Assembly: GCF_026151205.1 (NCBI RefSeq)
Contig: NC_087074.1
Location: 15,670,962-15,734,961 of the forward strand
Length of the DNA stretch: 64,000 nucleotides
Direction: 5' to 3'
Origin: Bolinopsis microptera
Taxonomy: Eukaryota > Ctenophora > Tentaculata > Lobata > Bolinopsidae
Under the pieces are notes generated by a model. That model had not been told where the DNA came from and made no database searches. It was given only the letters and a program-made list of their open reading frames with translations. Each line of letters opens with the position of its first letter. Positions within the stretch are counted from its first letter, which is position 1. Made by a program: the position numbers and the translations under genes. Positions 1 through 64,000 of the stretch are shown one piece after another.

Positions 1-2855
1 AAAACAGCAAAAATATGACACGTATTGAATACGTTTCTTCGGTTACAACGCTGAAGTTACTGTTCAAAAAAGTCTATTATTCTATTAGTATTTCGGTGTT
101 TCAATGATACTAACGATTGAATTCCCACAAATCAAATAAGCTTAAAATCATATAGTAATCAATAATCAACACATGAAATCTAAAAATCGTGTCCAAAGTA
201 CTTGGCCACTTTGAACAAGTAGCTAAGTACTGAGTCGCACTGGTGGATTTGAGGTCTTACGCTTTTTAGGCAGTAGTCATGCTACGGGAGAAGCGATATA
301 GATGATAACCAGTGTTGACTTGTTGGAGTAGCTCGAAAGTATTCTTAAGTTAACAGGCTCAGTTAGGCCTGTTAGCTTTGCATTGAAATCCTAAGTGCAA
401 ACCAATGCTCAATTCTATACTTAGTATCAGATCGAGTTAACTCGTCAATTTTTTACGAAGCCAAAATAATTATGCACATAGTAATATATTCATACTTTAC
501 TGCGGATATAACACGCGTGTTATTGGAAGGTATAGATCGCATCTGTGCACTTCATCTGCACTAGATATCACATACATCAACAAGTCCAGATAATGTTAAG
601 GGGACATATACAAAAAGCTTTTATGTCCTGAACATGCTGTTAACTTCATATTAAGAAAGTATACATCAAAACAATAAGATTTGATACATTAAAAATTATT
701 TTTGAGGACCCGCACTTTCGAAAAAATAAATATTTTCTTTTTCGAAAGTTTTGAAAATTTTGAGAAGTCTGTCACTGTTATACCGATATTTCAGTCGTTT
801 TTAACGTTTTTTGGCTGATTTTTTTACTGAACATTACTTACACTCCGTACAAGAAGTCCGTACAAGAAGTCCTAAGTTTTAAGGTATGAAATGTAGCCTA
901 AACGTCTTAGTAAAATTCATCGTAAAAAAGGGCCAAACATGGCAGATTTAAGGCTTAAAATGCCTATAACTCAAAAAGTTTCAGTTTTTTTGAAATAATT
1001 TTTACAGGATCGTAATCAGCTTGGTAAGACGATTCGTCTTGGTAAGACGAATCTTTTATTTAGGCTACATTTCATACCTTAAAACTCAAAACTGAGAGAA
1101 ATCCTGTTCCAAAAAGTTGGATATGATCATCAGCTACACTCACAAGAATTTTTAAAGCGATATCTCACGACCTGGGTGAATGGTAAAATATACAACTTTG
1201 ATTTTTACAAAAATTAAAATTTTGCTTCTTTCGACCTTGTTTGGTCTGTAACTTCGTCATCTATATTTTAATTATAAAATCCTTTGGAGGACTTCTTGTA
1301 CGGAGTGTAAGTAATGTTGTACGGAGTGTAAGTAATGTTCAGTAAAAAAACGTTAAAAACGACTGAAATATCGGTATAACAGTGACAGACTTCTCAAAAT
1401 TTTCAAAACTTTCGAAAAAGAAAATATTTATTTTTTCGAAAGTGCGGGTCCTCAAAAATAATTTTTAATGTATCAAATCTTATTGTTTTGATGTATACTT
1501 TCTTAATATGAAGTTAACAGCATGTTCAGAACATAAAAGCTTTTTGTATATGTCCCCTTAAGTGATCCTGGGGTGCAATCACAATCACTGTCGTTTTTAG
1601 AATCTGACATGATGTATCAGATCACGTCACTATGACGTCACTGAACCCGTTAATCTGTGGGAACTGCAACTGATTACATCCGATACATTTTTTATTAAAT
1701 ACTTTTCAAATTTTACAGAGTACAGCAATAAATTAATATAAAATACAATCGTTCAAAATATTGCTCCCATCTATAAAATAAGATGGGCACCCAAACACGG
1801 TAAACTCATAGTGAACTATGTCCGCAATTACTTGGACCCAATACATCAAATTAATCTAAATCCAAAACTTTATGAAAAACTATTTTTAAGAACAAACAAA
1901 TCAATGGTGAATAACTGCGGATATATAGATTGGTATTTCAATACGTCAAATTTCAGAAACATAAACGTACATAACGTATTCGATCCTCTAAAGAGTGCAA
2001 ATTGTTGGCCCTTAGCCACTTCGGGGACAAAAAGCAGCAATGAGGCATAGTGTCTACAATTTGGATCACATTTTACAATGATTACCACCATCGTACACAG
2101 TACACTATAGTCTATACATTCAATTCCACAATATCACACATCAAGTATCAACTGTCTGAGGTGGAGAGGTCGTGCATAAGAACTTCCTGCATCAGAAATT
2201 CTTAGTTTATCCTAGCCCTTACTCTAACCCAAACTATGACCTTATTTCCAACCTAACCTGAGTCCCTCCTAGTGGCCTTCATCTCTTATACAACCACTGG
2301 ATCATAATATATCGAAGGTACTGGGGCAAGACGGGAGTCATAATTTATGTACATAAAAGTAATATCTAATTGTGTACATATATGTCATATCCGCTCACTA
2401 AAACTTTTATACAGCTCTAGGTGGTTGTCATTTCTGATCGCGATACTAAAAACCGTTTAGAACCAAGATTTTCATAACCGGCGCTTTGAAGGAAAAGTTA
2501 TGAATTTGTCTTGCTCTAAAAATAGTTTCGCTTTGTAATAATCCACTAGCACCTTTGTTTGTGTTCAGCCTGCAGTAGAGGCTTGATCTGATTCCTTTAA
2601 AGCTTTAAGCTGCTAAGCTTACAGAGGATTCGGCATACCACGATACAAATTCTTTGGCATAGTAAAACATATTCACTAAGCTTTTTGTTAATTCGTTGTA
2701 TTTTAACCTAATGGAAAGCAAATTCCGTTTTCGACTTGACGTGATAGTTTTTTCAAAAATACGCGATTTTCTAGCCGAGTATTTCTAGCCGAGTTATGAA
2801 AGCCGATCATTTCACTTCAAAGCAAGCCGATTAAGTGCCAGTAATCGGCTCTAAT
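1..2855. other. Non-coding 5' region
   Basis: No gene could be recognised here. The stretch holds the large inverted-repeat element at 600-1557, a dispersed repeat at about 1683-1960 that recurs near 14190-14470, and AT-rich sequence downstream of the stop codon of the minus-strand receptor gene. The short open frames around 1811-2091 lie inside the dispersed repeat and show no protein motif. Confidence 0.6.
600..1557. mobile_element. Foldback element with ~270 bp inverted repeats, TTAA-flanked
   Basis: The left arm begins GGGGACATATAC after TTAA (596-599). The right arm ends in the reverse complement, followed by TTAA (1558-1561). The arms pair almost perfectly from about 600-870 against 1290-1557, and a nested inverted repeat (876-904 against 1059-1087) continues inward. 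There is no coding potential. TTAA target duplication is typical of piggyBac-type elements, so a non-autonomous relative is possible. However, the ends begin GGGG rather than the usual CCY, and TTAA could be part of the repeat itself. Confidence 0.7.
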
Positions 2856-5800
2856 CTACAGCTCAGTACAGGTGAACATATCAGAACTGTCTTCCGGTAT
2901 TCCTTTCCGACTCTGTGGCCTGTCAGACTTAATCCCCTCCAGGTCCAGTGTGTCGTCCTCATCCTCCTCTCCCTCGCAAGTAGCTACTTGTGACACGTAC
3001 TTCTCCTTAACTACAGTCTCCATCTCTCTGATGGTCTCATCACCTTCACACGCGGTCACTTGGGACGTCACAGCGTACTTCTCCTTAGCTGCTGCATCCA
3101 GATCTGCTGTCATGTCTGCTACTTGGTAAACCCGGCCACGTTTCTTGGGGTTGGTATCTCCTCCTCCCCCCGTCATCTTAGTAGTGTTCCCTTTGAGGTC
3201 ACTCCGTCTACAAGCCAGGGTCAGGTATACAAGTGGGTCTGTTACGCAACTCACGTACACGTTTATCATGGTCATCTGGAGCAGGTAGAGGTAGGTCCTT
3301 CTTGCTCCCACTATCGACAGCAGAGAGTTCAGGCCCATCAATGTCAGCAGCTGAAATTGAAATCACCTTTAATTCTGGGAAATTCATCAATGTTTCTGAC
3401 TACCACTACCAGCACAATCTGCCGCATCCACTCCCGACAGTCGTTTAGATATGATTAATATCTGAATAACCAGATAAACCATATACTAAGAACCAATGTC
3501 TGAGCAGTGCACACCTTGTCCCATACCGACCTATTAATCTTATTTAAGTTGGTTTGCGTATGTGACAGGCAATCAATCTCCGTCTTAAATTTATCTAATG
3601 TGGTTCAGTGTGGTTAACGAATAGCTCGAGGTCCGATTTGTTAAGCAATTTTAGAAAAATCGCAAATTAGAACTTGCACAAGACTGAGTTGCAATAAGCT
3701 ATATCATGTATATGAAACGCTGTGGATGCGGGAAATTTAACGGTCGCCCACAAAATAAATACAGTCGCATTTCTTGTTAGAATTTAGAAATACCGAAAAA
3801 ATATGGCAAACACAGCCATTACCTGTCCGATGGCGAAGTTCTTAATTAGTAAAGTAATCATTTAATCAATTAACTGCAAGATGGTGAAATTGAGAATTAG
3901 TAAAGTGATGACTTATTTATTACCTGCCAGATGGTGAAATTGAGAATTAGTAGAATGATGACTTAATTAATTACCTGCCAGATGGTGAAGGTCCACCACC
4001 AGAGATATGTTAGGGAGAAGGAGAATATTAGGACCAGCAGTGTTTTGGTAGCTTTCGTCATTATGGGTGTTGCGAAACTACACGATATCTTTCCTGTAAA
4101 AAACACGCGATTATACAAATTATTAATGTCATCATGTTACTTCTCTCGTATTCATAATGTTAAGTCCATACGTTTGCTAAAATGAAAGAAATGATACTGT
4201 TTAAGGACGCGGACGTGATAGCTGTGTAAATCCTCTTATTTCAGATTCAGTGTTTTTGTAGTATTTTTGAAATCGGAGCTCGTCTTATAAGTTAAGTATC
4301 AAGGGACCAGCTTTTCAATTCAATTAAAATAGTGCCTCTCTTTCTGCTGCTCCTCATGGAATATACAATAAATTCAATAATTAAAATATTATCGCAATGG
4401 AGATGTACGCAATGGAGGAGCATTTATACCTTAGCGGGGGAGCTAGCTGATCTGTCAAATCCGTGTTTTCCAAGAAATTAGCCAAATAAAAAACTACGAA
4501 GCTGCCAGTTACCTGGCATCACCCACTCATGATGCTTCACCAAGCTCACATGTAAGCGAGGAAGTAGAAATTTATGCATTTCCGCACGAGAAGGCGATCA
4601 CAGCAACCAACAATTAATAAAAATTTGCGAGACACTTCGCACAACATGCGGCTGGTTAAGGATAGTAATGGGAGAATAATCTCCTTCTCCCTCCCCCCTC
4701 CTTCTCTCTCCATCTCCCTCTCTCCTCTCCTTCTCTCCCCCTCCTTTTCTCCCCCTCCTTTTCTCTCCATTTTCTTTTCCCCCTCCTTTTCTCTCCTCTA
4801 TCCCTCTCCTTCTCTCCCCCTCCTTTTTTCTCACTCTCCTTCTCTCCCTCTCCTTCTCTCCCCCTCCTTTTCTCTCCCTCTCCTCTCTCCCTCTCATTCT
4901 CTCCCCCTCCTTTTCTCTTCCTCTCCTCTCTCCATCTCCTCTCTCCCCCTCCTTTTCTCTCCTTCTCCTTCTCTCCCCCTCTTTTTCTCGTCCTCTCTTG
5001 TTATCCCGTATCTGCTATCTTCCCTTACCATTGATTCTGTTAGTCCTCTGTTGTCTTGCTTTGTTTCTGTGTAGTAGGAACATCTTGACGAGGGTAACAA
5101 AGAGCAGCAGGATGATGGAGAGACCAGGGACTGTGGTTGGTAGGATAATCAGCAGAACGTACGGTGGAATCCAGTTTGTTAGTACCGCTGAAAGGAAACT
5201 TTGGTTATTATACTTTAGGAAATTAGGAACTCATTATCTTATGAGAAATATTTGCTGTTTTTTAAAAGAAAGTATCGTGAAAGAGTCACCAAAATATTTA
5301 GATAACTTAATTAAACATTTCAAATTACTTGGGTCGTTGACAGTGAGGACGTGATCGATCTTGTAAGTACACAAACAATCATTCTCGCTGAACAGGTACT
5401 CGTTACCCTTTATAAAGGGAAGTAAAGATAACAGCGCTGGTACTGTCCAGATTGCAGCTGAAATGAGTATTTTATAGTGTACTGATTTAGAATTGGTCAG
5501 CCAATCAAAATACACTTAAAAATCGATCCAATCATTACCGGGCCACTTATAATCGATTTGAAGATCAGAATACGTTTAAAGAAGTATATTAAAAGTTCCT
5601 AACATTTCCAGTGTAAATACCGTAAGGCCCTTCATAATTTTGATCAGAGATCTCAACCGCCAATTCAATATGGTTATACTATCTTACTACATAGTATTAC
5701 CATAGTATTAATTATCAGTAGAAGTAGTAGTAAGATAGTAGTAGTAAGTATAGTAGTACTAGTAGTAGTAAGTATAGTAGTAGTAAGTATAGTAGTAGTA

Positions 5801-8800
5801 AGATAGTAGTAGTAAGTATAGTAGTACTAGTAGTAGTAAGTATAGTAGTAGTAAGTATAGTAGTACTAGTAGTAGCAAGATAGTAGTAGTAAGTATAGTA
5901 GTAGTAAGATAGTAGTAGTAAGTATAGTAGTACTAGTAGTAGTAAGATAGTAGTAGTAAGTATAGTAGTACTAGTAGTAGTAAGTATAGTAGTACTAGTA
6001 GTAGTAGTAGTAAGTATAGTAGTAGTATTGCCCCACATACCTATCATGCAGTAAGAGCGCTCCTTGTTAAAGGTCCTCCTGTACTGGAAGGGTCGAGCCA
6101 TGGCGTACAGCCTCCCCACTGCCATTAACAATACCACGTATAGTGATGCACGTGACGCAAAGTTGTGGATAAATCCCGTTACGTTGCACAGCAGTCTGCC
6201 TGAACACGTGCGTTAGTTTGATTAGGAGTTGGCATGTGCTTGACTTTAAGGTAAATTTAAATTTAACAGAATTGAACTGTCAGTATAGACGGGGAAATAC
6301 GATAATGTTGCAGTCTACTCTAAATAGTTTAAATAGCTTAAATAGCTGGGTAATTATTGGAACGCCTGTAGAAAACAGTCAATAGTTAATAGTAAGCGCC
6401 ATTAGATCAGGCAGTTTAGTTATTTAAAAGTTTGCAGTTATGGCAGTAACACGTTCCCATGAATTTAAATGGTTATTTCAGATTTGGCGAAATTTCGGAG
6501 AAATTGGCACGAACGATTTATATAATATGTGATTAAACTATTTACTGCCAAAACAAAACTCTTCCTGAAGTATTTTACCAAATTTCAAATTCAGAGAATA
6601 TATTATATACATATTTTAACACTCCTTATTTTAGGTTGAGGCGAAGTTTTGGAGAAATTCGTTTATATTCACGTACGAGCTATTATATAAAACATTATTT
6701 AACTATTTACTTGCAAAATATAACTCTCCCTGGAGTATTTACTATTTTACCTCTATAGAAGTCATTGAATTGGATATAGAATTATCAAATTAAAAAATAT
6801 ATATAAAGTACGAATTTGAATCACGAGGATAGGCCAGTTGATTGGTAGGTATTACGTACTTTCTTAAGATGCACTAGTATTGCTAGGTAACGTACTTTCT
6901 AAAGATGCACTAGATTGATAGGTAACGTACTTTCTTAAGATGCACTAGATTGCTAGGTAACGTACTTTCTTAAGATGCACTAGATTGCTAGGTAACGTAC
7001 TTTCTAAAGATGCACTAGTATCCCACTGCCTCCCCTTTAAAAGTGTCATTATCATTATAGGGACACTAAAGAGTAGTGTAAGAACGTCCACCACTGTCAG
7101 TATTGAGAAGTAGAAGACTGTCGCACTGAATCCTTGCCTTTTCAGAATCTGAAAAATTAAGTTTAGTTTTAGAGAGTACTGTAAAATCAAAATTCCTAAA
7201 CCCAAGAATTCACGTAGCTGTTTTAATCACACATTTACTACTTACCCCGTCGAGAATATATTATGCATGAATGTAGCGGTGAAAATATAATGACCTTCCT
7301 TTATTTAAGTTATCTCATATGACATATTATAATCATATGAGGGGTGTTGGCATTACCAGACAGTGGTTGTGTAAGACAATGAAACCATGGTAACCACGTG
7401 ATTTGTTTAAGAAACCACGTGTTTTATTTGAACATGTACATTCCACGTGGTCCCAGATACAGTATATCAATGTAAGGTATTGAGAGTGTCTGAGCCAGAT
7501 AAATGAGATTGATCATTAGACCATATAGTTTAGAACGACAGCTTCACACGGCGACTGATACTGGCCATTGTCATTTTATAAGTCTTAGCTTTCGCCTTTA
7601 CTGATATATTATGTTGCCTAAATGTGCACATAATTCATCCGCGCACAGAGTTTTAGTTTCTCAAAGGCAATCCCGATTTGAATATTTCGTCATTGGCAAC
7701 TGTTCCGGAGTTTTGAGGTTGACATAGATTTTTGATTCCAGTTCTTGAAACGTTTTTCTATTTTAGAATTTGTAAAAGATTCATGGTCCACCTATAGCTC
7801 GCAGTTATCACTACATCCTGCTACAAGACGATTACTGTATAACCACACTCCGATACCTTGCCCAGGATGGAGAAGTACCACCTAATAACAGGTTCCACAA
7901 CCTGCTTCACCAACAGGTCCTTTGAAGCCTGTAAAGAAGTAGAAGAGCCTCTGCAAATGTTCGATGTAGCCATCACTGGGGTACTCTCCGTCCTCCTCTT
8001 TTGCTCCATAGCGGGTAACTGGATAGTAAACAACATCTTCAGAGTGTACACCGTGGTTAAAAAGGAGGGCAGTGTGTCTCACTTGTGTCTCTCTCACATG
8101 GCAGCCTCTGATCTGGTGTATAGTTGCTTTGTCACACCTCTAACCCTGGCTGTACTTATGACGGGGAATAGATTTGCTATTGATCCTGTGAACGATGGCA
8201 AGCTGACAATGCCTATCATTCAGGTTTGAGATGATTTTATAGTGTTGTTATCAGGTTTGAGGTGGTTTTATAGTGTTGTTATCAGGTTTGAGGTGGTTTT
8301 ATAGTGTTGTTATCAGGTTTGAGGTGGTTTTTTTAGTGTTGTTATCAGGTTTGAGGTGGTTTTATAGTGTTGTTATCAGGTTTGAGATGATTTTATAGTG
8401 TTGTTATCAGGTTTGAGGTGGTTTTATAGTGTTGTTATCAGGTTTGAGATGATTTTATAGTGTTGTTATCAGGTTTGAGATGATTTTATAGTGTTGTTAT
8501 CAGGTTTGAGGTGGTTTTATAGTGTTGTTATCAGGTTTGAGGTGGTTTTATAGTGTTGTTATCAGGTTTGAGGTGGTTTTATAGTGTTGTTATCAGGTTT
8601 GAGGTGGTTTTATAGTGTTGTTATCAGGTTTGAGGTGGTTTTATAGTGTTGTTATCAGGTTTGAGGTGGTTTTATAGTGTTGTTATCAGGTTTGAGGTGG
8701 TTTTATAGTGTTGTTATCAGGTTTGAGGTGGTTTTATAGTGTTGTTATCAGGTTTGAGGTGGTTTTATAGTGTTGTTATCAGGTTTGAGGTGGTTTTATA

Positions 8801-11182
8801 GTGTTGTTATCAGGTTTGAGGTGGTTTTATAGTGTTGTTATCAGGTTTGAGGTGGTTTTATAGTGTTGTTATCAGGTTTGAGGTGGTTTTATAGTGTTGT
8901 TATCAGGTTTGAGATGATTTTATAGTGTTGTTATCAGGTTTGAGATGATTTTATAGTGTTGTTATCAGGTTTGAGGTGGTTTTATAGTGTTGTTATCAGG
9001 TTTGAGATGGTTTTATAGTGTTGTTATCAGGTTTGAGGTGGTTTTATAGTGTTGTTATCAGGTTTGGGATGATTTTATAGTGTTGTTATCAGGTTTGAGA
9101 TGATTTTATAGTGTTGTTATCAGGTTTGAGGTGGTTTTATAGTGTTGTTATCAGGTTTGAGGTGGTTTTATAGTGTTGTTATCAGGTTTGGGATGATTTT
9201 ATAGTGTTGTTATCAGGTTTGAGATGATTTTATAGCGTTGTTATCAGGTTTGAGGTGGTTTTATAGTGTTGTTATCAGGTTTGAGGTGGTTTTATAGTGT
9301 TGTTATCAGGTTTGAGATGATTTTATAGTGTTGTTATCAGGTTTGAGATGATTTTATAGTGTTGTTATCAGGTTTGAGGTGGTTTTATAGTGTTTGGTAT
9401 TCGGGGGAGAAGCTGGTGTTACAATGATTCCTCTTAGCTGTTATAAGTTTTATAAGGGATGTAGGGTGTCAAATAAATATTTACAGGTAGTAGGATTTAC
9501 CAGTGAAGTTACAAGAAGATCCTCACTTCTTTTCCTCACAATAGTGGCAGTAGACCAGATGGCTTTACTGTACCTTCCAACCATCCACAAGGCTCACTTC
9601 ACCATGGTCTCTATCAAAACAGCAGTGGGTTCCTGCTGGGTAGCCTCCATTGTGTTTGGTATCATACCCTTCATGAGTAACAGCGAGTACAGTTTCGTGG
9701 CGGACATGGTGTCCCCTCAGTGGGATATGATCCAGATATTTTCCACCGTGAAGAAGAACCCTAAACCCAGAGCGGTTGTGGCTGAAGAGAACTACAAACA
9801 GATGACATGGACGTTCATACTGTGTGAGGCTATCCCCATCCTAGTTCCTGCTATCTTCCTGCTGCTCTCCAACATGGTTCTCATCCTCAGGATGGACTAC
9901 AAGAAGAGAAGGGACCCTCAGCATAGCGAGTCTCCGGCTAAGAAAAAGTACGATCCTTTCTCTGTTTCTACCCGGGAGTTTGCTATGAGGATTGCTTCAA
10001 ATCTTGGTACGTATAATGTCACACTCCTACCTATAGTATAGCTCTATATTCCAATTTTAATTATTGGATTATAATGATTTTGATGTATTTTAATCGTGAA
10101 GTTTCACTTTCTTATACCCTATTCTTCTTAGGGGACATTCCCACAATGACGGATACACAAAAGAAAGCAAAAGATCGTCATATGAACAATATGATCAGGT
10201 CTCTAGCTAACGCCTCCATCAACTCTCTCCGCCCCATCACCTCAGTCTACCTGCTCTGTAACTGCCTGTGGCTACTCTCAATCGGGTACAAATGGTCCAA
10301 TATAGACAAGGATGAGCCTTATCAGATGTTTGGTTACCGTAGTTACATGCACGTGGTTAACCTCGTGCTTGTGCACGTGTCCATTGCCATGACACCCCTG
10401 CTTCATTTCCTGAGTTCTGGACAGATGCGGCAGGGATTGGTTGTTATGATGGCAGGGTATACCAGCGTCTCTGATTTCAAAAATTATACCGGCCTTCGGA
10501 AACGCTCTAAAACCAGCTTGAATCTCCGATAGTTTGAAGATGTTTAATCATGCTACCTGCTCAAACGAGTATTTACAAGCAAGTCTGACTTTAACACTTA
10601 TCTTACACCTGACAAACTAAAAAGCGAATTTCCTGAGGATCTTAGTTGCCTCAAAATCGTAGAATAGCTTCGTGTATGAAATTGTCTACCCTTCTGGTTG
10701 ATGGTTTTGGTGAACCCTAGTAACGCTTCCCGTAAATTAGAATTATAATAGTAACTACTGTGTGTTGTGATATCCCTTCGCATTACCTTTTCAAATACAT
10801 GATGTGAAACAGTAAAAACTTGGCATTAGACAGGGTAGATCTTTAATTGCTTTAAAATGGGTTTGATTGACTGAAAGTCAAAACAATGAATGCAATATTT
10901 TATCTTGACTGAAATGTTTAAAAAGATTATTTCTACTCTTGTCTTGATGACATATCTGTATTACTGTTTTAGCGCCAAGCGTGCCTTCTCACGCTAGATT
11001 CACAACCATCGGACTCTTTACCAAAATAGCCTCCCCGGCCCCACTCTTCAAAACGAAAGATTTCTCACCGAGTATTGGAAGTATTGAGCGAAGCCGTTGA
11101 GAACGATCCCAGCTACCAGGAGAATGATGAGACCGACCGCTAAGCAGGTGTCTATATCTTTATCCCACACAGTGTCTGACAT
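2856..11182 (-). CDS. Rhodopsin-class GPCR, 7 exons, 440 aa (GPCR-2)
   Basis: Seven-transmembrane receptor, presumably in the plasma membrane; ligand unknown. Coding exons in reading order are 11182-11069, 7148-7001, 6199-6041, 5457-5329, 5187-5029, 4093-3975 and 3350-2856. All junctions are GT-AG and the phases agree, giving 440 aa. One helix lies in each exon: TM1 (VGLIILLVAGIVLNG), TM2 with Asp59 (2.50), TM3 with the disulphide Cys92, TM4, TM5, TM6 (FSFSLTYLWWW) and TM7. Extracellular loop 2 has NDCLC for the disulphide. The DRY motif is GRL (116-118) and NPxxY is DPLVY. The C-tail is long and acidic, holds two KEKY...SQV...CEG repeats and ends TEL, a class I PDZ-type terminus. The ATG at 11182 follows a possible acceptor (CTCTAG), so an upstream 5' UTR exon may exist. 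The whole GPCR-1 gene lies in intron 1 on the other strand. The family is firm; the subfamily was not recognised. Confidence 0.88.
3820..3975 (-). repeat. ~51 bp array spanning the TM6 exon 5' splice site of GPCR-2
   Basis: Four copies of about 51 bp. On the minus strand each contains TTCACCATCTGGCAG/GTAAT or a close variant, meaning the end of the TM6 exon plus its donor. Junctions lie at about 3975, 3924, 3873 and 3822. The third copy has lost its donor (TTAA in place of GTAA). Using the second donor would append VIN and then a stop, removing TM7. Confidence 0.85.
4097..5026. repeat. CT/GA-rich simple repeat within GPCR-2 intron 5
   Basis: About 4680-4990 is almost pure CTCTCC/TTCTC (plus strand), beginning some 40 bases inside the intron after the TM5 donor. 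Long open frames here are low-complexity artefacts. The remainder of the intron (4094-4680) shows no feature. Confidence 0.8.
5703..6025. repeat. AGTAGT trinucleotide-type array in GPCR-2 intron 3
   Basis: Degenerate (TAG/TAC)n array with interspersed AAGTATAG and AAGATAG variants. It starts about 16 bases inside the intron after the TM3 exon donor. Unlike the arrays at the TM2 and TM6 donors, it does not repeat exon sequence. Confidence 0.85.
6200..6840. other. GPCR-2 intron 2, no recognisable element
   Basis: AT-rich intron sequence between the TM3 acceptor and the donor-spanning array. I see no gene, repeat or RNA signature in it. Confidence 0.5.
6850..7010 (-). repeat. 35 bp array spanning the TM2 exon 5' splice site of GPCR-2
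   Basis: Five copies of a 35 bp unit (one of 36). On the minus strand each reads CTAGTGCATCTT(T/A)AGAAA/GTACGT, that is, the last codons of the TM2 exon plus the donor. Donor junctions are at 7001/7000, 6966/6965, 6931/6930, 6896/6895 and about 6860/6859. Splicing from the second donor into the TM3 exon gives GCA GAC TGC TGT GCA ACG TAA, a stop, so only the first is productive. Confidence 0.87.
7867..10532 (+). CDS. Rhodopsin-class GPCR, 3 exons, 425 aa (GPCR-1), nested antisense
   Basis: Seven-transmembrane receptor; ligand unknown. Exons are 7867-8223, 9487-10006 and 10132-10532, with consistent phases (0, 1). TM1 is about residues 32-60, with Gly50-Asn51 (N1.50). TM2 carries Asp82 (2.50) in AASDLVYS. 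TM3 is about 122-148 and ends VDQM in place of DRY. TM4 is near KTAVGSCWVASIVFGIIPF, TM5 is ILCEAIPILVPAIFLLL, TM6 is SVYLLCNCLWLLSIG and TM7 ends MTPLLHF in place of NPxxY. Neither the TM3 cysteine nor a cysteine in loop 2 is present, so the usual extracellular disulphide is missing. An N-glycosylation sequon (NRS, 16-18) lies in the N-terminus, and the tail is basic. The ATG at 7867 is the first in frame. The gene sits wholly inside intron 1 of GPCR-2 on the opposite strand. Confidence 0.87.
8221..9400 (+). repeat. 31 bp minisatellite, ~38 copies, at the GPCR-1 exon 1 splice donor
   Basis: Unit is CAGGTTTGAGGTGGTTTTAT followed by AGTGTTGTTAT, with A/G variants such as GAGATGATT. The first unit begins on the last three exon bases (CAG/GTTTGA), so every copy recreates the exon-intron junction. 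The donor GTTTGA is non-consensus and weak. A later donor would add CAG GTT TGA, an immediate stop. It fills almost the whole 1263 bp intron. Confidence 0.95.
10533..11068. other. Spacer between GPCR-1 stop and GPCR-2 exon 1
   Basis: Presumed 3' UTR and downstream sequence of GPCR-1, still inside intron 1 of the minus-strand receptor. No AATAAA close to the stop and no repeat were recognised. Confidence 0.5.
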
Positions 11183-11202
11183 TGCTCCTAGAGAAGATGG
11201 AG

Positions 11203-11340
11203 AGTTAGAGTATCTATTACAACTAGAGTTAGAGTATCTATTACAAATAGAGTTAGAGTATCTATTACAAATAGAGTTAGAGTATCTATTACAACTAGAG
11301 TTAGAGTATCTATTACAACTAGAGTTAGAGTATCTATCTA
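11203..11340. repeat. 24 bp minisatellite upstream of the GPCR-2 start codon
   Basis: Six copies starting at 11204, 11228, 11252, 11276, 11300 and 11324, with a core of GTTAGAGTATCTATTACAA. It lies about 20 bases upstream of the minus-strand ATG and encodes a spurious LEYLLQLE repeat on the plus strand. Confidence 0.88.
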
Positions 11341-13507
11341 TATCACAGCTTTACAGAGCTAGATATATATCTTCTACAAAACTATTGTTTAGCTTTCCTC
11401 TGTTACGAAGTCGGGAAATGATAAATTTCTAATTTTGTTTCTGAAAACACTAAATTAATCATGTTGTCATTTAGAAAAAATCAGTAATTTTCTGGGAAGA
11501 GCCATCGAATGATACTCAATCACGGAATGAAATGAGGTATTTATATCCCGCTCATATGATTAACCAACACCACAAGGAAGGTGGTTAACCATGTCAGAGC
11601 GGGTGACTGTGAGTGATGTGAGCAAATGTGTAAAAGCGAACAAAGGTATAATTCATTATAATATGGCAAAGACAAAATTAAAACATCTTTTATTGTAAAC
11701 CACACTAAACTAAGTATAAGCAGAAACCATACAATACAGATAGGTACATTATAGTAATATTGGAAAATAAATTTCAAAAGCTATTTGTCTAAGACACAAA
11801 ATAAGTCATAGAATCTCTTTTCCTGATAAGAGCCTTTTCCTTGTCACACCAAACGAGTCACGAAATAGAAATTTAACCCAAGAAAACATTTCATCTATGC
11901 GACTCATAAATAATATTCCAATCCAGATTTTACATTAGTCAGAGACTGTGGAAATGGGACGTAAAATGTGGAAATGGTAAGCAAATCATAATGATCGTTT
12001 TTTTCTGGCCCACCCTGTAGATTGACTATTCGTCAACTTCCAAACCACTGTTCCAACCTCCTGTCAGACTACAGTACTAATATAATTAATACAGTACTAG
12101 TATAATTAATAACATTTTCAAGAAAATTTTTGTTTTTATGAATAGACTCAGTTCAGCGATGACGATGTTATAATGAAAGTAGGTAAATCACGATGCGACG
12201 TTCGTTGTCACATTCATATTCAGAAAAAATTAGAACCTTTCTCGGAAGAGCCATCAATTGAGACTCAATAACAGCAAACAGTGCACGACTGAAACAGATA
12301 AACCTTTATGAAACTGAATGCAAAGGAACGATGTTATAAATTATGGGGTCCTAATGCTTCAATGCAGCTATTGGTGAGTATCTCGACTAAGTCCCCGATC
12401 TGGTACCCTGAGTCGGACAGATACCGCTGTCGGACAGATGTCGCTGTCGGACAGGAGTCGTGTTACCCGCAAAAGCAAATATAACCATTAATTAATCATT
12501 GACAATTTAATTTCTGCGGAAATTGATAACGCGAAGGTCGTGGCTATTTTAAAATAAGATTTTAGCATTTTAACTACATGAAACAAACGGCATATCGCCG
12601 AAAACATTTAGATAAATTCTATAGTTGACATAATACATTCGGTGATCCTCAAACTCTACTAACTGTTTCTGGGGCCAATGGGTATTTTTTTGTGAAACTT
12701 GATTTCGAGATGGCAGTTGACCAACAAACTAGGACCAGTGACCGAACTTTTGAGGGGTCCCGGACCCCAACCGCCAAACGGTGCCCGCGGGGCAGCCACG
12801 CCCATATTTGGTCCAAATTTGGCCCAATTCAGCCAAATACCCTCGACATGCCCAAAAACCAGGTTTAAGGTGCTCTACTTGTAGCTAGTGGTCTCCAGAA
12901 CTCGTATATGAAATTTCGTCAAGATTGGACAAAAAATGACTGAGTTATGAGCCAAAAACCATATGCCCATATTTGGGCATACGCACCAAATTTGGTAGAT
13001 TTCGTCCCATAAATTGGTCAAATATCAATATTTTTGAATAAGACTTACTTTATATGAAAAGTAAGCCTAAACTGCATATTCTCTGTAAGTTATAGCTTTA
13101 TATCAGTTTAAATGTGGATTTAAAAAAGAAAGAAAAAAAATACCCCAAAAAATGAACAAAATTGCCCGTATCTCCGTTCGCGACATTCGCAGAATTGATT
13201 TCATCAATTTTGAAATAACTCAATCAGTTTTCAAAATTTTTGCATGAAATTTTCGGAATCGACTCTCAATCGCTTTTCCACCTTATTATAGCAAGCCGAT
13301 TTTTAATTTAGGCCTCTAAAAACATTTGGCGGCCAATTCTGAATTTTGCCGGGAAAATTTTGGAATTTGGCCGCCAAATTTGACAATAAAATACCCATTT
13401 GGAGATTGGTTGGCAGCCAAATCTAAAAAAGGCTGGGACCCAAAAATAAATAAGGTCCTATAGCGAATATACATTGATTATGAAAATGTTTAACCCTAAA
13501 ATTACAG
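11341..13507. other. Intergenic or 5' intron region of the SNX29-like gene
   Basis: No exon was recognised. At 11530-11640 there is a short motif (TATATCCCGC...AACCATGTCAGAGCGG) shared with the tails of the ORF1 elements near 44.4 and 55.6 kb. At about 12000 a lone CCCACCCTGTA mariner-type end occurs. 12690-13040 is a dispersed repeat, inverted at 44965-45320. Confidence 0.5.
12690..13040 (+). repeat. Dispersed ~350 bp repeat (copy A)
   Basis: Matches 44965-45320 in inverted orientation over about 350 bp. Shared blocks include GTGACCGAACTTTTGAGGGG, the palindromic CATATGCCCATATTTGGGCA and CAAATATCAATATTTTTGAA. It carries no protein motif. The class is unknown. Confidence 0.75.
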
Positions 13508-16500
13508 GCAGTTACAAGAGACACTGAATAGAGAAATGTTGACGCGAAGTTCGCTGAAAGAGGAGATTGGGCACATGCAGAGTACGTTCATACAGAGACA
13601 GAGCCACGATCAGGCAGTTATTAGAGGGTTACAGAGGTGAGCAGTTAATTATTATGACATCATCAATTATATTATCGTTTGGTTTATCAATTAAGTTATC
13701 GTTTGGTTATTTTCAATTATCAGATTATAATTATATTGGGACTTAACCTAGTTTCGTGTATAGTAGTAAGGCAAATTTTAACTTCACCTAACTCCATTTC
13801 AAAGAACTAGAAATTTGGCTCGATTTAAAGCCACTGATTTTACGATCATGCAAGCGCAAACCCTTTTAATGCCAGGCATGTCCAAAGTAATTAGCTTATA
13901 GACTAGAGGTTCACGCTATAAAAGAGGTTTAACTATAAATGAACCTTGGCGACTCTATGGTATAATCACGATTAACAAGAAGCTGAAAGTTAATGCCCTG
14001 TACATGCTGGAGGCTTCCTGTCTGGAAATACGCGTACTTTTCGCAACTCTGGTATTCCATTTAATTTACCACCCATTAATCTTCAACCTTTCAAGGCATT
14101 TATACCGTTCAACTCGACAACCAATCTTATAACAGCTTCCTAGGAGTAGGAACATATTATGGATACTACATATGAACATAAACCCATACATTTTTTTTAT
14201 TAAATACTTTTCAAATTTTACAGAGTACAGCAATAGATGAATATAAAATAGAATCGTTCAAAATAACGCCCCCATCAGTAAAATATGATGGGCACCCAAA
14301 CACGGTAAACACATAGTGAACTATGTCCGCAGTAACTTGGACCCATTACATCGAATTAATCTAAATCCAAAAATTTATGAAAAACTATTTAATAACAAAC
14401 AAATCCATGGTGAATAACTGTGGATATAGAGTCAAAATTGGTATTTCAATACGTCAAATTCCAGATACATTAGATACAGGTCTGATATGGTCATTAATGT
14501 GTGAGAAGGTGTGCGGGTGAAGTTTGATGATGTTGAAAGTATAGGAAAGGTACATAACAAATTAATAAAACAAAAATAATAATATTATGGGGTGCAAAGT
14601 GACTAGGCTAGACTGTTGTTTCACTATCCAATAAACATTTCCATAGGTGCTTAGTGACCTCAGCTTTGAAAAGACTAGTAGACACAATCTGTCTTACCTG
14701 TAAAGGGAGTCCATTCCACAGTATATGGGTTCTGTAGAAAAATGATTTTGCCAGTGGGCTATTTGAGGTACATATGGTGTGTGAATTCTGACTTAACTTA
14801 GGTAAAATTGATGACACAATAGACAGACTGTCGAGGTGGCAACGACCAACGTCTTAGTCGAGAAGTGCCCTGATATAAAGAGAGATAGTGAGGCAGCGAT
14901 ACAGGAATTAAATTGTTCAGAACTTTGTGGAAAAAAATAAGATCATTCAAGTCAAACTTTTGAGACAAAGGGAGAATGTCGACAAGCTTGCACTTCTTGA
15001 ATTATTGCTCAGGTGGATAACTGCGGCCCTCTTCAGACAGAATCCATTTAATAGCTTTCTTTTAAGTGATTTATTACAAGGGTGCCAGATTATGGAACAA
15101 TTTTCGAATTGGCTACGAACCAGGGAGAGGTAAAGCGCCCGGCGACGTTTCTGATCAATGACAATATGGCCATTTCTTCTGACCATACCAAGTTGTTGGC
15201 AGGCCTTAATATAAATTCTGTCGCACTGACTATTCCAACTTAGCTTAGGAGTAACATCAACTCCAAGATCTTTTTCTAACTCTACATAGTACATACACAA
15301 GAGGAGAGCCATCAAGATTATATGCGAATGGAGGAGATAAAGATGGTTTTCCTGAAACAATAAGCACTTTACATTTTGCTGGATGGAATCGCATTTTGTT
15401 TCTTAGTGCCCAGTCAGAGAGATAGTCTATATCCATTTGCAAATTAGTATTATCAGAAGATGAATGTATTTTACGCCAGATTTTTGTATCATCGGCATAC
15501 AAAATAATATCAGTATTATCCGAAAGGCCAAGAGGAATATCATTGATAAACAATACAAAAAGTAAGGGACCAAGGATAGAGCCCTGGGGGACACCAGAAT
15601 TAACTGAGAGGGTAGATGAGATCTCATTACCAGTAACCACTATTTGGTAACGGCCTTGAAGGTAATTGGTAAGAAATTTGAGAAGTGTACCATCAATGTT
15701 ATATAAGGTCTTTAGCTTATGAAGAAGGATATCATGATTTACAGAATCAAATGTCTTAGCAAAATCAAAATACACAACATGATTGATAATGTTTTCGTTA
15801 AGAGACAATGCCAGGCTATCACAAAAGTCAACCATATTGGTTGTGCATGACTTGTGCTCTAGAAAACCATGCTGCCTGCGATCAAGAAGGGTACTTGTCA
15901 AAGAAAGCAGTTTACGTTTAACAATGCGCTCAAAAACTTTCATGACTAAACAAGTAAGGGATATTGGTCTATAGTTTTCAACCTCACTTTTCTTACCTTT
16001 CTTAAATATTGGGACAACATTTGCAAGTTTCCATTCTTGTGGAATGTAGCCGCTGTTGTAGGATCCACGAAAAATGCATGTTAGAGGGTTAGCTAAACCT
16101 ACGGAACAATGTTTTGAATTTTACCGTGTATGCCATCTGGTCCATGGGCTTTATTTGAATTGATATTTGAAAGAAGCTTACGAACATCCCGATGATCGAA
16201 GTCAATATAAAAATCAACATCATTGACATAGGAGATGTCAGTGTCATAAAGTGAAGGATCCGAAAATTGGTTATAAAAGAAAGAATTGAAAAGTTCAGCT
16301 TGATCTTTGGGTTTGAACCGAAGCTGTGAGTTTTCTGAATTAACTAGCAGTGAAAATAGCGTCCATTCAAATATTCACTTGTACAAAGTAGAAGTCCTAA
16401 CCAACCCATGCAATAAATCAGACGGTTACACAGTACACACCGTGTGCGCTCTTCGAGAGCAGGACATTATATCGTGTACCCAGTACAATACCATATAGCC

Positions 16501-18777
16501 TCCTCTTGAACCAAACTAAATATTTCGCATATAATACGAAGCATACTGTCAATCGGCAGCTTTGACATTTTTTTATATATTGTTTCAATGTTGTGTTCAT
16601 TATTTTGACCAAGTTTTGAATCAAATCAAGTTAATTGTGAATAGCATCAAGCTGGTCCACGTCAGTATGGTGCACGTCGCTATCATGGTGCACGTCAGTA
16701 TGGTGCACGTCAGTATGGTGCACGTCAGTATGGTGCACGTCAGTAAAAGATTTGTGGATGGAAATTACAGGCAATCAAACTTTAATAAAATTATACTACT
16801 TTGAGAATAGAATCTGGACATAACGCCTTCTCCGGTGATTCGATAAGTCCATCATGGTGTACAGGATCAAAGGGGGAAATACTAGAAATCAAAGGTGGTG
16901 AACTATCCTAAATATTGACGATGAACACATTTCCATTTAAGAGCGTTAGAAATCGTTCACATTTTGCGTCTGCAGCAGCCGAAGGGAAGAGGGTTAAATG
17001 GGCGAAAATTGAAAAGCATTTCTTACTTCTCACCATAAGCAACCAGTAACAAAATGACCGGACAAATGATCGTTTCGAAAAGATATATTCAAACAAGTCA
17101 AAAGAGAGATAGTTCTAATGTACCGTCACAATAGTGACTTTAATATATAATCAAGAGTACTAGCCTGCTGATTTATCGCGGCTGTTCTCATCTGAAACTA
17201 TGCTTGGTGTAGCTCGTTGGGATAGTATAGGAATTCTAGTTCCTATAATTGGGAATGAGGTAGTTGTCTGTTCACAGATCGCCCTCTAAACTTACAAGGA
17301 AATATTTCCTGTAGATCCTTGATATATAAGCAACATTTGACAGAGCATAGTGTGGATTGAGCTATGTGCCCATGGGCGAGAACCCGGTGGATGTCCTTGC
17401 TGTACGGCAGTGTTAAACAAGGAACTGAAACCGAGGGGTTCCGTTCAGGCCCTTCACACTTTGTTTCTGTCTAGTTCTAATGTACCGTCACAATAGTGAC
17501 TTTAATATATATTCAAACGAAAGCACTTTATGGTAAACTTCCTTCCAGAGAGAATCAGATGTTAAAACAACAACTAAAGAAATACGTTACAGTCGTACAA
17601 CAACTCCGTAGAGATGATCGTATCCCATCAGACCACGACCTCTCGTCAGGTAACTTCGACCTCACCTTGGTAGCTGATATTTTACTTGCATTATAATTTT
17701 TTTCTCGCGACATTTTTACCGCAGCTAAATGGTGCATCTGATCATTTTTGAGGGCAATTTTCAAGGCGAGAATTTTTGGCAGGAGTTGAAAGGCTCCGCA
17801 AAAATCAAGCTATGGCTGGCTCAATTTAGTTAACGCTGCCTACAAATGATCTGAAGATGGCACCCGTCGCCAATGTCTGGTTTGTGATAAACCCGTTTAA
17901 ATACCGTGAATTAGATATCAGTTTTAAACAACAATGAACGGTTTTGTTTCAAAATTATTCAGTCCTTTTTTTTTTTGGTTTTGATTTTGGTTTATAGAGC
18001 TACACGCCACATATGTCCAGGTTCATTATAATATATAATGTAGGACTTCTAGGCAATGTGCTTGGTTGTGGGACACACTCAACTAGGGAAGTTGAGAGGC
18101 CTCAAATCAAGTCTCATTAAAGAGATATCAACAGAGTGTGAGCCACTGCCAGACTAACCTGTGATTAGAGTTTGCCAGGCTCTATGAGTGTGGCAGAGAG
18201 TGTCTTCTTTGTCCTATCCTTTGTTCGTGATGCTGATAACAGACTCTTGTTGTAGGTGGTGGTGACAAAAACTCATTTGCATGATTGGGTCTAGAGATGG
18301 GTCGATCTCAGTACCGTAATTATAAAACCATTATCTGAGAACTTGTCTCAACATAGAAGATCTAAATGACATTAGGTCTAAACTGGGTCGATTGAAAAGT
18401 GAGCTACAGATTAGCGGCTGGGAAAAACAAAGGGATGGAGATTAGTGATTAACTATGCACTATGCAGGTAATCAGTACCTAGGTGCTGAGTGAACGTTTG
18501 GCAGACCGTAAAATCCGAAATAAAAACTGTTAATGATTTAAACATCCTAGAATTAAGTGCCACAACCATGAGGTTATAAAGTCAAGAGGGTCTAAAATGG
18601 ATCTAATTGTATAATGTGCTACCGAGAAAAGTACTTAGCAAAGTACCATGAGGTAATTAAGCTACTATAAGGGGATAAATGGTGATCGTGAGATAATAAT
18701 TAGAAACAATGCCTCATGATAGACGATAAAGTGAGTATATGAATGGAAATAGGTACAGAAATAGCTCCGGTAATTAT

Positions 18778-18808
<31 letters not shown>

Positions 18809-21800
18809 CTCCGGTAATTATAGATGGGAACAAATAAGATGATTATGTACGGAGCTGAAATATAGAGGATAGAGGAGAGAATAAATTGCTAAGACATTAA
18901 ATGGGCAGATTGAAGTTTGAACTATTGAAAGATACCGTGTCTTCACAAAGAGGGTCTAAATAACGACTTCTAAGTGTTGGGGCTAATGAAAGGGTGCTGC
19001 AAAATAATATCAGAGAATATATATAACTTAAGAAAGAAAGAAGTAAAGGGGATAAAATGGATGCTGTAAACAAGCGAAGTGGTCATAAATGACGGGAAAT
19101 ATGGCCGGTATCCAGAAAGTAGAATAAATATAAGCTCTGGTGTTTTAAAACGTTGAGCATGAACCTGAGAACTAAATTTGAATGTTGTGATGCAGGGTAT
19201 GAATGTGGTGCTGGTTGTGGTGAGTGTTCAAGAGTTGTCCAGCCACGAAGTATGGGCTAAAATACACAAACATGTAAACATACACAATGCAAAGGAATTG
19301 GTAGCCGCCACACCTGACCAAGCAAGGGAACGAGTAGAAGTCAGGTGTAGTAAGGCAACAACTAGTGAAGCATTTGGAATTTGAGTCCAATGTTAGGCAG
19401 GAAATTGGACAAGGAACCAGCACCTCGTGATCTTCTGAGGAGAAGTCCGAGTGAAGATAAATTTAACAGTGTTTTTATACAATGTTTTTATACTGCACCG
19501 TTGAGCAAGAGCGCGAGTAACGGAACTATGGTGAAGAGAGACAAAAGTAGAAGCAAAGCTGAGAGAGTAAATCGTGAATAATAGGAGTCTGACGACTGCA
19601 AGGTAATAAATATAGTGTCCAGAAACTGAAAACTAATTAGAAGTAGATAGTGCTGCTGTAAGTGTAAGAGTGCAGATAATGTAAAAGAAAAGGTCGAACT
19701 TTATGCGCGAAAAGAGTGCACAATCAAGTGACACTGGCGAGAGAGCGCGAGCGTGAGTAACAGGAAACTAACAAAGTGCAATAGACAGGTGATACTAAAG
19801 AAAGCGCACGCATGAGTAACAGGACTCTAGTCTTCACAATGTCGAATGAGTGCACTAACCAGGTGACTCTAAGGAGAGCGCACGCGTGAGTAACAAGACT
19901 CTATCGAAGGGATCTCAAACACGAAGCGCACGAAAGCTAGAGTATAACGTGAGTAAAAGGACTCTGACGACTACTATGTTATTGTTACAGAAAAAGTGAC
20001 CAGAAACTGAAAACTTAATGAGTAGATCAAGAATTTAAAGAGGTGCAGGATACCAGCTGTAAAGAAAAATGCTGTTTAAAATGGAAGAGTGCAGATATAA
20101 TTATAAGTAAAGGTGAAGCCGATTGTAAAGTCTTAATAAAACTTCAGCGCAAAAGAAATAGTGTTTGGATTTGAAGGGTGAGACACCAAACCGTGAACGG
20201 ACTTCATTCTCTGTGAGACCAGATTTCGGCTTTGACAGCAGAGCGGAGTTGTAGTAGTTGTACTAGTATAGGTCCATGCTCCCTTGCTTGCGTGTAGTAT
20301 GCTGGTGTATCGTTTCCATCAAAGGAATAAGGAACGTGGTCTTAAAACTTGCTGAAACTTAGCCAAAATCGCTTTATGTCAGAATCACTCTCTCTTTTGC
20401 TAATTGTGGAGAAGCCGCAATTAGAGAGATGGGCCATTAGAGAGGGGAGCTCTGAAAATTACAACGCACGGGAAACTGCTAAACAGGTGATGTGATGTAT
20501 TTAGTCCTTACGGTAATTTGGTTAAGCTTTACAGGCGCTAAACTTCTTTAGCAGACGCTCCAAATCCCCACAAGGTTTGATTGACGTTTTTTTAATTTTT
20601 TTTAGAGAGGCTGGGCCTGGTTAGCCCACGAGAGGATAGCATATGAATGCTTTGCCTACCTCTGGGGTATGGCAGTCCTGTGGGAGGATGCCAGTGGAAT
20701 CAAGATGTGTAGGTAATCAAGGATGATGGTAAGTGTTGTGGGGTGTGTCATAGATAAACGCTTAAGTGGTGGTTGAGTGTGGAAGAGAGAGGCGTTTGAT
20801 TGACGTACTTTATCATATAGTAAGATATTACAACAACCTGCAGAAAATAGAAATTAGTTACCTGTTGAGTGTTTGATTTTGAGAAACACTTAAGTTGTTA
20901 GGTCAACTTTTAGTATGGGATATGTAAGATGTATTTGGAACTATCTGTGAACAAATTCAATAAGATCGTTTCTCAGCGTAGGTTGACCGCAATCATCACA
21001 TTTATGGGGTCGAATGTTTGGAAGCTCTGAGTCATTCAATTGCAAGTTGTGATGATATATCCTATTATGACGCATCTTAATTTTTGACCATGATCTCACA
21101 TCTTAATTTTGGATTAAGTTTCGACCTTAACAACTCCTTGAAAATAACATGTTACTAGAAACGAATGAGGTATAACGTCTTTATTGGTTATTAGTCTGGT
21201 TAATGAGTTACGAATTACAAAAGCAACCTTCAATTGATAAAATTGTTAATAGAATAATTGTTAATCACACTAAAAAATGTTTCAAATGTCTAAAGCATCT
21301 TAATCGAGTCATTTGATCTAGTTGACTACGAGATACTGCTTTATAAGCTGCAGAGAACTATGATGTAAGAGGCATCAGCTTGTCTTGGTTCGAGTCGTAT
21401 CTAACTAACCGGAAACAGTATGTTCACGTCAACGGTTGTAATTCGGAAGAATTGGGGATTACCTCATTGTTAAACGCTGTTTAACTTTGATGCACAAGGT
21501 TTACATAGGCGTAGCACCTTCGAACATCGGTAATATATTTGAAAGAGCATCACTTAGACAAACGGCAAGGATAAATAGTATTTTGAAATTAACTAGTCCT
21601 CTTAAATTAAAACCTAGTGATTTAGCGACCACATTAGCAATGTCCTCCTTGTATATTTTCTGTGGAACTCAGTTTGCGTAGTTCAGACCATGGCAATTGC
21701 CGCATGCAGGTATACAGCTCATGCCAAATCTATTGGTCAAGCAGCTGTCTCCAGTAATACTCACCTGACAGTTACAGGAAACGGATTCCAGTATGGAAGA

Positions 21801-24800
21801 TTGTGATGCCAAAATTTGAAAATTCTAATATTTTAGACCACGCCCATTCAATATTAAAACACCTATATTGTTCTCTCTGTATATTATGGACGCCTTTTCA
21901 AAATGTTGTATCTGATCTGAAAAAATGAGGCAAAACGGATTATAAATGACGACATTATCAAGTATTTTGTGTATCTCGTTAACAAAATTGACTGGGTGAT
22001 TATGTGACACCGTGACACGACACCTTAATTGGGCACCCTTAACAATTCCCATAATGTTTAACGGGGTGGTTAACGGGGTCACCTAATCACGTGATTAGGT
22101 TAACCAATCACCTTATCACACGTAATGATTAATCTCGTTATGCTTCGTATCTCGGTCATCTGAGAAGCTAAAGCTCTATTTTTTTTTCAGGAAAAACGTA
22201 ATTCGAATGGCCAAACACAATTCAATAAAAATTTAGCTCGATCCGACGATCCAAACTATCAAATAAATGCAAAAATGAACCTTCAAAAAAATTAACACGA
22301 ATATTTTTCGATTTGACAAATTCCTCGAACCTGCAGTGGTGGTAGTAAGTCATACCGGAAAGAATTATTTCAATTCGGCACTCAGTGACTGAGCTATTAT
22401 AAAGGCCAACGTTTGCACACTGACTTTTGGCCCACTCTGTACTTATCACAACTTTGCTGATTCAAGGGTTTATCAAAGTTACTTTACAAGTATTGAAACA
22501 ATTTCACCTTCAGAAATGTCTCCTTTTGTTGCCCTGAGGTCAGGGGTGTAGGAATGATTTTCTTCATGGGGGGCCAAATTTTAAATATTTTTTGTCGCTT
22601 CGCGCCAAAGCATGAATTTCAAAACATTTTCGGGGCAAGGATAAAAGGAAATTGCGGCATGTGCGGAATCGCGATTTTTTCAGTTCTCCGCGACAAATTG
22701 CGCATTTTCCTTTAAATCTGAAGACCAAATCCGCCTATTTTCCTTCAAATCTTCGGGCCAAATATCACGTTTTCTAATTCTGTATACGAAACCAATCACA
22801 TCCACAGCCTTCCGAATGTAGGTACGGACTTCAGAAAACAGAAAAAATATTTTCGGCTCATAACGATCAGAGTAGCATGAAACATGAACAAAAGTAGTTT
22901 CCAGAAAAACTTTGAAAAATTTTGACCGAAAAAGTACTTTTTTCCCACAAATTTTTAAAAACCTAAATTTAAAAGTTAGCCTTTTCGGCCCCTTGCCCAG
23001 ATTTTATTGGGGGCGATGCCCCCCCCCCCCCCCCCCCCCCCCGCTTCCTACACCCCTGCCTGAGGTTGTTAAAGGTCTGCAAGACTTCTTCATGATCACT
23101 CTCCCGGCATAACTAGCAAGAATCTTGACTTTATCGAACCCATAGATGTATCATGTAACTACTAACTGACCTTGTCCGAGCCCGAAAAATTGTGACTTAA
23201 CAAATGATGTCCACCTTGCTTAGGGGACGTTTGGCGTTTGCAATTGATGTCACAAGTCCCCACTTTGGTTGTACCGAACAAGCTGTTAAACAATTTAAAG
23301 TGTATGTGGTTATTCATAGGCGTAACGCGAAATAAATCTATTAAAATCGGCGTGACTTTTTGGTGCTCAAGTTTGCGTAGAGTTGAGCTCTCGGAATGGC
23401 CTAACAGTATTTTAAAGTTAAATGATGTAAATTAAAATTAATCTGTAAATTATGTTTTATCATTGTAAACGTGTCAAAACGAGGAATATCTCACAGAATT
23501 ATGTTAGAGAGAGCGGCAAAAAATACTGTCTGCAGCAAAATAACACGATTTTTTGGTGACCAATTATTTTGTTGCACGGCGGTTTTTAAAAGGTGATATC
23601 CCAACAATCCAATTATTTTAAAGCTCAAAATAATATGTAGAAGTCATTTGAGAAACTGCCTGAACTCTGAGTCTCCTTGACGGAGCTTGTGATAGTAACC
23701 CATCTTGACGGACGAATGACGATGTTTCACCAACTTGAAATTGAATGACTTAGAGCTTCCAAACCGTCATTCGATGATTGCAGTCATTTTGATAGGGTTC
23801 CTGATCTCTGAACTCCCACCAAGAACAGAGATACGAAATTTCACCAAGTGTAAAAAGTTATGCCCATCGATTGGCGATGGAAATAATTTTCTGGGTGTTC
23901 TTTAGACCCTATTACGCCCTCCTACGTTGAGAAACAATCTTATTTAATATTTTCTCTTATGATTCTACTTCTAGATCTCCCAAACTGTTCATTTGCAAAA
24001 AAACGCAATTATCACTTGCTATAATCGTGATTTACCACTAGATTATCCATTGGGATCACGGTTCGGTAATCTGTGGGTGGACACATAACGCACGGTTAAC
24101 GCACGATTAACGCACGGTTCACGCACAGTTAAGGCACGGTTCACGGCTCACGCACGGTTAACGCACGGTTAACACACGGTTAACGCACGGTTAACGCACG
24201 GTTAACGCACGGTAAACGCACGATTAACGCTCGGTTAATGCACGGTTAACACACGGTTAACGCACGGTTAACGCTCGGTTAATGCACGGTTAACGCAAGG
24301 CGGTTTTAGCGGATATTTGTATCCAGGCTCAGCTATCTGACATTATATATCTTCAGTACTGGTAGAAGTTCCAGTGATACAACCACTACAGATACCAGCA
24401 GCTCAAGCTAATGTCTCCTTCAGTAACTCAGCTCTAGAACACAAACTAGCGCAGGTAATTATATCTTCTCACTGTTCCTAGGAGACTTATAGTGCAAGTT
24501 ATATTGTATCTTCTCTTATAACTGTAACTAATCCTCTAATCCTCATGTGGCGATTTAAATACAGTCTTAAAGAGTGGTTCAAAACGTTAAATATATTAGA
24601 CGAAATTCATTCCATTTAGTCTGGCTTTTTACTTTTGAAGTTGAACACAATATGAAGCAGCAATCGATCAATTAGCTTTCAGCATTTATCAATCAAATCC
24701 CCGAATATCTCGTGTTCAAACAAATATTACGAGTATTATTCAGGTATCAGAAATGCATGGAGAGTTAATGGAACTGAACCAAGAGTTGGTTACTAAGAAT

Positions 24801-27800
24801 TTAGCCCGAGAGAAACAGTTACATGAAATGGAAAAGAAGCTCACTGAAATTGAGAACAAGGTTTGTTCATTATAACTGTTTCATAATGCAAAGGTTATTT
24901 TTGTTTATTTTGTTGGTATACCTTAATTCCCAAAAATTTGGGCGACAACAAATTTGAGCGGGCCTCTCGCCCAAATTTTTTGCAGACCAAATTAATTGCA
25001 TAAATCTTTTCCGTCTGCTAAATTTGTTGCTAACCAAACTTTTGGCATTTGGCCTGTGGCCCTGAAATCTATAGAAAGATGGCTTTTTCTTCATATCCAA
25101 GTGAAATAATATTTGAAATTTTAGTTTTCTAATCTGTCATTCATGGCTTGACCAAGTAAAAAGGCTTATATTTTAAATGAATAGAAATAACTGGAATAGC
25201 TAACAGCTACTAATAAAACAAATGGCTAGAGGTACGGATAGCTAGAGATTTAAACAAGATCTGCAAATGGATTATCATCCACCGTAAAGTCTGATCTACA
25301 AGCATCAGTTATACCCGACTTCTCAAAGCCTTTCCTTATGTCATCTGGCCTCCCTTTTAAATATACAAAAAGTTCGTTGATCCAACGAGCGTGTACTTCA
25401 CGGATCACTGTCAAGCGGGTATCAATTTTCACATTGTCTGATGAAACTCCTCCATTGAGCTGACACACTATGTTTTTCGCGTACCAATCTTCGTACTTAT
25501 TGCGCATGCATTTCTTAGCCAGTCCATTGATAGATATGTCCAGGGGCTGTAGATGATGGGTCATATTAGCTGGAACTTACTGTAGGATACAGTTGTTGGC
25601 TGTCATCAGATCTTTTAGTGTCTGCGTGTGTTGGGCCCGAAACACATCTGATATCAGTAGCGCTTTCTGCTCATAGATCATGATGTAAACCTTCTAATTT
25701 TCTTCCAAACCTTTCGACCATCTGGTGAGGCGTCATAATGATAATTGTATGTGAAAGGGGTATGATAAGATATGCTGAGTGTAAGTAGTCTAAACTATCT
25801 GATTGAGAGACTAAATATCACTATTGTATATCTATCATTTTGTACTGTGCCATCATCACTGTATTTTTTAGTAGTTACTGGGCAGATCGTAAATTTCATA
25901 ATGTGAAACAACTCAGACTACCACCTACATGCTTAAAATTGAAAGCAAAATGACTGGAATAATAAGGAATAATAATGAACTAAGGCAAATATCTAACTGA
26001 AATTTTAGTGGAAAATCGTTCATTTTTCGAAGAATTTGTGCCCAAATTTTCGGTCGCCCAAATGAGTTCAAATTTTCTGCCCACATTTTTCGGGCTCAAA
26101 TAAATTGTGCTCAATATAATGGCACACAAATTTTTGGGAACTAAGGTAATCTCAACCAGTGTCCGAATTATAGGTTAACTAATACGGATAGTCTCACTCA
26201 ACGTCCAAAGTACCCTAATGCTAAATGAGAAGACCCTTATATCTTATGTTGCTCAGAGGAGAGACATGCAGCAAGTATCAATATGGTAGCACAAAATAAT
26301 GGATCATGCCATGATGATAAGTTGATAAGTTGATTGGGAAATTGCTTCGTTGGATCGACACCTTGATATCACTGAAATGACAACTTAATTATTATGGGAT
26401 ATATACTAAGATGGCGTTTCTCTTGTCTCATATTACATAATATATTATATGTATGTTAAATGGTTAGTCTTCTGAGGAATCGCGACTAATTGTTACCATA
26501 CTTCTGTTGTACTTGTTTGGAGTTCTGAGAAATATAAATGAATGCTAAAGTTGTTATTTGTGTAAAGTTTCACTTTGCATAAGTAATATTTCTTGGTGTT
26601 CGGTGATGTTTTTGAATATTTTGTGATTTTTGAATGCTTAATTATATTCGTTCAGGACGTTACAGAAGGAATTAATTTAATGTAGTCCGAGAAATCTTAA
26701 CCCTCCTAGCGTCCTAAGATGGCGTTTCTCTTGTCTCATATATGCTTTGAGCAATGAAAATAGAACATGGATACCTTTACCAGGAGTTGGGCAGTATAGA
26801 GGAGAGTATATATGTGACATGAGTGCTTTCTTCATTTCAGATGGAAAGTGCTGGTCTTTAACTACGAGTTGATAACGTGAAACAGGTTTCACTTCGTTAA
26901 CACAGTCTTTTAGAAGAGATGGTGGAATAGGATCCAGGCAGCAGAACTTGTTGGATGGACATCTTCGAGACTGAGACTTTTAGTTCGTCAGATGCATGGT
27001 CTTTGTCAAGGATTAGGTATTTATCACAGAGTAGTTCTTTGTCTTTGACAGAATCTTTTTCCTACCATCCCTGATAAGTGATAGTAGTAACCTTATCAGC
27101 AAAGAAATCTTTGACATTTTTTAACAGTTCCACTGGATATTTGTAATTTGGAAGGTCATGGGTATCGTTTCTTTGGAGCTGATTGAGTTTCTTGTAGACC
27201 GTATGTGCAATGTGTATCCTCTTAAGAGGATTGGAGAGAGGCCTTATTGAAGACTTGTCAAATTGTAACTGACAGAACTAATTGTGTCTGAGTCCCAGCT
27301 TTTAGGTACTCACATCTTTCACTGTCTTCTGTATCTACCTTGTCTTTTCTCCAAGTACGTTCAGCAACTCCTCTTTTCCGCCTGCGAATGCGAAGTTTCA
27401 AGTTCAACCAGGGCATTCGCTTCTTCACTATCTTCTTTTTTATGTTAGGATATGATAAAATATATAGAAAACTAAAAGAGCTTAATAAAAGTATGGCTCA
27501 GTGAGTAGTGACACAAGGAAAAAGGAAGGAACAGTACAAAGAACAGATCCACTGTATATGTAATAGTTCTGCCCAAAGAATCACTAAGTTCTGCCCAAAG
27601 AATCACTAACGTCACTCATAATCAAGAATAAATTAACTCAAAACCCGCAATAATTATGAAAATATTCATTTCATTTTGTAGGAAGTGTGTGAGTAATACT
27701 AATGTATCTGCCGAGTTCTTTTGAATTATTAATTATTAAAGAACGTACGATATATCTTGTTCAGTTTAACACTCAATTCCCAAACATCTTTAAAGAGCAG

Positions 27801-30800
27801 CAGTAAAGAAACACCTCTAAATGCTTATTAAAAACAAATGTGCAGGAGCCCTCCATCCTGCCTGAAAATGGTGCTTTCCGAAATACTTCTTATTAAAAGT
27901 AGGCTAAACCGGCAGTCAAAACAATTCTTTTTGTGACGATTCGGAGAAAAAGTGAAATCAAAAATAAACAACATAGTATATAACAGTCCAGAGAAATATA
28001 TCAAACACCATAATATAAAATTTGTTTACATATTATAGAGATGAGAGTGCTTGCTCATAAAGGAAACCCTTTTAATATTATTTTATTTATATTGTATTTA
28101 TTTATTTTATTATTATTTGACATATTCCGTCATTTTTAGAGAGTAGGTAGAGAATTCAAACTTGAACTAAATTGCTGCTGAAATGCTAAACATTTGTCGT
28201 TAAACTGGTAGTGGTATTACTCGCCCTTACTCTCGAATATTTCACTCTTGCAATTACCATCAACTCGAATGAGTTAGCGAGTTATCGAGATTTCTAAATA
28301 TCTATTTATTCCCCGTTACATAATATATAATGGATAGTTAATATCTGCAGAAAGGGTGACGTATTCTCATTCTCAAATTTTGAAATAATTCTGCATTCGT
28401 ACCCTTCTATCTCACAAGGGTACGAATGCATTCAAATACAGTGTTTCATCGCTGATGTTCCAACATACACCAGAGTAATGTTACCATGGTAACGCAGATT
28501 AAGTGATAAACTTTGAATGTAGACTGTTATCTAACGAAATCAGAATTAAATGTCTCAACATTCACGAAACAAAGCAGGCCATTGTTACCCTGTAGTTTCA
28601 CTTTATCATGGGTACTGAGTACTGACTACTGATATAATCTAAAGTATAAACTGAGCACTATATTTACAATCAGATAGCACCCTCATTAAGCCACCATAAG
28701 TCAGACGACATCCCATCCTAAGTGGCCCTTATCATTTCGCTCGACCAAAAATTATCACGTGACTTGGGCTTTACAGTTTTGCAGCCGAACAAAGCAGTTT
28801 TACATGTTTTTACATATCCCGGAACCCCAAATCTAAACCTACCCTACCCTCACTAACTGCTCATCTCTACCCGAGGTTTGCAGTAATTCAGGGCACGGTA
28901 AATTGGGGTTTTACTGTATATTGTACATTAATTAATCGAGTGAACATGGACTAGTAAACCAGGAGGTGGCCTCAATTAATAAAATACAGTGGTGGTAGGG
29001 TCTAGGTCACTCGAATGAAAGAATGTAAGTAAACTCGTGGTTAACTCGTGGTTTAGGAGTTAGGACCATGCCTCTTTGTATTGAGTTTGACGTACAATTC
29101 TATAAAGAAACAGTAGGTGAACAGTGGGTGGCAGCAATAAAACCTTTTATTCTGAGGAAATAATATGAATATCTAAATATCGGGTGAGCAATGTGCAAGA
29201 ATGGTATTTATTATAAACGATCCTGCTTTGCTGCTTTGAGAATAGTGCCAGCGTAGTATTCCCAGCCATGAATTGACCTTATATTCTATCCGTCGATTGG
29301 GTTTTAGCCGAAATATATCTTACAAAGATATCTTACAATTAATGTTAACATAATACATTTTCACTAAAGCTGAAATGTGATAGTGATAAGTTTGATTAGC
29401 ATTTCTCAAATTTTCATTAAATCGTGTTACTGCCTCCTTGAAGATACTTTGGTCCTATGTAGTTTTGTAAGTGTAACTGTGATGCATTACTGTAAAATTT
29501 ATTAGAATTTTGGAATTTTTAAATTCAATCAGCATGTTATTCATGTGAGTTGTAAATATATAAATATGGTTGCACTATCACAGGAAGCCACGAGGAAACA
29601 GAGAGAGTCTGATCCAAAACGCGCTAAAAGTAAAGCAACAAAGCAAGAAGTTGATTTCAGGTACTTCCACAGTTTAAAGTTGTAACGAATTTAATTAATC
29701 AACAAGTTAACGTTTACTTTGACGTCTGCTTAGTTAGATTTAAAAGCTCCACTCAGAGTGGACCACTCTGCCAATAAACGGTTACCGTGTTCTACCCCCC
29801 CCCCCCCCCCCCCCCCCCTAAATGTGATGATTCTGACCATTTTCATACCCAAGTTGATCTCCTTTCTCCAATCAGAAGTGGTGATATGCGGGTTTAGATA
29901 TGGCGAAAGCGCCAAAAAAGGGCGTGGTCAATTGTGCAAAACTACCCCATACTTAGAAAGTCTACCCAAGCCAAATTTGTTTCTGAGGGGTCCCTTGAGC
30001 CGTTCAAGGTCGAAATCTTTATTCGGGTTATGAAAATTATAGCCTGGGGTCCCCAGGTAAATCAGACACATCCGGGGAAATGTTCCCGGCAATGTGTCGA
30101 CTTTAATAATCTGTTTTCGCTTTTGAGTGGGTCGATCATATAATTGATGTTTTGAAAAACTGTTGGAGACTACCACTTTGTACCAAAACATCAACTAAAT
30201 GTGTCGAATTAACAATACTAGCAGGCAATGCAAGAGACAACGATACTTATTTATTTTGTGATTTCAACACCGCTTGTTGGTCCAAATTTTGAGACCTAAA
30301 GTTTTTTTTTCTTGGTCAATTTTGTATTTCATTATACTGGTCAAAAGGCCATAAAAGTATCCGACCCAGCCAAACATGTTTCAACAGAATATCTTTTCGG
30401 GGAAACTCCTGTTTAAGTTGCAGATGTCGCGGTGTCAGTAAAATGGCAACAGATATATATCGTCTCGCTTTATATGTAGTAAAACGAGTAAAACATTGAT
30501 TTTTTAAAACAAATCATATTTTATACAATCGTGATTTAAGTTATGTTCAATAACATCTTCGATTCAATCATAAGATGTTAAGACTGCGGAAAATAAACAA
30601 GGACCAGTCACCTTCCATGATGATTCCAATCATCTGCAAACTTGGTCAGTGTTGGTACAAGTCATATTCATCTGAACAATACTTGAGTTATATATCTAGT
30701 ATCAGTTACATAATATTATCTAGTTAAGAAATTGATACTTTTGACTGGCAAATTCTATTACATAGAGCAATCTAGAGAGCCTCATTAAACTACCCAGTCA

Positions 30801-33800
30801 GAGACAGAGTAGTGTAAAAAATGGTACGAGTCAGACAATGTTTGACTAGGATCAATGGTACATCGAACGGTTACCCTACTGTTCATCCTTTCAGCAATGA
30901 ATACTAGCACTGGCTGTCACGGGGATTATCTGCTAAAACGTGACCTAAAGTGATTTAGAGTTAATTTTTACGAACAAATTTGTCAAAACTTCTAAAATAG
31001 GCCAAATTTTGGTGTATAAAAAAATTTAAAATATTACAATTTTGTCGGCTCGTGGGATGCGTCAAAGATAAATAACGTGAGCTGCACTTATAGATACGTA
31101 TGAATAATGAATATTGAATAATTCCGCCACATTTCGTCGACTGGCTTAAACAAGAAGCTTCCCTCCGTTGAATGACAGAGCTTACGGTAGGGCTAGGGCA
31201 ATAGCTCGCCGCTTGGAGGTAAATTAATACCTGTATCAAGTTTATTGGGAATTAAAGCTGCCATCCAGTCGATCAATCAAATTAATGACAGGTTCGAGAA
31301 TCGAGAACGTTGTCAAGCTCAACAAAGTACCATTTAGATCAATCAAATTAAAACCAGTCGCAAAATCTACAAAAATTTAATTCCCAGAATCAATTCATTT
31401 TTTGATGACGAAAACGTTGCTGACATGGTTTCAAAATATCGACACCTTTAACGCACCGTTAACCAGACCGATATCACGTGACCCACCAAGTATCGACCAA
31501 ACCTGTCACGTACAACGCGTTTTCAATAATTGGTCTAGACTCTAGTCGGCAAACCTGCAATCGTGCACCTGTTAATCGTGAATGGAAGTTTATACAGGCT
31601 ATCAGCGAGGTATTTAAATACATTTTGAATGTAAAACTCTTACCGTTTTCTTGATTAAGCTGCTCAAGCCATTTTATGTAACATTTGTGGTACAAAACCA
31701 TCAATTAAACCACTTACCACCGACTGATTTAAAAATCCTTTACCATTTGACTTCCTTATAGTTTATATATAATATATAAGTCTCTCCTTATATATATAAA
31801 TATATGCTTCCCTTGTGCTAAGAAATGTGATCTCTGCAAAAAACTTCCTGAAACCATCAACCACCATCGGCAGTTTCCACACCAACCAAGTATTCAGTAT
31901 CAAAGGACGATTGGACTGTGATACCAAAAATGTTGTTACACCAAAATCCAACCACTCAAAATTGCCAACAGCTGTCATAATTGTACCACTGTATTGGCCC
32001 ACGTTGTTAACAGCTCGTTCGAACAGGGGATCTTTCCCCAAGCCTTGAAAACGGCAAAAGTAGTTCCTGTACATAAAGGTGGATCTAAAACTGACATCAA
32101 AAATTACATACTGATATCTCTACTTGCCACTTTCTCAAAGAAACCTTCTCGGCAAAGAAACCTCATTTATCGCGATGTAGTAATTTGTGGTGTCACAATC
32201 GAAAGAAAAACAGGAGCCCGTTTCTTAGGAGTTATAATAGATAACAAACTGAACTGGTCGTTACATATTTCTGCCATGAAAATGAAAATGGCCAGATACA
32301 TTGGAGTCATGTACAAACTTAAAAAATATTTGCCTCTGGAAGCACGTTTACAAATATATCACAGTTTTTTGCTGTCTCACCTTAATTACTACTCCCTCGT
32401 CTGGGGTTTTGCTGCCAAGTCCCATATAGAAACACTGTTTGTAAAACAAAAAATAGGTCTTAGAGCAATACTACCAGGTTTTGTTAATTACTGGTACAAA
32501 GATGGTACACCACCAGCAAGTACCATGTCTGGTTTCTATGTACACAAAATATTAACAGTTCATAGTATCATCGTAAAGAACTCATTAGTTTTTATACATA
32601 AGCTGAAAAACTTCCCAAGTCTAGTGCCTCCCTCTATAAAGAAAATAATACCTAACAGTGCACCAATATTTAACGTCGCCGATCTGGATTCGGGTCTTAC
32701 AACTTTATGGTCAGATGAATACGGTAAACACCCTTACAATAATTCAGTATTCTACAAAGGTCCACTATTAGCAATAAACAGATATAGTGTCGCAGCAACT
32801 TCCTTGCCAAGTCTCTTCAACCTTAACATCTACAAAAGGTGCATAAAAAACATGCTCATTGATCAACAAAACGAGGGCATTGCAGACGAATGGCCTAACT
32901 TTATGTTATACAATATAACGGGACTAAGGAAATCAGAGCACAACATCAACCGTAATTCTGATAATAACTCTGTCTCAATACCATAAGCACGCCATCACAG
33001 AATCAATTTCACTGCATACCATCTCAGTTACACTGCCAGCAAATACGGCATGATGCTATGCGACTGATAACAGTCGTTACATTTAAAATTTTGGAATAGC
33101 TAGCTAACCGTAGCTATGCACCTGTTTCCACTCTAACAACTCTAAAAGCGCATTAATATAATATGATAATTTCAACGAAAGGCAACTTTTTATGTGCTCA
33201 GCTATGTTTTGTTCGACAAGCTCCATTTAAATCGTTTTAATAAGATCTAATCTTGTGTGAGTTTTAAATTTGAATAAATTTGAACACTTTTTATATATAT
33301 ACAGGGTGGGCCAAAAGTCAGTACTCATACGTTGGACTTTATAGCTCTCAAATATAAAACACGGCGGAGCTATTACATTTTTAATTTCTATTTATTTGAT
33401 TGATTGCATGATTGATATTTTAAATAAATTTACTAACATGTCTTCATATCAGGATAACTGTAAAGGTATATTTTACCGACATTTGAAGTCAGCGCGTTGT
33501 TTTACTGACAGTTGTGGCTGACTAACAATATATGTATATATATAATTGTGGGTGGCGTCGTCTGCTGACAGTGCTCAATCGGCAAGCCGAGAGCTAGATA
33601 CAAATTTTATATATATAATATATATATATCCTCGAACCAGTAAGTACAGTATGCCATCTTCAAAGCAACAGCTCTCAAATATAAAACACAGCAGAGCTAT
33701 TAAGGCCAACGTATGCCCACTGACTTTTGGCCCACCCTGCATATGTATATATATATACCCATAGACACAGTGTTTCGCCCTATTGGGACTCATCAGTGTG

Positions 33801-36800
33801 GCTCAAATCATCAGGGTTGATTTTTGCTGATGGCGGGAATGGAACCAACAATCTCACGACTGCTGGCCCGGGACAATGCCATTGCACCACCAAGCCCTTA
33901 ATGATGAGGGAATGAAATAGGTACCAGTAACCAGAGTGCTCTACAGACTCATTACGACTTCAAGTTTAACAAGACTTTCCGCGAAAACCGTGAGAGATAT
34001 ACTTTTGAAACTTTTTTGGCTGCACTGAGTCGAATGCTTTTATGGCCTTTTGGTCAGTGTTAAGAAATAAAAATTGGCCAAGGAATAAGTAATTTAGGTC
34101 TCGAAAAATGGACCCTTAGGACTCCGACTAGGTGGTGTCAAAATCACAAATTAAATAAACAGCTTTGTCTAATGTGGCACCACTTAAGAGAAACACGGGT
34201 TCCTGCTAGTTATTATAAAACAATAGCAGGATCACGTATAACCCTAAACTGGTGTCAAGACTCAAGAGACTAAAATAATTATTACCTATTTAATTCGCGT
34301 TTTGAATGAATCCGCGACAATGGTAGTCTACTTATTCATTCTGGTAGGGGAGATGGTATCAAAAGGCAAGGGGTTGGCCTATGTCTTTCCAAAAAGGTCA
34401 GGAACTCCCTGATCTCTTATGTACCTACATCAGAGCGGGTCTTAACAGCTAGGTTACACGGCAAACACCTCAACATATCTGTTGTTGTAGCCTACGCTCC
34501 GACTGACGGTGCAGATGACGGAGAGAAAGATTGTTTTTACAACGTTTTATCAGACACGTTTGGTGAACTGCCCCGACATGATCTGAAACTGCTACTGGGT
34601 GACTTCAATGGAAAAGTTACTTCAAACAGATATGGATTCGAGGGAGTTATTGGTGGAGAATCTCTCCATAGTTCATCAAGCGACAATGGGACCAGGCTCA
34701 TGGATTTCTGTGCAGCCAATCAACTTGTTATTGGTGGAACTCTGTTCCAGCATAGAGACATCCACAAGGGTACATGGCGGTCTCCCAACGGGTTAACTGT
34801 GAATCAAATAGATCATATTTGTATTAGTGGACGATTCCAACACTCGCTACTCGATGTTAAGGTATGTCGTGGGGCGGACATTGGTTCAGATCACTATCTT
34901 GTTCGTGGACGGCTGCAAATCAAACTGCAGTCGGTAGCTAAGATCACTGCTAAAAGGCACGATGTGCCTGCTATCGAACATTTGCGAAACTCGTCTAAGG
35001 TTCAAGAGTACAACGTGGCTCTTCAGAACCGTTTTGATTGTCTGGCTAATGAGGTCAACCTTGAAGACATGTGGGATAATTTCAAGCAGACAGTCACTGA
35101 TGTCTCGATGGAAGTGCTTGGAAAGCGTCCCCGGAAGGTTAAAGAACAACACCTTTCGCAAACCTCTAAGAACTTGATAGAGCAACGGGGAATGTTCAAA
35201 CGGAGGGATCCCACTTCAAACGTCAATAGATCAGCCTACTCTAAACTTAATAAATTAGTTAAGAAAAGTTGTAAAATTGACGACAACAACTGGGCTACTA
35301 AAATAGCGACTGATCTAGAGGAGGCTTCTAAGAAAGGCCAGCAAAGGGAAGTTTGGGATAAGATAAAGAAGATTTCTGGGAAAAAGAAGAAGAAAGTGGG
35401 TATGTCAGTTAGGGATAAGGATGGTCATTTTATTACAGACCCGGACAGTCAGAAGGAAAGGTGGAAGGAGCACTTTACTGAGCTCTTAAATCCTCCACTA
35501 TCGGATGCCAATCTTGATGACCTCGATGGTGTGCCCTCACAACCGAGTTTTGACTACCTTTCTTGTTCTGATGGACCTCCTTCTAGAGATGAGATTAGTT
35601 ATGCTCTAAAGAAACTGAAGAACTGCAAAAGTGCAGGGGTTGATGAGATAACTAATGAACAACTCAAGTATGGTGGAAGTGCTCTTGTTGGCCAACTAGA
35701 GCTACTGTTTAAAAAGGTATGGGAGGAAGAGGTGATCCCTGAGGATTGGCTTAAAGGTGTTATAGTGGTTATCGGAAAGAAGGGAGACACCTCATACTGC
35801 TGCAATAATAGGGGTATAACTCTTAGGGCAACGTCTTCTAAGGTTCTTCAAATGGTTCTTCTTAAGAGGCTGGATGTTGGAATGGAGTGTCTTCTTAGGG
35901 AAAATCAGTGTGGGTTCAGACGGAACCGCTCATGTATTGATCAGATTTATTCCATCCGCACCATTATTCACAACTGCATTGAGTTTAACATTCCACTTTA
36001 TGTTAATTTCATTGATTTTAAGGCAGCGTTTGATTCCATCAGAAGAGAGTTTATTTGGTCAAGCATGAGACACTATGGACTTCCTGAGAAATATGTTAGA
36101 ATCTTTCAGGCATTCTTCAACGGAACCATGAGTGCTGTCAGGGTTAATGGTGAAATGTCTGATTGGTTCTCTGTTAATTCGGGCACTGGACAGGGTGATA
36201 TCCAGGGCCCTCCTGTATTTAATTTCTGTCTGAACTTTGGAATCTTTTTGGCCGAGGTTCACAAGGCAATCAGTCATGGTGCTGTACTGCAAAAGGAACT
36301 AAAGGGTGCAGATGAAAAAGTTATCATGGATAGTGACTACGCTGATGATCTGGCAGTGATGGACAATACTGAAGAAGGGCTGCAAGAGTCCACTGATCTT
36401 ATAGCTTATTACACCTCTTATGCTGGGTTGAAGATCAACGCTAAAAAGACACAATGCATGGCGATCAGCAAGTGTGCGTCCCAGCGACCTTACACCGAAA
36501 GAGACAGTATAAAGCTAACAGTGGAGGGAGAACCTGTTGAACAGGTCAGCAACTTTGTTTATCTTGGTGCCAACATCAGTGGGGATGGTACCATTGACCG
36601 AGATCTTGACATCAGGATCCAGCGTGCTAATGGTGCGTTCCATCAGCTTTGGAAGATATGGAACAGTCGAACTATAAGAACGCCCACCAAGATCCGTATC
36701 TACAAGGCTGCTGTTATTACTATTCTGTTATATGGAGCTGAAGTGTGGAACACAACAAAGAAGCAGATGAAACGGTTTGAGGTCTTCCATCTGACCTCCC

Positions 36801-39800
36801 TGAGAAGAATCTTGAAGATAAAGTGGTTCTTCCATGTCTCCAATGAAGAAGTTCTCAGGCGTGCTGGAATTAAGTCTATCGAAACTTTCATCGGTGCGGC
36901 TAGACTAAGGTGGTACGGACATGTTGTCAGAATGCCAGAGACGCGGATCCCCAATTTCTTACTGGATTGGAAACCAAACTATGGAAAGAGACTGAGAGGA
37001 CGACCCCGCAAAGGCTGGATGGCCTGTGTACTCGAGGATGCGGCTGAATTTACAGGTGTCGATAACATCAGCAGAGATGCAGTAAAACAGTTGGCTCTAA
37101 AGCGAGTGGAATGGAGGAACATGTTACGCCGTAGAAGAGATGTGTGTGATGCAGGCCACTCCAACGACTAGGAGGAGACCTCTTCATGTAGCATGTATGT
37201 ATGTATGTATGTTTTGACACCACTTGGGGATCCAAATTTTGGGATCTAAAACTCTAAATTCTAAAAAAGTTTCAGTTGTATATCTTTCACGGTTTTTTTT
37301 CTCGCGTTAAAGTTGATGCCGTGATGGTACGGATCCATCCATTCATATCTATATAAGTATATACCTATATATTTATACATAGTAAGATATCAAAGTTCAA
37401 AATATCTGAAGGCAATACTCCTAAGAACTTTATTGGTAGCTGCCTCAAAGTTGAAAGATCTTCAAACAGATACAACTAAATATTCTCAAATGACTTGCAT
37501 TTAACTCTATTAAGAGCAATTACCCTCATGTCAAATCTAACACACTAAATAAACCCCTGTTAGTATTGAAAGCTTAGCAGCTGACTCGAACCTGCAAACA
37601 TATTTAATAAAATTCACTGCCCGAGATTTTCAATTAACCAGGTTAGACGATGTTGATTAAACAGAAAATATAATTGCGATGATGAACATCGTCATCAGAG
37701 TGCACACAAAGTCACATACATCATTTAATTATTATTTTCGATCGCTATCACTGAAAATTAACGTGTTGAATGCAAGGTGTCTTTACCAGTACCACAAGAT
37801 TATTATATGAACTGCTTGTAAGAGAGTAAGAGTATATTGATATGTACGTGTGCTAATACAGTACGTGTACTCATATAATAAGCGGGCTCGTATATTAATA
37901 TAATCTTTAAATTGGCAGGTAAGCTACAGTAAATACGCGATATCATTGAAGGTGGGTCACGTGATTAAAGGGGGGGGGGGGGGGGGTGGTGATTGGGTGA
38001 AGTGGTATTGTTATTTGAATTTGGTAAGTGGTGTGCAATTATGAAGTTCAGTGACAAGGGTATATGACATGAGGGCGTAGGACAAAAAGGGCGGACGACA
38101 AAAAGGGCGGACGACAAAAGGGCGGACGACAAAAGGGCTGACGAAAAAAGGGCGGACGACAAAAGGGCGGACGACAAAAGAGCGTTACTTTTTTAAGAGG
38201 TGGACACGAGGGCTGTACTTTCTTACACATGAAACTCACTTTAATATGGACAATGGACATGAAACTACGTACACTTGGATCCTTGTGAATATTAATCGAT
38301 ACTATAAAATGGGGAACCATACCAGTAAACTATTTCCTTCTTCCTTCATAACAAAGATATAATTGCCAAAAGATGTGATGGGAGATGCAAATGCTCAAAG
38401 AAAAGTGTGCTTTGATTAATTGTTGCAACACCGTCAGTTATACACGTCCACCTAGAAGAAATAAGTCCTTGAAATCATCAGCAAGTACGAGCTTGCTAAA
38501 TCACTCTACAGTCAATCTTCAAGATTGTTCTAAAGAGGCCCCCGACAGTTGAAACCAACAATCGAAAAACTGTCTCGATCACGTGATATGACCGTACAAG
38601 GGAGTTAGTCTAATTTCTCGTTAGGGTTAGGGTTTCAGCATATGCTTTTGTTAAGGATTGGGTTAGGGTTATGATCAGATATGAGGGTTAGGGTTTCGAA
38701 GCCCAGATAATGCGGAAATTACTATTCGCGAGAGCGCAAAAACAGGGTGTGGTGTGATAGCTTAAGTCTACGGACTTTGAAACAACGTTCTGCATCCTCA
38801 ATGTGATGATTCATTATAAAGACCAATATGAGCACATAGCTCCTATCAGAAGCTGAGATCTTGGAATAAGTGCAAAATTGGTACTTGCGAAAGCGTAAGA
38901 AAGATATGGCCACATAACTCAACTAAATATAAAATATGATTAAAATCGAGATGGAAGTATTTAATGATACCAGAAGTTGAAATCTTCTCTAAAGATTATA
39001 ACTGAAAAAATACCGATCTCGCAGCCTATATAGAAAATTGACCTGGCATATCATTATCATCTTAGATAATCTTTTGAAATCTTTTAAAATCTTTTAAAAT
39101 CTTTTAAAATCTTTTAAAATCTTTTAAAATCCTTTAAAATCTTTTAAAATCTTTTAAAATCTTTTAAAATCTTTTAAAATGTGATTTTTGAGATTATTTA
39201 ATTTTTTTAACGTTTTGTTAACCTCATATTTCATGAAGAACAAAGGCATAAATCAAAATATACTAAAGCAGAACTTTTTTGCGTGACACCTGTGCTAAAA
39301 AAATCTTTTAAAATCTTTTAAAATCTTTTAAAATGTGATTTTTGAAATTTATTCATTTTGTTAACGTTTTGTTAACCTCATATTTCAAAAACAAAGGCAA
39401 AAATTAAAATTCTAAAACATAATGTTTTTGCGTGATGCACCTGTGTTAACGGGTGATACTCGTAAAATATCTGTTCCATATATCCGACTCGGCGCGCGTC
39501 CTGGTAGGTTGTAAACCTACAACACCTGTGCCAAGTTTTAGCTCCTGGTATGGTTGTGGCCAGTCTTTTCCAAAAGGTTTACCTTTTTTTAGTTAAAGTT
39601 AAAATTCTACATTTCCAGTTTTTTTCTTCTTGTTCATCTCCAGCAATCCAGAAGCTCTATCACATGTTAATATTATGTGAAAACTGGGAAAATTATTTTT
39701 AGAGAAACATTTATTTTAACGAGGCTGAAATTTCTGAATTTTCAGTGACTTCCAGCTTGTAGATTCGCCACTGCTACAGATATGGATACCAGCTGCAATG

Positions 39801-42800
39801 ATAAAAGGAGAAGGAGCTAGAAAGCATCACGTGTATCAGGTAAAAATTATTTTAAAAATAAAAATTATTTATGAAATAAAAGTTATTTTTGAAATAAAAG
39901 TTACTTTTAAAATACAAGTTATTTTTAGGTTATCGAGAACTTGACAGCTTCTAGTTTAGCTAAGTTAAGTCTAGTTTAGTTTAGTTAGCTTTGTGAAAGT
40001 GATTAGTTATGGGACACACCCCGATATAACACAGGTAGCTGATCTGAAAGTCCCAATAACAAATAAGGACAATTGTTGTGGAACGGGGTGAATAAATTCA
40101 GCATAGATGCAATCAACTGAGTATACCAATCATAGTAAACGCGTGATGGATTGGCATTGCCTGGATAGTATATTTAATAAAATTTATGAAAGGTCCTCAC
40201 CCATTTTATACTCGGCATTTGCGCAGCTGACAAACAACAAATCAATCCTATAAACGTCATGAACATTGAACACGTATACCTTCATCCACTGCAAAAACAA
40301 GCAAACAACCACGTGACCCTCTCAAGAGTCTACGCCCTCTCTGTCAATATCATTAAAATTGGGTGGTTCGTCACTGGTTCACCATTATATCGTTCTGATC
40401 ACCAGAATGCCCATGATTTCAGATAATAGTGCAAGTTGGGGGCGAACAGTGGACTGTTTACAGACGCTACGCTGAGTTTAGGTCCTTTCACAAACTAGTA
40501 AGTTAATCCCACAATTTTTTTTTTTTGTTTTATTATTTATTATTTTTTCCGCGATTTTCCATAGTCTAAATTTGTCGGGAAAGCAAAGAATATTTACTGT
40601 TATGATTGGTTGATACTTTGGCCTCTCCTCGGCTATGATTGAAATGGCTGACACTTTGACCTCTCCAAAAATACATTATATTACCTTAAGTCGGCGTGCC
40701 AATTTATAAAATGCGATTGAATATTTTTATTATATAAATCGTTCACATTATCTTCAGTTGGTTGGAAAACAGCCATATTTCTCAAAGCTAGAGCTTCCCG
40801 GAAAAACTCATTTCAACAGAAAGGTAGTTATTTCGACAAGTTTTATTATCAACACTTTTCTTTGATGGCCCATAAAAGGATAGCATGAAGGTTTTCTGCC
40901 TGCCTCTCGGGTGTGACAGCCCTCTAAGAAGAATCAAGAATACGCCGGGGAAATCTATGAGAGATGATGGAATAAAATTGATTGGTGGAATGAGGAGGAC
41001 ATACCAAATGCCCGAATGCCCAGAGGATGATACCCAGAACCGCATAGCTAAGATCGAGTAAGACTGTAGGACAACGCAATCCCGAATCAGCAGACTTTAT
41101 TTTAATCAAGATCAAAGACAACAACCTCAGACTTTTCGCCGCAAACTTTCATTACCCAGAATCACATACCACTACCAGTGGTATGATACCACTATGACAA
41201 AGAACTATCTCCCCCCCCCCCCCCCCCCCCCCCATTATGACCTGTAATTAGGGACAATAAACATAAATATCGACCCACCCGGCCCCGGGTACTAATTTGC
41301 CACAAGTATTTCTGTGTCTGTTGTCTCAGGAACCATCCCAGACACCACCCCCTCAGACTTGTAAATCTGGTGGACACAACTAGCTAGGCCATGTTCTCTC
41401 CAGGCGCCCTAATAAGTAATAAAATCAAAAACAAATTTGTTTTTGCCGTTAAGAAGGCACTCAGGAGCTCGATTTGGGGTGCAAAATAAGTTCCGCTGTT
41501 TTTGACCGGTTCGCCTCGGTTTCTACTTTCTACAAAAAATTACCGAAAGTTAGCCGAACTTTCCATCATTACCAAGAAATGAAAACAGCGGTATAATGCT
41601 TTTCTCGGCAACACAATCCTCTTTCATTGGCTTCAAATATATGGTACAACCGGGTAGATACCAAAATAACTGACTATATTGAGACTTGTCAGGGTCCATC
41701 AATAGGATACTATTACTAAATAACCAGTAACTCCTAGTAAGACATTCTAATCCGCTCACTAAAACAGGTACCAAGTGTAGTTGAAGACAGAAGGGGTAAA
41801 CTGGAAGTATATTTACAGAGGGTGACCAGCTGTTTAGCTGATAGGAAACAAGGAGTAGATTCCATGACCATGGATTTACACAGTTCCCCCTGCAAAGCCT
41901 CTGTAACATCGGCTATACACTTTCTCAGGTTAGACTTATAGGGGAAATCTTTTATTTGATTAAACGACACCAATTTTTGATACTGGATATGCTTTGTGGC
42001 GCGTTTACAAGGCATAAGTTTTAGAAAGAGTGACGTTCGAAAACTTCCTGGCCACTGGTTAAACAGTCGCCGCGCGCGCGACTCATTTAAATCGTGATCA
42101 ACAATTTTAGGACTCACAATTTCGCAGCTTGATCTCAAATAAAGCAAGCTTTTCCGCGGAAAATAAATATGAGTTTCCTGAGCAAGAAAACATCTTAAAT
42201 CAAAATTTTATACAGCAAACCAGAACTTTTTAGATTCACTTTGCTTGAAATCATTTTATTTGAGTAAATGGTGCTTTGTTCACGCTGTATAGTGTATTAG
42301 TAACTGTAAGTGGAATAGAAACATCTAATTCTAGGAAAATGGAAGTTCTTGGAATTGAATATTCCAAGAAGTGGTGTAACAAAGGGACCCGCAGACCCCA
42401 CTATATGAGTATACGGGAGGGGGAGGGCATGAGAACTCGGAGGAGCGTTCTTTTTCCCGAATTATTATTAATACTAGATCTTTTTTTACGATAGATTGTC
42501 CGATTCAGCAGCAAAATGTCCACATCCCGGCCAACTTAACTTTCGGTCGACAAAAGATTTTGGGGTACAAAGACTCCGACATGAACTTTTGATAGGTTTA
42601 TAAATAGCAAATTACACTGGGCCCGCCTTAAAAACGATCCGTTTAAAATACGTCACGATCACTGACGTATATCTGGTACAACTACATATTCTATTTACGG
42701 TAATTTCGACAAATTTCGAGGGGCTGTTTTAATCTTTAAAAATTTCTGGTGATAAAGATTTAAAGGAACCAAAGTCCTTCAGTGGCCTCAAAGAGAAATA

Positions 42801-43238
42801 ATGCAGCCCTTCACGAAGACAAATTAGAGTACATTTGTCATAAATTCAGTGATCTCTTTATGTCCCCCATATACAAACCATTGCAGTTATAACGCTCGCC
42901 AGTGTATTGCTCTCCGATATAGCATCCTTAAAAAATCAACGATATCCAAGAAATGGACATTGTATAGAAAGCATTCACCGCTAAAACCTCATGAATGTAT
43001 GATCTCCACTACTGAGATCACCTGATCCACCTATCTCTGATGTCTCTTCTACGGAGGCGGAAGGCGAGAGCGATTCATCATTCCCCACACGCAGAAAATC
43101 TTCCACGGAAAGACCAGCAATGATCTGAACGTTCTATTTGTTTTACGCCGAAGGCTTGAAACTCATTTGCAGTTCAGGGACCTAAATCGTGAAATGCTAT
43201 CTGAATGTCATTCAAGATCTCGAGCACTTCAAAAATAA
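13508..43238 (+). CDS. SNX29-like: Sorting nexin 29-like coiled-coil and PX protein (5' partial)
   Basis: Likely phosphoinositide-binding endosomal trafficking protein. Exons are 13508-13636, 17549-17649, 24357-24454, 24744-24860, 29584-29660, 39746-39839, 40423-40497, 40758-40823 and 43095-43238. Every junction is GT-AG and all phases match. The order of segments follows sorting nexin 29 as I recall it: coiled coil (QLQETLNREML), NQMLKQQLKKYVTVVQQLRR, a heptad segment starting VSEMHGELMELNQEL, a basic linker, then the PX domain with DFQLVDSPLLQIWIPAAM, VYRRYAEFRSFHKL (the phosphoinositide-binding Arg-Arg-Tyr), ELPGKTHFNRK and FVLRRRLETHL. The N-terminal RUN domain usual for the family was not found. 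It may lie upstream of 13.5 kb in unrecognised exons or be lost. AATAAA at 43447 lies 209 bases after the stop. The last exon is less certain. Confidence 0.8.
14190..14475 (+). repeat. Dispersed repeat shared with 1683-1960
   Basis: Both copies share TTTTTTATTAAATACTTTTC, GGGCACCCAAACACGGTAAA and ATAGTGAACTATGTCCGCA over about 280 bp. No coding motif was seen. It may be a LINE or SINE 3' region. Confidence 0.7.
14608..16330 (-). mobile_element. CR1/Jockey-like LINE reverse transcriptase fragment
   Basis: Reading on the minus strand from about 16320: NKAHGPDGIHGKI, then an open frame at 15943-15257 with the RT palm motifs VYFDFAKTFDSVNHDILLHK, SGVPQGSILGPLLFVLFIND and ILYADDTKIW. This is followed by LEKDLGVDVTPKLSWNSQ and the C-terminal motif FFYRTHILWNGLPLQVR near 14740. 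Frameshifts near 16100, 15300 and 14900 break it, and the endonuclease part is missing (5' truncated). It sits antisense in an SNX29-like intron. Confidence 0.88.
16660..16745. repeat. 15 bp tandem repeat
   Basis: Five to six copies of ATGGTGCACGTCAGT; the second is interrupted by GCTATC. Confidence 0.9.
21305..21680 (+). mobile_element. LINE reverse transcriptase remnant
   Basis: Fragments read SFDLVDYEILLYKLQ, ISLSWFESYLTNRKQYVHVN and, after a deletion, LMHKVYIGVAPSNIGNIFE. These match the palm and C-terminal segments of CR1/Jockey-like LINEs. It is heavily truncated with stops and frameshifts. Confidence 0.75.
21946..22446 (+). mobile_element. Mariner-type non-autonomous element, right end (copy A)
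   Basis: About 500 bp near-identical to 54393-54898. It ends ACTGACTTTTGGCCCACTCTG, the same terminal motif as the MITE at 33302-33739. Both copies start at the same internal point (AAAACGGATTA) and lack the left terminal repeat. Confidence 0.75.
22541..23058. mobile_element. hAT-type MITE with 8 bp target duplication
   Basis: Terminal inverted repeats are CAGGGGTGTAGGAA at the left and TTCCTACACCCCTG at the right. They are flanked by the perfect 8 bp direct repeat CCTGAGGT (22533-22540 and 23059-23066). An 8 bp duplication and CAGGG ends fit hAT elements. There is no transposase. A C-run of 24 lies near the right end. An internal segment (22830-22930) recurs at 48690-48780. Confidence 0.88.
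23019..23042. repeat. Poly-C tract (24 nt)
   Basis: Uninterrupted run of 24 C inside the hAT MITE near its right terminus. Confidence 0.95.
24075..24300. repeat. 11 bp minisatellite (ACGCACGGTTA)
   Basis: About 19 degenerate copies of GGTTAACGCAC immediately upstream of an SNX29-like exon (24357). The copies are tandem without spacers, so this is not a CRISPR array. Confidence 0.9.
24919..26148 (-). mobile_element. Degenerate pogo/Tigger-like DNA transposon
   Basis: Terminal inverted repeats CCTTAATTCCCAAAAATTTG and its complement with TA on each side give a 1.23 kb element. The minus-strand frame 25564-25250 carries the C-terminal part of a DDE transposase of the pogo/Jerky type (HHLQPLDISINGLAKKCMR, YEDWYAK, REVHARWINELFVYL). 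Upstream, LKDLMTANNCILQ is followed by a stop. The DNA-binding part and most of the catalytic core are missing, so it is inactive. Confidence 0.85.
26680..27450 (-). mobile_element. LINE remnant (RT N-terminal region)
   Basis: Broken minus-strand frames read PWLNLKLRIRRRK, YKKLNQLQRNDTHDLPNYKY, VELLKNVKDFFADKVTTITY, a SSAAWDPIP-like segment and FPSEMKKAL. This is the usual run from the linker to the start of the RT in CR1/Jockey LINEs. Numerous frameshifts and stops. The assignment rests on short motifs. Confidence 0.55.
29795..29818. repeat. Poly-C tract (24 nt)
   Basis: Uninterrupted run of 24 C within an intron, preceded by GTTCTA and followed by TAAATG. Confidence 0.95.
31800..32986 (+). 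mobile_element. CR1-like LINE internal-deletion derivative with intact 330-codon frame
   Basis: Open frame 31994-32986. The start matches the RT approach (SFEQGIFPQALKTAKVVPVH, NYILISLLATFSK). It then jumps directly to the region after the catalytic palm (GARFLGVIIDNKLNWSLHI, RLQIYHSFLLSHLNYYSLVW), so the YADD-containing core is deleted. The frame stays open through the LINE C-terminal domain to 32986. A frameshift separates it from upstream coding sequence near 31815-31990. It is not a host gene. Confidence 0.82.
33302..33739. mobile_element. Mariner/Tc1-type MITE
   Basis: Ends CAGGGTGGGCCAAAAGTCAG and its reverse complement, with about 45 bp of imperfect terminal repeat, in a TA-rich target. 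There is no transposase. The right end is shared with copies at 22446 and 54898. The internal block 33440-33545 recurs inverted at 63480-63575. Confidence 0.8.
33759..33801 (-). ncRNA. Hammerhead ribozyme, partly degenerate
   Basis: On the minus strand: stem I strand CCACA, then CTGATGA, stem II GTCC-CAATA-GGGC (one U-G wobble), GAAA, a minimal stem III (ACA/TGT), the cleavage triplet GTC, then TATGG. The three-way core residues are all present. Stem I has one C-A mismatch. A short stem III is known in hammerheads of Penelope-like elements and retrozymes. Activity was not tested. Confidence 0.8.
33826..33897 (-). other. tRNA-like module next to the hammerhead ribozyme
   Basis: The minus strand begins GGGCTTGGTGGTGCAATGG, with a TGGTGCAATGG A-box-like stretch, and near its end has GGTTCCATTCCC (B-box-like). 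The same module occurs at 57011-57078. The cloverleaf is imperfect, so this is a tRNA-derived SINE head rather than a functional tRNA. It lies 25 bases upstream of the ribozyme, in the same orientation. Confidence 0.6.
34310..37215 (+). mobile_element. RTE-like non-LTR retrotransposon, 953-codon endonuclease-RT frame
   Basis: The frame is open from 34310 to 37171. An APE-type endonuclease C-terminal half (VVVAYAPTDG, LLLGDFNGKV, WRSPNGLTVNQIDHI, GADIGSDHYLV) precedes the RT (LKKLKNCKSAGVDEITNEQL, FIDFKAAFDSIRRE, SGTGQGDIQGPPVFNFCLN, DSDYADDLAV at about 36332-36358, LYGAEVWNT). The C-terminal segment is RLRWYGHVVRMPETRIPN. The first endonuclease motifs are missing upstream of the stop at 34307, so it is 5' truncated; the RT core looks intact. 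The 3' end is a short ATGT repeat (37190-37213). A damaged relative of the 3' end lies at 59815-60200. Confidence 0.9.
37970..37986. repeat. Poly-G tract (17 nt)
   Basis: Run of 17 G preceded by GTCACGTGATTAAA. Confidence 0.95.
38075..38190. repeat. 15 bp tandem repeat (GGGCGGACGACAAAA)
   Basis: About seven copies. The open frames made of repeated RPPFC or SSAL units on the minus strand are artefacts of this array. Confidence 0.9.
38620..38695 (+). repeat. Interstitial telomere-like repeats
   Basis: Several short GTTAGGGTTAGGG blocks interrupted by unrelated sequence. They are too few to be a telomere and suggest a relic. Confidence 0.6.
39060..39447. repeat. 10 bp CTTTTAAAAT array with ~140 bp duplicated flank
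   Basis: About 12 copies of CTTTTAAAAT at 39070-39180 and three to four more at 39300-39333. The sequence following each block (GTGATTTTTGA..., CGTTTTGTTAACCTCATATT, GCGTGA...CACCTGTG) is duplicated. Confidence 0.88.
39746..40823 (+). CDS. SNX29-like: PX-domain exons of the SNX29-like gene
   Basis: Three exons, 39746-39839, 40423-40497 and 40758-40823, with phases 2-0-0. They encode the first two thirds of a PX domain. The strand-forming IWIPAAM and HHVYQ lead into IIVQVGGEQWTVYRRYAEF, with the RRY motif that contacts the phosphoinositide 3-phosphate in PX domains, followed by LELPGKTHFNRK at the membrane-binding loop position. The first intron contains short AAAGTTATTTTT repeats and no array over the splice site. 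Confidence 0.87.
41211..41233. repeat. Poly-C tract (23 nt)
   Basis: Run of 23 C in the last recognised SNX29-like intron (40824-43094). The rest of that intron is unassigned; the two overlapping minus-strand open frames at 41550-42147 show no recognisable motif. Confidence 0.95.
43095..43238 (+). CDS. SNX29-like: Candidate terminal exon of the SNX29-like gene
   Basis: After the acceptor ACACGCAG, the frame reads KIFHGKTSNDLNVLFVLRRR then LETHL. This fits the C-terminal PX helix (family pattern F-x-x-RR-x-x-L-x-x-YL). It is in phase with the previous exon and stops with TAA at 43236. The residues after LETHL do not resemble the hydrophobic C-terminus of known SNX29, so the exon could instead splice onward or be frameshifted. 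Another frame over the same bases (43189-43419) is also open but begins after an in-frame stop. Confidence 0.5.
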   Translation, partial: KIFHGKTSNDLNVLFVLRRRLETHLQFRDLNREMLSECHSRSRALQK

Positions 43239-44369
43239 GCTCACCAAGTTCATGTTGTCTCTCCCTGATAAGCCGCCAATCAGGGGATCCACTCCTCCAA
43301 GTGTAAATACGAACTCTCTGCTGTGCTGGCGCAAGGAGCGAGACTTTACTTCGCTGTGGGGTGGTCAGAAGATGGCCCTGTCAAGTCCTGACGAGACTCA
43401 ACATAAGTCACATGGTTAGGTAGGAAGTGTTTAAAGCAGAGTACTTAATAAAATACCAACTGGCACTCATTGGCCTTCCTATCTCATATATGGGGCTCAT
43501 GGCTCTTCCCACTTATTCTCACTTACTATCCCAGACCAATATATAAAGTGTTCTGAAACCTGACTCACAATTGGTTCAATATCCAGAAGTAGTCTCGCCT
43601 CCCCACATGACATATATTCAAGTCTGTAATTAGTGAGCCGGGACAGGGATACCGGATATTCATATATGGAGAGGGATGACATGGTGGACTACGTACATTG
43701 AACAAATTGCGTTGCGTTGTAATGGTGACCAGTGAAATGCTGCGCGTTGTTAAGGTGACCAATGAAATCACGGGGTTATATAGCCATATAGTCACGTGAT
43801 TGCGTTTTGGAGAATGAATTAGTAGAATCCCAATATTTTAGTATAATACTAACAATGGAGTGCTGCTTGAGTGCTCAATTAAACTTTTGCTAATGGAACA
43901 GCGTCTGTCTTAAAACGTTGGTCTTACGGGGTTGTGCGGTCGGTCAGACATGCAGAAAATGGATATAATGTGTGAACAGGATCTTGTATGTTCTACTTAA
44001 TGCTATGTAAAATCGAACCTAAAAGTGGTAATTTTATCGACAACCCAGACTATATTGACCGGCCAGACTATACCGGGCCGAGAGCTCTATATAGGAGGTT
44101 GTTTAACTTGGTTCCTAGAGTTCAGAAACCTAACTTTCGTAATGAAGTTTGGGCGCGAGTAATAGTTTAAGTTTAAAAGGACATACACCGTTATTGCTGG
44201 TGATATAACCTTTTTAAAGTTTTGAGCTGATTATTTTATTGAACGTTCACATTAACTCAGTAATTCCCGCAAGAAGCTTTCCGAAGGATTGTTTGATTGA
44301 AAAATATATGACCAAGTTACAAGCTTGAAGCCGATTAAGGCTGAGTGAAGAATAATTAAAAGTGTTTAA

Positions 44370-44968
44370 AATAAAATGAAATAATGCACTTATAACCCGG
44401 TCATGCCCCCACGTGGATAGAAGCAGGTACAAGTGCTTATTATAGCTACTAACCATGTCAGAGCGGCTATATAAAAAGAAAGGGCGAGTGTAAAATCTTG
44501 ACCTCGCAACAGATAATACCACTTCTGATATAATAGCGTGTAATCGGGTCTTCTTTTGACTTCTGTTTGAGTTTCATCTCCAAAACGAGCCGATGGTGTC
44601 TGGCTTGCTCTTCGGGTGACTTATCTAGAGAAATAAACACAGTTTTGTGGTGCTGACTCAGTCTCAGGTCTTTCGATTTCAATAATATCTGAATATTGGA
44701 ATTTGTTAAAAATATTTTGACAAGTGTGGTCTTGTCGGCTGATTTCCTTCCAATCCTGGCAGCTTCAAAGCGTGGTTTCACTTACTATACTTTCACGTCG
44801 ATCTGTTGAAACAGTTTCATTACTTTTATCGGGTAGTTTCATCCGCGTCACCAAGGATGAGAAAATTTCTACTTCCTTTTCCGAAACAACACCCTCAACA
44901 ACCTTTTTCAAGCTCTGTTCTGTCAGTGCAGTTTCCGGCCAAATTCTGAAATTTGCCGGACATTTCAT
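44370..44968 (-). mobile_element. CR1-type LINE ORF1 fragment
   Basis: Minus-strand frames 44968-44765 and 44781-44467 carry [54 protein letters not shown] and [15 protein letters not shown]. This is the RRM-like and C-terminal region of CR1/Jockey ORF1 proteins. It is colinear with the copy at 55715-56429, interrupted by a frameshift, and followed by the same tail motif (AACCATGTCAGAGCGG complement). Confidence 0.8.
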
Positions 44969-45320
44969 TCAAAAATATTGATATTTGACCAATTTATGGG
45001 CCAAAATCGATCAGATTTGGTGCATATGCCCAAATATGGGCATATAGTTTTTAGCTCATAACCTAGTCATTTTTTGTCCAATCTTAATGAAAATTCATAT
45101 ACGAGTTCAGTGGACCACTACCTAAAATCTGGGTTTTGAGCATGTCTAGGTGATTTGGCATAATTGGGCATAATTGGGACCAAAAATGGGTGTGGCTGTC
45201 CCGCGGTCACCGGTGGCGGGGCACCTGGAGTCCGTAACCCCCTCAAAAGTTCGGTCACAGGCCCTAGTTTGTTGGTCAATTGCTATCTCCAAATCAAATT
45301 TCACAAAAAAATCAGGGTGA
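44965..45320 (-). repeat. Dispersed ~350 bp repeat (copy B)
   Basis: Inverted relative to 12690-13040, directly abutting the ORF1 fragment on its left. No coding motif. Confidence 0.75.
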
Positions 45321-46049
45321 AAATGCTTATAATTCCGAAAGTATCAGTTATAGTGCCAAAACTTATTGTTTCTGTAATCTGAAGGTATGTATTTTCCGAA
45401 TATTAAGTCATATCACTGGCCAAATGATTAATAGTTTTGGTGTACATGTCACCTTTAGCATCTATAAATAGTATTATTTTTTCAGAGTTGATTGGGTCAC
45501 TTGCCCGAGATTTTGTTGGGATTTTTGCAACTTGATACTACAATTATTGGCGCGTAGACAATTTTGCGTGAAATTTTAGCTTTTAGAAACGATCATTACT
45601 TGACTTCTGAGGGTCAGTTTCCTATGGAGTCTTGATCATTCGGTAGATATCCCTTTATACTACAGTTCATTTTAAAAAACGAAGTCCGAAATCTATAGTT
45701 TTCTATATGTTTCACTATCGCCTGAAGAGCTGTGCACTTTAGTCTAAAGAATAATTTTAATAAAAATTCACCGAAAAAAAATTACACATTAATCCCTTAC
45801 TCCTTCGTAAATTTAACCAAGTATGGAATCGACCCTTTAAATAACGGCCTAAATTATGGGTTTTGAGGTACATCAACACAAAATTCTGAAATGAAGAAAA
45901 AGTTCAAACGATTGTCTACAGACCAGTTTTTGAATTTTGTAATTTCGATATTCAGAAGTAAAACTAAAGTTATGACCCGTCGAAATATATTGATTTCATC
46001 ATAAAATACATATAAAATTTCAAACACGCCAATAATTCTGACATCCTGC

Positions 46050-46290
46050 TGTACAAGCGCGAGAAATAGTTTAAGCTTATAATTAGTTAATTACAGTTTG
46101 AACATCCAATAGTATTAATTTCAGAGAACTACAAGTGCGAGAAATAGTTTAAGCTTATAATTAGTTAATTACAGTTTAAACATCCAATAGTATTAATTTC
46201 AGAGAACTACAAGCGCGAGGAATAGTTTAGGCTTCTAATTACAGTTTAAACAATAGGTAAGCATCTATAAATTGATTAATTTCAGAGAGC
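46050..46290 (+). repeat. ~78 bp triplication containing an acceptor-like site
   Basis: Units contain GCGAGAAATAGTTTAAGCTT, AATTAGTTAATTACAGTTT and TATTAATTTCAG/AGAACTACAA. The TTTCAG/AG(A)G junction occurs three times. The last is followed by an open stretch ELEEPEDVYRGF then a stop. No gene could be tied to it. Confidence 0.75.
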
Positions 46291-46730
46291 TAGAAGAACC
46301 GGAAGATGTTTACCGTGGTTTCTGAGCGCAAGATCAAAGATCAATATCAAAGATCAAGGTGCGACATTAAATAACAAGGTGCGATATTTTGGCTCCTAAA
46401 AAGCTCCTCTCAATGTTTTGTATAAGAGACGAAGTGAACACTGTTAGTCAAGTACCGAAATCGAAATAAGATAAATAAGGACAATAACTTCAGTATTTCG
46501 TTTCATTTGAGAAAGATAGCAAAGGACCTGTTTGGTTTTCAATTCTAATTAAAGAAATAAACCGTAAAATCTGAGGATAAGTCTGCAGCTGGTTTGTTTT
46601 TAAGAAACTGATAAAGTTATGTGATTTTACTGATCTTTTAATATCATGGCTAGTTCCATCATGAGGGCAATGGCCTCGCTGTTATACCTGGAGAAGATCC
46701 AGAATTTAATCTTATTTTAATTGTTTATTA

Positions 46731-47285
46731 AGCATAGTTAACTTTACTAGTTTATTAGCAGAGTTAACTTTACTAGTTTATTAGCAGAGTTAACTTTACT
46801 AGTTTATTAGCAGAGTTAACTTTACTAGTTTATTAGCAGAGTTAACTTTACTAGTTTATTAGCAGAGTTAACTTTACTAGTTTATTAGCAGAGTTAACTT
46901 TACTAGTTTATTAGCAGAGTTAACTTTACTAGTTTATTAGCAGAGTTAACTTTACTAGTTTATTAGCAGAGTTAACTTTACTAGTTTATTAGCAGAGTTA
47001 ACTTTACTAGTTCATTAGCAGAGTTAACTTTACTAATTTATTAGCAGAGTTAACTTTACTAGTTTATTAGCAGAGTTAACTTTACTAGTTTATTAGCAGA
47101 GTTAACTTTACTAGTTTATTAGCAGAGTTAACTTTACTAGTTTATTAGCAGAGTTAACTTTACTAGTTTATTAGCAGAGTTAACTTTACTAGTTTATTAG
47201 CAGAGTTAACTTTACTAGTTTATTAGCAGAGTTAACTTTATTAGTTTATTAGCAGAGTTAACTTAACTAGTTTATTAGCAGAGTA
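46731..47285. repeat. 26 bp minisatellite upstream of cathepsin D
   Basis: About 21 copies of a unit starting GCAGAGTTAACTTTACTAGT, with a few single-base variants. It ends about 380 bp upstream of the cathepsin D start codon. Confidence 0.95.
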
Positions 47286-47424
47286 TCAGATTTTTCCAGT
47301 TACTGTTGGTAACTGCAGTTGTGTGTGTGTGTGTGTGTGTGTGTGTTTCGTCTTAATGTTTTAATGTTATTATTTCATGTCTGTGAATGTTGAGTTTCAA
47401 CTGATTATTTTCATTTTACGAGTA

Positions 47425-47458
47425 TGTAACCATGGTTACATGTAATCATGGTCACGTG
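47425..47458 (+). promoter_or_regulatory. Palindrome and E-box upstream of cathepsin D
   Basis: TGTAACCATGGTTACA (47425-47440) is a perfect 16 bp palindrome. GTCACGTG (47451-47458) matches the E-box core of the CLEAR element bound by TFEB-type factors at lysosomal genes. Placement about 210 bp upstream of the ATG is suitable, but function is inferred only. Confidence 0.4.
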
Positions 47459-47579
47459 TAATGTCTGTGTTTGCAGATATTTTAGTTTTAAGGAATGTCC
47501 GGTAACTCAACCCCGGTATTCATTAACCAGTTGTCTTATCTGTGTCCCAAAAAGTGTCACGAGCCCCAGCGTAAAACAG

Positions 47580-47588
47580 GATAAAAGG
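47580..47588 (+). promoter_or_regulatory. Possible TATA box of the cathepsin D gene
   Basis: GATAAAAGG lies 75 bases upstream of the ATG at 47663. A start site about 30 bases downstream would leave a 5' leader of roughly 50 bases. Confidence 0.4.
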
Positions 47589-47662
47589 GGCCCAGTTACA
47601 CTTACAATCTAACTCTATAAGTTTCCTCTCTGCACCAATTTTCCAGTGCACTCTTTTTCAAA

Positions 47663-50600
47663 ATGTTCCGAGCAGGTTAGTGGTTCCACTTATTTCGCAA
47701 GTTTTTACCACAAAAAGTCGTTATAATTATATCTCAGAGTGATATCTCTACAATTGCAATCTACAGGAATTGTGTTTTGTCTCTGTTAGATTGTCTTTAT
47801 GAAATAGTTAACATTTCAGTGACTATACTTCTGCTGGTCACCTTAACATCTGGCCTAGTCCGGTTCCAGCTCAAGAAAACCCGCTCCGTAATGGACGACC
47901 TTGTGGCCTCCATGAGCTTTGAAGAAATAGAGAGATTAAACGATCACACCAAGAAAGAGGCTTTAAAAGGTAAATAATTTCAGTGACCAGGTAGTTTTAA
48001 GAAGCGAATGAGTTATAAATGAAATAAAGTAATAGAGATATGTTACTTGAAATCTTAAAGACAAAAATCTAATTTACGCAACAAATGGGAGGATCAAACA
48101 CATCTTTCTAATAAATCTGTCAACTTGTAGCGGGTTTGAACGTATTACTATTTGTAATCCCTCAATTTAGGTATGTTCATTAAAATATCGCGATCGTTTC
48201 CCTAGCTGATCAGATATTTTTCATTAACTTACTCGGCAGGCAAGACAGACATAGTGCTAAAAGACGTAATGAATGCACAGTATTTCGGTGAAGTCGGTAT
48301 CGGAACACCTCCACAGATGTTCAGAGTGATATTTGATACGGGCAGCAGTAACCTCTGGGTACCCAGCTCTCATTGTGGTATTCTTAACATTGCCTGCAGG
48401 ACTCACAGGTACTATCTGCTCTATCAAATTTTTCTTATTGCAAATTAAATCTCCATTTTACGGTCAGTTTACTATTTTCTAGTACTATTCTTAAGACAAA
48501 CAGCACATATGATATAGACAAAGATATTGTGTTCGGTCCGAGTCAATCTCGATAAATACCTCTGACGGCAGAGCTTCCGCTTCCGAGCTCGTATTGCGAA
48601 GGGGAGGCCTGCCTTTCGAGATCGCATTACAAAGGGGAACCCTCGAGTCCAAAATTGTATATCGAATGGTAGGTGTGGACTTCGAAAACCGAAAAAATAT
48701 TTTCGGCTCATACTGATCAGGGTAGCATGAAACATGGACAAAAGTAGTTTCCAGAAAAACTTTTAAAATTTTTGACTTAAAAAAGTTTCGGCCCGAGTTA
48801 TTCGATTGATACCTCTAAAGGAAAAGCTCCCGCATCGAGCTCATATTGCGAAGGGCAGGCCTGCCTTCCGAGATCGCATTACAAAGGGGAACCCTCGAGT
48901 CCAAAATTGCGTTTTTTAAACCCTTGGGTAATACTCCATTTTATGCCATTGGACCCCCCCCCCCCCCCCCCCCCCCGATCAAATATTAGCGGGTCTACCG
49001 GTCTATCTAACACACTGATAATCCCTCGTAGGAGATACAAGGATTCTTCTTCATCGACCTTTCAGAAAAACGGAACCACTTTCTCAATACAGTATGGAAC
49101 AGGGAGTCTCACCGGTAAGGGAATTATAAGTGTTACGAAATGTATAAGTTAACGGAAATTTCGCGTTTTAATTAAATTTCTCAGGCATGAGCTGTCACGG
49201 CGCGTTAATAATAATTCGCTGCTTCACTGGATACCACTGGTTACCACTGGCTACCCCTGGTTACCAAGACAGCATGACTGGTTACATATACCACTGGTCA
49301 CCCCTGGTTACTATGACTGGTTAACACTAGTTAGTGTTACCCCGGCCCTGGTTACCACATATTATATACAGTGTACAGGGTGGCCAAGAAGTAACTACCC
49401 ACACACAACCAACAACCCTCTAATAACTCACGTAATTCGTATCAGAATTGCTTAAAAATTTCAGAGAATATACATAGATATGGGTCAAACTTAGATTTCC
49501 TGATTGGAACCTGCTCATATCCTGGCTCCTTAATAAAACTCACCTTGGCCGCAAGAAAAAGTACCTTGTTATATATTACCTGGGAACCTCAGGCTATCAT
49601 GTTCATAAACATAGAATAGAGATTCGGCGGAATGACAGGCTGAGCGTGGCCCAGTAAGTTATATAGTCCCAATCTTACAACTACCTGCTACAGTGGTAAT
49701 AACCGGTAATACTAGTACTAGTACGTGCATGGTGTTCCCACCTACGAGTGAAAACTAGACCCGATAAACTCTAATGGACTTTTTTCCGTTTACAGAGCAC
49801 TCAAAATCTATTAATTCTCCCTAGCGGAATATTCAACGTTGCCCCATTATTTCGCGACTTTTATTGGCTGACCCCTGCCCAATTAATTGTTTTAAATGGA
49901 CGCTGCCACCCTGCATATACAATACAGATATATTTGCAGAACGAGACAATAGCGGTCGTTATATTACCATGGCACTCTACTGTTCCAGTATGCTGCAGCA
50001 TATCAGCCATGCCTCCTGTACTTAGCTCTTAGCGACTGGTACTATATCTGCATTCTGTAGTACTGATTGTAATTAAATAGATAAATGCTAACAATATCAT
50101 GGGAAAATATCTGCAGCACTATAGTTGGAAAAAAATTAAAAAGACAGAGATTTCGTGATTTTGCCAATTCAGGCTCCTTCCGTAGAAGGAACAGGATTAT
50201 AAAGCACATTCAGTAGTCCATTTGGAACACAAGCAATCATCACATATCATAAAATGTATAAACCGTCTGTGACAAGTCGCCTTGTTAACGCAAAGTATGA
50301 GCCTTGAAAGTTGAGCCCCCACTCTTTCTTAAAAGCACTTTCCAACTACAAAACCAGCTCCTGGCACTATATTTCTAGGTTCTGACAAAACCAAATAATG
50401 ATGCTATAAGCCCACGTTTTGTATCTTAACTTTTATTTCGTACTATAAGTATAAGTTAATAAATGGTTTATTAGTACAAGTCGGTAAACATATCTTAAAC
50501 ATTTGTAAAACTTGTAGTGGACAAAAAATTAAGAGTAATAAGTATTGGGGAAGTAAAATAGCTAAAATGGTGTATTAGAGTTATAGCGAATAACTGAACG

Positions 50601-53600
50601 GTATATTATGGGTAACGCCGTTAACTTTGCGTAACGATATAACTTTAACGGTATTAACTTTACGTAAAGGTATATAAGAGTTAAGTTTAAATACGCTAAT
50701 ATGTCAATCAACATTCTCGTATGTTAATAATAATATATCAGACGAGAAAAACGCCATCTTAGGACACAAGGAGAGTTTCAGTTAGGACTCCTCGGACTGC
50801 ATTAAATCAATTCCTTCTGTAACGTCATCAATAAACATAATAGATTTGTAGTGTTGTTATTAGTTTATCAATAGTATCGAGTATTTCTATTTTCAGGATA
50901 CATCAGCAAGGACAATGTTAAGATGGGCGATATGACTATTAAAGGCCAGCTGTTTGCAGAGGCTATTAAGGAGCCAGGATATACTTTTGTTGCGGCCAAG
51001 GTGAGTTTTATTAAGGAGCCAGGATATACTTTTGTTGCAGCCAAGGTGAGTTTTATTAAGGAGCCAGGATATACTTTTGTTGCGGCCAAGGTGAGTTTTA
51101 TTAAGGAGCCAGGATATACTTTTGTTGCGGTCAAGGTGAGTTTTATTATGGAGCTAGGATAAACTGTTGTTGTGGCCGAGGTGAGTTTTATTAAGGAGCC
51201 AGGATATACTTTTTTGCGGCCAAGGTGAGTTTTATTAAGGAGCCAGGACATACTTTTGTTGCGGCAAAGGTGAGTTTTATTAAGGAGCCAGAATTTATCT
51301 TTGTTGCGGTCAAGGTGAGTTTTATTTTGGAGCCAGGATATACTGTTGTTGCGGCCAAGGTGAGTTTTATTAAGGAGCCAGGATATACTTTAGTTGCGGT
51401 CAAGGTGAGTTTTATTAAGGAGCCAGGATATAGTTTTTTAGCGGCCAAGGTGAGTTTTATCAATTTATTTTGTATATAGAGATTATTATTCTTCTACCCA
51501 CACATTTTCCTGATTGTTTAATATAATCTAAAGGTTTTAAACAATACATATGAGATCTAGGAGCATGATATCCGATCCAGAGTGCAAACTAGTAGTATTA
51601 TTAAACTTATGATTGGTTGGCATGTGCCTCAATGGGATATTACATAAATGTATATATTGTATACCTTACGAGACATATTTATGCTCGACATAATTCCGGT
51701 GACCTAAATGATTTGGGAACGAAAATATGGGAATTTCTTCCGAAAACCGTCACATTTCGTACCCCAAATTAAATCATGGTATTTGGAGATTTTTTTCATC
51801 TCCTTATTTTGCAAAAATGAAACCCATTATTTGAGAAAATTAAATACAAAGATCTTCTCTGATCAGCTGTTTCATCTTGTAAACAATCTCTCCAGAGCCT
51901 TTGAAAGTTAGCCTCAACTTAACTTATAATCCTCCAGAGTGTATAGGAGACCGACAGTGTTTTTTATCTTCCACTACTCCCGAAATTTCACCGCCGTGGC
52001 CAATAAAGTAGTGATAGAGCTTGCTTATTTTTAATGGAACGTGTCCAAAATCATTTTAAAAGCAATTCATGATCGAATACTAGTGTCCATTAATTGTTTG
52101 ATAAATCACATTTATAACTTACTAGGTATATTGATAAGTTGAAAGTAAATCAATAAAGTCATGATTAAGGAAAATACGTGAAAAAATAATGATGGTGACC
52201 TAAATTTTGGTAGTCCGAAAATATGGAGTTTTTTTCGAAAAATCACCGACTTTCGTACCATTTAAATATGCCTCGTATTTCGTAAGGTATTATGATACTC
52301 ATATATTCAGACAATATCAGCAAATATTATATGTATCGTTCATATCACACTAAATATAAGAATAACATGAGTCCATACAAAAGAAATAGTTTATTCTATT
52401 GATCAGTCATCTTATTATTCCACTCATGTTTATTTTTAATAACAAATTAATAATAATCTTGAAATACTTACAGGGCGGTAGAAATCGAAGTATTTTGTTG
52501 GTAAGCACTGCGCAGAGAATTGTGTAGATATAAGCCTTAAGCTTAGAGTGGCAGTGAAATATTGTAATAAAAATCCTCATTTAATTAATAAACCTGGTGG
52601 CGGGTGGCCGGTAAAAGATAGGGATTAAAATGAATGAGCTTCAATCTAGAATACCTAACTACTTATAGCTTTATAGGAAAATGAAATGGCTAAGCAGTGT
52701 TGAAATTATCAATCCTAGTGAAAAATCTCTTAATTAAAATTGCAATGAAATATTAAAATAAAAACCCTCATTTAATTATTGAACCTGGTGGCGGGTGGCC
52801 GGAAATAGATAGGGATTAAAATGAATAAGCTTCAACCTAGAATACTTAACTACTTATAGCTTTATAGGAAGATGAAGTGGCTAAGCAGTGTTGAAATTAT
52901 CAACCCTAGTGAAAAATCTCTTAGTTAAAATAAGCTGTCCAATTTGTGTTCATACCACGTCACACATATTAAATCATCTAAATGCATTTTATATATCCTT
53001 TTAAAAGATCTATTCACCCCTTCTAATGGATTCAAAGAGGTAAGGTGGGAATTTACTCATAATGTGAATTTTATAAATTCCGAGAAATTACAGCTGCTTT
53101 TAGTTTTTCTCGTTAATGGCATCTTTACTCTAAAAACAAGGGAATTGTAGTATGTCTCGTAGAAATACTGTAGTTGAAAAAGCATTAGCAAGAAAGAACA
53201 AAGTACCTACGCAACTGCTTCTTATCAAGATTTTTCAAATTTTCAAAGTTTATCCCGAAATTATGTAACAGCAATAATAAACTGTAACTTAATAAAGTAT
53301 AAATACTGAAATAACGAATGCTAACCCAGACGTCTGACAACGGAAGTTAGACTGTGCACCAAATTTGAGAATAGCATTAAAATGTTGCAGTAAAGAGGAA
53401 AGATGTTTAGAGAATTTCTGATGATTCTGTGTATGCGACCATGGTCACTGGTCACGTGACAAAGAGAAAAGAGCGAAAATGTGTTCACAAGCCTCGCAGT
53501 ACGTCAATAAGACTCTGAAACGGTCTTGTTGAAGCTTTGACGAATCAATACTTCATAGATTTTGAAGCAAGCTGTACTAGGTTAAGTGTGCAACATGATT

Positions 53601-56600
53601 ACATCTAGATTAAAAAGTTAAAAGGATGAAGATGGGCGGTGCTCAGCCACATTTTGCTACTCGTTCTGTTTAGTAACCATTTAAGTAGCTTTAGAAGGTC
53701 ACAACTCCTCACAATAAATGATCCATTATAATCGATTAAAATCCTCATCATGTCCATATTTTAATCGATTATATTTATATTTAATTTGGCATACATTACA
53801 TGTGCCGGGGAATTAATAAAACCTTATAAATGATAAAATGGTGATTTTTCATTGTTTGATGCGGAATTGATTTAATTTTTGGACGCATTTGATTGCTGGA
53901 TCACTTAACAGTTAACAGACTTAACACCTAAACGCGGTCACGTGACTCCCGACTTGTAATTTTCAACCAACTTGCTACCTATGATTCTTAACATCCCCAA
54001 TTGTTTAAAAACTTGGTATTCCCGTGTAGGAAAAACTGTCAGCTATTAGATTAAATAGGTAGAAATATTATTCGAAGACCAGATAATCGAGGGCGCTCCA
54101 GCTAGTCCACATGTACAATAATTGTACATATGTCTGTGAACTCAAGAGCAGTGCATGCTATAGCTACTACACTGGATTAATAATTCTGGAAACGCGCTTA
54201 TAATCGCCTATTTGTTACGGTAAGAACACCAAACTCCTCGGCCTCTGGCAACAAAGAAGGCAGCAACGTATGATCTTGAGCGGTGTATTGCTTAATGATT
54301 TATAAAAATTAGAAAAGCGCTTATAAGCGCTTATAAATATAATCGCTTCCCCATCCTTTGCACCCGCTAATTGAAACCGCTAATTGAAAACGGATTAGAA
54401 ATGACGAAGTGTATCTCGTTAACAAAATTGACTGGGTGATTATGTGACACCGTGACACGACACCTTAATTGGACAGTCTTAACGAATCCCATAATGTTTA
54501 ATGGGGTGGTTAACGGGGTGACCTTTTCACGTGATCAGGTATTAGGTAAGCCAATCACCTGATCACACGTAATGTCAATGAATAAACTCGTTATGCTTCG
54601 TATCTCGGCCATCTGAGAAAAATCTCTATTTTTTTCAGGACAAATGCAATTCGAATGGCGAAACACAATTCAATAAAATTTAGCTCGATCCGACTATCCA
54701 AACTATCAAATAAATGCAAAAATGAACCTTCATTTGAAAAAAATGAACTCGAATATTTTTCGATTTAGCAAATTCCTCGAACCAGTGCAGTGGTGGTACT
54801 GGTAGTAAGTCGTACCAGAAAGAATTATTTCAATTGGTCACTCAGTGACTGAGCTATTAAGGCCAACGTATGTCCAGTGACTTTTGGCCCACCCTGTATT
54901 TTAATAGATTACTTAAAAATTATTAATTACTCATGAGCTGTTAGTAGACGTTTATAAAACCTGCATTTTTTTTAAAGTGCTTCCTGACCTCTCATTTACC
55001 GATTTTAATAGACAATAAGAAAATGTCACCTGTGTACTGTGTGGTAACCTGCCAAAGTATTATAATACTTTTACAGAGTCTGAACATGTTTATTTTTCTC
55101 AGAATTAGATTATTCAATGTATGATATATTGAATATTCTTTAAAACATCGCATTTAACCCTTCTCCAGTTATTTGATGTATGATATTATTAATTATTAAA
55201 GGAAGATTTGTTTCAGTTTGATGGTATACTCGGGATGGGATTCCCTACTATAGCTGTTACTGGAGCTGTTCCTGTCTTTAACAATATGATTGATCAGAGT
55301 CTTGTAGATGAGCCTGTGTTCGCGTTCTGGCTCAATCGCAAACTCGACGTGAGTGTTATAGTTTCTTATATTATCTTTATAGTTTATTATCTTATCTATA
55401 TTTTAATCTATAATCTTATAATACTGATCCTTCTACTATTTATTATAAAATCCTCCGGGACGTTATACAGATAATACTTTCGTACTCCTGTCGAGCTGCA
55501 CAAATAACCTCAAATGTTCATTCATAACCACGCGAGCAGCTCTCACAGTGCGAAGGTATAAAATGAAATGAAATGAAATAATGTGCTTATATCCCGCCCA
55601 TATGCTTAGCAGCTGGCACAAGTGCCAGCTACTAACCATGTCAGAGCGGCTCTAAAGGGTGAGTGGAAAAGACTAGCATGAAAATGAATATGACAATGTC
55701 GTAAATAATTTAAATTAGTCTAGGATTTTGTCCTCACAACAAATAATACCACTTCTGATATAATAGCGTCTATTCAAATCGTCCTTTGCCTTCTGTTTCA
55801 TTTCCAATACCAGCAGACGGTGTTCGGTTTGCTTCTCAGTTGACCGATATGGAGAAATGAAGACTGTTTTGTGGTGCTGACTCAGTTTCAGTTTCTTCGA
55901 TTTCAATAATATCTCGTGAACATTATTGGACATTGGTGTTTGTGACCGAAATTTTGACAGGTCTGGTCTTGTCGGCTAATCTCCTTCCAATCCTGACAGC
56001 TTCATAGCGTGGTTTTACTTCGATTTGTTCAAGCAGTTCGTCTACTTTATCGGATAGTTTCTCATCATCTGTCTCCATTAAACCAAGCACGACCGAATTC
56101 CTACTGCGGTCCTCTTTCGATACAGCACTTTGAACTACATTTTTCAAGCTCCGTTCTGTCAGTACAGTTTCCGGCGGGACCTTCGAAACAGCTTTACTGT
56201 ATGACCTGATCTCAGCTTGTACACTTTCCTGAACGGCAGATTTTACGGTGGTCTGAACAGATTCCAACTGCTTTGATTTGCCCTCAAGAAGTTCACTCTG
56301 CAGTTTAATCACCGAAGTTTGTGACCGAATAAGAGAGCTCTTCAACTCCTCCACATCTTCTTTCATTTTGACAGCTTCTCTGACAAATTGTTTCACATCT
56401 CTGTACACACTGTACAATAACTTTGACATAACTTTCTTAGTCGGTTTCTGACTTGACTCTTGCGAGCAAGCGACCCATGAGAACGATGGGTCCTACTGAA
56501 GCCCAGCTGATTTGCATCGAGTCCACTATTCCAGGACGAACCTGCTGGTACCATTGCTGAGCAATGGCAGTTGGGTCGGGGGCGCCCCTCCTAAGAATGA

Positions 56601-59600
56601 CTGCCGTAGATCCCAGGGATTGCATACTTATATTTGATATGCGTTTATACTCACTCCTTGCTAAGCCATTAATCTTACACACAACCACAAGTCGATGCCG
56701 AGGAGTTAATTTTTTGGTGTATTTAGTGTAACTGGTATATATTGGTGACGTGCATAAGGCTTAGTAATGTATTTGCTCGTCTTATCGGATGTAACGGCAA
56801 TGTGTACACGTTATTATATATATTGTGTGTATTGTGTGTTTGTTGCAATTGGGGTGGGTTAATTGGAAGCGTCGTCACGGTTTCTACTCACATACACCCG
56901 CCTCCGAGAGAATTATTCTCAGAACTAAGTGTAGTTTTCGATTTGTTGTAATTGGTGTGGTTTACTCTGCTGTTTCCACACAGCAGGGGGGGATAAAGTT
57001 AAACGATGCAGGGCTGGGGCTCGAACCAGCGATCTAACGATCGCTGGCCGCGCTGCCCGACACTACACCACCAAGCCCAAGGCTAATGGCAGAGTCGGGA
57101 ATCGAACCTGGTACCTCAAGCAATGCCAGGCGGATTTACCAACTGAGCCACCAGCTCCCCGAAGAGAGCAACTGTTATCAACACACAAGCTAAAAATCTA
57201 GATTAATAATATTAATTATCATACTATAATTTCGCCTAAAGGGATGTTATGAAATGAGACACAAGCCACTTCCTCAACCGGAGCAATTAAGCAATACTGC
57301 AGTGTTCAGCTAGATGAATCTTGCCTCACGTTGTAGGCCCGCCGTGCACGAGTGCGCGGCTGTATCGTGACTTTCACCCCGTGAAACGACAATGGGTGTC
57401 ACGACGTGATACAAGATGAATCATGTAAAATTTGCTGACAACGATGTGGAATAATACATAGCAGTGAAGGTCGGGTGCGGTGACAAAAGTTACTGCTTAA
57501 CGGGGTATTTGAGAAAAACCTGAGGTTGAAACCAGCTTAAGTTTAACCCTCCACTACGTCTATATTAAAATACTGGATATCAGTAAGTCAGTAGTCCTCT
57601 AATAATGATATGAAGTATTTATATGTACTTCTTTGATCAACAGGAGGAGAATCCTACTTTACCACTCTACTTTAACAGGGAGAAGATGGAGGAGAACTGA
57701 CTCTAGGAGGTATGGATCCTGCTCACTACACTGGTAACTTTACCTGGGCTCCAGTCACACTGTCTGCCTACTGGGAGTTTAAAGTGGACGGGATGATGTT
57801 TGGAGACAGACCCCTCTGTGCAGGTGAGATCAGGGGGATGTTGTCGGTCTCTGTTTGGAGACAGACCCCTCTGTGCAGGTGAGATCAGGGAGATGTTGTC
57901 GGTCTCTGTTTGGAGACAGACCCCTCTGTGCAGACTCAACCTCTCTTAAAAAAATTTAAAATAAAAAAAAAAGATCTCGGAGTCTAGAGGCTATCGCTAT
58001 ACTATGTCAACTAGGTCAAGGGACTTGTGTATGAGAGTTCTCGCGAGGGTTGAAAGAATAGTATCACCCTTTATTGTAACTGCAAAATTATAATCGCAAT
58101 TCAATAACATATAAGGTGTTGGATGATCGAAGGATTTGTAAGCGATTTAAATATCTAACTGTGATTTACCGTCTAATATAATTAATTAGTACTGGGAGTT
58201 TAATTAATACTAAAACACTACAATGGTTTTCGGTTAAAGTAGAAGTAATATCATATTGATCCTCAACCTCATTTTGGAAATGAGGTGTTGCATAATATCT
58301 CAATATCATTATTCACTTCGATCGCCACGACACCAGGCGAAGTAAAAGTATTAAAGTATCGTATGAGTCGAATAAAATATCATCAAATAAAGAAAATCAC
58401 GCATTGATGTAAGATAAATCACTTAAACTCAAGATCTTAGGGGCGGGAAATGTGTCACAGAAAAAACAAACTAGTCAGAGTCTCCTCGAATGTCGAGCCC
58501 CCAGCTGACCGTTACATCACGGCGCTGGGTTTGCTCTTTCTTATACCCACGTGCTGCAGATGCCTTATCGGACGTTATTTAAACAGACATTGCTTGAACG
58601 GACATGATTTTGAACGGACATTAAAATTAACACTTAAGTCTAAGAGGCTATCTACTTAGGACGTCCGCCAAAATTTGAACGGACAACGAACTAACAATTT
58701 TGTCATCTGAAATTTTGCTAATTTTAAGACACCGAAAATTTGTATAAAATAATAACAATACCTTCTGAGGTGGGTGTAACGCTATTGCTGATACGGGAAC
58801 CAGTCTGATGACTGGACCTACCCACGAAGTAGCTCAGATCTACGCAGCAGCTGGAGCTACCCCAGTTAGCGGAGTTGCTATCATAGACTGTACCAAGGTT
58901 CGTTAAATCACTAAGTTAAATCACTAAGTTCGTTAAATACACTTAATTATACACTAGAGAAAAAAGAAGAACAAATATTTACTCTAATTTCACGCTGTTT
59001 ATAATCATACAAATGTTAAGTTTTGTAAATGTTACCTCGGCTACCGGACAACTGAACCCAATTTGGACTTTTCCTAGACAGGGTAGCTTGGGAAAATAAT
59101 TATAAACCCAATCAGACTACCTAATTAACTTTGAAACGACAACTGAACCCAATCGTCACTATAAATCACTAACAGTAACAGTTTAACAGGTTTCCAAATA
59201 CCGTTCTAGTTTAGCTGCTGCCTGGTTTCTAGTGCTATAATTTCGGTCTGTTGAGGTTGGTGCTTCGGAGTGGTTGGCAGATCCGGACTTATCTGCTCGT
59301 GATCGTTGGACAATTCTGGCAAGGGATTCTAGTTTAGGTAGTACCACGTTGATTTCGGATGGGCATGTAGATAAGGCTTCGGTGAGGAGGTTTTGGGTTG
59401 CTGAGAGGTGTTGGTCGGCAGCTTTCCGCTTCAATTCTGCTCTGAACTCTGCTTTCTCAGCTACTAAGTTGTCAGGGTCGTGGGAATGAGGTTTGGCACC
59501 GCTGGCCAAGGACTGATCTCCATGGTCAAGGAATACATGAGCAGGACATTTCTTGGTTCTGTAATTCTGGCATCTCCAAGTAGAGGTAGTAGGGGTATCT

Positions 59601-62600
59601 CGATCCTTTCGTACTAATAGATGACAAGGTCTCAGGTGTCTTTCGATCGCGAGATCTGATCTAACAAGCTTACGTGTTCAGTGTTCACGAAGCGTGCCGA
59701 AAAGGATACGATCCACTGCTCCTCAAGCATCGAGACCCAGGGCTCAAGATCTGAACCATGGCAGGCCCTCCCAAAGCATCAGGAGTCACGAGATCGGAGT
59801 CAAGTAACCTGAGCCAAGTATCCAGCGTGCTAATGGTGCGTTCCATCAGCTTTGGAAGACATGAAACAGTGGAACTATAAGAACGCCCATCAAGATCCGT
59901 ATCTACAAGGCTAACTTTCAAAGCTAGACGGACACGTTGCCAGAATGCCAGAGACACAGGTTCCCAATTTTTTACTGGATTAGAAACCAAACTATGGGAA
60001 GAGACTGAGAGGACGACTCCGTAAAGGCTGGATGGCTTGTGTTCTCGAGGATGCGGCTGACAGGTGTCGATAACATCAGCAGAGACGCAGTAAAACAGTT
60101 AGCTCTAAAACTAGTGGAACACCGTAGAAGAGATGTGTGTGATGCAGGCCACTCCAACGACTAGGAGGAGACCTCTTCAATCTTCATGTAGCATGTATGT
60201 ATTAATATTTTACCGGGGTAAGCACAGGGCTCCAATGCTCTAAATTACAGTGGTCATGATCTATCCTATAGTGATAATGAGCACAGTCCCCTGCGAAGAA
60301 GGAGAACCTGAAAATCCGATCGTTGGGTTCAGTTGTCGTATTTCCTTGGGTTCAGTTGTCGTATTTTCAATTTGGGTGCAGTTGTGATATGACCTGGGTT
60401 CAGTTGTCGTTTTGGGATTTAAACTGATTGGTCACCCAATTAAGCTGATTGGGTGCCTGTTAACTGCGTGGGAACTAGGTTCAATTGGGTTCAGTTGTCT
60501 GCCACCCGTTACCTCACTATTATTTTCAGATAAAGAGCCTACCAATGTTTACTATTATGATCGGAGGGACTAAGTTCACACTCACTGCAGACCAATATGT
60601 TCTCAAGGTTAGTAGAACTGGTCCCGGGCGGGACCCTAGTTCGGATGGCTGATGGGGCCGCTAAACTCAGAAAATCGTGCGGACATTTCCCCACCTCGTA
60701 TAGAAACGAGAAAAAAATTACGAATAGAAGAGAGAGTGGAACAGCAAGATAAAACCACAGGACATTTAAAGGTATATTAAGTAAACGTGGTGATGGCACG
60801 TAATATGAACAAACGTGATACAACCTCGGAACCAACCCCCTCACTTTACGTCACAGTTAACAGTATAGTACTTAAGCTAATTACTAAGGTAGTGATTGTT
60901 TAACTCCTAGGCTGGTTATCAATATCATATAACTGCGACTTTACTAATGGTCTGTTGCCTGAACAGCGGTTACATCGTACAAGTTCGTAGTCGTACTGAT
61001 AACCTAATATAGACAATATATAAATGGTCTGACAATATAATGGTATGTCACCTGAACAGCGAATATACCTCGTACGATCAGGTGTTCTTAAGTTTTGTTA
61101 TTTGACCATTCTGCAAGTAAGGTTAATGCCTCTTATTACCCCTATGGTTCGCTTTACTCACGTAAACAGTATACTCCTGGAGATGCGGAATGGCGTGACT
61201 GATAATGGTAACGCCTCTTTATAGTTATTTTTGGCCTGATAACTGATCAAATAAAGGGACTCGTTAAGGACCCTCGGTAGTCAAGTTATAAAGACTTATT
61301 AGTCTCTGTAACTCAGTCAAGTTATAAAGACTTATTACCACCTGACGACTTGGCTTCTGTTCCACCTGCAACTCCCAGTTTAGGTATGGTAAGTGGTTAA
61401 GGAAATCGTACGTAAAACGTCTATCCAGGTGTGTTATTGAAATTTGGAAATTTATTTTATTTGGAAGTTATTGAAATTTGGAAATTTCACCCTCCCATAA
61501 GATATCGTAGAATTTTATCATTTATTTTAAAAATGCAGTTTTGTTTCCCTTCTGCGGAAGAATAAGTTAGCTGCAAGAGTTCTCTTGAGCATCAGCTCAA
61601 ATTGCCACCTTATCGCTTTATAGACTAGATAGATTAATTAATAGACGGCATCGAATCAGCGGCAGCTTTGTGATAGTATTGCGGACTGGTTACTGAAATC
61701 CAACTGATAGTTATATTGGTATGGTCATCTTGAGCAGAACAAAACGAATCACAACGTTAATGAAATTCAACGCAGAACGTGAATCAAAATGGAAACTTTA
61801 GAGCTTTGAAGTTGGAGTGTTCAAAGCAAAGATATAACGCAGGACTAGTTCCCCTAACATGTTCATGCCATTTGCTCTCATCTCAGAAATCCATTAAAAC
61901 ACATTATAAAGTGACGTTTTTCTCAAATTTGTTTAATGGTAGTTTCGGTATAATATAGCAGCTTTAGAAAGCTGGGGGCATATAACAACTAGCTGCTGAA
62001 GACGATAAACACATATAAACTGAAAACTTCTGTTTGTTTTAAAATTAATCCCCTGAAGCTTGAACGAATTCAAGAATTTTGTATCAATACAACAGTTCTC
62101 GAGATGGAAGCAGAAATCAAGCGACAAAAAACTGCACAAGAGTTCCGTCACACTAAAATTTAAAGTCCAGTAAAAACATGGAAATCTTGCAAGAAATTTA
62201 ATTGTTCATTCATGTTTTATCTTTTTTAAACGACGATCCTAAAGCGGCTCCAAAATCACAATCATTACTTATAAACGATTGAAAAAAACTTTCAATGAGC
62301 GTATTCACAACGCAAAACGATCAATTTTTCGCGATTTGTATTATAGAAACAACCCTATCGTACAGCTATGAAATATAATACCATTTAAGAATTTACCAGG
62401 AGAGATTGATTTATTGATAAGTTGATTAATTAAATAAATTCAGCAACTGAGACTTGAACCACCTCTCCCCACCAGGTAACAGAGCTAGGACAGACTCAGT
62501 GTCTCCTCGGCATCACTGGTATGGACATCCCCGCACCTGCTGGCCCTCTCTGGATCCTGGGGGATGTTTTCCTAGGTCCTTACTACACTGTCTTCGACAT

Positions 62601-62637
62601 GGGCAATAAAAGGGTCGGGTTTGCTGCCGCCGCTTAA
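47663..62637 (+). CDS. CTSD-like: Cathepsin D-like aspartic protease, 10 exons, 387 aa
   Basis: Secretory or lysosomal pepsin-family (A1) endopeptidase. Exons are 47663-47675, 47820-47969, 48240-48408, 49032-49114, 50897-51000, 55217-55348, 57679-57823, 58770-58897, 60530-60607 and 62476-62637. All junctions are GT-AG and the phases close exactly to 387 codons plus a stop. A hydrophobic signal peptide ([18 protein letters not shown]) precedes a propeptide from about residue 19. The first catalytic Asp is in [11 protein letters not shown] (Asp87), the flap Tyr in QYGTGSL (Tyr132) and the second Asp in ADTGTSL (Asp273). CatD hallmarks include the CGILNIAC disulphide loop, [10 protein letters not shown], and [18 protein letters not shown] in place of the proline-rich loop. 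Sequons are at Asn124 and Asn237. For exon 2, acceptors ending at 47789, 47807 and 47819 are all in frame; the last (TTTCAG) is chosen. Exons 5 and 7 each have a tandem array over their donor. Confidence 0.93.
48490..48976. repeat. Duplicated repeat segment with poly-C end in cathepsin D intron 3
   Basis: A block with GAGATCGCATTACAAAGGGG and AACCCTCGAGTCCAAAATTG occurs at 48595-48660 and again at 48830-48910. Between them is a segment shared with the hAT MITE at 22830-22930 (TATTTTCGGCTCAT, GTAGCATGAAACATG). A run of 23 C (48954-48976) closes the block. Probably a rearranged relative of that MITE. Confidence 0.7.
49376..49913. mobile_element. Possible mariner-type MITE in cathepsin D intron 4
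   Basis: Begins TACAGGGTGGCCAAGAAG and ends GCTGCCACCCTG, short imperfect inverted termini of the CAGGGTGG type. There is no transposase and the inner sequence differs from the 33.3 kb MITE. The rest of intron 4 (49914-50896) shows nothing recognisable. Confidence 0.45.
50970..51465 (+). repeat. 45 bp array multiplying exon 5 end and splice donor of cathepsin D
   Basis: Eleven copies of a 45 bp unit encoding [15 protein letters not shown]. The unit contains the last ten codons of exon 5 plus GTGAGTTTTATT. AAG/GTGAGT-type donors occur at 51001, 51046, 51091, 51136, 51181, 51225, 51270, 51315, 51360, 51405 and 51450 (the sixth spacing is 44). Copies 2 and 3 are nearly identical to the exon. 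The frame stays open through the fourth donor; copy 5 has TAA. Donors 1-4 are therefore all compatible with exon 6, giving 0, 15, 30 or 45 extra residues just before FDGILGMG. Confidence 0.95.
52555..52930. repeat. ~186 bp direct tandem duplication
   Basis: Two adjacent copies share AACCTGGTGGCGGGTGGCCG, ACTACTTATAGCTTTATAGG and GGCTAAGCAGTGTTGAAATT in the same order, with about 5-10 percent divergence by eye. Confidence 0.85.
54393..54898 (+). mobile_element. Mariner-type non-autonomous element, right end (copy B)
   Basis: Near-identical to 21946-22446, including TGGGTGATTATGTGACACCG and the terminal ACTTTTGGCCCACCCTGTA. The left terminal repeat is absent in both. Confidence 0.77.
57011..57078 (-). 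other. tRNA-like module A
   Basis: Minus strand: starts GGGCTTGGTGGTGTAGTG and contains GGTTCGAGCCC (B box). The anticodon arm region forms a long hairpin (CCAGCGATC, loop GTTA, GATCGCTGG) unlike a true tRNA. Related to 33826-33897. Confidence 0.6.
57088..57160 (-). other. tRNA-like module B
   Basis: Minus strand: GGGGAGCTGGTGGCTCAGTT, with an A box in TGGCTCAGTTGG and a B box in GGTTCGATTCC. The acceptor and T stems do not close properly, so it is probably a tRNA-derived repeat and not a functional tRNA gene. Confidence 0.6.
57799..57933 (+). repeat. 55 bp array multiplying exon 7 end and donor of cathepsin D
   Basis: Two full 55 bp units and a 25 bp partial third. Each carries TTTGGAGACAGACCCCTCTG then TGCAG. 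Donors GTGAGA occur at 57824 and 57879; the third copy has lost it (GCAGAC). Using the second donor shifts frame and reads AGG TGG GTG TAA in exon 8, truncating the protease before the second catalytic Asp. Confidence 0.93.
57934..58769. other. Rest of cathepsin D intron 7
   Basis: No repeat family or coding motif recognised. A GAAGTA-type inverted motif near 58250-58330 and repeated GAACGGACAT units (58565-58690) are the only local structure. Confidence 0.5.
59183..59650 (-). pseudogene. FLYWCH-type zinc finger fragment
   Basis: The minus-strand frame reads [20 protein letters not shown] then [10 protein letters not shown] and [12 protein letters not shown], matching the W-x-C-x-x-Y...KCPA...H-x-H pattern of FLYWCH zinc fingers. 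It continues with the usual downstream region ([31 protein letters not shown]) to a stop at 59183. No start or flanking exons were found. It may be a captured gene fragment or part of a MULE-like transposon. It lies antisense in cathepsin D intron 8. Confidence 0.7.
59815..60200 (+). mobile_element. 3' remnant of the RTE-like LINE
   Basis: Corresponds with several deletions to 36615-37195 of the LINE at 34.3-37.2 kb. Shared blocks include CCAGCGTGCTAATGGTGCGT, AAGATCCGTATCTACAAGGC and AGGAGGAGACCTCTTCA, and it ends at the same GCATGTATGTA tail. Stops and deletions make it non-coding. Confidence 0.9.
60608..62475. other. Cathepsin D intron 9
   Basis: AT-rich intron. Short direct repeats such as AGTCAAGTTATAAAGACTTA (twice, 61272 and 61316) and GTCTGACAATATAATGG-like blocks were seen. 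No gene or mobile element recognised. Confidence 0.5.
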
Positions 62638-63470
62638 AACACGCATCAACTAACTAGTCATAATGATCTTCAAGTGACAGAATTCTACTTCGCTGATTGG
62701 TTTATTGTTTAGTTGATTGTGTTTCATGTTTTGTTATGGTCCGTGATTTTTGTGGTATTTGGTTTATAATATAATTTTATGTATAGTGATAAAACGATAT
62801 ACCGTTCAAGCATCCTAAGTTTTGCTTTTTATCATTCCAAACATGAAGTCATGCGAATAGCTGTGTCTTTAAATTTAATGGGACATAGACCAAACCGTTT
62901 ATGATTATTCCCGGCAGATCACTTTATAATGGACATAATATATAACATAAGTTTACTGTTTAGGCACTTACAAACATTTGTCGAATAAAGCTGAGTGAAG
63001 AATAATTTTAAACGTTTCCACCGACAAAATTGTAGATGCTACCAAATCGTACAGTTCTTGAGATATCGTTCCACAAATTATTTGAGTGCAGCTGAAGCCG
63101 GATTTCTCGGAATACAACATTAGCTAGCATTTATATTTTAAGTTCAACCAAACTGAAAGTCATTTAATTTAAACTGAGTACGAGCCTCTGTTTTGCTTTT
63201 TGTACCAGCCCTCTACTGAAACCATTTAACATTTAAAACAATCGCACCTTAGTAATAGTCGTTATTAAGTGGTAACGCCTACAAGTACAATAAACCGTTT
63301 TGTTTAAGACACAATTCAAATAGTTTCTGATCCATCAACTGGAGACGGAGTACCCCTGATAATCACAAACGATTTACGAGCCATTCATAATTCTCGAATG
63401 AGATTTGTAGTCGACCAAAAGATAAAGAGCCCACTCACCGCTGAACATCTTGAGAAGATATATAAATTAT
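62638..63470. other. 3' UTR and downstream region of cathepsin D
   Basis: AATAAA at 62984-62989 is the clearest candidate polyadenylation signal, about 350 bases after the stop. The remaining sequence up to 63470 is AT-rich and unassigned. Confidence 0.45.
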
Positions 63471-63479
63471 ATATATATA

Positions 63480-63575
63480 TATATTGTTAGTCAGCCACAA
63501 CTGTCAGTAAAACAACGCCTTGACTTCAAATGTCGGTAAAATGTACCTTTACAGTCATCCTCAAATTATTTGTTA
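63480..63575. repeat. Inverted copy of the 33440-33545 block
   Basis: ATTGTTAGTCAGCCACAACT, GTCAGTAAAACAACG and ACTTCAAATGTCGGTAAAAT are the reverse complement of the block inside the 33.3 kb MITE. Both loci have a hammerhead motif within about 250 bases and TA-rich spacers, suggesting one composite repeat family. Confidence 0.8.
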
Positions 63576-63618
63576 TATAGTAGTGTTGAAAGTATTAATA
63601 AGTATATATATATTAGAG

Positions 63619-63661
63619 CCATACTGATGAGTCCTAATAGGACGAAACACTGTGTCTATGG
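63619..63661 (+). ncRNA. Hammerhead ribozyme, complete core
   Basis: Stem I CCATA (63619-63623) pairs with TATGG (63657-63661) and is extended by TA repeats. The core is CTGATGA (63624-63630). Stem II is GTCC/GGAC with a TAATA loop. GAAA (63644-63647) follows, then a three-pair stem III (ACA/TGT with a CTG loop) and the cleavage triplet GTC (63654-63656). All conserved hammerhead positions are present. The very short stem III is typical of Penelope-like element and retrozyme hammerheads. Confidence 0.9.
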
Positions 63662-63689
63662 ATATATATATATAATTTATATATATATT

Positions 63690-63975
63690 TCAAAAGCTAT
63701 CCGCAGCCATTGACGTCACCTTCGGCACAGAACAAGGACATCCGATGTCCCCCGAGCTCTTCAAACTCTATATCCACGAGCTCTAGCTATCAGACTATCA
63801 TTGGATTTACCTTTATTAAACGGTGTCAAAGTAAGTCACCTCCTATGGGTAGATGACCTGGTCCTCTTATAGCACTGGTTGCGGACAGCTTACAGAAACT
63901 GCTCAATTGCTTGCATGGCTATGCCGAAAAGTGGGAGCTATCTGTGAATATCAACAAACAATATTAACCTTTTAA
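63690..63975 (+). mobile_element. LINE reverse transcriptase remnant
   Basis: Frames read TFGTEQGHPMSPELFKLYIH (palm motif with QGxPxSP), VSHLLWVDDLVLL (the catalytic YADD has become WVDD) and GYAEKWELSVNINK. Frameshifts near 63785 and 63870 break it. The fragment runs towards the window edge. Confidence 0.8.
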
Positions 63976-64000
63976 CACAAGCTCACGAATACTGAAATGT

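Follow-up and report, generated by a model that had tools for sequence, protein, structure and literature searches.

A minisatellite across a splice donor of a ctenophore cathepsin D-like gene, with similar arrays at other exon ends

In the genome of the ctenophore Bolinopsis microptera, the end of one exon of a cathepsin D-like gene is repeated in tandem together with the 5' splice site that follows it, and the locus poses the question of which of these donors is used and whether the repetition serves the gene or is tolerated by it. We analyzed the surrounding 64,000 nt (positions 15,670,962 to 15,734,961 of contig NC_087074.1, assembly GCF_026151205.1), hereafter the window, in whose numbering coordinates are given unless a contig is named. 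The array belongs to a known class of boundary-spanning repeats, and it is the recurrence of donor arrays in a ctenophore genome that is of interest.

The cathepsin D-like gene and its exon 5 array

Ten exons (Table 1), with GT-AG boundaries at every intron, were joined into a predicted protein of 387 aa that carries DTG motifs at residues 87 and 273. A profile search placed the Pfam Asp family (PF00026) on exons 3–10, in order and over positions 1–314, exon 9 matching only at E 0.09, and the frame that contains exon 2 matched no Pfam family. The profile along the chain and the two D[ST]G motifs identify the predicted product as a pepsin-like aspartic protease, and exon 5 has cathepsin D, cathepsin E, and saccharopepsin among its PDB relatives. 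The Asp matches and the joined exons bear out the name cathepsin D given in the initial annotation of this DNA; the gene is intact, and "cathepsin D-like" is a reasonable name for it.

TRF reported the exon 5 array as 11.1 copies of a 45-bp unit (score 826). It contains 11 GTGAGT hexamers, with nine of the gaps between them measuring 45 nt and one 44 nt; the hexamer is preceded by the end of the exon sequence as AAG/GTGAGT at 10 of the 11 donors and as GAG/GTGAGT at donor 5. The site positions and the TRF result thus confirm the array as described, in which the end of exon 5 and its GTGAGT stand 11 times in tandem. Downstream of the last donor, GTGAGTTTTATCAATTT leads into ordinary intron sequence; within the array, GTGAGTTTTAT is followed by TAAGGAG, which is exon sequence, after the same 11 nt.

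Joining each donor in turn to exon 6 yielded predicted proteins of 387, 402, 417, and 432 aa from donors 1–4 and, from donors 5–11, a premature stop after residue 226, at the TAA of copy 5, so that the earlier claims that the first four donors keep the frame and that the first stop lies in copy 5 both hold. The inserted segments do grow in in-frame steps of 15 residues as had been stated, but the third of them (copy 4) ends in ...VAVK, not ...VAAK. The donor positions had been given correctly, and the limits of exon 5 needed a small correction, to those in Table 1. Copies 2, 3, and 4 differ from copy 1 at 1, 0, and 1 of 36 nt, respectively, in agreement with the reported near-identity of copies 1–3; among the 10 units that lie between donors, pairwise alignment scores range from 34 to 44, with units 1–3 at 43–44. 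A DNA search of the assembly with the array matched only the array itself and one inverted fragment, and no second allele was found in this search, which skips very common words.

Table 1. Features of the cathepsin D-like gene and its repeats, in positions of the window
Feature	Position	Strand	Basis
Cathepsin D-like aspartic protease gene	47663–62637	+	10 exons joined into 387 aa, two DTG motifs
Exons 1–5	47663–47675, 47820–47969, 48240–48408, 49032–49114, 50897–51000	+	
Exons 6–10	55217–55348, 57679–57823, 58770–58897, 60530–60607, 62476–62637	+	
Intron 4 element of 43 bp, inverted, matching the junction of the repeat (with AAG/GTGAGT) at 42/43	49517–49559	−	DNA search and alignment
45-bp tandem array across the 5' splice site at the end of exon 5, with 11 donors (GTGAGT)	50964–51460	+	TRF and sequence
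Donor 1, probable true 5' splice site of the 4216-nt intron 5	51001–51006	+	Profile continuity and two insert-free paralogues
Donors 2–4 (51046, 51091, 51136), in frame and open, adding 15, 30, and 45 residues	51046–51141	+	Exon joining
Donors 5–11 (51181, 51225, 51270, 51315, 51360, 51405, 51450), all downstream of the in-frame stop (TAA) in copy 5	51181–51455	+	Exon joining
Short repeat, starting 8 nt past the end of exon 6	55356–55401	+	TRF
Second array across a donor (end of exon 7 and GTGAGA), 55 bp x 2.5	57797–57933	+	TRF and sequence
Short repeat, starting 1 nt past the end of exon 8 and enclosing donor GTTCGT	58898–58956	+	TRF and exon joining

We consider it probable that the exon 5 array is a "mirage," that is, a boundary-spanning minisatellite of which donor 1 is mainly used and the further copies are tolerated. 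Donor 1 is most likely the ancestral and main site, because in the ungapped spans of the Asp match exon 5 ends at about profile position 105 and exon 6 begins at about 106, which leaves no gap in the family at this point, and because no insert interrupts two paralogues (L016 and L017), which read TAKYDGIIG and TAKFDGILG here. Contig C8 holds a third paralogue, with a frame that is open over Asp profile positions 10–315. The array would have arisen by duplication of a 45-bp piece consisting of the last 34–37 nt of exon 5 and the first 8–11 nt of intron 5, the limits of the piece being blurred by a shared TAT. The first duplication probably proceeded via a 3-nt match between the exon (GGCTATTAAGG) and the intron (TTTTATCAATT), and we infer this step, a tandem duplication via the shared TAT, from the sequence. 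Slippage or unequal exchange may then have amplified the repeat. Intron 5 would be removed from donor 1, with copies 2–11 riding along as intron sequence that is rarely or never used, and the array is probably devoid of a dedicated function. However, where two donors are of equal strength, the intron-proximal one is reportedly often preferred, which would favor the unproductive downstream donors and speaks against such a reading; passages of PMC8724738 are silent on this preference.

In addition to the exon 5 array, the gene carries another that runs across a splice donor, that of exon 7, with two donors and a third, partial copy that has no donor; use of the second of these donors (57879) would shift the frame and lead to a stop after residue 286. 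Within this gene alone, two of the nine donors lie within arrays, which is not significant (P 0.19), and none of the nine acceptors does.

Donor arrays elsewhere in the genome

We searched both strands of the whole assembly for three copies of AGGTRAGT with 20–50 nt between them, counting overlapping windows. This pattern was found in 2921 windows (1479 + 1442), compared with 205 (95 + 110) for the reversed motif; as the single motifs number 19259 and 15648, respectively, the excess after division by single counts is about 11.6 fold, against this one reversed control. Another permuted motif gave 1093 windows and its reverse 252, and since such controls vary, the excess of donor arrays is best stated as 2.7–14 fold by windows, which is a noisy measure because windows overlap and long arrays are counted repeatedly. 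When the spacing was restricted to 44–46 nt, the donor motif gave 866 windows, which fall into at least seven separate sites on C1 (a contig of 26.2 Mb) and at least one on C2; the 26 windows of the reversed motif all lay in one 9-bp satellite cluster on C1. For an acceptor motif (TTTNCAGG), the triple pattern occurred in 1530 windows versus 205 for its reverse, with 57431 and 30407 single occurrences (about 4 fold after division), an excess that we leave uninterpreted because many of the rows listed are simple repeats.

Among the matches listed for both spacing patterns, which for the 20–50 nt pattern cover the plus strand of C1 up to 2.5 Mb, we distinguished 12 donor arrays and fetched all of them. 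An open exon frame directly precedes the first donor in seven of the 12 (L001, L002, L003, L007, L009, L010, and L012), and four of these seven exon-end frames have homology, two of them weakly: the frames of L001 and L002 resemble sushi domains (E 0.024 and 0.0026, both under the Pfam cut-off), that of L009 reprolysin/ADAM22 (Pfam 6e-4, just under the cut-off; PDB 1.3e-9), and that of L003 a dynein heavy chain (PDB 1e-6, no Pfam match). The frames of L007, L010, and L012 matched no Pfam family, and a further search with L007 likewise gave nothing of note. The remaining five arrays do not follow a donor. Three of these lie, by eye, at or near acceptors of opposite-strand frames: in L005 (5812–5946, minus strand), the unit holds the acceptor and the start of a copine-like exon (Copine 1.5e-4, under the Pfam cut-off), and L004 and L008 lie near acceptors of frames that gave, respectively, a Pfam methyltransferase match at 0.012 (under the cut-off) and nothing. 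No exon was seen at L006 or L011.

The periods of the seven exon-end arrays are 34, 54, 57/51/55, 44, 44, 23, and 23, and together with the 45 and 55 of the cathepsin D-like gene they follow no multiple-of-three rule; in L002, moreover, the first unit contains, by eye, an in-frame TGA. L001 (C1:401054, period 34) and L002 (C1:428574, period 54) sit at the same end of neighboring sushi-like exons, and their differing periods suggest recurrence at homologous donors. One run, in L012, comprises 113 donors. That similar arrays stand at the exon ends of other genes points to a general tendency of this genome rather than to an adaptation of cathepsin D.

Variation within the arrays had suggested constraint on the donor, since in the exon 5 array GTGAGTTTTATT is constant after donors 1–10, with GTGAGTTTTATC after donor 11, and the rest of the unit is variable. 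In six other arrays, the donor hexamer is constant in three and more variable than the remainder in three. Because this comparison set is mixed and was chosen by its donor pattern, we make no claim of selection on the donor and reject this candidate.

Taken jointly, the arrays might reflect a donor-specific process in which the 5' splice site itself seeds the birth of arrays and amplifies exon ends in this genome, for example, through transcription-linked breaks or RNA-DNA hybrids at AG/GTRAGT; we regard this as possible but doubtful. From such stacks of donors, new exon ends, shifted introns, and isoforms that depend on copy number could then arise. The cathepsin D-like gene, which has two arrays and an inverted element that could pair with donors, would be one example.

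Alternative roles for the repeated donors

The initial annotation had proposed that the exon 5 array acts as a graded splicing switch, in which donors 1–4 would all be used to give isoforms longer by zero to three 15-residue segments; such a switch might also be adjusted through the number of copies. Consistent with this, the four donors are identical in nine core positions, the frame across them is open, and copies 1–4 differ from copy 1 by at most one base in 36. Furthermore, excerpts of a study of human internal tandem repeats (PMC2812944) indicate that repeats at exon–intron boundaries are often partly retained: for 66% of the intron modifications there was also a transcript in which the repeat stayed exonic, so that alternative donor use is possible. 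However, seven of the 11 donors would lead to a truncated protein, both the Asp profile spans and the two insert-free paralogues run unbroken across the insertion point, and the periods of the sister arrays extend beyond multiples of three, with the 55-bp array of exon 7 out of frame. In addition, the lancelet mirages are described with undisturbed splicing (PMC3087553, PMC3902484). The proposed switch is thus unsupported, and we judge it improbable.

An alternative in which the array offers new exon ends and so lets the intron position move, as an intermediate of intron sliding or intron gain, has a published precedent in the model for lancelet globins (PMC3087553, in part) and a possible trace in the paralogues. 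Intron 5 of the cathepsin D-like gene follows AAK in phase 0, and the corresponding intron of L016 and L017 lies 16 nt further on, within the G codon before MG, in phase 1. The present array, however, contains neither a new acceptor nor a copy of the FDGILG stretch and so fails to explain the 16-nt shift and the change of phase. In the pieces fetched for the two paralogues, TRF placed no array at an intron boundary and reported one short repeat, in L016. We consider intron sliding very unlikely to account for this array.

The inverted fragment in intron 4 might act through RNA, by pairing with an array donor, masking it, and shifting or slowing splicing. Its complementarity is 42/43, and the predicted duplexes of 49516–49558 with donors 1–10 reach −60 to −75 kcal/mol (−39 with donor 11), compared with a mean of −16 for shuffled sequences. 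Against such control, an inverted companion is not a general feature of these arrays, as we found none for eight others (L001–L005, L007, L009, and L010) within the fetched 10-kb pieces and none for the exon 7 array within the window. The inverted copy holds the unit junction, so it would stem from the array once a first duplication had taken place, and it can be a by-product of array instability; moreover, the loop would span about 1.4 kb, and intron 4 may leave first. A regulatory duplex therefore appears highly improbable. Finally, although the copy number rests on the assembly, the array is extremely unlikely to have been made or inflated there, because its copies bear distinct substitutions and one 1-bp deletion, which is not plain assembly stutter, and arrays of other units occur at other exon ends.

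Relation to known boundary repeats

Mirages have been described in lancelets, at Adh3 and the globins BflGb6 and BflGb9, with units of 10–72 bp in Adh3 and 150–160 bp in the globins; in that report (PMC3087553), RT-PCR and Adh3 data suggest regular splicing, array length differs between haplotypes, the Adh3 array is somatically unstable, and a model of intron gain is put forward. PMC3902484 adds PGBD5 and TnC, the imperfect PGBD5 repeats being said to be unlike other mirages. As in the lancelet cases, a minisatellite duplication across an exon–intron boundary has here left many copies with splice signals. In the cathepsin D-like gene, tandem repeats in the size range of minisatellites (45 bp x 11.1 and 55 bp x 2.5) span the ends of exons 5 and 7 of a real gene and keep splice signals in many copies (11 GTGAGT at exon 5, two donors at exon 7), and the phenomenon recurs in other genes (seven of the 12 donor arrays and one acceptor-side, copine-like array). 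The host, by contrast, belongs to another phylum, and RNA behavior and length instability are features of the lancelet arrays, whereas the present array is known from the sequence of a single assembly. A lancelet origin of the genome, considered because mirages are known there, was set aside on one segment of one gene: an iGluR S1 segment matched best the PDB molecule ML032222a iGluR (E 8e-31; entries of 256 residues), whose ML name is that of a Mnemiopsis leidyi gene, then the kainate-like receptor 4zdm, from another ctenophore (4e-21), and after these NMDA receptors (5e-16). With the full-length frames of two iGluR genes, kainate and AMPA receptors ranked first, and a search for COX1, meant to show the mitochondrial code, gave no match.

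The human internal tandem repeats mentioned above were found within segmental duplications, with a mean of 30 bp x 4 and some at exon–intron boundaries (PMC2812944, in excerpt). They resemble the present array in having minisatellite-length units that alter gene structure, but were found via recent paralogue comparison with transcript support. In the model of Rogers, as cited in part of PMC3087553, introns are gained when an AG/GT proto-splice site is duplicated in tandem. The unit here, with AAG/GTGAGT, would similarly offer a boundary in each copy; however, no new intron is evident, and the copies lie within one existing intron. In earthworm metallothionein, repeats are reported within an intron, and the excerpt of that paper (PMC12783039) holds no boundary case. 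Among the matches listed in our literature search, no ctenophore report of such arrays appeared, and PMC12221973, a paper that draws on genomes of ctenophores, contains neither "tandem repeat" nor "minisatellite" in its main text.

If the recurrence holds, splice-site minisatellites are not a lancelet oddity but also recur in a very distant branch of animals. The arrays would provide a panel of genes, with two to more than 100 near-identical competing donors, for working out the rules of donor choice, and the same panel would allow a role of such duplications in moving or creating introns to be tested directly in RNA reads. The implication for the cathepsin D gene is small, in that the repeat is probably tolerated.

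Several further features lie in or near the window. The last exon of the cathepsin D-like gene is duplicated downstream (96% over 462 nt) at C3:15739813 (L018), about 4.9 kb past the end of the window, and an open frame within intron 8 (59183–59677, minus strand) matches a FLYWCH zinc finger (E 1e-6). A 953-aa open frame at 34310–37171 has, by eye, the look of a reverse transcriptase, with DYADD, and is probably a LINE. TRF also reported two minisatellites that are both large and regular, one of 31 bp x 37.9 at 8220–9394 and one of 26 bp x 21.8 at 46716–47284, just 5' of the gene.
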